From positions 1,714,641 to 1,778,640 of the forward strand of contig OX422194.1 of NCBI GenBank assembly GCA_949130485.1: a stretch of 64,000 nt of DNA. Direction: 5' to 3'. A program made the translations under genes and the position numbers. Shown here piece by piece: positions 1 to 64,000 of the stretch; the stretch's first letter is position 1; each line of letters opens with the position of its first letter. A model generated the notes under the pieces. The model saw nothing but the letters and a program-made list of their open reading frames with translations. It searched no databases and was not told the origin of the DNA. The stretch comes from Agelas oroides (lineage: Eukaryota; Porifera; Demospongiae; Agelasida; Agelasidae).

Positions 1-1013
1 GTGCGTCAGTGCACCTACTAGGGTTTTGTAGATTTTAATGAAATTCTGGACATATTTAAGGACAAGAATCGTCAGATTCAGTTACAATACATTAAGCTAT
101 ACTTATGCTGTACTTTGTTATTGTGTTGTATACCCTATTGTAGCTGTTAGGCAATTATGACATCATAATTTCTCAGGGGGGGGGGGGATCCCAGTGCCCC
201 CCTATGAAACCCTGTTTCCTGTTTCTGACTTGAACAATTAGCACACATAAAGCCTCTTACATTACAAATTATTTCATATATATGTAACATGGTACCACAT
301 ATATACATGTATATGTAACATGGTACCACATATATACATGTATATATAACATGGTACCAAGGCAACATATAAGAATGTTGCTCATGTCTCTTCTCAACAG
401 TGATGTTGCCTAGGTAACAGGTCATATAATAGTTACGTATATCCCTCCCTGAGGGGTGGTCTTGCAGATTGATATCAGCTATTACATGGTGTGTACAGCT
501 TTCATGCCATTCAGGCTGCGTGTACCGTTCAGCTAGTCTCGGAACCAGACCCTTGCATGTGGAGGGTCTGGTTCCAAGATTACCATTCAGCCAGCTTTCA
601 GACAGTTGGGCTGCTTTCAAACTGTTCGGCCTGGTTTCTGAACGCGACCACTGAATTTGCTTTGTATAATTGAAAGTGGGCCAACCAGTTTAAAAACTGG
701 ATGACCAGTTTATAAACTGCCTGTTTACAAACTGGTCAAGTTTGCGATCAGTTCACGTGTACACTGCAATAATAATTTCTCAAATTGGGAATACGTATGA
801 AACTAGGTCTATTGAGTTAACTCTGTGGAACTACGTAAATGAAATAAACTAAAAGAAAAGTAATTCAAATTTTGCTAGGAGACCATAGAATGGGATAAAA
901 GCGAATCCACATGTGGAAGCTCAGCGCAGTAAACTAGTTCACTAAAATTTGCTGATCCTTAAATGGATTAGAATGAAAATGATGTATTCTGGAAGTCTTC
1001 CAGGGCAGTGATT
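1..1013. other. 3' flank of filamin, low-complexity and short repeats
   Basis: I see no gene here. The stretch holds a G run at about 177-187, a 2.3-copy tandem repeat of about 36 bp at 277-358 (unit contains ACATGGTACCACATATATAC), an inverted repeat at 539-585 and palindromic AAACTGG/CCAGTTT clusters at 683-750. Confidence 0.6.
539..585. repeat. Short inverted repeat (GGAACCAGACCCT arms)
   Basis: Arms TCTCGGAACCAGACCCT and AGGGTCTGGTTCCAAGA flank a 9-base loop. It resembles the dispersed TAGCCT...CCAGGCC foldback elements seen elsewhere in the window. Confidence 0.6.
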
Positions 1014-4000
1014 TCACTGGGTGATGACAGAGAAGGGGCTTCCAGCAAGGTGCTGTCCGTGCCACTTGACACTGATGATGGTCTCGCCTGGCTCAGGGAT
1101 GTCGTACGATACGCTGAAGGTGTAGTCACCGTTGTGCTTCACAGAGACAAATTCCACAGGAACGTAAGCACCCGAGGCACCAACTTCGAGCAGGCCACTC
1201 CCACCAGCATCTTTACAATCTACCGTGAAACTCCCAGGGTTTTCAAGTCCACTGACGATGCATTTTGAAGCATCTGGAGGTGGGCGTTCGCAGAGTACCT
1301 CAAACGGACTTCCAGGTATTTCTTTGTCTGCAAATTTGAGATGGACATGGTAGATGCCAGGCCTTGGCGCAATGTACGTGACATTGAAGAGCCCCTGAGA
1401 CGACTCCTTACAGTTGATTTCACAATCAGCAGGGCCAGAAATCTCCAGACCTAGGGCTCCTTCTCCTGCTTTTGTAGCATCCACAGTAAACTGAGCTTCT
1501 TCTTGGGCAATTGCCTTCTCCAGCCCAGGTCCAAATGCTCGCACAGCTTCAGGATCACATACTTCAACAAAGAATGGGCTTCCTTCCACCTCTTGACCGC
1601 TGAACTGGACATTCACGACGTAATTTCCAGCCTTGTCTGGTTTGTATTTGACCAACCACTTGTTAGGCTCAATTTCGGCAACAACGGTGTCAAGTTTCTC
1701 CCCATCGGGTGTTTGGATCTCGGTACTGAGGTCTCCAGGGCCAGCTTCAGTGGCGTCCACCGTGAATTCCGTCTCCTCACCAGCGAGGATTCCTGATTCA
1801 ATGCCAGGTCCTTCGATTTTTACCTTTGAGGGGTCGGACACGGGTACGGTCTTCTTGTCTCCGACTGGGAACCCACCATATGTTACTTGAACTTCAGTTT
1901 CAACAGCAGAGTGTGGGGTGTAGTTGATCTGGTAGTGGTTGTCGTCTACTTGTGTGACAAAAGACTCGACTGGCAATGCACCTTCTTCTAATGGCTGGAA
2001 TTCAATTCCAACTTCACCAGGGCCTGCATTTTCTGTAAATACATCAATAACGTTGTTCCCTTCTTTGATGGCACACTCCAAGCCAGGACCAGCAAGTTGG
2101 ACTGCATCAGGGTTGCAGATTGGTACTTGGAAGGGCGAACCTGGAATCTCTTCATCTGCAAACTTGGCTTCCAGGCAGTAGTATCCTGGCTCTACTGGTG
2201 TGTATTCCCCAGCAAGCACACCTTCTTTCTCAGTTGGTACAAGCTCAACAGGAAGTGCTTTACCATTTGGGTCTGTGATTTGGACTTCTACTGGAGCTGG
2301 ACCTGAGTTGCTGGTGTCGACGATTACTTGAGCTGGCTGTCCTGTTCTTGCACCCGCACCTGTAACCCCTGAGCCTGAAGCGATAACCTTGGTTGGATCA
2401 ATGACAGGAATGCTGAAGACAGAACCAGGTACATCGTCACCTGCGAATTTGACATCAAGTTTGTACTCTCCTGCCGTGTTTGGTGCAAATGTGAGCGTTG
2501 CTGTACCATCGTCATGATCATCGCAGTCAATTTCACATTGTGAGGGGCCGGTAAGCGAGAGAGAGAGACCACCACTTCCAGCTTCTGTTGTATCGACTTC
2601 CACCACAAGAGAGTCGTTCACCTTTCCGCCATCAAGGCCGGCTCCAGTGATTTTTACTTTGCTTGCATCTGCAAGGGAGAACTTCAGTGGACTCTCTTTC
2701 ACCTTATTGCCTGAGTATGTTACATCAAGTTGATAAGGTCCTGCCTTCTCTGGACTGTATGTCACCTGATAAACATCCTCTTCTGTGGGCTTAATCTCGA
2801 CAGCCTTGGCCTCTCCGTCTGGGGTGTAGACGGTAGCTTCTAAATTTCCAGGACCAGCTTCTGTGCAGTCTACTCCCCACTCAAGTGGATCCACGAATGA
2901 GATGATGGGGGCCTCTTCTTCAGCTTCCCCTGTTTTCTTTGCACCTGGCCCGGTAATCTTCACTTTGGTTGGATCGGTGACATTGACTTTGAATGGTGAT
3001 GCAGGGATAGAAGCATCGGCAAAGTACACATTGATGTTGTAGGTGCCAACTTTGCGGGGATTGTACACAGCGTTGTAAGTATCATCATTGTTGCTGGTGA
3101 TTTGTGGCTTAGCTGCTGCACGAATTGAACCTGCCCTTTGACGACCAAGACCACCCACTGGAGATCTGGTTGGACGGTGACTTGGGGATGTTGTGGGGGA
3201 GATTGGAGTTGGTGCTCGCCCGTGCCAGTATGGGCCATCCACTGCAACATCCACAGTCCCAGATCCAGCCGCTCTTGTGTCAATGATGAAATCACCTGCA
3301 TCACCAACCTTGACCCCATCGCATTCAAGGCCAGCACCATACGCACGGACTTTCGTGGCATCTGTCTCTGGCTCAAAGACTGGAGTGAAGGGACTACCTG
3401 GGATTGCCTCTTCTGCAAACTGGATATTAATCTTGTACTCACCAGGCTCCACAGGCAAATACTTAACTGTAGCCATACCATTGTCGTGGTCTTCAACATC
3501 AACCTGGGCCTCACAAGGCCCTTCAATCTGGAGGTTGAGGGCACCTTCTCCAGCGGTTTTCATGTCCAGGGTGAACTCTGTCCAGTCACCACAAATGCCT
3601 CCCTCCAAGCCCTGGCCGTAGGCTTTGACACGTGATGGGTCGGTCTTCCAATTGACGTGGACATCAAACGGGCTGTCTGGGATGGGCTCATCAGCAAAGT
3701 TGATTTCAATCTTGTAATCTCCAGCTTCGTCTGGGTCGACGTAGTATCGGTACTTCCTCAGACCCTCTTGCACTTGCTCTTCTTCCACGTTCTCCCCTCC
3801 TCCTGGACCATGGACTACCACCTGAGGCTCTCCTTCACCAGCTTTGCTGTAATCAACAAAGAACTCCGCCCACATGTCAGTGGTAAGACCGTCCTCCAGC
3901 CCTGGACCGTAAGCTTTGACTGCGCTTGCGTCTGTTGTGGGGCAAACTTTTACATGGAATGGGCTTTCAGGGATGGACACTCCTTCGTACTGTATATCTA

Positions 4001-5801
4001 TGACATACTCGCCAGGCTCGGCAGGTGTGTACTCACACTTCACTACATTGTTGGCTTGATCTTTGATTGTCACGGGAGTGTTGACTGGCCCTCCCATCCC
4101 AACATGGAGTTGACCTTCACCAGCCTTGCGCATGTCAACGGTAAAGTGTGTAAGAACACCGGATTTGTTTCCATCTTCAAGGCCAGGGCCGTATGCCTTC
4201 ACCTTGCTGGGATCAAAGATGTTCAGGCGAACTGGGGTATCAGGAATTGGTGCTTCACCAAAAGTGACATTCATCTTTTGCAGCCCAGGTGTGGTTGGGG
4301 TGTACTCAATTGTGAACGTATTGTCACCATGATCAGTCACGACAGGATTGACAGCATCAGCAAAGTCCTCTGCTGTCTGCTGCAATGTGCCTCGGTCTTG
4401 CACGATGCACTTGATCTCACCTGGGCCAGCCCCACGGGCATCAACCTGGTAAACTAGTGGCTGGTTCACTGGGAGGCACTCCCCAGCCATTCCGGGCCCA
4501 GTGATCTTGACTTTACTTGCATCAGTGATGGCAACAGGGAATGGACTGCCTGGGACATGTTGGCCAGCGAATGTAACATCTACAGTGTAGTCTCCAGGCT
4601 GCGAGGCTTGGTAGGTGTAGTTGTAGTTGTACGGGGCAGTTTCTACCTGAGATGGGACCTCTCCAGTAGGCCCGGTAATTTTCACTGCTACGTCACCGTG
4701 CCCAGCATCTTTTGTGCGAACTGTGAACTTTGCTGGTTCGTTCACACGCACACCTTGAGGCTTAAGGCCAGGCCCGAAGGCCTTGACCTTGCTTGGGTCA
4801 GTAGGTGGCTCCACTTGAACTTTGAACCTGCTTCCAGGTATGTGCTCCCCACCATACTTGATGGTGATCACATGCTCCCCACTGTTTTGGGGCGTGTACG
4901 TGAAATGGTGTACTTTGCGCTCAACCTCCTTGCCCTGTGACTCCAGAGTACCATGGGGGCCCTTGATATGAACTGAGAGGTCCCCACGACCAGCTCCCTT
5001 AGTGTACACCTTGAACCATGTCTCTTTCTTGATCTCAACATCCACACCTTCGATTCCTGGACCTTCTGCCTTACATTTGCTAGCGTCTGCTCTGTCAGCA
5101 CCGACTCTCACTCGGAAGGGGCTGTTCTGGATGTGGAGGCCTGCAAACGTAACTTCCACCTTGTACTGCCCTGCTTGCTGGGGAGTGTATTCAACATGGT
5201 ATTTGTCATCAGATTCCTTCTGAACTCCGAGATCCTCAGTTCCAATTGGGCCTTTGGGTCCTCGGACTGTAATGCCAAGTTTGCCCTGGCCGGCACCAGC
5301 AGTCTCCACCCAGAATTCTGTTGGCGAGGCAGCCCGAAGGTCGGCACCTTCTATCCCAGGACCATAGGCAACACAAGCTCCTACATTAGACCCGGGTGCC
5401 ACAAGAACTTGGTAGGGGCTATTGGCTGCATGCTCGCCATTGAAGAACACCGTCACTGTATACTCTCCTTCGACTGTTGGCACATAAGAGCAGCTGTAGG
5501 TGCCATCTTTCTTCTTCTCCACGATGCATTCAATTGGCCCCTCTGGACTCTCTACACTTGCTGTGGCCTTCCCTTGACCTGCCTTGCGACAGTCGATGGT
5601 AAACTCGGCCACCGCGGTGTCTGTATTAAGTCCTTCTCTCTCCACGCCCGGACCAAATACTTTCACTTTTGAGGGATCTCCTTTGCTTATGCTTTTGATT
5701 GGAGCACCGGGTTTGAGTTCTGCCTCCGGAAACTGTGAGAGGTAGGTCATCATGCTGAGCTCATCGACATTGGGGTTGACCATGTCTTCTGGTTGCAATA
5801 C
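1014..5801 (-). CDS. FLN: Filamin exon 4: end of CH2 and the whole 16-repeat rod
   Basis: One uninterrupted 4,788-base exon encodes about 1,595 residues. The acceptor is CTGCAG|GTATTGCAACC, so the reading starts VLQPEDMVNPNVDE and continues CH2 directly from exon 3. Sixteen Ig-like repeats of about 90-100 aa follow. Repeat 9 (about 3360-2980) holds an extra Ser/Pro/Thr/Arg segment (around PTPISPTTSPSHRPTRSPVG) between two of its strands. Repeat 16 is the last and ends SPFSVITQ before TGA, in the position of the dimerisation repeat of other filamins. No hinge of the vertebrate hinge-1 type is obvious apart from the repeat-9 insert. Confidence 0.95.
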   Translation of the reverse strand, partial: VLQPEDMVNPNVDELSMMTYLSQFPEAELKPGAPIKSISKGDPSKVKVFGPGVEREGLNTDTAVAEFTIDCRKAGQGKATASVESPEGPIECIVEKKKDGTYSCSYVPTVEGEYTVTVFFNGEHAANSPYQVLVAPGSNVGACVAYGPGIEGADLRAASPTEFWVETAGAGQGKLGITVRGPKGPIGTEDLGVQKESDDKYHVEYTPQQAGQYKVEVTFAGLHIQNSPFRVRVGADRADASKCKAEGPGIEGVDVEIKKETWFKVYTKGAGRGDLSVHIKGPHGTLESQGKEVERKVHHFTYTPQNSGEHVITIKYGGEHIPGSRFKVQVEPPTDPSKVKAFGPGLKPQGVRVNEPAKFTVRTKDAGHGDVAVKITGPTGEVPSQVETAPYNYNYTYQASQPGDYTVDVTFAGQHVPGSPFPVAITDASKVKITGPGMAGECLPVNQPLVYQVDARGAGPGEIKCIVQDRGTLQQTAEDFADAVNPVVTDHGDNTFTIEYTPTTPGLQKMNVTFGEAPIPDTPVRLNIFDPSKVKAYGPGLEDGNKSGVLTHFTVDMRKAGEGQLHVGMGGPVNTPVTIKDQANNVVKCEYTPAEPGEYVIDIQYEGVSIPESPFHVKVCPTTDASAVKAYGPGLEDGLTTDMWAEFFVDYSKAGEGEPQVVVHGPGGGENVEEEQVQEGLRKYRYYVDPDEAGDYKIEINFADEPIPDSPFDVHVNWKTDPSRVKAYGQGLEGGICGDWTEFTLDMKTAGEGALNLQIEGPCEAQVDVEDHDNGMATVKYLPVEPGEYKINIQFAEEAIPGSPFTPVFEPETDATKVRAYGAGLECDGVKVGDAGDFIIDTRAAGSGTVDVAVDGPYWHGRAPTPISPTTSPSHRPTRSPVGGLGRQRAGSIRAAAKPQITSNNDDTYNAVYNPRKVGTYNINVYFADASIPASPFKVNVTDPTKVKITGPGAKKTGEAEEEAPIISFVDPLEWGVDCTEAGPGNLEATVYTPDGEAKAVEIKPTEEDVYQVTYSPEKAGPYQLDVTYSGNKVKESPLKFSLADASKVKITGAGLDGGKVNDSLVVEVDTTEAGSGGLSLSLTGPSQCEIDCDDHDDGTATLTFAPNTAGEYKLDVKFAGDDVPGSVFSIPVIDPTKVIASGSGVTGAGARTGQPAQVIVDTSNSGPAPVEVQITDPNGKALPVELVPTEKEGVLAGEYTPVEPGYYCLEAKFADEEIPGSPFQVPICNPDAVQLAGPGLECAIKEGNNVIDVFTENAGPGEVGIEFQPLEEGALPVESFVTQVDDNHYQINYTPHSAVETEVQVTYGGFPVGDKKTVPVSDPSKVKIEGPGIESGILAGEETEFTVDATEAGPGDLSTEIQTPDGEKLDTVVAEIEPNKWLVKYKPDKAGNYVVNVQFSGQEVEGSPFFVEVCDPEAVRAFGPGLEKAIAQEEAQFTVDATKAGEGALGLEISGPADCEINCKESSQGLFNVTYIAPRPGIYHVHLKFADKEIPGSPFEVLCERPPPDASKCIVSGLENPGSFTVDCKDAGGSGLLEVGASGAYVPVEFVSVKHNGDYTFSVSYDIPEPGETIISVKWHGQHLAGSPFSVITQ

Positions 5802-8800
5802 CTGCAGTGGTATATATGGTAGAGGGGCACTGAGATGAGCAACAGTATTCTACCTCTCATACTTAGGCCTAGATGCCACAGAAAGGGGGAGGAAAGTTGA
5901 GCTAAGACATTTCAACATCTTGGGAATATTCATTGTCCCAATATTGTACAATACATCCTGTACAAATGTCCATATATCGAGTATCATAAATTATCATACG
6001 TGTATATGAATGTACAAGAGTTAATGGGGAAGCCTTGTTAGGTACTGCAGTTAATAATAGCTTTTACTACAAGTCACACATGAATCCAAAGCCATGCATC
6101 TGAACATGCAATGAAATGTCTGGCTCCTCCCTTGAGGGTAAAGCTTTTATAAGAAGCCACAAAAACTCTACTTCAGATAAATTTGCAGCACAAAATCCTG
6201 ATCTCTAAAGCCTTCTACTTCAGGTCTTGTAGCTAAGTAGCAGTAAACTTTGTTTTCCTAAAGCCTACTAACAAACCTTCTACCTGCGTATAGCACTGAA
6301 CTCTAAAGTGTTTGAGCCAAGGTAAACCTGCAGCACTAACCTCTTTGAGCATCTTGGGGTGCGGTTACTTTGCTCGGAATGTACAAGAGTTAATGGGGAA
6401 GCCTTGTTAGGTACTGCAGTTAATAATAGCTTTTACTACAAGTCAAAGCCATGCATCTGAACATGCAATGAAATCGGAATGAACACAGTTTTCTCTTGTT
6501 GAACACATTCTTTCTGAATTTGTCCATGACCTGGCTAGAATTAGTATACAGCATCTGGAACAGCCCAATCTAGCGATCTACACACAATCCCAATACCGTA
6601 AACTCTGGTTATTAAGCGCACCTTGCTATTAGGCGCATATTATTTATTAGGCACATGCCGTCTTCCTGGTACATGGCATCATTTATTTAGCGCATGTGCA
6701 AAATAAATAAAGTACACGATAGTGGCAAGAGATCGAGTGAATCCACGGCATCAAGAGCACGCAGAAAAAACTCGATGGTCATCCTGAAGTCAACCAAAGA
6801 AGAGCTACACAGGTTTTATCCGCTTCTGGCTAACACGAAGCTCGCAAGCCACACCCTTTGCGGCTTATGAGAGATTTCTAGCCTCCCTTTCTCGGGACCC
6901 ACGCATGGAGCCCCGCATGAATACACGATGGAACCAAACTACACTCTCTTTGAGGAGGATGGGATCTTCGATGATGCTCGCCAGGTGAGCATGTCTTACA
7001 ATCTACTGAACAGCGCCAGAGAGCTACGTATCATGTCAATACCTGTTGGGCGTGGCTTTAATTATTGAATCCTTTATTTAGCGCTTATCCTCTATTAGGC
7101 GCATGTTTGCTTACCACTTACGCTCATAAGCGCATGTGCTTATTAACCAGAGTCAACGGTATGTCAATACACACATTGTCCAAGCTCTAGAACAAAGCAT
7201 TGTGTGTTGTACATGTTGTCAAGGAATAAATTGAATTGGCCAAGCTAGCAATACTTGCCAGCAGTATTTAGGTCTAGCCTCGAACCTAGCTTTCTGTTCC
7301 AGATTTTCTTTCACAGCTTTGGAGAAATCTTTCTCCAAAGCTGTGAGACAAAATCTGGAACAGAAAGCCTGGGTTTAAGGCTAATTTAGGCTTGTTGCAG
7401 GAAATCTCTAAAAGCAATAGAATGCACATATGTGTTATGAAGACCATGTGTACTCATTGGCCAGCGCTTGAACCCAAGCAGCTTTATTATGACAGCTTGA
7501 TCCGAAAGTCAGCGCAATGGTGATTTACCTCTGGTTTCTCAAAGTGAGACAAGGTCATCATAGAGAGCAGAGGACAGCAAAGTCTCATGCCCAGACCTCA
7601 TCTAGCCTTGTACCCAGGCCATTCATTATAGAACGGCCTGGGTACGAGGCTAGACCTCATCCAGTGCGGATTACTTTCAGTATCACACCCAACAAAGTGG
7701 GATTGGTTTGGATATGGAAACAAGACTTGGGAAGACGAAGCTCGGTTTAAGTTAAGGCTATGCATGACAAATAAGCTATGCAGCTGTAATAGGAAATTCC
7801 CATTGCTAGTGTCATGATTGAGTGTGAAGCTTAGCATGTGTGTGGAGCACTTCATCCATTGTAGCTCTCTGGGTTGGATAAACGGCAGCTACGTAGTCAG
7901 CTAAGGAATGCTTTTGGCTACTGTCCAGTCAGTACACAAGAAACCTACTGCCTGACAACTGCACTCGACAATCTTTCACTCAGCTGGGAGGTGTGTACAT
8001 CAAGGTAGTCTCAGATGCTAATTGAAGGAATGCATTTCATTGTAGTTTGTACATGCGTTCTTCGTCACTGTAGTTTGTACATGTGTTCTTCGTCACTGTA
8101 GTTTGTACATGCGTTCTTCGTCACTGTAGTTTGTACATGCGTTCTTCGTCACTGTAGTTTGTACATGCGTTCTTCGTCACTGTAGTTTGTACATGCGTTC
8201 TTCGTCACTATACAGCATGCATTTGTGAGACGACAGTCAGTTGTTCCTATCCACATGGAAGTACATGCATAGCTACGTGGCTCACGGGGTATGTGCTCTA
8301 CAGAGCTCTAGTTCGTACATGCATTCTTCGAGCAGTAAGTTTTAAACATTCGAGATTCTAGTGCTTGGACAGACACTGCAAGAAAAAGTTCAAGATCACT
8401 TGGACCCAGTGGTGTAGCCAGGTCATTGGTATTGGCTGGGCACCTGCAGTACGCTAGCCCATTAGCCTCTAGGGAGTCTAACAACACTAGCGCTCGCGCA
8501 TGCTTCGCGTGAGATCACGTTACATGAGCGGGACGAACATGGTGCTTTGGCTGGGCACGGCCTTCGCTACGCCACTGCTTGGACCCATCTTCCCTTCTGT
8601 CTACCTAGGTAGACATTGATGCCATTCACATGACTAGATCTCTCAGGCCTCCCCCTCCATTTTGCACGGTAAGTGATCAAAAGCTGTATGGTGGTAAACG
8701 TCTGGGAACCAGGCTAACATCAAGAATGTCATACACACTTTCAAAACCACTTGTAATAAAACTACTAGACCTACACATCCTTAAATTAATTATACTACGA

Positions 8801-11800
8801 GAAATTAAAAACTGCATGGAGCCGATGCTAATGTAATTCTACTAAAGGTGTATTGACGTAGCCTCTACCCACACACCACAAAGCAGTTGCAAAGAACCAA
8901 CAACAATCCTCTGCATGCCAAAACCAATTAGATGTTACATTCAAAACAGCTGTATCAATTCACTCCCACAGAGTTGTTAGAGTTGGAGGGGTACTGCATT
9001 CAATTTAAACAATAGTATCTGACCTGAAGCTTTCAGCAACAGGGATAGTTGAAGCTGAGGTACTTTTCAGGCAGGAGGCTGATATTATGATAAGGGTTGT
9101 GAAGAAGTTTATCGTTTGTGTTAAGTGACGAGGAGGTTGTTTTAGAAACACTCTTGTAGCATCTTGGGTTACAATGCTGTCTGCTATATATTAGAGCATG
9201 CAAGAAAATAGCTCCACTCAATCTTACTTGATGATGTTGTTTTTTGTTGAGAGAGTGAGAAATAAATCCACGGAAAAAATCCGGGATCCAGCTGGGATTC
9301 GAACCCAAGACCTTCTGAATACTAGTCAGACACTCTTACCATTAAGCCACTCGGACCCCTGGCAGAGGAGCGGAAGACAAGCTACATAAGCAGCATTGCC
9401 TAGAGGCCTCAGCCGAATTCCAACTGATTCTCACTCTCTCATTCATGATTGCCTACTGTCACTTACAGTAAGAAACATCAAGCTTCTCAATCTTACTTAT
9501 CAGACCAATGGATCGTACATCCATACTATGAATAATTATACTGGCTAAAGTACTGGGTGGGTGAATGGGTGTGGTGGGGGGGGGGGGGGGGGTTTAGTCC
9601 TATTTCTACACATGAACAATACATTGCTATATAGATATGTACATATAGATGGTTTTCATTGGGCGTGACTTCACTTCCGGAGGACAAGAGTCAGGGTGTG
9701 CAGTTGTGTGCAAAATACAGACAAGGAAGCGCTACAGCGAGCCTTTACCATTAGTGGCGAAAGATTAAAAAAGATGCTTCTCTCAAGGTGAAAGGTCTGC
9801 TGTACAGCTGCCTCGTTATCGTATGTTTACCCTCCAGAAGCAAGACGCTTAATAACACTGTCATTGGTAAACCATGCATCTATGGAGCTCATGGGACTGA
9901 ATTCCATATACAATCCTGAGCTGCCATCTTGGTGTACAACACATCAATGTATGTGACTGAAAACCTCCCACAGGTAAGTATTTACACAGCTGCATAGCAG
10001 TGGTATTTTGTCTAATTAGAAGCAGTTCGCCATAGAAACTACTATCTTCTTGTGCACCAACATGGCAGCTGCTTTCCGTTTCCCTTCATAGTCTTGAAGA
10101 TGATGATGTCACATGAAAAAACTCTATACGTGCGTACATGTGTGCCTGCGTGCATGCATGTACACATACAAAGCGTGTGTCCAAGACACATTGGCATATC
10201 CACATTTACACACACACACACCTGTGGAATTCCCAGCCAGTCTTCAGCCAGCTTCATGGCATGGGAAGCATTCTCGAGAGCATTCTGAGGCTCCATGGTG
10301 CTGGCCTCAGGACAGAGCCCTGGAGCGATGGAATCCACAAGAGAAGCGACCAATGTTCCATCATTCCAGTCTGTTGTCATATTTGTGAAGGGTTTGTCAG
10401 GGAGTTTTTCCTGTGTGAATGTGTGAATGAGGGGAAGACAGGGGAGGAGGAGGAGGAGGAAGAGAAAGGGGGAGGGGGGGGAAGGAGAGGAAAGAGGAGA
10501 AGGGGAGGAGGGAGGAGAAGGGGAGGAGGGAGGTGGAAGGGGAAGAGGAGGATGGAGGAAGCAGGAAGAGAGTAAAGAAATGTTGGTTAAAAGCTACAGG
10601 GGATGATCCCTATCAGGTTGTGGGGTGAGGGTATCAGTACAAATCTAGTGATACTTGATCACTGCAGGAACTAAAGACTCCACAGGATGTTGTTGGTATG
10701 TGGTATGCATACAAAATATGCATACACTTTAAACTGAGTGGGAGTATAATCTGTTTGAAACACAACCAGTGTACATCTACACATCATTATGTATCACAAT
10801 TACATTTTCAAATGGACAATTTGAGTCCTTAGTAACTGTAGAATGCAACACTTACTACTAAAGGGAGAAGAAAGACGAGATGGCTAGAAAAGTGGGAAGA
10901 AAGGAAAGGGATCGAAAGGAGTGAAATGTGAGTGAGTGGGTGAGGGAGTCAGCTGGGCAGCACAAAGGTCTGAGCAACCGTTATTCAATTGGTACAGTCA
11001 TTACATGCCCCTTGTCCTTTGCATTTAGGCAACCAACCATGTAATTCTTGCACATTTCATCCCCACATCCCACAAACTGCCTAACACAAAAATAAACCAG
11101 CTGTGACAATGATAAAAATTGGCCTCATTCCGAGGCAGAGGGGACCTGGGAACAAGGCTGAGAGCAAAGATAGTGAAAACCACTCAAGTACAAAGTACAT
11201 GTACAATCTAGACATCAACACAGCCTCTCTGAAAACTAGCCATGCATGTGCTGAAATCCTGGCTGGATCCAGCTCTGTGATCACTATCAGTGCTATAGAT
11301 ACAAAGGCCATTTGCTGCTGTTTACTGCTAACATGGGCACTGCTTCAATTGCAGGTTCACAATGTGCAGCTATTGTTTATTGGTCATGCCATTTACATTG
11401 CTGTTTTTGATCTGTATTGTGTGCAAGTTTCTGGGTTTCCACCCACAGGGTGTGGTATGTACTGGTAATGGTCTCATGTTCATGTGTACCCAGTCTTGTG
11501 CCCATGTGTACCCAGTCTCGTGCCCATGTGTACCTAGTCTCGTGCCCATGTGTACCTAGTCTCGTGCCCATGTGTACTTAGTCTCGTGCCCATGTGTACC
11601 CAGTCTCGTGCCCGTGTGTACCTAGTCTAGTGCCCATGTGTACCTAGTCTCGTGCCCGTGTGTACCCAGTCTCGTGCCCATGTGTACCTAGTCTCATGCC
11701 CATGTGTACCTAGTCTAGTGCCCATGTGTACCTAGTCTAGTGCCCATGTGTACCCAGTCTCGTGCCCGTGTGTACCCAGTCTCGTGCCCATCTGTACCCA

Positions 11801-14800
11801 GTCTCGTGCCCGTGTGTACCCAGTCTCGTGCCCGTGTGTACCCTGCTACCACTCAAGAAACGTCCAGATAGAGGCAGATTTTACCACCTCTGTCATCAGA
11901 TGACCAACCAGATATATTGTTGACGTACCTGGTAAAGCACTTGACCTGTGTGTTTTCTTCATGAAACTGCACCCATAGTGCTACGTAGTCTACACGTATG
12001 GGCAGCCTTGTACCCAGGCAAAGATTTTACTGTCTGGAAATAAATTAAGACAATCCAGAGACTCAGATATGAAATGCTGGAAATGCAAACTGCTTCAACC
12101 GCTTTCAGGTGCTTGTGTGCAAAGAAGCCTTGTCATGGTCATGTGTATGAGTTGTTAGACTCTAAATTGCCAGCAGTGTGAGCTTTCACTGATTGACAGA
12201 CAGACCGACTGACGAACATGACTAAGTACTTTAACCCTGCTATGCACGTGTGCACACATGGTAATACTTTGTCAACCATGGGATACACATTATGTTTAGG
12301 GAGGAGGCAGTGAGGACAGACGCTTACCGCAGCATGGCCTTTGCTTGAAGGTGCAAGTTGTGTGAAAACAGAAACGTTTAAAGTACTTCAACAAACCACA
12401 CACACATGTACACACACGCTCTAAATAGCCACAAGCAAGAGCTTGGGTACAAAACTATGCACACCACTTACACATCTGCTACACATGTATGCGTTTGAGA
12501 CACTTGTCTGACATGCATCTTGGTAGGTGAGTCCGAGCAACCCTCACAACCAACACGAGTGATTTCTGTCTAGGCCACTATTTTTGTAGTTTCTTATCCC
12601 CAGCCGCACACTTTATTGCGGCCCACGTCTCTGTCCATTATGGCCATTATTGTGTACTTATCAATTTCATATGCATAAATAATGCCGATTTACATGTTGA
12701 TTTGTAACTGCTTGTACATGGACTGCAAAAGATGCTTAGACTCTTGCCTCATGTTGGAATAAAGAGAATTGAGGCAAAAATAGAGGAAAGTGAAAAGGCC
12801 AGCAGCCGTCAGGAACCGAACCCAGAATCAGCTCCCACAATCCTCTATATGTACTGCACAGGTGGTACTGAAATGCCTCAGTTGCACACCCGGCAGCCAC
12901 TCAGTATGTGCCATCTGCAGAACTCCGTTAGGGGTCGACTGGAAAGTTCTCTCCATCAGAAAAGAACCCATGCTTAGCTAAAAGGTGTCTTCTTCCATAA
13001 AACATAAGAGTGTTTACCCCCCAAATACTACATTTCATGGTTCTTTGCAGGGAGCGTGGCCTATCAAATCTAGGACTTGGAAGCTGAGCTTTTTTTTTGG
13101 CAGTCAACAAATAATGGTAATGGCCACCTGCTGCATGAACTTCAGGGAAAGTCCCTCATGAGAAACTGGGCAGAGTGTAGTAGAGTCAAGTGAGTGAAGT
13201 AGAGCCATGGCAGAGTCAAATAGAGTCAAGTAGAGCAATGGCAGAGTGTAGTAGAGTCAAGTAGAGCCATGGCAGAGTGTAGTAGAGTCAAGTAGAGCAA
13301 TGGCAGAGTGTAGTAGAGTCAAATAGAGTCAAGTGGAGTCAAGTAGAGCCATGGCAGAGTGTAGTAGAGTCAAGTGGAGTCAAGTAGAGCCATGGCAGAG
13401 TGTAGTAGAGTCAAGTAGAGTCAAGTAGAGCAATGGCAGAGTCAAATAGAGTCAAGTGGAGTCAAGTAGAGTCAAGTAGACCCAAGTACAGCCATGGCAG
13501 AGTGTAGTAGAGTCAAATAGAGTCAAGTGGAGTCAAGTAGAGCAATGGTAGTGTGTGTGATACTATTGTGCAGCAAATAGTGGTCCTCTATACGCGAACT
13601 ACTTGTCCTAATATGACACAACAGTAGGGGGCTCTGCTCACACAACAGTAGGGGCTCTGCTCCATGTTTACCAGTTGACATGAAAAGTGCATACCTCATT
13701 GTACACACAAGAGAAATCTCCTTCATTCATTACCACATTGTACACAGAAGCCATTTCCATGAAACAACGCTAATATACTTACAAAGCAGACTGTTTACCC
13801 ATACATGAGCGGAAAAATAAAAGCCTTATACTTTCAAACAACAGCCAGCCATACTGACTCCTGGGTCTAGTGAATCTTACACATTTTGTTTGTTTCTCTT
13901 GCTAGCAAAAGTTCTAGTGTAGCTGGTGTGTTCTGCATCCCCACAGCTCATGAATGAGCTCGTCCTTTGTATAATTGCCCTTTGGTGGTTCTCTATTTTA
14001 TGTACAGAGGTTCCTCATGGGAATGGGCAACTTGACACCAAAGTGGTAGAAAGAAAATGGAAATTCCACAGATTCCACAGCAAATTGTGGGCAATGAGGT
14101 TTAGTACAATCTCTCTTTAATCTTTGTTGTAAATACCATAAATGGTAAAACGGCATAGTCGTTGTTAATAATTATTATTTTTATGACTGTTTGTACCTGG
14201 AGGTATCTCATCAACGCCTGCTTTGGTGTAGGCCCATCCTTGCCCTTCTGTGAGTCAAGCCCAAAGCCAATGCTGATTTGGTAGTGAAGGATGAGCGTCC
14301 ATATCAGACCAAGGATCAATTTCAGGTTGCCGTTCACGATGTCACCACTGCCTGTAAGGAGAAAAATGGAGGGAGGGAAGAAAGGGGTTTGCATTTTGAT
14401 GATACTCCAAGACTGGAAGCAGGTAATATATTATCCCTGCTAGAAGGAACATCTAGTATAAACCGCTCTTTTTCCGACTGCCTAGAGAGAGCCATATACC
14501 ACGCCCACCAAAACTATTCCTCACCGATATTGACAAGGCGAATGCGCTCCTTCTTCATGATGAAATCTAGAGTCAACTGGACATTCTCCATGCGCTGGGC
14601 GTGAACCCGCGGCTTCTTGTTGTAGCGGCCGAGCTTCTTCTGCGAGAGGACCTCGAGAAGAACGATAAGGCGTACGCCATCGCTCAGGTCCGTGGAGAGG
14701 TCATCGATGCGCAGGTTCTGCACCTTGATGTGCTCGTTGCACCATCGCGTGAAGGTCTTCTTCTGAATCCGCTTCCATTCCGCGTCCAGGTGCTTGTCGC

Positions 14801-14807
14801 TCGCCAT
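1014..14807 (-). CDS. FLN: Filamin, complete four-exon gene
   Basis: Filamin crosslinks actin filaments and scaffolds membrane receptors at the cell cortex. Four exons join in frame: 14807-14525, 14351-14197, 10410-10222 and 5801-1014, all with GT-AG introns (phases 1, 0, 0), giving about 1,804 aa. The N-terminus has two calponin-homology domains (CH1 about residues 10-120, CH2 about 135-235), with the typical words LKLILGLIWTLILHY and DWLGIPQ. These are followed by 16 filamin-type Ig repeats, each opening like DPSKVKAFGPG and closing like IPGSPFEV. The order matches vertebrate filamin (CH-CH-rod), but the rod is shorter than the usual 24 repeats. The start ATG at 14807 opens MASDKHLDAEWKRIQ, directly before CH1, as expected. 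Repeat 9 carries a Ser/Thr/Pro/Arg-rich insertion. The family call is very secure. Repeat numbering and the claim that no further 5' exon exists are by eye. Confidence 0.95.
6014..6473. repeat. Intronic direct duplication of about 100 bp
   Basis: A block beginning TGTACAAGAGTTAATGGGGA occurs at 6014-6116 and again at 6379-6473, nearly identical. The second copy lacks about 10 bases (CACATGAATC) present in the first. The two copies are direct and about 365 bp apart. Confidence 0.85.
6595..7161. mobile_element. TIR element of about 565 bp (MITE-like)
   Basis: The left end TACCGTAAACTCTGGTTATT matches the reverse complement of the right end (TACCGTTGACTCTGGTTAAT). Subterminal repeats of TTAGCGC/TTAGGCGCAT occur inside both ends. 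A TA duplication of the Tc1/mariner kind is possible at the limits. No transposase frame is visible, so it looks non-autonomous. Confidence 0.7.
7276..7381. repeat. Long hairpin, arms about 50 bp
   Basis: The core arms around TCTGTTCCAGATTTTCTTTC and its complement are nearly perfect and almost touch at the centre (about 7325-7330). Outer parts (AGCCTCGAACCTAG and CTGGGTTTAAGGCT) also pair imperfectly. It is a snapback-type MITE. Confidence 0.75.
7602..7655. mobile_element. Foldback element of the TAGCCT...CCCAGGCC family
   Basis: Arms TCTAGCCTTGTACCCAGGCC and GGCCTGGGTACGAGGCTAGA enclose a 14-base loop. This is a minimal copy of the dispersed family described at 17811-18012. Confidence 0.75.
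8042..8209. repeat. 28-bp minisatellite, 6 copies
   Basis: Six adjacent copies of a 28-base unit (contains TTTGTACATGCGTTCTTCGT), nearly identical, lie inside filamin intron 3. Confidence 0.95.
8407..8577. mobile_element. hAT-like MITE, 171 bp, with 8-bp target duplication
   Basis: The ends read CAGTGGTGTAGC and GCTACGCCACTG. Flanking them is a perfect 8-base direct repeat CTTGGACC (8399-8406 and 8578-8585). CAGTGGCGTAGC-type ends with 8-bp duplications are typical of hAT transposons. There is no coding capacity. Confidence 0.88.
8585..8720. mobile_element. Partial copy of the TAGCCT...CCCAGGCC MITE family
   Basis: Interior words such as AGACATTGATG and GTAAGTGATCA, followed by an end CTGGGAACCAGGCTA, match the element at 17811-18012. 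The left end is missing. Confidence 0.6.
9285..9361 (-). tRNA. tRNA-Thr(AGT)-like sequence, probably pseudogene or SINE head
   Basis: On the minus strand this folds as a tRNA. The anticodon stem TCTGA/TCAGA encloses loop CTAGTAT (anticodon AGT, threonine). The T arm is TTGGG-TTCGAAT-CCCAG with a good B box (GGTTCGAATCC). The acceptor strands GGGTCCG and TGGATCC pair with GU wobbles, but one extra base sits between the T stem and the acceptor. A T-run follows. The imperfect geometry and similar B-box sequences with related tails elsewhere in the window suggest a tRNA-derived SINE rather than a working gene. Confidence 0.55.
9565..9594. repeat. G homopolymer run
   Basis: A run of about 20 consecutive G on the plus strand, next to GTGGGTGAATGGGTGTGGTG. 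It is a strong G-quadruplex candidate. Confidence 0.8.
10222..10410 (-). CDS. FLN: Filamin exon 3: CH2 domain
   Basis: The exon has 63 codons from acceptor CACACAG|GAAAAACTCC to donor CCACAG|GTGTGTG. It reads EKLPDKPFTNMTTDWNDGTL through ASLVDSIAPGLCPE to AEDWLGIPQ, the heart of CH2. It is isolated between two long repeat-rich introns of about 3.8 and 4.4 kb. Confidence 0.93.
10441..10575. repeat. GGA-rich purine tract
   Basis: About 135 bases of almost pure G and A on the plus strand, immediately 5' of the filamin exon 3 acceptor side. The glutamate/glycine/arginine-rich translation is a by-product. Confidence 0.85.
11483..11845. repeat. 22-bp minisatellite, about 16 copies
   Basis: Tandem units of GTGCCCATGTGTACCTAGTC plus two bases, varying at a few positions (CCTAGTCTAG, CCCGTG, CCCAGT). 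The array lies in filamin intron 2. Confidence 0.93.
12775..12890 (-). mobile_element. tRNA-derived SINE fragment
   Basis: On the minus strand a B-box sequence GGGTTCGGTTCCTG is followed about 25 bases on by CTTTTCACTTTCCTCTATTT. The same tail and the upstream word ACATATAGAG recur in the copy near 19725. Confidence 0.5.
13160..13550. repeat. Minisatellite built on AGTAGAGTCAAGTAGAGCC
   Basis: Irregular tandem units mix GTAGAGTCAAGTAGAG, GGAGTCA and CCATGGCAGAGTGTAGTAG. The reverse complement of the same unit makes up the array at 20285-20515. Confidence 0.92.
14197..14351 (-). CDS. FLN: Filamin exon 2: end of CH1
   Basis: The exon runs from acceptor CCTTACAG|GC to donor CTCCAG|GTACAA and encodes about 52 residues, including DIVNGNLKLILGLIWTLI. 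The first intron is only 173 bp. Phase 1 in and phase 0 out agree with the neighbouring exons. Confidence 0.92.
14525..14807 (-). CDS. FLN: Filamin exon 1: N-terminus and first part of CH1
   Basis: The exon encodes residues 1-94, starting MASDKHLDAEWKRIQ and ending LVNI plus the first base of a Gly codon. The donor is ATCG|GTGAGG (GT at 14524-14523). It contains the actin-binding first helices of CH1 (TFTRWCNEH, DGVRLIVLLEVLS). No upstream in-frame extension was needed. Confidence 0.92.
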
Positions 14808-17425
14808 CTGGTAATCGTCCCTGCGTACGTGTGTAGTACGTGAGTGGGAGGAAGGAGTAGAGGATTAGACACTAATACAACTGCTCAAGTAAACAAACGG
14901 CTTTGCCCACGCTGTATGTTAGCGTGCATGCAATTGGAGGCGGCATACATTCGCGCGCACATCGCTAGAGTAAAGCAGCTTGCTTACAAACCCAGTTACT
15001 CACATCTTGTTTCTTCTTCCCCGTAGCTAGTTGCAAAAACACTCGCAAAACTGTGTACAATGCTAGCTACACAACACAGGCTATCAATATATGGCCTCTC
15101 AGCTCAACTCCAGAACGCTTCAGCAACTCTAATGCCCTTATTTGGCAATACTATTCCTCCCTTCCTCTCCCTTGTTCTGACCAATTTGTAGCTCAAATTC
15201 CTGCTCAAATTCCAGGTCAGATTTCCTTACCTTGTAGTTCGTTTGTCTGTGGCCGTGTGGGCAAGAGACGGTAAACACTGGCTCTGTGGGCGCGTCTCGG
15301 CTAACCGAAGTACAAGCGACACAATGAATACAATTATCCACAGGAAATGACAAAGGCGAACAACTTGGCTCATAATGTTGACCACATCTAACATGCAACA
15401 AATTCCAGGCCGAATTATTGTGATCACCTCATCGGTAACCACAGTTGTAAGCAGTAATAGAGACAGCATAGTTAGAATAGTTTTGTAACCCTCAGGTATT
15501 AGAAGGAAACCAGTTTTGGTGCAGATCCAGTGCTGAGTCTGTATCACAGTCACATATGGGATGTTTAGCATGTGCATTTAGGCTGAGGATAGCTAACTGC
15601 CATGTCAAATCTTCATGCATAAAAAGTGTAGTCTCGCAGAGCCAGAGTCTGGCTCCGAGAGGAATAAAAGTGGGAGTTAGTAGCATAGATAATACAATCT
15701 AGAAACCAATCGAATTCTAACGTGACATTATTAGCCACATCAGTCCTAACCCAGCGTGTACCTTATGACATTCTGTCACCAACAGACCATCAGCTGCCTG
15801 GTATGGAACTTGCAATTAAGGTTACAGCATGGTTGACCGCTCAGGCTCCATCTTCATCTGCAAGTTTCATGATGACTGTAGCATTGCTACCATGTACATA
15901 GGCGTAGGAACCGGGAGGGGGGGCACCGGGGGCATGTGCCCCCCCAAGTTTACATAAATTGTTATATAATTGCTCACTACTCTATGTATAGTTTGAAACT
16001 GTGCCCCCCCCCCCAAATCAAAAAGTCTTTCCTATGCCACTGATGTAGCTAGCTAGCTACACTGAATTGGTCATTTACACAATGCTAACCTGACACATTT
16101 AGTGGAAATATCAAGTTGAAGGTTAAGTGAAAAATGCATGGGTATCAAAACCAGAGCTCCTTGGTTTTGAGTTGCCAGTGAGCTTTGATCACCATAATAT
16201 GCATGCAACGTGAGACTGAAACATTTGCAGGTCCTGCGCTGTATAACACAGAGGATTATTGTGAGGGCTAGTCACACAAGTCACATGGACATTCTTGTGA
16301 GGCTCACTGTTACATTGTGAATTAAAGACAGGTGTCCTTGATACTCACTCCTGACAAGCATGCTGTGTGACAATTAATAGGACAAGAAATCCATTTTGTG
16401 CCAATTTTGGCAAAGTTCAGTGCTGAATGTGCCATTATAAAAACAGTACACCGAAATGTGCCATTAATGAAAGACAGGTATAGGTCAGCTGTCGATCCTT
16501 GATATACTCGCTCCTGACAAGCATGCTGTGTAACAAAGATGAACAAATTACACGTACATACATGTATGTATACCCATAGGCTACTGTATTGTTGGGTAAC
16601 CAATTATGCTTATCACATGATGTAATAGTGATGTAATACAGTGGCAGTGCACCAGGCATAGAACCCCAAGTGATTTGGTCACGTTTAAGTGATTTTTCCC
16701 CCTTCCTTTTTCCTTTGGCACAGCTTGATATACATGCAGTTATGTAAGTGTTCAATGTTGCCAACTACAGTCTTGTAAACACACTCTGTTTGCCAGTACA
16801 GTAGACACTCACTAATCCAAATAGCCTTGTACCAATAAATTGTTAAGATTAGTGAAATTTTTCAAATTGGTGAAAAAATACATTAGCCAAGATGCATGCA
16901 TCTTAGCTAATGTGCATGCTCCTTAGGTTGAGGGTTCACTGCATAGAGTCATCCAGGAAATGTGTACTTAAGTTGAGGATTTGCTGGATGTCAATCATCT
17001 GGAAAGTGTGTTCTTCAGTCGAGACATTTTTGGATATCATCCGGCAAATATGTTCTAAGTTGAGAGTTGCTGGACGCTATCTAGCAACTATAAATGTAGA
17101 TAACTATAAAAATTTTGGTTAAAATTTCTGTTTACAAGGGCACTTCATTTTCAATGTCTTATTTAGTTAGGATGTTGTTAGTGGGGGTAGTGAGGCTCTA
17201 CTATAGCAGTTACTGTCTAGAAGGCCACATGCTCCTGAAAACCCCATGAGGGTTGGATACAGTGCACGTTCATCACGCCAACACACAAACTATCCAAGTT
17301 AGGCTTGTAGCTAATAATATTGATGAATATCAACACACAATTAATGAGAACACATCAAGTAGAATAAAACATGACTAAGGTCTGACATACAAACAGAGAT
17401 CACCATATCATTGACTAGATTCATA
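14808..17425. other. Intergenic region between filamin 5' end and POLR1A 3' end
   Basis: I see no gene. The filamin promoter should lie just above 14807, but no core element stands out. A MITE is at 15895-16066 and a partial direct repeat (CTCCTGACAAGCATGCTGTG) at about 16322-16380 and 16480-16535. Confidence 0.6.
15895..16066. mobile_element. MITE with C/G-run interior
   Basis: Related ends TACATAGGCGTAGGAA and the complement of TTCCTATGCCACTGATGTA flank a core with GGGGGCATGTGCCCCCC and a run of 13 C. The same core motif recurs near 54045 and 60905. Confidence 0.6.
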
Positions 17426-19180
17426 TCAGCATAATGATTGGAGGAGTTCAAAACATCCTGTTCCACCATGAACGACTCTTCCGGCCACTAGGCATGCAGA
17501 GGGAGACTTGAGCATGTCTGTATCACCAGCAACTGTTGCACCCTTCAGGAAGTGCATCGTAGTCTCAAAACTCATCTTCTGAAAAGGAGAGCTGTTTGTC
17601 TCCATCCCTATTCTGTTGAAGGCTTTATAGGAGCCTTCAAACGTCATGTAGTCTGCTATAAGAGCAAGATGCCTGTAATCCACCGCTATTCCATACACCT
17701 TGAACACACTGGAAATTTCCTGCATAATGTACCAGTATAATGCAGACCCTTGAGTTTCTCATAAACAAAGAAGATGTACTTCACTTGTTATACTAAGTAT
17801 TCTGTTAGCCTTATTCCCAGGCCTTCCTACCATGCAGTTTTTGATCAATGGAGGGGCTTAGTTGGTTGGGGATCCTCCCCCATTCTGTCTACGTACCTAC
17901 TTAGACATTGATGTCATTCATGTGATAAATGCTCCCAGGCCTCCCCCATTCTGTTTTTGCATACTGTAAGTGATCACAAACTAGACAGTGGGAAGGCCTG
18001 GGAATAAGGCTAGTATTCTGTATTATAATAGTTCAGTGCTGTTGCCTGTCTGTATATGCTGAAATGTGCCACATAATACTTATTGAACCTCTGTGATCCC
18101 TGCCCTTTCTATGGACACTAGTTGTTTCTTTTATTGTCGTTTCTATAGTATGCAAATTTCTGAGTGTCTTGCCCGCACGGTAGGTCTGCTATTAAGGGCT
18201 CAGAACCAGAGTGGGCTAATCAAAAGCAAATCATATCACAGGTAATATCAGGTATCATACCTAGAAATGTTGGACATGTCCTGTGGCAGGTTTACCTAGA
18301 AATGTTGTGAGGGGTATACCTGGGTACACATCCTGTAAAGGGTACACATCCTGTAATGGGTGCATACCTACTATACTGTGGCATGTGTACCTGGAAACGT
18401 TGGGTATACATCCTGTAAAGGGTATCTACTAGAAATGTTCAACTCTACTGAAACAAAGCATGCAAGCAACTCAACATTTGGTGAATTAGACAGCCCAGGC
18501 TGTTTCTGAACCCTTCGCATAAAAGAATACCTTGATAATCGCCTTGCCAGCAGCCTCAATGCCGTATGTGCTGGCCATAGCATGGATATTGTTGGTATAG
18601 GTCTTCCTCAGGTCAAGGATATCTGCATACTGCCACAGTACCTGCAACCAGTGCATTGACATTCCTCACAAGAGAATTCTGATAACCACTTCTATACATC
18701 TAGGCTATCCCTTGCAAGCACATAACTTCTAACCTAACACAACCTAAGTACATAACCTTTTGGCTATTGGACTCATCCTGAGCCATCCCGGAGTTCCTTT
18801 CAAAGCTATTGGTCAAGGATTATACACAACTATATGCGCAAATTAACCCTAATAAACCCTACCCAACCAATCAGATTAGAGCTTTGAAAGGCACTCTGGT
18901 GCTTATCCTTCAAAGCTTCTATAAGACATCATCCCTTGCACTAACCTATAAACACATAACTTATTGGTATACTAACCTAACACAACCTAAGTAGATAGCC
19001 TTTTGGCTATTGGACTCATCCTTCAAAGCTTCTACAATACATCATAAAAGTGTTGCTATCAACATTAATAACCTGCAAGTTTACTCCATCAGTCTTCAGT
19101 CTCAGAGCTCCCTCCTCTCCGGGCTCTGTGCTCTCTACGAGGTAGCCCTTTCTGATGTTGGGTATCTCCCACACCACTGA
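17426..19180 (-). CDS. POLR1A: POLR1A C-terminal exons
   Basis: Exons 19180-19073, 18641-18531 and 17719-17426 encode [30 protein letters not shown] then [15 protein letters not shown], and the terminal block [20 protein letters not shown] to [20 protein letters not shown] before TAG at 17426-17428. All junctions are phase 0. Confidence 0.94.
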
Positions 19181-22100
19181 CTGTAAGAATACAACCAGGT
19201 AAGCTTGCAAGACATCCCCTTCCAACACTTTATATATCAAAAAGTGGGGAGGGGCTGTCTTGGTAGGCTAGTGTATGATCAAGAAGGGGCTGTCTTGGTA
19301 GGCTAGTGTATGATCAAGAAGGGGCTGTCTTGGTAGGCTAGTGTATGATCAAGAAGGGGCTGTCTTGCTAGGCTAGTGTATGATCAAGAAGGGGCTGTCT
19401 TGCTAGGCTAGTTATGATCAAGAATGTTTCATAAAGTCTAGCTGACCTTAGGAGCAAGTTTTTCAATCACGGAGGTCACCATCACCTTGCTGTCAATACT
19501 TGGGAACTGCAAATAGGACGTATATAGACAAATCTAGTGACTTCCCAGTTGGCTCCTGTTACCAACAATAAAGAATCATTACACAGAACAAAATACATGC
19601 ATGTAGCATGCAGTCTTGAGCATGTGCTCCTACATGCACTCCTGAAACAAGCAGAAAAACTTGCTTAGAACATCTTGCATTAGCTAGTAATAAAGACCCA
19701 TTGGATGTTATGAAGCGAAATAGAGGAAAGTGAAAACCTGGAAATTGAACTCCATGCAGGGTTCCTGAGGTATTCAGTAAAATGTGCAGAACATATAGAG
19801 AATTGTGAGGGCTGGTGATTATCCTGTGGGTCAGTGGTGGTAGAACACTGATGGCCCAAGCCAGGGATCCTGGGTTCAATTACTGGTGACTCCTGGTTTT
19901 AATCTCTCTATAGTTTGTCTTGTAACATCTAAAATATCTGGAAGCACTCGCGTGTACATGAGTGTATATGAACTACACCTAATAAACTTACCTTAAGTGT
20001 GAGTTGGCACCACAGTTCCTCTGTGGTGTCATAACAGTAGTCCAGTACTGCTCCACTGCTGCTAATGACCTCCTGCAAGAGGAGAGAGGACACCCTCTGC
20101 TGACAACTCACCTTCCTTAGTCTTGCGCTCAGACCCAAACCATAGTCTGGTGACACATGTCTGAATCCTTAAGCTCGCTCCAAAATTTGAGAGCGACCAA
20201 TAAATTGCCGAGTGACATTTTTTAGAATAATGTGAGAGCAAGGAAGAAGCTCACTTACAAGGCTTTAGCACCTCTGAGTCACCAGACCGCTCTACTTGAC
20301 TCTACTACACTCTTCCAAGGCTCTACTTGACTCTACTACATTCTACCATGGCTCTACTTGACTCTACTACATTCTATATACCATGGCTCTACTTGACTCT
20401 ACTACATTCTACCACACTCTACCATGGCTCTACTTGACTCTACTTGACTCTACTACATTCTACCACATTCTACCATGGCTCTGTTTGACTCTACTTGTCT
20501 CTTCCATGGCTCAACATCTACCTGACCTTACATGACTCCTTCCTCCACGAGTATGAGACTAGCTAAGAGCCAGACAGTCTGCCCTAATGAGGGTACAACT
20601 GAAGGCATTGAAAGCTTTGCAAGTGGAGTATATGGAGGTTTCTACCGGGTCCCGACCATCTCAGTTTCACAGTGTCTTGAAATGAAAGTGAGAGGATTAC
20701 ACACTCACCCTTACTCTCTCCAGGTTCATGGCAGCAGCTGCTTCAGTAGGTGAAGGAATGTTCCGTTCACTACTCAGTGACTCCATTTCATCATCTGCAT
20801 GTGTCAGTGTGAACACTCATCATTACTACCCTTTCTATAAGGTGTGGCTGAGAATCAGTAAAGACTAGACTAGATTAGTTGCACAGACTTGACCGTCCTA
20901 GCTTGGTGAAACAATAAATGGGGAGATGGAGTCCATGTGCAACTTTACCCCATAGTAGTTATACATTTGTTAGAAATTTAATAAAGACAATTTAATAAAG
21001 GCAACTTAATAAAGGCAACCTGCTTCCTGTTTTCATTACTCACAAATATCTGAGCAATAAGACATGAGCTTGGGGCCCTCATTAAAACCTGGACCGCCCG
21101 AACCGGACCAGACCAGACTGACCATAAGTGCACTGGAAGTAGCTGTTATTGTGTGCACAGTATGCCAGCAGGATAGGAATAGTCAAGCAGTAATAGTTTT
21201 CAGAGCCTTCAGATTTACCTCGAGTCATCCCTGTCTTGTGCATGTGCATGAACTGTGAGTGTTGCCTTTGACACTTGGTCTATTCATGTTGAAAATTAAC
21301 TATAATGATCAAGACTTTGAGCCAATAATTGCAAGAAGACCATCTTCAACCCTACACTGCAAAAACACTTCGACCACACGTTGTCTCAGTTGCATCAGTA
21401 TGACCAAGGAATGCTACTTTCTTGAAAGTTCATTGAGGAGCTTTTTCATTAGTTACATTAGCTAGTCTCTTCTTTCAGAAGACCTATTTGGCTATATTCC
21501 TGGCATTTCTACCACAACCATGCAACCAAGGAACTCTCCAGGGGCAGATGTGTAAGATGAAAGAAACCTCACCAGAAATGCTGAATTATAGGCTTTCTGA
21601 AAGGAGATACTAGCTTCTCAACTACACTCTGGTTCAAATTGTAAGCACTCCTTGAACTTGACATGTCACACACACAAAAGGAATGCAACTGAGGTGACCA
21701 AAGTATGGTTGAAGTAACCTAAACCTTTTCACAGTGATATATATATAATATAGTTTCCATTCTGTACCTTCAGATTCTGCCCTGCTAGCAGACCCCCTCC
21801 CAGTCATGTGACCACTCTCTTCATCTGATGCTTCATCTGCAAATGGCCAGATGGCATCCAAGTAACTATGCAGTACTAGTAGTATCAGAGTTAGTTAGTT
21901 TCTAGCCTCCTTCCTGGGCTTCTGCCCAGCTTCTTCATTGCTTACTACAAGTGATGAAAGTCTGAAAGAAGCAGTTGTCACGCTTCCATAAGCTCATCCC
22001 TGATACCATGATAGTCCATCATCACAGTATATTATGCAGACATACATTGGCACAGATTAACTATACTCACTCTCTCTCTACAAGCAGACACACACTGTCT

Positions 22101-25100
22101 ACCTTCACTCTCTCTCTGTGCTCTCATGATTTCTTCATCTGACTCATCTGGAGCGTCATAACTTGTGTGCTACGATGGAGAGAATCATAACTTTTCTGAC
22201 TCACTTGTTATAGACTGCAAATTTGCATATTTTTCCAGAAGTTTTAGGCTAATAAATACTAGTTTCAGAAGCTACAGGGACAAAGGCTGCTTACTTGGGG
22301 ATTGAACTGGTTAATTTGTTGATCTGACACACTTCATGTTCAAACTTTAGGCAACCAGACAAATGCAACAGAATGTAGTTTTCAATACAAGATCATCCCT
22401 TGTAGCTTAGAAACCTAGACACAGCTAGCTACGTAGGCAATATACCTGCTGTCTTCTAGACATTTGTTTGGCAGCAGAAGCATTTGCATCTCCTTCCTCC
22501 ATGTCTGACAAATCCTCATTGTCTTCATCTTCCTCTGGGGGAGCTAGGGGGAAGAAGAGAGAGGGGGGGGAGAAGGGAGAGGGTAAGGAGAAGGGGGATA
22601 AGGGAGAGGGTGGGAAGAAGGGGGAGAAGGGGGAGAAGGAATAAGAAGAGGGAGGGTCATAGAAGGAATGAATTGAAAGAGCATGATATGGAAGAAGGAG
22701 AGGTGGGTTTCAAGGCATGGTTGCAACACATATTGCAGAGAGGCCATACCAAATTGCTACTCTCTCACATCTGGAAACCAAACACTAAAGTTTGCATTCA
22801 CCTGACTGTTCATCTCTCTCCTCTCCTTCCCCCTCTTCTCTGCCACCCTGGCCAAGCTGACCTTCTCTCTCCACCACGATAGATTTCAATCTACATACAA
22901 AGAATACTTAAATCTGAACAACAGCTTCAGCTACATGTGCACAAAGAGTCATGATAGAGTTTGGTACCAAAACTGCAGCATGCTCACCCAAAATAGCCTA
23001 GCTGGAAACAAGGCTAATGGACAATTGCTCTACAACACCATGAGACATGCATACCCCTCACAGCAGTAACAAAGAATGTGTGTGTCCCACAATACATGCA
23101 CTATATGGAAATTTTGCTTGTATCAGAATATGTGACTGCACAGAAAATGTGCAGTCACATATTCTGACACAAGCAAAATTTCCATATAGTGCATGTATTG
23201 TGGGACACACACATTCAGTGCTTCGAATGTAGTAACAGATCGAATATGCAATGGAGTTCCATTGCATATTTGATCTGTTACTACATTTGAAGCACTGAAC
23301 CCCTAAAATTCTGGGCAGATCTTGTATGTGGTTCTAAGCACACATGAGCTCCATCCTTAATGATAGTTTAGCAGAACAGCACTCCAAACATGGTGATGCA
23401 ATTGAAATGCATAATGAAGTCAATTTCTACCAAAGACTGCAACACATGTATCTTCATTCGACTATTACATTAGCAGTGACCGCATGTGTATGATATGGTG
23501 AGTAGCTTGTGTACACTTGTCTCAGTGTTCTAGTATAGGCATGCATGTACAAACCTTCGTTCCCTGATAGTCTTGATCTCCTTGTTGATGGCTGACACCA
23601 GTTTCTTGACAAAGGTCTTCTCGACGTAGCCCAAGACCTGGCTTGCAGTCACCACAAACTCCTCCTAACAGGTGGCACAGACAGCATGCCATCATAAGAA
23701 CATGTGTGATGTTATGATGCGAAAAACAGTGGTCCACCTCATTAACATCAATCATGTCTTTCGTTCCAACTGAAAATCTACCGTGGATTTATTTCTCAAT
23801 CTTTCAGCACACGCTATATATAAGTGAAAGAAGTTGTTTGACTCTTATACAAGTCACAATGATACCAAAACACAATCTTTCCTACTGAGCTCACAGAATA
23901 GTACTGATGGGGTAGAAAGGTCATTTTGATTCTGTAGAGGCGATATCGGTGACCTTTGCCCTCTCTACACAAGGACTCCCAAACCTCCACTTTTTCCAGC
24001 ACCTGTAAATTACATAGATGTCAGAAAAAAGATCAGACAGGCAGGAAAACATCCATATAAGGCAAAACGCTAACATCCAGAAAATTCACCTGTGAGAGAC
24101 AGACCCTGGTGAAGAGTTTCTTAAGCTTCTCCCCCTCCTCCCTGGCCCGAGGGTGGGGCAGGAGGGGGACATCCATTGCTGGTGTCTTGATGTTAGCGCT
24201 AGCCGTCATCAAGATCTCTCTCAGCCTTGGTATTCCCAGGGTGACGTTCATCTCTCCACGTCCGGCAAAGTGGAAGGTGTTGAGGGTCATCTGGGTGGAG
24301 GGCTCACCAACAGACTGTGGGAGAAATCAAGCAAACACAAAGTTACCTGCAGCACTTTCGTCTTTAAGAAATGGCTTCCCATGGGAGAAGAGAGATAAAA
24401 GAAAACCTTTATAGAACTGGAGGTGTGGATGGACAAACAACTGTGAAAGTATTTGACCAGGATGTTTCATTGTTTTAGTCCTCATTCCCAAACCATGTGA
24501 TCATGTGGCCTGGGAATAAGGTGAGAGCCACAAACTACTATATACTCCACAATTAAAACAAGACTGACCCAAAACTATGCAGACAGAGAGAGAGAGAGAG
24601 GCATCAACAACCGAGGAGTCTGGGAGGAAGTTATCACAGTTCTGACCTGAGCAGCAAGCAGCCCTACAGCTTCACCAGGGTCTGCCAATGCCCTCAGGCA
24701 CTTGAACTGCACTAGATTCTGGAACTTCTCTGGAGCCAACTTCAGTGATCTACAAGGATGGAGAGGGGGGAAGATATACTAGCAACCTAATAACGTGTCT
24801 GAAATGTGACTGTTGAATTAATATACCGTATTTCTTCGAATAGACGCCGCCCTCAAATAGTAGCTGCACATTGGAAGCTTTGAGTAAAATAAATACTGCC
24901 CTCAAATGGCATCCGCTGCTAGTATATGCGGCACATGCGAATAGTTTCTGACGACAATCAAGGAAATAAACACCACCCTTGAATAGTAGCCACCCTCGAA
25001 TAGTAGCCGCACAAAAATGAGCAGTGAAAAGAAAGAGCCGCAGCATCCGATCAAGGAAATATGGTATACATATTTGCAAGTAAATATATAGAGCAAGGTA

Positions 25101-26252
25101 ATTTTGACCTCTACACAGGACTGTCACATTTGGTTACTATGTGGGACTGTAACATAGGAGAGCAACTTTAGGTACATACAGTCACTACGTACTGACTTAC
25201 CCTTCTTCCTCAGTGGCGAGAATGTCTCGAGGGTTCTTTGCCACAAAGGAGGACACTTGTTGAGATAGCTTCTCTGGAATGGAGCCAAAGTGACAGTCAG
25301 GCCTGAGATGGGCGTTCACTGGATCCGGGCACCGGGAGAACTTCTTGCTCAAACTAAGCAAACAAGGAGTGGCACTAAGTCAGCCATGACAAAAGAATCC
25401 AAACCTCTAATTAACAGGCACCTCTCTCTTCCCTTCCCCTCTCCTCACGCATAAACGTTTGTGGGGGCTGGTGGTGGTTTGGTTATTGTTTCTCCTCCCT
25501 TCATAGTTGGTACCAGCTCCATGAAATGCCCCAACAATCCTACGCTACTGACTGTCTCACTTCATGTCCTTCTACGTACCTTTCTCTTGACATGGGTGAT
25601 ATCCCATACCAAGTGTCAATTAGCTGCAACTGAGCCTGGAGATAAGATGGGAGGAGTGTAAGAGAGGGGAGGGAGGGAGGGAGGGAGGGAGGGAGGGAGG
25701 GTGAGAGGAAGGGGAGGTAATATCGGGGTACCTTTGTTCTGTTGTTGTGTTTGGGGCTTCTCTTCCCACGTGGAAACCGATCGATCATCTCTGGCAAGTG
25801 TTTCTCATAGAAATCCAGGAATCCAGTTTTGTGGGGCCCAGCTTGTTGCCCTGGGAGACCATGCCGCCGGCTCCACCGATCCAGCTGCAACAATATATTG
25901 AGGTAGTCATACATGCAGACACCAATGTTCCCGTCTCATTCTCAGACCATTCTCAGACCATATCCCACTGCCTCACTCCCAGACCCACTGTCGTCTCATC
26001 CCCAGACCCACCGTCTCACTCCCAGACCCACTGTCTCATTCCCAGACCATTCTCTCATTCCTAGACCTGGCCAATGTCTCACCAAAGATAACTATTATGC
26101 TCGAAAGAGGATTCACACCTCCACAATGTGTGTACAAATTACCTTTCTCTGGTATTTCACTGCCTTTTTTGTCTCCAGCTGTGTGTCTGCTAACTTAGGA
26201 TCTAACCTGTAGAGAACTGCCTGTAGATGGCAAATGCATACAGTCACACACA

Positions 26253-26318
<66 letters not shown>

Positions 26319-29300
26319 CACGCACACACTACTTTTAAGCTAGAAGGGCTCAAGAGTCCCAATAAATCATCAGGCTTTCAAGGTAAAATTTCACTAGTAA
26401 TTTACGTATTTTGGGAAACCCAAAAACTTTGCTACACAAATTTTTTGCAGTTCTAATTTTTTTGCAATTTGCAATATGTAGCATGGTACATGCGTGCATT
26501 CCATACTAACGTGTAACACACGTAATTTGGTGGTTTAATTTCACAAAGGCAGACTAACTTACCAAGACTTATCTATCACACAACTGTCAATGTATACATA
26601 CAGTATACTGGACTTGCGTACTGCATGAAGGGACAGTCTTACCTGGTAGTTGTTGATGAGGAAGGGGAACTGTTTCTCAGTGAGGAGTCTCGTCTTCCCC
26701 ACGTCCATACCATCCTCCCCATAGAGGAACTGGACCACTGACCCATCGCTGTCACGAACCTGAGTGGCACCAAAACAGGTAACTGCTGAGGGACACAGGG
26801 GCAGGGATTACGGTTAGTTACTTAATCTATCTAGGATCAAAAGGGAGGGATCATCTTGAGTTTAGACTGAAGTATTTAAAACTGGGAAGGCCTGGAGACT
26901 GTAAGGCTAAGAGAACCCCTCACAGTAAGATCATAGTTGACACAGATGCCCTCAAGGTGCTTGATGAGGCACCGCTGAAGGTAGCCACTGCGGCTGGTCT
27001 TCACGGCCGTGTCAACCAGACCCTGCAACAGAGGTAAGACAAAAACCACTTCAATAGGAATGGTGTAACGTTACACAGGACAAGTGGCTCTGTTGCTGAA
27101 TGGAGAAGAGAGCAATGGGAATGAAATATATTCATTACTTAAACAACCCCTGAATAGCGGACACCTCACTACTTTGTATAATGACACTTTTTGCACTCCC
27201 AATTATATGCAGACAACACTTAATGATCCTAATTTAGCAGACATTCGTCAACCCTTTCTGAAAGATTGTCCACCATTGCTGCTTGAGTTAGCACCTTGAC
27301 ATTAGATTAGTGCTATTACTCATAGTACTAGCCTCTGCTTAGCCTTCCTCGCCAGCGTATAGCAAGGGAAGGTTCTAAAAACATAGCCACATCGTGCTCA
27401 ACACCTCGATTACACAGTACAACATCTACGGAAAATGTGCTGGAAGCCCCTGAGTTAGGACAGCCCACTATAAGAGACAAACTGTTCATTCCCAATGGTG
27501 TCCGCTGTAAAGAGGTTCAGACTGGAGGAGGCAAAGCCTTGGGAACAGGACAAGTTGCGTCTCATACCTCCCTTCCTGCCATACAATGGTAGAAGTACTC
27601 CTGCGGTCTTATCCCTGTAAGAAACCTTCCGTCCACGAACCCTCCTGCACGTGGACTGGTGTCGTAGGGAAGGAAGGAGGGGAGGAAGGAGCCACTGGAC
27701 ATGAGGGGGGGACGCTGTCCCTCGAGCTCAATCTGACCTAGCAGGCATGAGATTTGCATACAGTTCACCTGGGAGGGAGGGAGGGAGGGGAGGGAGGGAG
27801 GGAGGGGAGGGAGGGAGGGAGGGGAGGGAGGGAGGGAGGGGAGGGAGGGAGGGAGGGGAGGGAGGGAGGGAGGGGAGGGAGGGAGGGAGGGGAGGGAGGG
27901 AGGGAGGGGAGGGAGGGAGGGAGGGGAGGGAGGGAGGGAGGGGAGGGAGGGAGGGAGGGGAGGGAGGGAGGGAGGGAGGGAGGGAGGGAGGGAGGGAGGG
28001 AGGGAGGGAGGGAGGGAGGGAGGGAGGGAGGAAAGGTAGGGGAGGGAGGGAGGAAAGGGAGGGGAGGGAGGGAGGAAAGGGAGGGGAGGGAGGGAGGAAA
28101 GGGAGGGGAGGGGAGGGAGGGGGGGGGGGGGTAAGGTTAAATCAGAACAACTCTAGCATCACATCCACTCACAGTGGACCCCTTGGCTCCTGACTGAACC
28201 ATCAGCTGCAGGCAGTTGGAAGGAAACGGTTTGTGCAACCCGGCAGGAACGCATGCACTGGGGGACAAAGATGCAACTGCATGATATGTAACGTCACAGA
28301 ATGATTTCTAGGTGTGAACAGAGAGCCACCTTTCCAAATGGTCTATTGATGAGTTTTTTTCAGAGCATATATTGTCCTTCTGTTTACTGGGAAATTTTTA
28401 GCATTAAAAATACCATATACATGTAGTGCTAAATTTTCGAGGGTCTAAACTTTCGCCAATAATAGTTTTTGTACATTTTGTTTAAAATATTTTGCGAATT
28501 AGCTGCTAAACCACACACACGCTGCACACATAATGTACAAGCCTAGTTCTATCAAACACGCACTGTCACACCGTCGTCTGCACGAGCTCGCAGCTGTCAG
28601 CAATGCCTACTTTGAAAATATCTTTATGGAGAGCGTTTTTCCTTGCGGATTTAGCACCTTAACCTGGGGATTTTGTCCAACGACGCTCTTGCAGTCAGAG
28701 CGTAAAATCTGTGGTTCATGTGTTAATTTTTTGCTGAAATAATTTTGCAACGGTTGAAAATTTGCGAAACAAAAAGACCTGCAAAAATTTAGCGCATTAT
28801 GGTAATTATGCCTTTCGTTGCTTGAAGGTTCCACAATGTAGTGTGTATACATATTTGAATGTTGCCATGTATTTAGTGTTGATTGCTTGTCACACTGACG
28901 AAAACATTAACGGCAAGAATTCCAAATCTATAGCATTTTGGAGTAGTCTAAACTCTGACAGTGATGATTTCACGTACGAGCTGATGAGGTTGTTGTATTG
29001 ATCTGTCTTCTTCTTCATGAGGTAGTCAAGTGTCTTCAGTCCTGTGTTGTCATGACTACGATGGGCAGTCTCATACTTCTGTCGGAGCTGGTCTGTTTGT
29101 GTGCGTGTACATTGCAGGGAGGGTAGAAAGAGGGAAGGTACTTGGTATGTACGTCACAGAAGAGTGGCTGCCATGTTGGGAATTTAAAATGAAATACTGA
29201 GACCAATGCCAGTAATTAGTCAACTCCAACAATGCGATAACAGTGGGGATTGGAGCATGTACACATACCACAGCAATGCTACAATGTTTTGCGTGTACTT

Positions 29301-30491
29301 TACTTCTGCGAATTCACAAATGCTCACAGCATCGCAAAATTACGCACTTTACACTGACCATTATTGTTGGAATAGACGCATTTTGAAAAACTGAGGGAGC
29401 TAGATGGTATGCGAATATTGATGAAGTTACTCTTATGCAAAATGCTGTAAGACATTGCGTCCACTATTGGAACAGAGACCAGACATTGGTTTAACAGTGT
29501 GAAAAGACCCAGTCTCCATTTAAGGACATGGTAACACAGTCATGTCTAACAGCAACATACGTGTACCACAACACCCACGAGTGTCCTGGGGGTCACTGAT
29601 GCCAAATGCTTCAGCAGCTGCTTCTAAACCACAGTCCTTAGCCTCCGCCATCACTTTACGACGTTCCACATCAGCCTAGAAGGGAGGGAGGGAGAAGAGA
29701 GACAGACTGTTGGTTCTGGTTGAGATTTAGTGCTTACCCTCCACTCTTGTAGTGGGTCATGCCCAGCCACCAAATGGTGCCCCAATGAGATTTATTTTAG
29801 ATGACAGAAGGAAGTGATAATCTATCATTTCCTGTCAGTTTTTGCCTACGCATTCGCTCATGCTCAGACTGTACAGAATTGTAAATGAAAGAAGGGAGAG
29901 CTAGAAGGGGAGTGAGAAGAAGAGAGAAAGAGAGAGGGAGAGAGAGAGTGAGAGAGAGAGAGGGAGAAAGAGGGAGAGAGAGGGAGAGAGAGCTGAGACG
30001 GTGGGTCACCGTTGGTTTTGGCAGAGATACAATGCTTACCCCCCCTATTGTGGTGGGTCGTGTCAGTGTCAAACTAAACAACCGTATGGCTGTTGGTTAT
30101 GGCTTGCTGTGCCCCATCTGGGAGCCCACCCAATGGCGGCCTGATGAGTTTCATCTTAGATGAATCTTGGAAGTGATTACGTATCACTTCCTGTCAGTTT
30201 TTGCCTACTCATTCAGTTACAGTTGCTCACGCTCAGACTGTACAGGCTTTCACACAAGTTGAAACCACGTGTGAAGAGGGGGAGAGAGAGCGAAGAAGGC
30301 AAGGAGGGGACACAGAAAAAAGGGAGATAGAGAGGGTGGGAGGCTAGTGTTTGTATCTTAGACACTGGTCTCACTTCTGGTGTGACAAGGATGTCCTCCA
30401 CTCCGAGTGTGAAGCTGTGCAGCTGAAGGAATGTGGTGAAGAGCCGGCCGAGGGCGCTCAACAGTAGATTTGATACTGCACCACCATAAAG
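17426..30491 (-). CDS. POLR1A: RNA polymerase I largest subunit, C-terminal half (5' end missing)
   Basis: This subunit forms half of the Pol I active centre that transcribes rRNA in the nucleolus. About 25 exons encode roughly 950 aa homologous to the C-terminal 55% of POLR1A. Exons read (5' to 3'): 30491-30375, 29675-29579, 29092-28978, 28257-28173, 27768-27568, 27022-26924, 26759-26643, 26220-26143, 25884-25732, 25635-25580, 25353-25201, 24749-24647, 24314-24090, 24002-23895, 23664-23555, one near 22878-22800 whose phase I could not resolve, 22543-22446, 22169-22103, 21836-21768, 20794-20709, 20072-19992, 19506-19447, 19180-19073, 18641-18531 and 17719-17426. Phases agree throughout except around the unresolved exon. 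The first exon starts LYGGAVSN. The N-terminal clamp and the catalytic NADFDGD segment are not found anywhere upstream, where a gap and satellite DNA begin. Confidence 0.93.
17811..18012. mobile_element. MITE with 22-bp terminal inverted repeats (TAGCCT...CCCAGGCC family)
   Basis: The ends TAGCCTTATTCCCAGGCCTT and their complement at about 17989-18012 are perfect over about 22 bases. The roughly 200-bp element has no coding capacity. Relatives or fragments are at 7602-7655, 8585-8720, 24473-24530, 45203-45240 and 58412-58523. Confidence 0.85.
19245..19425. repeat. 35-bp minisatellite, 5 copies
   Basis: Five nearly identical copies of a unit containing GGGGCTGTCTTGGTAGGCTA lie in a POLR1A intron. 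Confidence 0.94.
19700..19920. mobile_element. Two tRNA-derived SINE fragments
   Basis: On the minus strand near 19730-19765 a B-box-like GAGTTCAATTTCC is followed by TTTTCACTTTCCTCTATTTC, matching the copy near 12780. On the plus strand 19830-19900 has a tRNA-like A box (GTCAGTGGTGGTAGAAC), a B box (GGGTTCAATTAC) and a T-rich tail. Confidence 0.5.
20285..20515. repeat. Minisatellite, inverse orientation of the 13160 array
   Basis: Units CTCTACTTGACTCTACTACA and CTACCATGG are the reverse complement of the unit at 13160-13550. The array lies between POLR1A exons. Confidence 0.92.
20709..22878 (-). CDS. POLR1A: POLR1A acidic linker exons
   Basis: A series of short exons (about 22878-22800, 22543-22446, 22169-22103, 21836-21768, 20794-20709) encodes a low-complexity acidic stretch ([40 protein letters not shown]). 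Human POLR1A has a similar acidic insertion at the same place. The last four exons join in frame to each other and to the conserved exon 20072-19992. The most 5' of them needs transcript support. Confidence 0.7.
22545..22680. repeat. Purine-rich GGAGAAGGG tract
   Basis: About 130 bases of mainly GGGAGAAGG units in a POLR1A intron, next to the acidic-linker exon 22543-22446. Confidence 0.8.
23074..23216. repeat. Long hairpin 1: 68-bp arms, 7-bp loop
   Basis: Arms 23074-23141 and 23149-23216 are nearly perfect inverted copies (one or two mismatches), starting GAATGTGTGTGTCCCACAAT. It lies in a POLR1A intron. Confidence 0.92.
23214..23299. repeat. Long hairpin 2: 42-bp arms, almost no loop
   Basis: It starts TTCAGTGCTTCGAATGTAGT and ends with the complement. 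The arms differ at one or two positions and meet at about 23256. It abuts hairpin 1 directly. Confidence 0.92.
24090..24749 (-). CDS. POLR1A: POLR1A exons with the trigger loop
   Basis: Exons 24749-24647 and 24314-24090 encode [12 protein letters not shown] then [20 protein letters not shown] and [20 protein letters not shown]. This is the trigger-loop region, conserved in all multisubunit RNA polymerases. Confidence 0.96.
24825..25072. mobile_element. MITE, about 248 bp, ATACCGTATTTC ends
   Basis: The left end ATACCGTATTTCTTCGAA pairs with the right end (complement ATACCATATTTCCTTGAT). The interior has repeated CCCTCAAATAG/CCCTCGAATAG words. It sits in a POLR1A intron. Confidence 0.75.
26251..26325. 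repeat. (CA)n microsatellite
   Basis: About 30 CA units, 5' of the short POLR1A exon 26220-26143 on the minus strand. Confidence 0.95.
26643..28257 (-). CDS. POLR1A: POLR1A exons with the bridge helix region
   Basis: Four exons (28257-28173, 27768-27568, 27022-26924, 26759-26643) encode [13 protein letters not shown], the [20 protein letters not shown] block, [20 protein letters not shown] (bridge helix) and [16 protein letters not shown]. All are near-invariant in Pol I large subunits. Splice phases are 2-0, 0-0, 0-0 and 0-0. A (GGGA)n array lies in the intron just upstream of exon 27768. Confidence 0.95.
27771..28131. repeat. (GGGA)n array with 17-bp higher-order period
   Basis: About 360 bases of GGGAGGGAGGGAGGGGA units, ending in a run of 12-13 G, begin three bases from POLR1A exon 27768-27568. 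Long glycine/glutamate/arginine translations here are artefacts. Confidence 0.95.
28408..28806. mobile_element. TIR element of about 400 bp
   Basis: The left end ATACCATATACATG...GCTAAATTTTCG and the right end GCAAAAATTTAGCGCATTATGGTAAT are inverted relatives. The interior shows no coding signal. It lies in a POLR1A intron. Confidence 0.55.
29890..29998. repeat. GA-rich simple repeat
   Basis: A (GAGAGAGGGA)n tract in a POLR1A intron. A similar purine tract with flanking words (GGCCTGATGAGTTTCATCTT, CACTTCCTGTCAGTTTTTGC) recurs near 30130-30330, so the whole block (about 29715-29900 and 30000-30240) looks duplicated. Confidence 0.7.
30375..30491 (-). CDS. POLR1A: POLR1A first exon in window (funnel region)
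   Basis: The 39 codons read [20 protein letters not shown] to [14 protein letters not shown], with acceptor CCCCCAG and donor GTGAGA. This matches the segment before the secondary-channel funnel of Pol I. It is the most 5' exon recognisable. The gap starts about 260 bp upstream. Confidence 0.9.
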
Positions 30492-30677
30492 CTGGGGGAG
30501 AGGAGGGTGATGTGGGAGAGAGGAGGGTGATGTGGGGAAGACAAGAAAGTGAGGAGAAAGAAAGGTGAAGTAGATGTACATGCTAAACTGGTGACGTCAT
30601 GAGTCATACTCACGGAGCTATTCAATTTGTTTGCATACTTTTTGCAGCTGTTATATAAATTGAGGTGTGCACGTATA

Positions 30678-30694
30678 CACACACACACACGCAT

Positions 30695-30729
<35 letters not shown>
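30678..30729. repeat. (CA)n microsatellite next to the gap
   Basis: CA dinucleotides interrupted by GCATGCAAA, ending about 20 bases before the run of N. Confidence 0.9.
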
Positions 30730-30749
30730 AACCTCATAGCAGCAATGGA

Positions 30750-30949
30750 NNNNNNNNNNNNNNNNNNNNNNNNNNNNNNNNNNNNNNNNNNNNNNNNNNN
30801 NNNNNNNNNNNNNNNNNNNNNNNNNNNNNNNNNNNNNNNNNNNNNNNNNNNNNNNNNNNNNNNNNNNNNNNNNNNNNNNNNNNNNNNNNNNNNNNNNNNN
30901 NNNNNNNNNNNNNNNNNNNNNNNNNNNNNNNNNNNNNNNNNNNNNNNNN
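30750..30949. other. Assembly gap (200 N)
   Basis: Exactly 200 undetermined bases separate the POLR1A intron side from satellite DNA. The round number suggests a placeholder of unknown true length. Confidence 0.99.
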
Positions 30950-33900
30950 GAAATTCGCGCAAATTCCCAGCAAACCCTAGTCCGGAACCGTAGTTGCACT
31001 AATGCAAACTACATATGAGCAACAAGCTGTGGGAATGGGGAGACAAAAAAAGTAAACCATCCGTTTCTGCAATCAATGCACAAAGCTGTACGAGCTTGCA
31101 AATTGATCCTCCTGCACCATAGCCGCAAAGTATCGGCAATCGAAATTCGCGTAAATTCCTTGCAAACCCTAGCCCGGGACAATAGTTGCACTAATGCCAA
31201 CCACATATGAGCAAGAGGCTGTGGGAATGGGGAGGACAAAAACGCAAACCATCCGTTTCTGCAATCAATGCACAAAGCGGTACGAGCTTGCAAATTGATC
31301 CTCCTGCACCATCGCCGCAAAGTATCGGAAATGGAAGTTCGCGTAAATTCCCTGCAACCCCTAGCACGGAACAATAGTTGCACTAATTCAAACTACATAT
31401 GAGCAAGAAGCTGCGGGAATGGGGAGGCCAAAAACGCAAACCATCCGTTTGTGCAATCAACGAACAAAGCGGTACGAGCTTGCAAATTGTTCCTCCTGTG
31501 CAATCGCTGCATAGTATCGGCAATGGAAATTCGCGTAAATTCCCTGCAAACCCTAGCCCGGAACAATAGTTGCACTAATGCAAACTACATATGAGCAAGA
31601 AGCTGTGGGAATGGGGATGCCAAAAACGCAAACCATCCGTTTGTGCAATCAACGCACAAATCTGTACGAGCTTGCAAATTGTTCCTCCTGCACCATCGCC
31701 GCATAGTATCGGCAATGGAAATTCGCGTAAATTCCCTGCAACCCCTTGCCTGGAACAATAGTTGCACTAATGCAAACTACATATGAGCAACAAGCTGAGG
31801 GAATGGGGAAGCCAAAAACGCAAACCATCCGTTTGTGCAATCAACGCACAAAGCTGTACGAGCTTGCAAATTGTTCCTCCTCCACCATCGCCGCATAGTA
31901 TCTGCAATGGAAATTCGCGTAAATTCCCTGCAACCCCTAGCCCGGAACAATAGTTGCAATAATGCAAACTACATATGAGCATGAAGCTGTTCGAATGGGG
32001 AGGCCAAAAACGCAAACCATCCGTTTGTGCAATCAACGCACAAAGTGGTACGAGTTTGCAAATTGTTCCTCCTCCACCATCGCCGCAAAGTATCGGCAAT
32101 GGAAGTTCGCGTTAATTCCCTGCAAAACCTAGTCCGGGACAATAGTTGCACTAATGCCAACTACATATGAGCAAGAAGCTGTGGGAATGGGGAAGCCAAA
32201 AACGCAATCCCTCCGTTTGTGCAGTCAACGCACAAAGCTGTACGAGCTTGCAAATTGTTCCTCCTGCACCATCACCGTATAATGCCGTCCATGGAAATTC
32301 GCGTAAATTCCCTGCAAACCCTAACCCGGAACAATAGTTGCACTAATGCAAACTACATATGAGCAAGAAGATGTGGGAATGGGGATGCCAAAAACGCAAA
32401 CCATCCGTTTGTGCAATCAAAGCACAAAGCGGTACGAGCTTCCAAATTGTTCCTCCTGTACAATCGCTGCATAGTATCGGCAATGGAAATTCGCGTAAAT
32501 TCCCTGCAACCCCTTGCCCGGAACAATAGTTGCACTAATGCAAACTACATATGAGCAACAAGCTGAGGGAATGGGGAGGCCAAAAACGCAAACCATCCGT
32601 TTGTGCAATCAACGCACAAAGCTGTACGAGCTTGCAAATTGTTCCTCCTGCACCATCGCTAGGCTCCCGCACATTATGCTTCATTGCTATCCTATTATGC
32701 TATTCCTTTATTCCTGATAATTTTACCAATTATGCTCCGTTATCTTCCCCATTATGCCCAATGTGTACACAGCGCTTACGGGACAGTTCTGATCGCGTAG
32801 GAGCAGGAGTCGGTCCAGCAATAATACAGTCGACTCGGAAAATGTAGACTCTGTCTCCTTGGGCATACTACTCGAGCTCTGATATGAGCTGTTGCAAGAG
32901 TCAGACGTTGCGATCCTCGTGCTAGTAATACCTAGCGTGAGCTATGCGTACATTACTACAGTTAGTTTACACGTTGGCATTGTTGTGCAATCCGTACTCC
33001 TTACTAGGTTCAAAGGTTAAATAATGACGTAAGGGCGTTGCGCTTACCTATTATGCTCGAAATTGTGCTTATGCTAATAGCTGCCTATTGTGCTTTAAAT
33101 TATGCTGGCATAATGTGCGCATGTCTAACCATCGCCGCATAGTATCGCCAATGGAAATTCGCGTAAATTTCCTGCAAAACCTACCACGGTACAATAGTTG
33201 CACTAATGCAAACTACATATGAGTAAGATGCTGTGAGAATGGGGAGGCCAAAAATGGAAACCCACCGTTTGTGCAATCAACGCACAAAGCGGTACGAGCT
33301 TGCAAATTGTTCCTCCTGCACCATCGCCGTATAATGCCGTCAATGGAAATTCGCGCAAATTCCCAGCAAACCCTAGCCCGGAACAATAGTTGCACTAATG
33401 CAAACAACATTTGAGCAAGAAGCTGTGAGAATGGGGAGGCTAAAAACGCAAACCGTCCGTTTGTGCAATCATCGCACAAAGCGGTACGAGCCTACAAATT
33501 TTTCCTCCTGCACCATCGCCGCATAGTATCGGCAATGGAAATTCGCGTAAATTCCCTGCAAATCCTAGCCCGGAACAACAGTTGCACTAATGCAAACTAC
33601 ATATGAACAAGAAGCTGTGGGAATGGGGAGGCCAAAAACGCAATCCCTCCGTTTGTGCAATCATCGCACAAAGCGGTACGAGCCTGCAAATTGTTCTTCC
33701 TCAACCATCGCCGCATAGTATCGGCAATGGAAATTCGCGTAAATTCCCTGCAAACTCTAGCCCGGAACAATAGTTGCACTAAAGCAAACTACATATGAGC
33801 AAGAAGCTGTGGGAATGGGAGGCCAATAACGCAAACCCACCGTTTGTGCAATCAACACACAAAGCGGTACGAGCTTGCAAATTGTTCCTCCTGCACCATC

Positions 33901-34970
33901 GCCGCATAGTATCGGCAATGGAAATTCGCGTAAATTCCCTGCGAACTCTAGCCCGGAACAATACTTGCACTAATGCAAACTACATATGAGCAAGAAGTTG
34001 TGGGAATGGGGAGCCCGAAAACGCAAACCCTCCGTTTGTGCAATCAACGCACAAAGAGGTACGAGTTTGCAAATTGTTCCTCCTGTACCATCGGAGTATA
34101 ATCCCGGAAGTGGAAATTCGGGCATATTCCCGGCAAGCCCTAGCCCGGAACAGTAGTTACACTAATGCAAACTACATATGAGCAGGACGATGTGGGAATG
34201 GGGAGGCCAAAAACGCAAATCCTACATTTGTGCAGTCAACGCACAAAGCGGTAAGAGCTTGCTAATGTTCCGCCTCCTGCATCGCCGTAGGATGCCGGCA
34301 ATGAAAATTCCTACAAATTCCCGGCAAACCATAGCCCGGAACAATAGTTGAACTAAAGCAAACTACATATGAGCAAGAAGCTGTGGGAATGGGGAGGCCA
34401 GCGGTAAGAGCTTGCTAATGTTCCGCCTCCTGCATCGCCGTAGGATGCCGGCAATGAAAATTCCTACAAATTCCCGGCAAACCATAGCCCGGAACAATAG
34501 TTGAACTAAAGCAAACTACATATGAGCAAGAAGCTGTGGGAATGGGGAGGCCAAAATCGCAAACCCCCCGTTTGTGCAATCAACGCACAAAGAGGTACGA
34601 GCTTGCAAATTGTTCCTCCTGTACCATCGGAGTATAATCCCAGAAGTGGAAATTCGGGCAAATTTCCAGCAAATCCTACCCCGGAACGATAGTTGCACTA
34701 ATGCAAACTACATATGAGCAAGAAGTTGGGGGAATGGGGAGGCCAAAAACGCAAACCCTCCGTTTGCGTAATCAACACACAAAGCGGTACGAGCTTGCAT
34801 ATTCTTCCTCCTGCACTATCGCCGTACAAAGCCGACAATGGAAATTCGCGAAAATTCCTGGCAAACCCTAGCCCAGAACAATAGTTACACTAATGCAAAC
34901 TACATATGAGCAAGAAGCTGTGGGAATGGGATGGTCAAAAAAGTAAAAACTCCGTTCGTGCAATCAAATC
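30950..34970. repeat. Satellite subfamily A, 192-bp monomers
   Basis: Head-to-tail monomers contain TGGAAATTCGCGTAAATTCC, AACAATAGTTGCACTAATGC and CACAAAGCGGTACGAGCTTG. Spacing is exactly 192 bp over 31521, 31713, 31905, 32097, 32289 and 32481. Copies become more divergent after about 34080, and 34252-34400 is duplicated in tandem at 34401-34552. An inserted element interrupts the array at 32660-33127. Because 192 is divisible by three, a 60-aa minus-strand frame recurs once per monomer. I regard that as fortuitous. Confidence 0.95.
32660..33127. mobile_element. 468-bp TIR element with 8-bp target duplication (hAT-like MITE)
   Basis: The 20-bp ends TAGGCTCCCGCACATTATGC and TAGACATGCGCACATTATGC (reverse complement of the right end) are flanked by a perfect 8-base repeat ACCATCGC (32652-32659 and 33128-33135). 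That word is part of the interrupted satellite monomer. The interior has many ATTATGC words and no frame of note. Confidence 0.93.
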
Positions 34971-37084
34971 CGTCTCAAGTAACGCCGTAATACGCTATCA
35001 ATGGAAATTCAGGCAAATTCGCGTCTAAACCTAGCCCGGAACAAAAGATAAACTAATGCAAATAGCATATCAACAAGAACCTTAGGGTATGGACAGTTTA
35101 AGAATGTAAACCCTCAGTCGGTACAAAAAGCGTACAAACCTTGACGATCCTGCAAACAAATCCGTCTCCTGCAACTCCGTATAATGCCGTCAATGGAAAT
35201 TCGCGGCTAAACCTAGCTTGGAACAAAAGATGCACTAATGCAAATAGCTAATCAACAAGAACCTTAGGGTATGGACAGTTTCAAATTGTAAACCCTCAGT
35301 CGGTACATAAAGCCTACAAACCTTGACGATCCTGCAAACAAATCCGTCTCCTGCAACGCCGTATAAAGTCGTCAAAGGAAATTCACGCAACTTCGCGGCT
35401 AAACCTAGCTCGGACAAAAGATGCACTATTGCAAATAGCATATCAACAAGAACCTTAGGGTATAAAAATGTAAACCTTCAGTCTGTACAAAAAGCGCACA
35501 AACTTTGACGAGCCTGCTAAGAAATCCGTCTCCATTAGCGCTGTAATATGCCTTCAATGGAAATTCACGCAAATCCACGGTTAAACCTATAGCCCGGAAA
35601 AAAGGTTGCAATAATGCAAATAGCATATCAACAAGAACCTTAGGGTATGGAAAGTTTATAAATGGAAACCATCAGTCGGTACTAAAAGCGCACACCTTGA
35701 CGAGCCTGCTAACAAATCCGTCTCCTGCAACGCCGTATAATGCCGTCAATGGAAATTCGCGGCTAAACCTAGCTCGGAACAAAAGATGCACTAATGCAAA
35801 TAGCATATCAACAAGAACCTTAGGGTATGGACAGTTTCAAATTGTAAACCCTCAGTCGGTACAAAAAGCGTACAAACCTTGACGATCCCGCAAACAAATC
35901 CGTCTCCTGCAAAGCCGTATAAAGCCGTTAATGGCAATTCACGCAAATTCGCAGCAAAACTTAGCTCGGAACAAAAGTTGCACTATTGCAAGTAGCATAT
36001 CAACAAGAACCTTAGGGTATAGAAAGTTTAAAAATGTAAACCCTCAGTCGGTGCAAAAAGCGCAGAAACCTTGACGAACTTGCTAACAAATTCGGCTACA
36101 GTATCGCCGTAATATGCCATCAATGGAAATTCATGCAAATCCGCGGCTAAACCTAGCCCGGAACAAAGTTGCACTAATGCAAATAGCATATCAACAAGAA
36201 CCTTAAGGTATGGACAGTTTAACCATGTAAACCATCAGTCGGTACACAAAGCGCACTAACCATGACGAGCCTGCTAATAAATCCGTCTCCTGCAAAGCGG
36301 TATAATGCCGCCAATGGAAATTGACGCAAATTCGCGGCTAAACCTAGCCCGGAACAAAAGATGCACTAATGTAAATAGCATATCAACAAGAACCCTAGGG
36401 TATTATATAGTTTAAAAATGTAAACCTTCCGTCGGTACAAAATGCGTACAAACCTTGACGAGCCTGCTAACAAATCCGTCTCCTGCAACGCCGTATCATG
36501 CCGTCAATGGAAATTCACGCTAATCTGCGGCTAAACCTAGCTCGGAACAAAAAATGCACTATTGCAAATAGCATATCAACAAGAACCTTAGGGTATAGAA
36601 AGTTTAAAGATGTAAACCCTCAGTCGGTACAAAAAGCATATCAACAAGAACAAAAAGCGCATAAACCTTGACGAGCCTGCTAACAAATCCGTCTCCAGCA
36701 ACGCCGTAATATGCCGTCAATGGAAATTCACGCAAATCCGCAGCTAAACCTAGCTCGGAACAAAAGTTGCACTAATGCAAATAGCATATCAACAAGAACC
36801 TTAGGGTATAGAAAGTTTAAAAATGTAAACCATCAGTCGGTACAAATAGCACACACACCTGGACGAACCTGCAAACAAATCCGTCTCCTGCAACGCCGTA
36901 TAATGCTGTCAATGGAAATTCACGCAAATTCGCGGCTAAACCTAGCTCGGAACAAAAGTTGCACTAATGCAAATACCATATCAACAAGAACCTTAGGGTA
37001 TGGACAGTGTAAAAATGTAAACCCTCAGTCGGTACAAAAATCGCACAAACCTTGACGAGCCTGCTAACAAATCCGTCTCCAGCA

Positions 37085-38790
37085 CACGGCTGTTTCTCGC
37101 GGACATTTAGCGATTAATTAAACGCACGTAAGTACATTTACGGTACGCAATGGACACGCCCCCACAGCTACTCGGAAACTTCGGTAGTTAATAAAACTCT
37201 CAGGCATGCTAACCATGCAAAGAATTCGCCGATTTACATTCCTAACAGTTCATACATGCCATGATACTAACCTTGGATGCAACTGCGCAACTGGAGCGCT
37301 TTACAAAACCATTTGCGCTGCTGCTTCAAGGCGGAACCTCGCACACGGTTGTAAGTAGTACCTGTGTATGAAGCCCTATATCTTACCACTGGAAGCGCTT
37401 CAGCGGGACTGCTCAGCAGAAAACAAGTACTTAAGGATACAGGTAGTTAATTTACCACCGAGCTAAACAGTACTTATTTTTTCTAGAGAGTTACAAGCTC
37501 TTAAAATAAAGATAAATTAACTCTGTAATGTATGTGAGGAGAGGCTGCCAAAGGCAAACAGCATGCAGTGTATAAATGTACATAATAGGTGCTGAGAGTT
37601 CTGTTCCAGCTTATGTGACCACAGATGGACTTGATGACCCCCCAAGATTGTTCTGCCGTGGCAGCTGGGCAACTGTGGTGAGACGTTCAACTGTCGTCTC
37701 CATTACTCCACCAATGTTTTCACCTAGGAGAAACGCAGAGAGAAAGAGTGTATAGTAGATAAAATACAACATACTCTACAGGCTCATTGCTATGTTGAGA
37801 TGAAAATCAGCATACTTAGCTGCCATAGGATAATTTAGTGTGCCAATTACTGCTGCACTTGGATCGAGAAATCTAGAGATGTGTCATGCTTCTACCACCA
37901 GCTTGACAACCTCACTGTGTCTCAGGACCTGCTAGGCCAGAATGTTTACAAAGCAGCATCATGAGCATGTTTGGTACACTCAGGACTGACCAACTCAGTT
38001 TGAATTTTAATAATCATAAACCACCCCCTCAATCCCCAGGTGTTAACCTACCTTAACGGCACATGTCGAAATCTCCCAGACCTTCCCCTCCCTATTTGCA
38101 CACTGAAAAAAAAAGAAAGTGAAGGTCTGTGAATGAGAGTATGGAGTCCACACACCAGGGTTTTAGTCTTGTGCCCACTGGCTCGCGATACTAACCAGGG
38201 CTTAACAGCGCCGGATCCAAACCCTGGAACACGACTGAAAATACTTTGTTGGTATCCTAGCTAGTGTGCTTTATGTATCTTTATAGACTCCCTCTTCTCC
38301 CAATAAAACCAGCCTTGCTGCATTACCAGGCATCAACGGGTGAACATGCCTAACGGGTACATTCAATATAGTACCCCCCCCTTTGGTAGTGCATACCGCG
38401 CTACAAAAAAATAAGTACTGTATTAGCTTTCTACCAACTTACAAGTTCATGCTTTTCTCTCGTAAGAGCCACTCTCTGCTTCTGCTGAAGCGCTTCTGGT
38501 TAGCGGTGACGGTATCAGTTACTTGAAGAAGCATCGCTCGACGTTTGACAGCGTATCATCGGCGTCCTTCATCGGATTTCGCTATTTCTTTCGCTGAAAT
38601 GTACAGCTGGCTCTTCTCTACAATTCTAGTTTGCCCACGTGGCTCCAGTGGTCGCGCTCCGATCACGCGAAGCCTGAGAAAAACTCAGGAAATAAACCGG
38701 AAGCGTGGTTGCTACGCGGTGCTAACCGCAGGATAAAATTTGGGGGGCGTGTCTTAATGTCCACACGTGAATGTACGGAAAACAGCCGTG
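37085..38790. mobile_element. 1.7-kb element with CACGGCTGTTT ends, in satellite
   Basis: The left end CACGGCTGTTT and its complement at 38780-38790 are flanked by AGCA (37081-37084 and 38791-38794), which belongs to the split satellite monomer. Subterminal words (GGACATT, ACACGCCCCC) are also shared by both ends. The element contains non-satellite sequence including exon-like minus-strand pieces (see 37624-37735 and 38446-38540). No recognisable transposase was seen. Confidence 0.8.
37624..37735 (-). CDS. Exon-like segment inside the 1.7-kb element
   Basis: On the minus strand, after TTTCTCCTAG, a frame reads GENIGGVMETTVERLTTVAQ and continues about 17 residues to a TAA. The balanced codon use looks like a terminal coding exon. 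I do not recognise the protein. A second piece at 38446-38540 on the same strand reads MLLQVTDTVTANQKRFSRSR and reaches a strong donor (AACTT|GTAAGT). The two do not join directly in phase, so either a middle exon exists or the match is chance. Confidence 0.3.
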
Positions 38791-39004
38791 AGCAACGCCG
38801 TAATACGCCGTCAATGGAAATTTACACAAATTCGCGGCTAAACCTAGCTCGGAACAAATGTTGCACTAATGCAAATAGCATATCAACAAGAACCTTAGGG
38901 TATGGAAAGTTTAAAAATGTAAACCCTCAGTCGGTACAAAAAGCGCACAAACCTTGACGATCCTGCAAACAAATCCGTCTCCTGCCACGCCGTATAATGC
39001 CGTC

Positions 39005-39210
39005 ATAATTTTTTATTTCCTCTCCAAAAAATATATATTATATATATAAAACAAAATATCCAACTATTTGAAGGTACAGTACAACGCAATAAAAAAGGGA
39101 GAAATAACGGGATGAAAATTTAACATGACAGAAAGTTCGTCTCCGCAGTTACCAGATCAACTGATGAAACTGCTTTGGCAAATCGGCCAATCGAGGAGCG
39201 TGCACCACGA
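39005..39210 (-). mobile_element. Retroposon-like insertion with 12-bp target duplication
   Basis: A 206-bp non-satellite block lies between two copies of ATAATGCCGTCA (38993-39004 and 39211-39222). Read on the minus strand it ends GAAATAAAAAATTA, like a polyadenylation signal with a short A-rich tail. That fits retroposition of a small transcript or a SINE. Confidence 0.65.
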
Positions 39211-41046
39211 ATAATGCCGTCAATGGAAATTCACGAAAATTCGCGGCTAAACCTATATAGCTCGGAACAAAAGTTGCACTAATGCAAATACCATATCAAC
39301 AAGAATCTTAGGGCATGGACAGTTTAAAAATGTAAACCCTCAGTCGGTACAAAAAGCGCACAAACCTTGACGAGCCTGCTAACAAATCTGTCTCCAGCAA
39401 CGCCGTAATATGCCGTCATTGGAAATTCACGCAAATTCGCGGCTAAACCTCGCCCGGAACAAAAGATGCACTAATGCAAATAGCATGTTAACAGGAACTT
39501 TAGGGTATGGACAGTTTAAAAATGTAAACCCTCAGTCGGTAAAGCGCACACACCTGGACGAACCTGCTAACCAATCCGTCTCCTGCAACGCCGAATAATA
39601 CCGTCAATGGAATTTCACGCCAATTCGAGGCTAAACCTAGCGCGTAACAAAAGTTGCACTAATGTAAATATCATATCAACAAGAACCTCAGGGTATGGAA
39701 AGTTTGAAATGTAAACCCTCAATCTGTACAAAAAGCGCACACACCGGGACGATCGTGCTAACAAATCCGTCTCCTGCAACGCCGTATGGAAATTCACGCA
39801 AATTCGCGGCTAAACCGATCTCGGAACAAAAGTTCCACTAATAGAAATAGCATAACAACAAGAACCTTAGGGTATGTACAGTTTACAAATGTAAACCCTC
39901 AGTCGGTACAAAAAGCGTACAAACCTTGACGATCCTGCAAACAAATCCGTCTCCTGCAAAGCCGTATAAAGCCGTTAATGGCAATTCACGCAAATTCGCA
40001 GCTAAACCTAGCCCGGAACAAAAGTTGCACTAATGCAAATAGCATATCAACAAGAACCTTAAGGTATGGACAGTTTAAAAATGTAAACCATCAGTCGGTA
40101 CAAAAAGCGCACAAACCTTGACGAGCCTGCTAACAAATCCGTCCCCAGTAACGTCGTAATATGCCATCAATAGAAATTCACGCAAATCCGCGGCTAAACC
40201 TAGCTCGGAACAAAGGTTGCACTAATGCAAATCTGTATCCTGCAACGCCGTATTATGCTATCAATGGAAATTCACGCAAATTCGCGGCTAAACCGATCTC
40301 GGAACAAAAGTTTCACTAATAGAAATAGCATATCAACAAGAACCTTAGGGTATAGAAAGTTTCAAAATGTAAACCCTCTGTCGGTACAAAAAGCGCACAC
40401 ACCAGGACGAACCTGCTAACAAATCCGTCTCCTGCAACGCCGTATAATGCCGTCAATGGAAATTCACGCAAATTCACGGCTAAACCTAGCCCGAAACTAA
40501 AGATGCACTAATGCAAATAGCATATCAACAAGAACCTTAGGGTATGGACAGTTTAAAAATGTAAACCCTCAGTCGGTACAAAAAGCGTACAAACCTTGAC
40601 GATCCTGCAAACAAATCCGTCTCCTGCAACGCCGTATAATGCCGTCAATGGAAATTCACGCAAATTCGCGGCTAAACCTAGCTCGTAACAAAAGTTGCAC
40701 TAATGCCAATAACATATCAACAAGAACCTTAGTCCACTACAGCTCCAGTGGTTTCACCTGAGATGGAGATTGCTGACCATGGAGGAGCTGCTACCTTCAA
40801 CTGCTCTGCACAAGGCAATCCTTATATTACATACCAGTGGCAGAAGGATGGAAGAGATTTGATAAATGAAACCGAAACCTGATCATCAGTAACGTCTCTG
40901 CTATGAATGGGGGGAACTATACCTGTGTGGTAAGCATTGCTGTAAGCAGTGACAGTGCTACAGCTGTGCTGCATGTTGAACCTATCATAGTCACACAACC
41001 AACAGTACAGAAGTGTATGCATATGAAACTAACACTCTGGTCTTAC

Positions 41047-41358
41047 CTTGCACAAGCACAGTCACAGGACAAGCCACTACAGGTTGAAAATCACTGATAG
41101 AACTGGTAGCGATACAAGCATAGTCTCCTGAATCATTTATTATTGCCATTGAAACTATCAATGCACTTATAACTGATCTTGAAGTGATCAACTCAGGTAT
41201 GATAGTGTCTCGATCATTCTCATCCTTGCTGACTATCATCCCATTGTGAGTCCATGTGATAGTTGGTACTGGGTAGCCATATGCACTACACAGTAGTGTA
41301 AAGTTCTCAGAGAGGGTAGCATTCACAGCAGAGGGTCCCACGAGGAGAACAGGTGCAA
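41047..41358 (-). CDS. Inverted Ig-domain exon (A)
   Basis: On the minus strand an intact 312-base exon (acceptor TTATTTAG, donor CAAG|GTAAGA, phases 1-1) encodes an Ig domain. It has NFTLLCSAYGYPVPTITWTH, the tryptophan core and NDSGDYACIATS with the second cysteine. Its orientation is opposite to the surrounding receptor exons. Confidence 0.85.
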
Positions 41359-41540
41359 CTAAATAACAAATAAATAATCTACATCGATTATAGTGAATTG
41401 TCCCAACAAAAATAATGAAAGGACACAATGTACCATTCAGAGAGGTGGCAGCAATGTCACTGCCAGCGTCATTCTCCACACAGCATTCATAAACACTGCC
41501 AGCAAAAGCATCTCAAACATGACCTGGAACATCTGATTAC

Positions 41541-41760
41541 CTGTCAGTAGAGCTGGTATTGATGTAGCGTTTCTGTTTGTCCCCGGTGGACTGGCCACGC
41601 AGCAATATTTGCCCCCATCTCCAAACACTGCTGGTGTAAACTCAAGCACTGGACAACTGCTCACAGCATCAAAACTGCCACTTTCCTTGTCATATTTTTC
41701 CCATGTGTATTCAGGAGCAGGAAAACTTTCAGCCATGCAGGTGAAGTTCACTACTGTTCC
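41541..41760 (-). CDS. Inverted Ig-domain exon (B)
   Basis: The minus strand reads NGTVVNFTCMAESFPAPEYT to GDGGKYCCVASPP and ends with donor ACAG|GTAATC in phase 1, so it would splice to Ig exon A. The 5' limit is unclear, since no in-frame acceptor was found, which suggests that the inversion breakpoint cuts the exon. Confidence 0.75.
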
Positions 41761-42764
41761 ATTTCTGGTCAGTATGTCGGTGCATAGTCACTGGCTGTCT
41801 ACCCCACACCACTATCACAAAACTTACCCACACTACATACAGCTTGTCCAGAACAGCCTCAGAATGTCAGATCAGTTAACACCACCTCTCGTAGCATCAG
41901 TCTAGTGTGGGAGGAGCCCACAGCAACAATGCTCCCATTATGGGGTACAGGGTCATGTACTGGCAGCCAGCCTTTCTTGATGCAAGCAGTGCATGGTGTG
42001 CAAGCTGTCAACAGTACAGTTGAGATGGCTGACATCACTGGACTCCACCCTGGTGTCACCTACAACTTCACACCATTGTAGCCTTCAACGAGATTGGCAA
42101 CAGTATTCCCAGCGACATGGTTTCAGTGACAACAGTAGAGGAAGGTATGCTAGTCAACAGTTTCATTCAGGAGCTTTAGTCCTTTACCTCCAGGGTTAGG
42201 GTTTTATCATACACAATCTATAGGAGTTTACTAACTACAGTGTTGAAGTGACGGCAGTGACTGGGGGGGGGGGGAAGGGCCTTACAGCACTCCCATCGTT
42301 GTAGTCACTGACCAAGGCAGTTAGTTACATATTGTAAAGCCAACAAGTGCACTACAATCAATGAACTAGCTATATCTACTGGTTAGAAGGCAGGCCTAAA
42401 TGTGTACAAGTTTGTTAAACAACCATTACTATGATTCCCTATGCAGAAGCAGGAGAAGTATCCACACCTCCACCAGTGGATGAGAGAGACCTAACTCCTT
42501 TCTCAGCTGTAGTCAGGTGGAACCCCCCAACAGATTCTAATGGCGTGATCCTATGCTATACTGTCAACTATGTAGCAGTAGCCAGCACTTTATTTACAAG
42601 ACATGGGGTGTCACAGGAGGCAGACCGGTGGAGCCAGTGTGCAGTGTATTCTGGGAGGACAGAGGAACATGAATCGTAACATGACAGTTGATGGAACACA
42701 GACTTCAGCCACACCGACAGAGCTCAGTGAGTACATGGGTTACTGTTGATGTAAGATAAAATCC

Positions 42765-42850
42765 ACAGTGCCAGGTCTTATAATATTTGGAAGGTCCTGG
42801 GTTTGATTCCAGCTGGATCGTTGTGTGTTTTTTTTTTCTTTCTCCCTAAA
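42765..42850 (+). mobile_element. tRNA-derived SINE fragment
   Basis: TCCTGGGTTTGATTCCAGCT (B box and T arm) is followed by GGATCGTTG and a T10 run with TCTTTCTCCCT. The T arm and acceptor resemble the tRNA-Thr-like sequence at 9285-9361. Confidence 0.5.
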
Positions 42851-43282
42851 GCTTACATCAACGTTATTCCTGCTTCAGAACAAATGATTACACTTGTGTT
42901 ACTTGACTGTCATTGTACAACCATGGACATTTCATTTAGCTCCTGGCACTGTGTATGAGTTCCAGTTTCAGGCTGAAACTGCAGTCGGTGAGGGGCCTTT
43001 TTCAAGTTCAAGACCATTTACAACCTCCAAAGATGGTATGATTATGATTGTAGCATACAATTATGACTGGTTTTCTGATTTCAACATGTCACAACAATAA
43101 TTGCTACCTCTAGTTCCGACAGAGCCTCGTGGGCTAACTCAACTGCACTTGAGTCACTTGGGACCACCCTCTCTGTGACTACGGCATTAGAAGAGGATGC
43201 ACTGTAAGTCTGCAGAACTGAACAAGTAGCATACAAGATTTTTTGTAATAAACTTTATCTTGTGCATATACTTCTTGTGCAG

Positions 43283-46200
43283 GTCACACATGACCCTTTA
43301 CCAGCTCCACTTGATCCCCCTGGAGAACAGGACATGCCCAGAAGCCCATACAACCTAACTGCAGGGGGCACACACCTTGTTATCACAGACTTGACTCTTA
43401 ATACCAACTACAACATAACTGTTTGTGCATTCACAAGTGTAGGTTGTGGGCCTCTGTCCAGTACAGTGAATCAAACAGATGAAGATGGTAAGAGTGTCTT
43501 GAAGTTTGCTTTTGGTATTTTATATGACTACATACACTTTCTGAATAGCTCCCCAGGTAGTCACCAATCTCGCAATCACCTCATCAAGAAACACTAACAA
43601 CAATACTGTAACTATCCGAATCACGTGGGCTCGCCCATCTCTGCACAATGGATCGTTCAACTATACGCTCATGTACTCTGCTGACCAAACACCACCCTAT
43701 CCTAACCAGAGAAGACAGAGTGCAACACTAGGTACAGTGATGATCGATGGGAGTCAGGAAGAGTATGTAGTTCCAAGTGGACTGCCTTGCGCTGACAACC
43801 AGGTGACAATATATGCCTTCAACATCAAACGTGGTCTACGAGGCCCCAGTGAAATGACAACACACAAGTCTTTAGCAATTGGTGAGTTTGACATGAACGG
43901 ACAGAGTTAATGGATACGCATGGCTTAATACATAGTATTGTTTATCTCATCATCTACAGAACCTACTGCAGTGACTAACTTGATGGCAGTTGCTACCAGT
44001 AACCAGTCCATCCAAGTGTCCTGGCATCTTCCACTCTATCCCAATGGACCTATATTGTACTATGATCTCTTCTACAGAGCATCAGATACTCCACAACAGC
44101 CTCCCAACATTGTCTGTGATAGCAGCTATACTAAGATGATGGTCATGAATGTTACTAACTATGAAATCACTGGCTTAACACCATATACAAACTATACCAT
44201 TCAAGTCCATGCTATTGGTGAGGAGGACCTCCTTGGGGCTATTGACAAAGACGTACTTCAGCGTACTAACAGTACTACCCAGGATATAGTCACAGCCACT
44301 GCTCCAACTGCAGCACCTTCTACCAGCACCATCAACAGCCATCTCCCATCCCCGTCTCAAGTGTATACTGGCCATGTGATGTGAGTTCTTTAGCAGGAGA
44401 ATGTGGGGGTACCCTAGCCTCTCTCCCAAGCATTCATTCTACCATACTGCAACTATTATAACCACTAACTAGCTATAGTGCAATATCTCTTAAGCATGAA
44501 CAATCAGTGAACCACGTCCCTAAAAAGCAGACTTAGATGTTATGCAAAGTCACCCACTGTGCTGGGGTCACCAGGAGATGGGGACTGCATGCATGTATTA
44601 CATGCATCCAAGAGTTTATCCTAACCCCTCTCCCAGGCATTCATCTACCATACTGCTACCATTAAAGCCACTAGCTAGCTATAGGTTATATTTTAAGCAT
44701 GCATGTAGGGTATGTATCCTAGCCTCTCATCCATGCATCCATCTACTAATGTATACTGCTATCCTTAATGTCAATGAGTAGCTATACTTAAAACTACCTA
44801 TAGATAAGAAGCGGCAACATCTCTTAAGCATTAAATGTTCTTTCAACAGATTCTATACTGTAGTGGTTGTCCGCAGTGAGACTCTAGCAGCAAACCAGGC
44901 TGTGTACAATGATGCTGGACCCTACACCAATGGTGCCACCCACTACATTGCTGCAGCCTGGGCAAGGGAGAATATTTCCACGGTTCCAGAGTCTTACACT
45001 GTGGGAGATGGCTCCACAACTGTGGCAAATACGGTAGTGTATGGAAATGCTGAGCTGAACTCCAATACAAGATATGGGATATTCATCAGAATTGATATTG
45101 AATCAGATGCTGGGAATGTGGTAGGTTGTTAATAGTTATGTCGGCATTGGCATCATAAAAATTAGACAGGTATGATATAATTTTGTTACTCATAGTTACT
45201 GTTAGCCTAGTTCCCAGGCCCCTGCCCAGCTTTTTGTCACTTCACTTTTTAATACTGCATGCAGTATTAAAAAAACTAAACATGGCACACCATTTTACAG
45301 GCAATACAACATCACTTTTCCAACTCCTCCTGGCTGGTGACTTTAGCTGTGTGGAGTGGGTGGTAAGTTCTTACCATCGCTTAATCTAGTTTTACCATGG
45401 CTTAACGATCATGTCATCAATCACCTCTTGTAGGGAGAGAGGATAGAGGAAAAGAGAAATCGTATCATCACTGCCGTGGTGGAAAACACTGAACAACTCT
45501 GCCACTGTGGGTTTACAGCAGGACACATTGACCATGCTGTCAGTGGGTTTCAATGCTCTGAAAACCAGCACAACCAGGTCGTCTTTTGCTCCAAGCTGTA
45601 TGGCACCGTGATCACAAATGCATCCACACTAACCAACTATATCCATCAGTGGACATCCAGTGGCATCTCGATTGCTGTATTGGGACTGATTCTGGACGTA
45701 GACCCCACATGTCCAGTTCACATTTCATCTTTCAGTGATCCTGAGTGTGCAATCACCACATCTCCCGGCTCTCCTGGAACACAGTCTGTTACAGTGTTAC
45801 CTATCCACCCTACCATAGGAAATTTGTTTGCTGGAGTGACAGCGGGAATTGTTTTCTTTGTCATAGCTGTGGTAGTGATCATGATTGTTGTCATTGTCAT
45901 TTTGGTGATTAGACAGCTGAGAACAGCGTCGTACAATCTGGGAAATCTCAGTATAGGGTAAGCTCTTTTGAGAGTCATGTTGACAAACTGCACTTCATCA
46001 AATTTGCAAGAATTTTCAGTATATGATGGCAAAATTTCAGTCTTCTTAGTCTGCAATCTGAGAGGTTCTATAATTCCTACTATAAGTAGAGCAACATCAA
46101 TGTAGCTTTGGATCAGGTTAACAAATGCTTAAATGTCTCAGTCATGTAGTTGCAACACCTTCCACCCGTTTAACCTGGGTAGCACAATCCAATGCTATAG

Positions 46201-46573
46201 CACTGTAGTTCTATAGTGAGAATGAAAACATCTAATGGATTGAATGTGGTAAGCCTACTGAGTACCACCCCCAAGTATTTAGATTGAACACAGCCAGGTT
46301 CTCAAATCAACCTCTCTCCCATAACTATATCAACACTATTCATTCATAGTGGACTATGAATAAGCTATGATGTTGCAATCTTCTCTCTTGATCCACAGAA
46401 CTGACAACCCAAGGTATTCTGCAACAAATGGAGGCCTTGAGAAGCAAGCTGTCAGTGGTGATCATAGTTATGAATGCATAGCAATCCATCCTCATAATCA
46501 TGAAGATCATTGTAATCCTAAAGGTCATTCTCATCTCTGTCCTCTAAAGTCTCGCAATCAGTCTGGTTTCTGA
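43283..46573 (+). CDS. Ig/FN3 receptor-like protein, intact 3' part (FN3, TM, short tail)
   Basis: A cell-surface receptor lacking a catalytic domain. Exons 43283-43487, 43549-43881, 43960-44380, 44850-45120, 45434-45957 and 46399-46573 join in frame. They encode half of one FN3 (NTNYNITVCAFTSVGCGPLS), two full FN3 domains (TIRITWARPSLHNGSFNYTL; IQVSWHLPLYPNGPILYYDL), a Thr/Ser-rich spacer, a module starting FYTVVVVRSETLAANQ with YGNAELNSNTRYGIF, a cysteine-containing membrane-proximal domain (VVFCSKLYGTVITNASTL), a transmembrane helix (GIVFFVIAVVVIMIVVIVIL, about 45846-45905) and a short tail of about 70 aa, ending NQSGF before TGA. The FYTVVVV module resembles the juxtamembrane ectodomain of LAR/PTPmu-type receptors. 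It has no kinase or phosphatase domain. Confidence 0.75.
44405..44840. repeat. Imperfect tandem block of about 140 bp in an intron
   Basis: Three related segments each carry CCTAGCCTCTC, CATTCATCTACCATACTGCT and CACTAGCTAGCTATAG followed by CTTAAGCAT. They start near 44410, 44615 and 44720. Confidence 0.65.
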
Positions 46574-48623
46574 ACATCGAACCCAAGCTACAGTGCTGTG
46601 ACAAAGCCAATAACAAAGTTTTAATGCATTGTACAATTAAGCTGAACATCTGCTGAGTTTGTTGTACATCAGGCACTTGGACTGCTAAGTTGTGCAGATA
46701 GCATGTACTAAAATTGCTTTGTATGCATTTGAACAAGAACTGTAACATTCGTATGTTTTTTTCACCCACAACCAAATTAAACTATACTGCATTGTAGCGT
46801 ATGTGACAGTATATGTATAAACCAGTATGCAACAACACAAGCCACAGAGAACCCTGGTAACATGGCTAGCTATAGGATACACAATGTTTAGATTATTGAG
46901 TGGTTATCTTTGGACCATTTCCAGTATAACAACGTCAAATGGTGCATTTATGTTATACTGGGACTGGAGCCCTCATTCTGAGACTACGTTCTAATAAAGC
47001 AGAAAAAAAAAAAAAAAAGAAAAAAAAAAAAAAAAGTGAATTTGTAGCATGTGAACAAAAGTATCATGGCAAACTGGACAGCAAAAGACGCCAAGTCTAT
47101 CAAGAGCACAAACCCTCAGTAGATGTTATCATTTACATTTTCTTTGGATATAGAATAACCTTTTTTAGCTCCCAAGCAGAGCACTCACCTATTTAGAGGA
47201 GAGTTTACCTACTTCTGGACATTTAAGAAACAATGCAGCATGGCAATGCCTTCCTGTGACACTGAGGAACATAAATCTATCCACTTGCATGCAACACTGA
47301 AGTTAATTGTTTCAGAGCGCTGGTAAATGGACAACGGTACCAACTAACAGACCTTTAACTGGCATTCTGTGTCCTGGTCCTTGACCCCAGGCTACCACAT
47401 ATATAGGACTGTTTCAAATGCATGGGGGATAAGTTAAAGGTATGACTAAACTTTTGAATGCAGATAGCATTTTAGTCTTGAACATTGAGCATACATAATA
47501 ATTTATATAGACAATGTGCATGGTGTTCTCTAAGTTTCCAATTGAGGCTGTGCTAAAACACATCACAATAAGAGTAGGGAAACCATGTTCATAATTGTCC
47601 TTGCTGTCTACATTATCCCCCTTACTTCTACATTCAACACCAGAACGTACAAGGTCAGCCACTCTGGTTAATTTGGTTATATGGACACTTCCTGTATATC
47701 TAGCTCTAGTAACAACTTTACAAAGCCCCCAAGTCGCTTCAGAAATGTCACTTAAAAACTTCAGCATGTCTACTGATACAAGTTCCTAACTCCACCTTTT
47801 TCATACTAGTTCTTCTAAAATATGCCTTCTTCTTTTAGAAGCTATACATAATCATTTCCAATTAAATGCATATAGTCATGCAGGTGCATAAAATATCTGT
47901 ATGCCAACTTTATATAAGATACAAATTAAATGTAAAGCAAGACCTAAGCCTGAACACAGGCTGTCCATTATTTGACAGCAAACCAGAGGAAGGTAAATAC
48001 TACACTCCCTTGCAGCATGCAACCAAAATGAAAATCACGTAAACTAGCTAACTAGTCTACTCCCTTTGCAAAGGCCTACTAACTAACTGAGTAAGAAAAA
48101 TAGTATTCTGTTAACTAGTCTAACATCACAAGTCACTATACGGGTCACTCCTTATACTCATGCAGTGACCCCGCCATTCATTCATGAAATTTATAAGCAG
48201 ACAAAATACAGACGAATTAGTATGCTGTCTCGTGTTACATGTACACCATGGATAATATAGCACACGTAGCAGTGTACTATATTATCCACGGTTCAGAATA
48301 CAGCAACTGAATCAGTACGTACCGCAGTAGCATCAGGACAGTATCAGATCAGTACGCACATATCTGTATCAGACCTGTACGAATAGCATGTCTTAGGGTT
48401 GTTTTTGTAGAACTGATACAGAGCTGCAGAACTGCCGATTTACAGTTCGGTGTCAGCCCCCCTTGCCAATGTTCCGTTGCGTTTCTGGGTACAGATCTGG
48501 ATCTGATTGTCATCACGTAAAATTAATTGCAGTTCTGAGTACAGTCCAGAAATTGGTGAGTCCGGTAATTGTGACTCTCCCCTACTACAGATTTGCAATA
48601 ACGTTATTCATGGCTCGCCGAGT
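46574..48623. other. Intergenic region between the two receptor genes
   Basis: It holds AATAAA at 46993-46998 followed four bases later by a genomic A tract (about 47003-47035). That could be the 3' end of the upstream gene or a retroposed tail. An inverted repeat at 48247-48294 (CCATGGATAATATAGCACAC and complement) and short ATCAG/GTAC repeats lie near 48310-48440. No other gene is seen. Confidence 0.6.
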
Positions 48624-48702
48624 ATGGACGCCGTTCATAAGTTAGCTGCCGTTTTCTTCTTAGTGTACTGGAGCTCGCAGGTACCGGAGGCTCAAGGCCA
48701 GG
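48624..48702 (+). CDS. Phosphatase exon 1: signal peptide
   Basis: It encodes [20 protein letters not shown] and PEAQGQ, with a hydrophobic core and a likely cleavage near EAQG. It ends in phase 1 at G|GTAAGC. A paralogous exon is at 60545-60626. Confidence 0.85.
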
Positions 48703-51700
48703 GTAAGCTCAGTACCCTTACGTACCATTCGTGTTAGCTACTGCATGTGCGCTGTGCACACATTTTCGTTTAGTTTCACGGTTGCAGCTATGTCGCTACG
48801 TACATCCGTATCCACCTGCAGGTGTTTATCTGCAAATCAATGGAACAAGAGTTCCAAACCATGGTTTCGTGGGCCGAGGGGAGCTCAGAGTCAGCAATCG
48901 TAACAGATCTATTGACAACCCACTGCTCTGTGTAACTCCAGACAATACCAACTGCTGCTCGAGTGCAGAAACTGGAGGAGGTGCTCTGCTAGGAAACTGG
49001 TACTTTCCCAATGGAACAGAGGTCCCACCTGACAGTACAGGATGGAACTTCTACATAACCAAGGGGCCTGGTGTGGTACGTCTGCACCGTCGTACTGGTG
49101 GTGTGTCAGGGATCTATCGCTGTGAGATACCTGACCAGAGTGGCATCAACCAGATCCTTTATGTTGGACTATATGCTATTTCTAGTATAACAAGTGGTAA
49201 GCAAAACGACATATCACTGCCAGTACCGTGATCTCCCGAAAGTAGGCCCACCGTCGACAATAAGCCCACCCCCCTTTTCTGAATGACGTTTTGCTTTTCT
49301 CTCGAAAGTACGCCCACCTATTTAAGTCGCAGTATATATGCTGTTACATTAAGCAAGAAGCAACAAGCAGCACTGTGCAAGGGGAGGGACTAACATACGA
49401 AGGCAGACACCATTTGCTGTTATTGCATAAGCAAGCGCATGACAAAAGAGGCCACTGCAATCGTACATAAACTATAGGGCCAGACTAACTGCATGTGAGG
49501 TGGGCGTATTTTCAAGAGAAATATCACAACTCTCGAAAATATGCCCACCCTCTCTTTGTGGAGCTACTTAAGTTCATCGCCCATGGACATATTTTCGAGA
49601 GATTACTGTACATGATGAAAACACTACCCTTGCTTTGTTCCCATGTCTTACCTGTGCATGGTTTCAGTAGACCAGGATTTTCTACCAGTATGTACATTTC
49701 TAAAAAAATCGTGTATTCAAAACTTTTGCTTTAGCAATTTGCATCTTTCAACTGTTGTCTGTTCTATAGCGCATAATAAAATATGTTCCAATTATCCATC
49801 ATCTGAGTATGAGAATACTGCATCAAAACTTTGCATAAATATATTTACCTACCAGTTAGCAACCATAACCAACGTCTAGTTAGTTACTATTGAAACTGGA
49901 CTCACAACTATACATGGGCTGTTGTTTTGTTGTATTTTTGCCATCAGTACATGCTTTATGTATACACCATGTTCTACGTGCATGATAACTATCTATGCAG
50001 GTCAAATACTTCTGCAACATGGCATTGAATTCCAGTTACTGCCACTGGAGCCGATTACTGACCCACCTACATTCACTCTAACCTGTGTCACCACTGGAGG
50101 CCCTCCCACTAATGTCACTTGGACAAGAGACAACATTGGGATAGATTACCAGAGCAAAAGCAACTTTACATTCTCTCGTACAGTGACAAATCTTACAACT
50201 AGTACCTACAATAACACTCTGACTGTCACTGGAAGATATCCTGGTCAATACAACATCACAGCTTGGAACAGAAACACAGTGCTATATAAAGACAGTCAGT
50301 TCGCTAGTTCTGTTCTTTTAGTAAAAGGTAAGCACTATATTGTATAGATATGTGAAACATTGAATTATTGGAATTCAACACTGTATTATGTCAAGCTAAG
50401 ATGATGGAGCTATTGGAAAACAACAAAGTTAATAGTAAAGTTAATAGATCTATTCACCTGCAGCTGCTGCCCCGCCCACCCACCTCACTGCTGTGCAAGG
50501 GTCTGATTCTACCGCTGTCAATGTCTCCTGGACTGCACCACTCTCAGGAGACAGTGTGACTGGGTACCGGATATACTATCAGACAGAGGGGGATGAAGGG
50601 AGTGTGGATGTTGGTGACACTACAACTCAACATGCACTAACTGGTCTTTGTGGTGGAATGTGCTACTCTATTTATTTAGTGGCTCTGTCTGTACAACTTC
50701 CAAGCCCAGTGGTTGGACCAGTAGTGATCAAATTAGGTGGTGAGATTGCATGATACACAGTACATCATTGTGTTATACAATACATAATAATGCACTGTAA
50801 CTATAATTGGCTGTTATGCTTAACAAATGCACATGATTCACAGAATAGCTACTCTTTAGTGTCTTTGTGTCTGACTAGCTATACAGATTTATAACTGATC
50901 TCAATTGTTACTTTAACACAGGGATTGATGATGAACCTATTTGCACCAATGGCACGAACAGTCCTTCCACATCCAGTTCTGGTGCCACAAGCGCTCCTTC
51001 CACGACAAGCCCTTCCACAAGCAACTCTTCAACAATGAGTCCTTTCACAACTGACTCTGTTACTACAACTAGTCCTTCCACAACTAGCCCTGATGCCACC
51101 AGCCCTGATGCCACCAGCCCTGATGCCACCAGCCCTGATGCCACTCCAGACAGCACTGGAGTCCTCACTGGAGCTGTGGTTGCAGGTGTTGTTGCTACTG
51201 CTGTCCTGGTGGGACTATTGGTGCTGGTGATGTGCATCTGCCTCATCTTCCTGAGGAGGTATGTGTAATCAATTTCACATTGGAACTGAGACTGGTACAT
51301 TAGAATTATAGATTCCTTGCAGTAATACACTTGTACATTGTCAATTAATTCTTAGTTTGTCTATAATGTGATAACTCCACACTATAACTGTCCGTATGCC
51401 ATGTTTACTTATCAACCATTCAGGGGTAAGTCTAAACAGAAAACTTCATCATCACTTCAAGAATTAAAAGTGGTATCCTCTGAGGAAGCAACTGAAGCTG
51501 TGTCCACACACAAAGCCGCTGGAGGCAAGCCTATCACAAATACTGTGATGGAGACCAAAGAGAAAACTGAAAATCAAACTGAAGCTCAAATAAAAGTTGA
51601 GAAAGATATGAAAGATATAGCTGTTGGTAAGAAGTATTACTCCTTTAATTCTGTGCAAACTTTAAAGATAATTATAAACTCTCATTTTCTCAGTTATTGA

Positions 51701-54700
51701 GGAATTTCCCCAAGACACAATGCATGTGACTGAGGGTGAAAGTGTGCTCTTGCACGTGAAGGTTACTGGTGCACCAAAACCAACCCTGGTGTGGTACTTT
51801 GGAGGTAAAGAGCTGCGACCTGACTACTCCACTGATGTGGCGGAGGAGGATGGGAGTGTATCCATACCCTCAGCAGAGACCAGACATGCTGGAGTGTACA
51901 AGCTGGTAGCCACAAACAAAGCTGGTAGTGTGGAGAAGGAGGTCAAGCTGTTTGTCCACAATGAGGAGGAGCACATACCTGGTGTTGATGACCAGAAGGA
52001 GCTCAGGCCAGTCCCAGTGGCCGAGTTTGGGAAGTATGTGGAAGAGCATCATGCCAATGGCAATAAACAGTTTGGAAAACAGTACAAGGTGAGTGGTGTA
52101 GATGGAAAAGTTCCAACCTGCTCTTTGTAGATACTGCAAATGGCATTCCTGATAGCATGGTGTTTGTATTGATCTCTCATGTCTATAGTGTTTGTCTAAG
52201 GGTGGAGATGAGCACTCTGTGGCTGTTGGTACCAAACCAGAAAACATGTCACGCAACAAATTCAAGAACATCATTGTCTGTATGTCTGGAGTTCAGTAGT
52301 AATCCTTTGTTATTTGCTTGCAAAAATTATTCCCTTAGCTCCACTAACTTGTTAGCTCCATTAACTTGTTAGCTCCATTAACTTGTTAGCTCCATTAAGA
52401 AGAGTGCCAAATATAAACAGTACAAATGCTAAATAGCTCACTGAGTGGCTGAACAACAGGGTGCAATAGCTCACTGATATGGGCTAAGCACGTGTGCACA
52501 AGTGTGATAGCTTTGTGGTTTGTCAGTGCATGTACGTAACAGAAATTTGCTGTCAACTATATAATGTCTGCAAACTTGTATACTACATTAATCTGCATGT
52601 TTATTAGTTATGGCAAGTATGATTAACAATTGTTTATACAACTTAGTGAAAGGCCATTTATGGTTAATCCCAAGTTGTGCTCAAAACATGCTATTGAATA
52701 CCATCACATTATGAATACTATACACTTGCATGCTATCCCATTCTTACATAGATGATGATAGCCGTGTCACTCTGAAACCACTACCCGGACATGATGACTG
52801 TCAACATGACTATATAAATGCATCCTATGTTGATGTAAGCACTTCCAGTTAATATAAACATAGATATTGTGGCATGTTGATCATTCAAAATCCTCACTTT
52901 TGTAGGGTTACTCCCTTCCCCGTAAATTCATTGCCACACAAGGTAAGCAATGATGCCATCTGTCAGGACATGAATATAAATACATGAATACTGGTGCTGC
53001 GTAGACAAACTGATGCAACATGATAATATTTCTCATTCCAAACCAATCTACAGTTGAATGGCATGGGAGGCTACTAATGTGCATATACATAACTTCTATG
53101 CTTTCCTGATAGCATGTAATGTACACTGCATGTAAACTCAGAAATTGAACATTTTTGTATATGTATACTCACGGTGTGAATGACTGTCATGCTCTACCCA
53201 CTCCCCAGCCCCCCTCCAAAACACTGTCATTGATTTCTGGAGGTTGGTCTGGCAAGAAAAGTGTCCCTCCATTGTGATGCTGACCAATCTTGTGGAGGGA
53301 GGTAACGTAAAATGTCTGCAGTACTGGCCTGACTCAGACAGCAAGAGCTATGGTCCCTTTGAGGTCACCATCACTGACAAGCAGATATTTGCAGACTATT
53401 TGATCCGAGTGTTCCAAGTTGAAGTAAGCATGGTTTCAAAGTTTGCAGCGTATTAAATTAATACCAATCAGTTGCCTATGGGCATGGTATAATTGGAAAT
53501 ACACTTTGATCATAGAATAACAAAATATTCACTCTTGAATTGACATTGTCTGAACACTAACTTCTTTATACATGATCCATGCACATACAGCTGTCTGGCA
53601 GCAAGGATCCTCCTCTGAAAGTGACACAGTTCCACTTCACTGCCTGGCCTGACCATGGAGTACCAGACTATGCTACTCCTATCCTAGCTTTTCACAGGAG
53701 GGTGAAATCTCAGCATGACTCAGTAAAGGGACCTCTTCTGGTTCACTGCAGGTATACAAAGTGGCTGCAAAAGCAAAAGCAATTTTAATCAACACACATG
53801 TGCACACACATACACACACACACACAGTGCTGGCGTGGGTCGCACTGGTACATTCATCACCATTGACAATGTTCTGGAACAAGTGGAGAAGGAGGGAGTA
53901 GTGGATATTGCTGGGAGAGTAAGCAAGATACGACAACAGAGGATGAATATGGTTCAAACTGTGGTAAGTGTGTGTTTGGGTGAGGGGGGAGGAGCTGTAT
54001 ACACATATACACACATGTGTGCACACTGTATATGTCATAGGCAGTGGAACGGGGGGGGGGGGGGGCACTGGGGATATGTGCCCCCACAAAATCTTACAGC
54101 TGCAGGCGCGTTATTCAGGTGTTCGTGGTCATCCGATCAGTGAAGAGGTCACATACGTGGTGGCCTATTTAGCTTCTCTAAGCCCACACCGGCCAGCAAG
54201 CGAACTCAAGATGAACAAGTGTCTGTGTCATTAGTCTAGATTCGGACTGTGACAATATTGGCGAGGTGAGTGAGGACAAAATATACAGAAGCCACAGGGA
54301 TGAGGCTGATACCTTGACCCAATTGATGCCCCAAGCTATCAAGCATGTATGGACTATAGAAGTTCTCGTCAGAGTAGTAGCTAGTTTCGATCCAAAAATG
54401 GTCTCAGAAGCAATCTTAGAGCATAAAATTGTTAGTCGCCCTAGTTGCTGCGTGGTTGTAGTCATGTGCCCCCCAATCTCAAATGCCTTCCACCACCTAT
54501 GTATGTATGGCATATTTGTCAAAGGTTGTCTCCAGCACCACCAACTCCATCACTACAGGAGCAGTATATCTTCATCCATGATGCTATACTGGAGTCAGTA
54601 ACCTGTGGTGACACCCAGATTGTGGCTAGTGACCTCCGAGATGCTCTGGAGAAAATTCAGATGGGTCCCCAGAGTGGTGCATCTGGGTTGGTGTCACAGT

Positions 54701-57172
54701 TTCAGGTGAAGCATTTATGATTTGGGGTGGGGGGCTTCAATAAGATTTAGGGGGGATCAAAGTGATATCATATTTATGGGGCCGGGGGGGGGGGGGGGGG
54801 GGGGGGACACATTAGGAAGTAGATCATGACAGTATAATTTCTAGAGGTTAACATTGAGTAAATCTTATGATTTGGGGTGGGGGGCTTCAATAAGATTTAG
54901 GGGGGATCAAAGTGATATTATATTTACGGGGCCAGGGGGGGGGGACACATTAGGAAGTAGATCATATTTCATTTTTAGTGGTTGACTAATAACAATGAAC
55001 TATCACTCTGAAGAGTGAGTCAATCACTGACTGTAATACTATCCACACAGGTTCTAGACCAAGTGACTCTCAAGCCAGGCGATGCTTGCATGGATTGTGC
55101 TTTCCGATTTGGTGAAAAGAACAGAAACATGGACTACCTTCCTGGTAAGCCAACAGAGTTCACTTGAATGACAGATCAGTAACTTGGACAAAGAGCTGCT
55201 GAGCAATCCATTATTACACAATGTGTTTCTCAAATATTTAGCTGACAGCTGCCGTGTTATTCTGAAAGGTGAATACCCAGATTACATCAATGCTGTCTTT
55301 GTCAATGTAAGCATAGTTAACAGTAGCCAAAAATTACCTGCTGCACAATTAAGGAAATGTGTATTCACCTCAACTTATGTACAGGGCTACAAGCAGCAGA
55401 AGGCTTTCATCATAGCCCAGGGTCCCATGGAGTCCACATGCAGAGACTTCTGGAAGATGGTCCATGACAGGCAGTGTGGGGCTATTGTCATGCTCTCCAG
55501 GCTCAGTGAAGATGGAAAGGTGGGTGAACTGGGTTTCATTTGATGACGGGTTTCTTTAATGTTCAGTTGCAAATGGTAATGAGGTGACCCTTACGCTCAG
55601 CATGGTCAATCCTTGAGAGAGCATACACACTTCAAGCATGGAAATGTTGAACACTCTATTTCTGGCGAATACATTACTATATATCACTATTGAAAATCTC
55701 TATTATCGCTACTACATATAGTGGATGCTATTTTTTTATAAGTATAATTATAGTATACTTGTCCAATTCTATTTACAGGAGGTGTGCTACCAGTATTGGC
55801 CCAGCAGTGGCGACCAGCAGTATGGGGAATACAGTGTTGACCTACTGGGAGAGGAGGAGCTGGAGGGACGTGTTCTCAGGACACTCAACATCACTCACTC
55901 CAAAGTAGAGTTACTGCATGAGTTCAAGATTACAACATGATGGCCATACATATCTGACTCTGTTGAACTTGGTTGTTGTTAAACAATGCCAAGTTGTTCT
56001 CTGTCTTTAACATTGTGACACTGTTTGTATAATATCGGTAACACAACAAGCAATTGAACATCACTGCAATATTGTTATACTGAGCACATGTATTACAATA
56101 CTCGGTCAAATCATAGCTCAGCCTTATGTCAATATTTTGCTCTGTATCTGCCATGGCAATGTCTTCCTGTATTTCTGCACTTGTGCAACAGCATATGGTT
56201 CTAGTGTGATATTTTGTGACTACATATCTTTTTCTTGCAGTCAGGGAAGACTCACCAGGTAACACAGTTCCATGTTGTGAACTGGGAGCCTGATGGAAGA
56301 TGCTATAACCTGAATGCTATCACTGATGTGATTAAGGAAGCGACCAAGGTACAGATGAGGACAGGCAACTACCCCATTGTGGTGCACTGCAGGTGAGGTG
56401 ACTTTAACTAACCCCTCCACTTTCAACACAATTAATGCATACATATATACATATATATCTATTCTACCACACTCCCTAAACTGTAGCACTAGCTGTAAGT
56501 GAATAGTTGTCCATTTAACACTGGGTAAATTACTACGTATGCTGAGGTATAGGCCAGAACTGTTCATTGTTCTTCATGAAGCCAGACTGCATAACTAGAC
56601 ATTCACTATACACCATTCTTCCTCCACTGCAGTGACACAGTGAGTCGCTCTGGGATGTTCTGTGCTATAGCAACCACCATTGAGCGCTGCAAGACAGAGG
56701 GAGTGGTGGACATCTTCCAGGTGGTGAAGGCTCTCCGAGTACAGAAACCTGGAGCCATCCTCAATGTGGTGAGTACACAGCAGAGCTGGTCTCAAGCTTG
56801 GGGACTATCTCTATTAGGTCCTGATAGGACATGTATGCAATTCACTGATAAAGATAAAACAATAGAATTTCATGTAGCTAGAAGAGATGTGCTGGTATTA
56901 ACTTTGTTTCTACATATTAGGGGCATAACTCTTAAAGATGTGTACATCATTATCACATGACTCTCAAGTACCTATAATTGTACTCCTACCCTACTAGAAG
57001 TGACCAATGATAAAGAGATATGAAACTACACATGTATGTGAAAATTCCTCAATCAGTCACAACTCATGTTTTATTCAATCGTCTTTCTCAGGAGCAATTT
57101 GAGATGGTCTTTGAAGCTGTGCTTGCCTACTTGGATTCTTTCGACACTTATGCCAACTTCCAGAATATATAG
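48624..57172 (+). CDS. Receptor-type tyrosine phosphatase with a cytosolic Ig domain
   Basis: A membrane phosphatase removing phosphate from tyrosines. Twenty-one exons join perfectly in frame (3,648 bases, 1,215 aa): 48624-48702, 48822-49196, 50001-50327, 50464-50736, 50922-51258, 51424-51626, 51694-52088, 52189-52279, 52752-52834, 52906-52942, 53209-53423, 53591-53751, 53828-53963, 54559-54705, 55051-55144, 55242-55306, 55385-55519, 55779-55904, 56241-56392, 56633-56768, 57092-57172. The order is signal peptide (1-26), two Ig-like domains, one FN3, Ser/Thr-rich stalk, transmembrane helix (about 436-461), charged linker, cytosolic I-set Ig (about 531-627), PTP D1 (about 640-945) and PTP D2 (about 954-1215). 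D1 has WPDHGVP (D826) and [10 protein letters not shown] (C858, R864), so it should be active. D2 has [10 protein letters not shown] (C1143, R1149) and NWEPDG, so it is probably regulatory. The start ATG is chosen because it opens a good signal peptide with a phase-1 donor. Confidence 0.93.
48822..50327 (+). CDS. Phosphatase exons 2-3: two extracellular Ig-like domains
   Basis: Exon 2 (48822-49196) reads [32 protein letters not shown] and [13 protein letters not shown], the Ig style found in many sponge receptors. Exon 3 (50001-50327) reads [20 protein letters not shown] and [13 protein letters not shown], where the second Ig cysteine is absent. Both are phase 1-1 modules. Several N-glycosylation sites (NGT, NVT, NFT, NLT, NIT) are present. 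Confidence 0.88.
49224..49611. mobile_element. MITE in phosphatase intron 2
   Basis: The ends GTACCGTGATCTCCCGAAA and (complement of the right end) GTACAGTAATCTCTCGAAA are matched inverted repeats. The interior repeats CGAAAGTAGGCCCACC-type words near both ends. The size is about 388 bp with no frame. Confidence 0.8.
50464..50736 (+). CDS. Phosphatase exon 4: FN3 domain
   Basis: A single phase 1-1 exon encodes a whole fibronectin type III domain, with [40 protein letters not shown] and the terminal VVIKL. Confidence 0.9.
50922..51258 (+). CDS. Phosphatase exon 5: mucin-like stalk and membrane helix
   Basis: The stalk is Ser/Thr/Pro-rich, with [13 protein letters not shown] and four SPDAT-type repeats (51086-51145), and is probably O-glycosylated. 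The membrane helix [20 protein letters not shown] is followed by the stop-transfer IFLRR. Confidence 0.9.
51086..51145 (+). repeat. 15-bp coding repeat (SPDAT) x4
   Basis: Four near-identical copies of AGCCCTGATGCCACC lie in the stalk exon. The repeat is in frame, so copy number can vary without frameshift. Confidence 0.93.
51694..52088 (+). CDS. Phosphatase exon 7: cytosolic I-set Ig domain
   Basis: Placed after the membrane helix and before PTP D1, it encodes [36 protein letters not shown] and [17 protein letters not shown]. This is the titin/palladin-like I-set pattern with the core Trp and the DxGxY-like motif (HAGVYKL). The usual two cysteines are absent, as expected for a cytosolic Ig. 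The exon also holds the juxtamembrane wedge region [20 protein letters not shown]. Confidence 0.9.
52189..54705 (+). CDS. Phosphatase exons 8-14: PTP domain D1 (active)
   Basis: The landmarks occur in order: [96 protein letters not shown] and [20 protein letters not shown]. All catalytic elements are present. The cysteine loop is split by an intron after HC(S). A mobile insert (54039-54520) enlarges the intron before exon 14. Confidence 0.94.
52337..52400. repeat. 17-bp tandem repeat, about 4 copies
   Basis: Units of TTAGCTCCATTAACTTG lie in the intron after phosphatase exon 8. Confidence 0.9.
54036..54522. mobile_element. Inserted TIR element of about 480 bp in phosphatase intron 13
   Basis: The left end CATAGGCAGTGGAACGGGGG and the right end (complement CATAGGTGGTGGAAGGCATT) face each other. 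G14-15 and GTGCCCCC motifs occur near both ends, as in the element at 15895-16066. Confidence 0.7.
54712..54972. repeat. Direct duplication with long G runs
   Basis: A block of about 115 bp (TTATGATTTGGGGTGGGGGG ... GACACATTAGGAAGTAGATC) occurs at 54716-54829 and 54867-54967. Copy 1 has about 22 consecutive G, copy 2 about 9. Confidence 0.9.
55051..57172 (+). CDS. Phosphatase exons 15-21: PTP domain D2 (degenerate)
   Basis: It contains [93 protein letters not shown] and the terminal [17 protein letters not shown]. Cys and Arg of CX5R remain, but two P-loop glycines are Thr and Ser, and the WPD loop is altered to WEPDG. Confidence 0.93.
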
Positions 57173-58555
57173 CTAAATAGAAAGTTTGTGTTCTTAGCTA
57201 TATATATCTACCAGTATTATTAAACACAACTGTAGGTGTAGTCTGACTTGTATAGACTCTTAGCTTTTACTAGTTTTGCCAAAAATTGTATGTGCACTTC
57301 AAGTTTGATTAATGCTCAAATGCTAATCCTGTTCATCTGTATATAACTTCCTTGCATGCAGAGATAGCCAGTGAGACCTGGGTTAGCTAGTCTATTAGTA
57401 AGTTAATAGACTAGCTTCTAGATTTCACTAGTTTTGCCATACATAATGGTTTGCATGCAGAGCAGCCAATCAGATCAGGGTTAGGAGTATGCATGAGCAT
57501 ATGTGCAGACAAAGAAGGTAGTATTATGGTTAAGCTGAACAAGCACTGCAGATTAGCTATATGAGCAATCATCAGGCCCATGCATAGCCACATGATGACT
57601 GCTTATACACAACATACATTTAATAGAGGCAGAGAGCAGCCTGCCTTGTCTGTCATATTGTGTATAGCTTTAATACCAAGCCTACTGACGCTAGCCAGGA
57701 GGCAGACAGACTGAGCCACCAGGAAATAGTTTATTCTGTCACAAAGTTACAATTGCACTGTTATAAAATGGATGTAACATTGGATGGGCTTTGTATATTT
57801 TTCTGTCATTCCTACCATGTTTGCATACTTTTTTGGCATGGTGCTATATACATCTACTTCTTTACACATTTCAGAGCTGGTTGCTCAGAAAATTTTGCAG
57901 TGGATGCATTTTCGCGTATTTTACGAGATGTTTTGCACTTTTCAGAATGTTTTTATTCTTACATTGAGTTGCACTGGCACCAACATCCATACTACTCTCA
58001 TCTCCCTGTAGTTAGTACATGAGATTGAGTCTGTGTGTAATTTAAACATGGTATGTAGTCTGGTAGTCTAGGGCACTGGTTGTACATAACAAATTGTGTA
58101 AGTTACATTTCCATGCAGATAATGTACTGAGTTCAAATGTTTCTGCCATTTAGTCCTAATACAAAGGTTATATTGTTGGTTGTCCATAAAATTTGAAATC
58201 ATTTCATGCTTGTGCAAGAATACCTGGTTTCTTTATGTGTGTTTTGAATTTGATTGGTCCAAGACACACATGTGAAACAACCAACAAATTTACAATTTGG
58301 TTGGCACTTTTATATACAAAACAACTAAAAGTACTAGTTATCTTGTGCATTTGTGAACAGATTTTAATTTTGTGCAGACAACCAACATGAGTTGCTCAGG
58401 TTATGCCGCTGTTTAGTCACACTCCCAGGCCCTGCCAGCTTTCCATTACTTACAGTAAAGGGGAAGCTATAGCTAGACAGGGCCTGCAAGCAAGCTGGTG
58501 GAGCCTGGGAGTGAGACTAGTATCTGTCCATGTTCCATGAAATCCCACTCACCTA
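57173..58555. other. Downstream flank of the phosphatase
   Basis: No gene is seen. Short duplicated words (CACTAGTTTTGCC, GCATGCAGAG...GCCA) occur at about 57265-57390 and 57415-57485 around an inverted repeat GCTAGTCTATTA/TAATAGACTAGC (57386-57414). A foldback element is at 58412-58523. Confidence 0.6.
58412..58523. mobile_element. Foldback MITE, TAGCCT...CCCAGGCC family
   Basis: The ends TTTAGTCACACTCCCAGGC and CCTGGGAGTGAGACTAG are inverted repeats about 110 bp apart. Inner GCCCTGCCAGCTTTCC and complement-like words also pair. Confidence 0.75.
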
Positions 58556-58716
58556 CATTGTCATTGATTTCTGGAGGTTGGTCTGGCATTGTGAGTGGTA
58601 AAATGTCTGCAGTACTGGCCAGACACAGACAGCAAGAGTTATGGTCCCTTTGAGGTCACTGTCACTGACAAGCAGATGTATTTCATCCAAGTTAAAGTAA
58701 GCATGGTTTCAAAGTG
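58556..58716 (+). pseudogene. Fossil of a PTP D1 exon
   Basis: It is nearly identical to phosphatase exon 11 (53220-53445): CATTGATTTCTGGAGGTTGG, GTAAAATGTCTGCAGTACTG, CCCTTTGAGGTCACTGTCAC and the donor GTAAGCATGGTTTCAAAGT. Two internal deletions are present, after TGGTCTGGCA and after CAAGCAGAT. It is a remnant of a tandem duplication. Confidence 0.9.
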
Positions 58717-59145
58717 CCACTTTTCATGATAATGTTATGTGGCTTGTGTATGATAAGAATCTTTCTGTATCTGGAATGCTCTTATATAATGTTTAGGTAA
58801 AACAAAGGTGTTTTTTTTTTCACTTGATGAGCAAGCAAGTTTAAACTGTACTTCAAGGTGCTCTCAGTGATCCGGCAGTTTATGTCTAGAGTTAAGCTTG
58901 GAGGAAGAAGAAAAGTGAATGACCTATCCACTAGGTCACTGTATACTGTTCCTCCTTCGTCTCTTACCTCTGGAGTAAACCAGAGGTATATGGACACCAT
59001 TAACAGTTTATGTCCTTCAGTATCGATGTCTCACACTTCTTGGTGAGGGGAACTTTATTCACACGGCAAGCACACCACAGCACTAGCAAATATGCACTTA
59101 AATTGGATATCGGGTGGATGGGGGTTATTTATACTACATGAATCT

Positions 59146-59735
59146 TTGGTCGACTGGTCGACTGATGTTGAGATTAGTTGATTGGTCAACTGGTCGACTG
59201 ATGGTTTGATTAGTCGACTGGTCGACTGATGGCTCGATTGGTCAACTGATGGTTCGATTGGTCGACTGTTCGACTGGTCGACTTATGGTTGAATTCGTCG
59301 ACTGGTCGACTGGTCGACTGATAGTTCAATAAGTGACTGGTCGACAGATGGTTCGATTGGTCAGCTGATGTTGAGATTGGTTGACTGGTCGACTGGTGAA
59401 CTGATTATTCGGTTGGTCAACTGGTCGACTGATGGTTTGATTGGTGGACTGGTTGACTGGTCGACTCGTGACTGTTGGACTGGTCGAAATGTTGGACTGA
59501 TGGTTCGATAAGTGACTGGTCGACAGATGTTTTGACTGGTCAACTAGTCAACTGATGTTGAGATTGGTTGATTGGTGGACTGGTGAACTGATGGTTCGAT
59601 TGGTCAACTGGTCGACCGATTGTTCGATTGGTGGACAGGTCGACTTGTCGAATGATGGTTCGAATTGTCGACTGGTCGATTGTTGGACTGGTCGACTGTT
59701 GGACTGATGGTTTGATTGGTTGACTGGTCTGATAA
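59146..59735. repeat. GTCGACTG-rich minisatellite
   Basis: About 590 bases of irregular units such as GGTCGACTGATGGTTCGATT and GGTCGACTG, full of GTCGAC palindromes, downstream of the PTP fossil. Confidence 0.93.
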
Positions 59736-60139
59736 AAATGTATGATCGGTTGCAAATTCAATTTTACAGAAATCAATTTAATTTTCTAAGATTTGAAGAA
59801 ATGCACCTTTCAGTTCAGTTGTTGTCACATTCATTGTGGAATACAATCATTTGGTGGTTAGCCTTAATTATTGTTTATTCATGTATTCAATATGGATACC
59901 TCACATTACATGTGCATGCACAAATGCATAATCCATATATAAATATATCTATGTAGGACATGGTATAAATGTTCCTAACAAAGTTTGACATGGTTCCACT
60001 GGTGACTGCTATGTATGGAATGATAAACATACTCAATAACATGTTTACTATTTACAATTCCAGTGGTATTACTTATGCATCCATCACTAGGTAATATAAC
60101 CATGTGCCTGGTTCATTTAACAACAATAAATAAACAAAT

Positions 60140-60466
60140 TTATCGTACTATGTACTGGTGAGAATTCACTGATACTGGACTGAGAGTTTGCAGTGCATAC
60201 ATTTCATAAGTTAAAGGATGATCCTCGCAAAGGGCTTCACAGAGATGACACACTTCTTGTAGGCATGTCTTTTCACTGGATTGTAACATGGGACACCAAA
60301 CACATGGCAGACAGTGGATGAAAGCCTGGTTGGTAGTGTAGCCACTGTTTGGAAAGATAGTGGGGGACACAGGACAAATATGATGCTTATGAAAAACCAT
60401 AAAACACCTTAGACAAAATAGACATAGTTTTACATGACATCGATTCCCAAATGTATATACCGGCAC
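60140..60466 (-). CDS. Cys/His-rich open frame, unrecognised
   Basis: A 108-codon frame on the minus strand is dense in paired cysteines and histidines (CHVKLCLFCLRC, FHKHHIC, HCLPCVWC, CHLCEALCEDH), reminiscent of a zinc-binding RING or B-box fold. The spacing does not clearly fit one family, and no neighbouring exons were identified. It may be an exon of a TRIM-like gene or a fragment. Confidence 0.3.
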   Translation of the reverse strand: MPVYTFGNRCHVKLCLFCLRCFMVFHKHHICPVSPTIFPNSGYTTNQAFIHCLPCVWCPMLQSSEKTCLQEVCHLCEALCEDHPLTYEMYALQTLSPVSVNSHQYIVR

Positions 60467-60544
60467 ATGAACAACCTAACCTCTTGCCAGTAAACAATAT
60501 GAAGTATAGATTACCAAACAGTTTTTCATCCAACACGTTGGACA

Positions 60545-60626
60545 ATGAACGCAGACAAGATAGCTGCTGCTGTTTTGCTCCTGGTATGTTGTGGTTTACA
60601 GGTGAAGGCAGGTGTGCAAGACCAGG
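60545..60626 (+). CDS. Signal-peptide exon of a second receptor, paralogous to the phosphatase exon 1
   Basis: The ATG opens MNADKIAAAVLLLVCCGLQV and KAGVQDQ, and the exon ends with G|GTAAGC in phase 1, exactly as exon 1 of the phosphatase (…AQGQ, G|GTAAGC). No second exon is recognisable in the remaining 3.4 kb. The gene either continues beyond the window across a long intron or is an orphan after partial duplication. Confidence 0.6.
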
Positions 60627-60720
60627 GTAAGCCCTGTAGGTCTTAGATAACAACAGCCAGTTTAGCAAGAGTATTATAAGAATCCGTTTTCACCTCACAC
60701 AGGAAGTGCAGGGTAAATAG

Positions 60721-61255
60721 GTTCAGCGCCGTAGCGATGATTCATGGTAAAATTTCTTTGAAAAGAGTAAAAAAATATTGTAGAATTGTGTATGCATGAG
60801 CAAGGCACTTACACAATATGATGCTCCGTGTTTAGGAGCCAGACATGACACTTCATGACCATGGTCATTAGGTCTGGTTACTATAGTGCGTAAGCACGCA
60901 ACAGCTAGGGGGGGTTGGGGGCATGCCCACCCAAAAAGTTTTGGAGTTGCTTCTGAGACCATTTTTAGGCCGAAACTATGCTTCTCGAAAGCTAAAAGAC
61001 AGAATTTCACAGCATGAATATTTACCTTTTCTATTAAGCGCTGGTCTCGGCTTTCCGATCGTTCGCTAACCTTGCAAGCCACACCCTTCGCAGGTAAGAC
61101 TATTAGGAAAGTTGTTGGGTTCTTCAGGCGACTGACTGCTCGCAGCCATCTTGCAAGTTTCAACATGTCACCTCCCAACCGTGCGCTGTATGAGTGAGGG
61201 AAAGTGGCCCGGTTGAAACCGGCCCAACCTGACCGGCGGCTACGGCCCTGGTCAC
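60721..61255. mobile_element. Element of about 530 bp with CAG-GCCGTAGC ends
   Basis: The left end CAGCGCCGTAGCG and the right end (complement CAGGGCCGTAGCCGCC) are related inverted repeats of hAT type. Interior GCAAGCCACACCCTTCGCAG resembles a stretch in the element at 6595-7161 (GCAAGCCACACCCTTTGCGG). The long minus-strand frame across it is not convincing as a protein. Confidence 0.55.
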
Positions 61256-64000
61256 TTCCATCATGAACAGCAGGGTACTGCATTTGCATTACCCGTCTGA
61301 GCTGCATCGCGCTCAACTACAGAGCCTCATTCCCATTCTGCGCGAATCTTGTACTCGAATGTTGCGGAGGCGTGGGAACGGAATCTGGGAACGGGGGCTG
61401 TGGCAATTCTGGAGTCTGCAGTGTGATGGGTGAGAGTGGTGCCAGCGAAAGCACTAGCTACCAGTGAACAAAAGGTCGCTTTTTTTCGAGGCTAACCGCA
61501 CCCCAGGTGGGAAGAAAACGGTCTGCAATTTCAGATATGTACTTGCACATCCCAAGCGGCATGTACAGAAGCCAGAGTCATAGAAGGTTATATATTATCT
61601 ATGCCAGAGTATACAAGTCTTTGCCATGATGGTGAAGCCACTCAGTGCAGTTGGCACTGTGTACCCTGGACGTGTGTGGCCTTTACTCTAACCCACTAAG
61701 TACATGGTGTGGAAGCCTAGCTAGATTAGGGCAAAAGTGGAACAGGCCCGGGAATCTGAGTTAGCTGCACAATCCAGCTCCTAATAATAAGCATAGCCAT
61801 TGCATGTAGAGTGAAGTGAAGCTTACTTGGCTTGCTATTGCATGTACACTGTATGTCACTCCACTATCTATGGTCAAAGTACTCTGCCAACCTGCCACGG
61901 GTGCTAATTGAAACTATGTAGAGGCAAGATGAAAAACAAAGCCAGCTAACTTCTATATATGGCTATAGCGCAGGCCCTGTTTACTGTTGACTGGCTGGGC
62001 AGAAGATGGCCACGCTACTATGGTGTATCTATATCTGAGTTGTGTAGGAGCAACGAATACAACACAAATGCCCTTTAAAGACATTGGTCGGTATTGTAAA
62101 GAAGCTCGGTTGCCATTAAAAGCGCTGTGGACACACAGGATGTGTTGCACACTTCACTGAAGTGTCAAAGTGACTTGTGGCTCAGTGTGACTGGCTGTAT
62201 CGGTAGTCTGCTACCCAAAAGTTGTAGTTAATTGATCTAGCTTGTTAACAGTGTACATACCTTGCAAGGCTCCAGAGCTGCAAGTCGGATGAAATTTGTG
62301 CGGTCACTGAAGTTTCAACATTTTTGATCATAACTCAGATTAGCAGTGGTTTAAGAAAAGTGGTATATTCAAACTTTTAGCAAATGTAAGTACCTTCATG
62401 TTAAGATAGCTAGATGGGCCACTGTAAAATCCTGTGTCACCAAAGGTCCAATTTGTTGAAGGCAAATGTTTGGCCCCATGCAATCGCCATGGATTAGCTT
62501 TCAACCTTATATGCTTGCACAGTAGATACTTCAATGCTAACTGTTTCTAGTTGTGGTGTCAAACTTCAATAAGTCCTCTCAGGCTGATAAAGAAACATTG
62601 GGCATGCATGTGCACTTTTGTGACTTTTAATTCATTCATTCACAGATTTAACATTCATTACTATATATTTTTCCCTTTCCATTTGGGGTGTAACTTTCCA
62701 CTTGAGGCATAAGTTTTCCAGGTGCACCGTGGCACTAACAAGCATGCATTGAGATTGGACATCCATACCTTTGGCCAGTGTAACTGGCATCCATATTTTC
62801 CTGTGTATACCTGATTCATTTTTTTATGTCATGAATCTCTTATTTTGCACCAACATGTCTAGTACCTGTTCTCTAAGTATCCAATGAAATAGTCTGTACC
62901 TAATTAGCCTCATTTTCAGGCTCTTGCTGGGGTTGTCCAAGCACTACAGGCATTGAGCTTTAAACCATCTGTGCAAGGTCCTTAGCTTTTTACTAAGGCC
63001 ACATTTCATGCTTCACTGACAAACCACCCCCCAAATTTTGGTCTGAGTGGTAGGCAAGAAACAAATTTTGAATATCATTAATTTGGTGAACATTATCACG
63101 CCCTGCAAACTTTGTAGTTACTGCAGTTGAAATGATCTGTATATTCACAATGGCTGACTCCATTTATAACCTCCTGGCCACGTTTGAACAGCATCCTCTG
63201 CAACCTCGCTAATAATGTCACCATATTAAAAAGTAATGCTTAGTCATGAAGTAGCTCGTGATGTTGACCACATCCACTAACGTGAAATTTCCATATTTCT
63301 TCCTTCATGAAAAGTATAGAGCAACTGGATCTGTGACACATGAAATCAATTTGGCATGGCCTAATTGAGTGAGAGCAATACCATTAACTTTATATGTGTT
63401 GGCAACTAGCTTTCAAAGCTCTGCGCATGTTTGCACGTCGCACTAAACACTGTGATTCTGTAAACTTTCTTCATCTGAAAGATGCCTCATGCTGATTGTG
63501 CAGACAGTGCCCAAGAAGCAATAAAATATAAGCATTCACCTTTTTGCTTGCAGCATTTATCAACATATGTGCCATGTCAGCTAAACACTGCAGCATGTTA
63601 ATGATAGTCTTGCCCTTTGATAACCTTAAAACTAGACAATGTAAACTGTTGTGCTACAATTAAAGCAATATTACTTCCTGTTACTTCCGATTTTAAAACT
63701 ACTTAAATGTGAACCGTACTAAAAGTAGAACACCCGGTCACATGCTTAGCAACAATGCCTTATGTCTACGCCGCATGCCCAGTACGTGTTACTATTTTTA
63801 TTACTGGCGTAAAATTCCAACTGGTTTAAAAATTTACGGAGTTACACACTCTTACTCTAGCCACCCGTTCTTTTGCGCTGTTGAGAGAGCATATGACCCT
63901 GCAGTCAGCCATCATTTTAGTGTAGCAGAGTAGTATGCTGGTTATCAAGGAAGCTTCATGCATGCACAAACAAGGCTCTCTTTTCTCCTTCCCACTCAAG
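61256..64000. other. No gene recognised
   Basis: AT-rich single-copy-looking DNA. I see no protein domain, RNA gene, tandem array or clear transposon ends. Confidence 0.5.

Follow-up and report, generated by a model that had tools for sequence, protein, structure and literature searches.

A predicted cytosolic immunoglobulin domain joined to the D1 wedge in an expanded family of tandem receptor tyrosine phosphatases

Receptor-type protein tyrosine phosphatases (PTPs) are, to our knowledge, normally thought to use immunoglobulin (Ig) domains only for extracellular ligands. A gene in the window, the whole 64-kb stretch of DNA analysed here, raises the question of whether such a receptor can also carry an Ig domain within the cytosol and what the domain would do there. 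The gene, as rebuilt from the sequence, runs from 48624 to 57172 on the plus strand, and its 21 exons encode 1215 residues with no internal stop and with GT-AG borders at every intron. The donors of exon 4 (gtggtg) and exon 18 (gtagag) look weak, and an alternative exon 4 donor (gtgaga) 3 bases downstream would add one codon if used.

Exon 1 (48624..48702) encodes a likely signal peptide, called by eye, with a hydropathy below 1.2 over 19 residues; it is homologous to the first exon of a paralog, L051, with 89% identity. Exon 2 (48822..49196) encodes an extracellular, cysteine-bearing region that is Ig-like by eye only and, taken alone, yields no Pfam hit up to E 0.1. The one clear Ig domain of the ectodomain is encoded by exon 3 (50001..50327; Pfam Ig_3, E 3.6e-7 for the exon taken alone) and its one fibronectin type III (FN3) domain by exon 4 (50464..50736; Pfam fn3, E 1.6e-10). 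Exon 5 (50922..51258) encodes a Ser/Thr/Pro stalk followed by the sole strong transmembrane (TM) segment, with IFLRR at its end; in a 19-residue hydropathy scan this segment peaks at 3.11, and the next-highest peak is 1.65. In the gene model, exon 6 (51424..51626) then supplies a charged juxtamembrane linker. Exon 7 (51694..52088) encodes an I-set Ig domain (residues 537-619), a linker and the start of the wedge of the first PTP domain, D1 (near residue 638), as placed by Pfam, alignment and a structure model. Pfam and alignment to solved PTPs assign exons 8-14 (52189..54705) to D1 and exons 15-21 (55051..57172) to the second domain, D2. When the whole protein is compared with Pfam, I-set is matched in two stretches, FN3 in one and Y_phosphatase in two (E 4.8e-152).

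By hydropathy and sequence, the product has an ectodomain and a single TM segment ahead of its PTP domains. Since the ectodomain and the PTP domains lie on either side of this one segment, the Ig domain of exon 7 would sit in the cytosol. Residues 27-430 contain 11 potential N-glycosylation sites and residues 463-1215 contain four, none of them in exon 7. The initial annotation had observed an Ig-encoding exon between the TM segment and D1 and had read from it the order TM, cysteine-free Ig, PTP, PTP; the exon is where it was said to be, and Pfam, hydropathy and the structure model support that order for this gene. Almost certainly, the encoded order is a likely signal peptide, the Ig- and FN3-bearing ectodomain, a stalk, the TM segment, a charged tether, a cysteine-free I-set Ig domain, a short linker, the D1 wedge and D2.

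Exon 7 gives a significant I-set profile match, and its structure model shows an Ig sandwich, in agreement with the earlier call of a full I-set fold. The missing B-F cysteine pair claimed at the same time is borne out as well, and neither cysteine is found at any of the 25 family loci described below. The B-F disulphide is usual but not obligatory in I-set Ig domains. In alignment A1, which holds 20 of the 25 loci (L017 and L025, on the opposite strand, and L031-L033, with short matches, are left out), two other cysteines, in columns 11 and 82, are common to 14 of the 16 rows from contigs 1 and 18; one is near the first strand and the other near the last, and the two might face each other. 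The best sequence and fold matches of the domain include cytosolic Ig domains of titin, obscurin-like, myomesin and myosin light chain kinase (MLCK). This likeness favours the earlier suggestion of a cytoskeletal anchor, in which the Ig domain would tie the phosphatase to actin or to a lattice of titin-like or palladin-like proteins. However, extracellular Ig domains of Sidekick, contactin, LAR and PTP delta match the model at similar Z, and therefore the likeness points to no muscle-type partners, which leaves such anchoring quite unlikely in our judgement.

A search of the genome, probably that of a sponge (259 Mb in 141 contigs), with exon 7 identifies at least 25 loci on three contigs at E 8.6e-16 or better, a lower bound because 150 of 211 candidates were scored. 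Next below them are eight weaker Ig matches, at E 1.7e-7 and worse. The match spans nearly the whole exon at 22 loci; at the other three, L031-L033, exon 7 is matched in part only, so that some copies may be damaged. Contig 1 has 15 loci inside 0.6 Mb, contig 18 has six inside 0.1 Mb, and contig 12 has four, three of which, including the exon 7 gene itself, are clustered. A D1 match lies within 1.5 kb downstream of the Ig exon at 24 loci, and at the 25th, L012, D1 exons lie farther downstream (L053). Within 1.5 kb upstream, the hydropathy scan detects a strong TM segment at 18 of the 25 loci and none at the other seven. Both canonical cysteines are kept in all five of the weaker Ig matches examined (L034-L038); they are absent from 25 of 25 family loci, and therefore the loss of the cysteines goes with the Ig-wedge family. 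Searches of viral contigs and prokaryote genome contigs, each queried both with exon 7 itself and with alignment A1, yielded no confirmed relative of the exon.

The recurrence of the fused Ig-wedge exon bears on the reading that the gene model is wrong, with exon 7 skipped or belonging to another transcript and the real protein lacking a cytosolic Ig domain. Against this reading, the same fusion recurs at 25 loci, nearly full-length at 22, and exon 7 encodes the Ig domain and the first part of D1 together. The initial annotation had named transcripts without exon 7 as grounds for giving up its view; judged from the DNA, such skipping would shift the frame, because the exon is 395 nt long, and would remove the start of D1. 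A wrong gene model is thus extremely improbable.

In a tree of a D1 segment, 28 rows from Ig-bearing genes form one clade (support 1.0), from which the four other phosphatases included, L001, L003, L007 and L008, all lacking the Ig, are separate. The tree is midpoint-rooted and keeps 32 of 40 rows (at least 65 of 125 residues each), several of which represent one locus twice, and its sampling is small. Because this tree groups all Ig-bearing rows in one clade, it suggests a single origin of the Ig-bearing phosphatases followed by duplication. Between 6.41 and 6.99 Mb of contig 1 there are 16 D1 exons of one type among the matches listed, 15 of which sit less than 2 kb from an Ig exon. The 16th, L054, lacks an Ig in the 4001 bases covered and its catalytic exon is not in frame, and it looks like a decayed copy.

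The genome and the window show several other features. A dense run of phosphatase exons, at least 10 of one type among the matches listed, occupies 4.87-5.07 Mb of contig 12 (C12 of genome G000), and no exon 7 match is present in that interval. Directly upstream of a contig 1 paralog, L040:336-1814 contains open frames that resemble a retrotransposon integrase by eye. The two tandem paralogs show many partial matches to the exon 5 Ser/Thr/Pro stalk (L051:2595-3285 and L052:764-3301), a pattern that an expansion of the stalk repeat in them would give. In the window, a signal-peptide-like exon at 60545-60626 (MNADKIAAAVLLLVCCGLQVKAGVQDQ) apparently belongs to the next tandem paralog, whose Ig exon is at C12:1784296. 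A D1 exon fragment lies between the tandem genes at 58539-58681 and looks like a relic; its identity is 86% over 28 residues and 65% over a further 17. Upstream of the exon 7 gene, plus-strand frames at 41788-46573 resemble FN3 repeats by eye and include a hydrophobic segment near 45.9 kb, and there is no PTP match between this segment and the gene. Judged by eye, a 1611-residue open frame on the minus strand (1014-5849) resembles filamin repeats, and a second minus-strand frame (24036-24326) resembles the RNA polymerase I large subunit.

Purifying selection acts on exon 7. With L012 and L029 left out of the sets, the ratio of mean dN to mean dS is 0.24 within contig 1, 0.26 within contig 18, 0.30 between contigs 1 and 18 and 0.35 among the three clustered contig 12 copies, and dN/dS exceeds 1 in none of 193 pairs. 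Paralog comparisons covered exons other than 5, 6, 10 and 19-21, and for L052 also other than 1-3. Between the exon 7 gene and its 95% paralog, L051, dN/dS is 0.20 for exon 7, 0.43 for the D1 exons compared, 0.33 for the D2 exons compared and 0.49 for exons 2-4. In the comparison with the 81% paralog, the value for exon 7 is 0.54, and the exon is no more constrained than D1 (0.51, a figure spoiled because exon 8 is misplaced), and therefore the constraint is not uniform. A hypervariable ectodomain was considered and rejected: the values of 0.49 for exons 2-4 (L051) and 0.76 for exon 4 alone (L052) indicate relaxed constraint and never exceed 1.

The spacing on the two sides of the Ig domain differs. 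The stretch that separates the last Ig strand from the wedge helix (columns 87-110 of A1) is 22-24 residues long in all 20 rows. The tether between the TM segment and the Ig domain is about 74 residues long in the exon 7 gene and, by eye in open frames, roughly 45-60 residues for members on contig 18 and about 125 for one on contig 1. The near-constant stretch from Ig to D1, the variable membrane tether and the purifying selection together suggest that the Ig domain and D1 act as a unit.

These observations also allow the cytosolic Ig domain to be weighed as a passive element that folds and binds nothing, either a rigid spacer or a remnant that domain shuffling left behind. In favour of this view, the invariant Ig residues are, in our own reading, mostly ordinary I-set positions with no conserved binding patch evident, and the cysteine-bearing Ig exons of the same genome are a possible source of such a remnant. 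In contrast, the dN/dS of 0.24-0.35 and the near-constant spacing indicate that the fold is maintained, and the sole listed contig 1 D1 exon without a nearby Ig exon looks decayed, so that we consider a passive domain rather unlikely. The nearly fixed distance is also what would be expected if, in line with the dimerisation suggested by the initial annotation, the Ig domain controlled D1 by self-association, an Ig-Ig or Ig-wedge contact dimerising the receptor and blocking or opening the active site. The wedge region has been proposed for inhibitory contacts in some receptor PTPs, in line with such a contact. However, residues 97-101 of the structure model, in the linker, have a pLDDT below 50, so that rigid coupling of Ig and D1 is unsupported by the model, and control by self-association seems improbable.

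The explanation that we favour as a whole, and hold to be probable, is that the gene encodes a tandem receptor PTP of an expanded Ig-wedge family whose cytosolic Ig domain moves with D1 as a docking module. The docking role itself, the likeliest of the functions considered, is put forward tentatively, at somewhat less than even chances. The Ig domain and D1 would move as one unit, and the Ig domain would bind a cytosolic partner (a scaffold, a cytoskeletal protein or a substrate complex) and so position D1, with the tether letting the Ig-D1-D2 unit reach its targets.

The tether itself carries a tyrosine motif of the form V[DE]NxCYxx[IL] (for example, SVDNVCYDKI) in much of the family. A scan of the 1.5 kb upstream of the Ig exon detects one to three copies at 20 of 25 loci: all 15 on contig 1, five of six on contig 18 and none of four on contig 12. 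The motif is thus absent from L029 and from the four contig 12 loci, including the exon 7 gene, and none occurs on the opposite strand of the same tether stretches. The single match in the 64-kb window is intronic and was set aside as a chance match. At L013-L033, apart from L029, the motif is of a type such as SVDN[VI]CYxK[IL], which by its form we take to be ITIM-like, and its tyrosines could be substrates or docking sites. A bolder proposal is that at least 25 loci make up a lineage-specific class in which a cytosolic, disulphide-free Ig domain is an obligate part of the catalytic unit and Ig-D1 reads or holds the receptor's own phosphorylated tail, so that each receptor would contain its own phosphotyrosine switch, placed behind diversified ectodomains that perhaps serve self/non-self or microbe recognition; we regard this as speculative and unlikely.

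By its catalytic domains, the predicted product belongs with the tandem receptor PTPs and is close to PTPRA and PTPRS, both of which align from the wedge at VPVAEF onward. D1 carries the WPD motif (WPDHGVP) and the HCX5R signature. In D2, alignment by eye to solved PTPs reveals neither a WPD motif nor the Q-loop glutamine, and D2 is therefore likely to be inactive. The receptors of the R2A type (LAR, PTPRS and PTPRD) resemble the product in having extracellular Ig and FN3 domains, a single TM segment and the wedge-D1-D2 order, and PTPRS (2fh7) aligns from the wedge through the end of D2 at E 1.9e-142. R2A ectodomains have Ig domains followed by FN3 repeats; in the product, one Ig (exon 3) and one FN3 are recognised, and exon 2 is unmatched in Pfam. 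The Ig domains of R2A receptors are, as far as is known, outside the cell, whereas the exon 7 gene departs from this pattern by adding a cysteine-free I-set domain C-terminal to the TM segment, between it and D1; its D2, apparently without the WPD and Q-loop residues, is a second difference. The best-scoring solved D1-D2 structure is 6uzt (E 1.4e-145), of the R4 type (PTPRA and PTPRE). In R4 receptors, as far as is known, the ectodomain is short and lacks both Ig and FN3, and there is no Ig in the cytosolic part either; the exon 7 gene differs from them in having both an Ig/FN3 ectodomain and a predicted cytosolic Ig.

Cytosolic I-set domains near catalytic domains are known from the titin, twitchin and MLCK/telokin kinases. 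The Ig domain of exon 7 probably shares this cytosolic location, as it falls between the TM segment and the PTP domains, but the enzyme here is a membrane-bound tyrosine phosphatase and not a kinase, and a single Ig domain is present, with an almost constant spacing to the wedge. Among the papers listed in literature searches, no title or abstract opening describes a receptor PTP with a cytosolic Ig domain. A receptor PTP of Geodia cydonium was reportedly described by Mueller and others in Gene in 2001 under a title that puts a catalytic domain first, then an Ig-related domain and an FN3 module, an order that would fit an Ig domain between FN3 and PTP. Since an Ig-related domain is named there, the general statement that Ig domains of receptor PTPs always lie outside may already fail in the literature, and the TM-Ig-PTP-PTP architecture may have been published. 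If the Geodia cydonium domain is cytosolic, the architecture is known, and what is new is the size of the family, its clustering and its constraint. If our reading is true, an intracellular Ig domain that a multigene family keeps at an almost constant distance from the catalytic domain and without the usual disulphide would be another way of steering receptor phosphatases, and the family, with at least 25 natural variants for comparison, offers a testable case of an Ig domain as an intracellular phosphatase adaptor.
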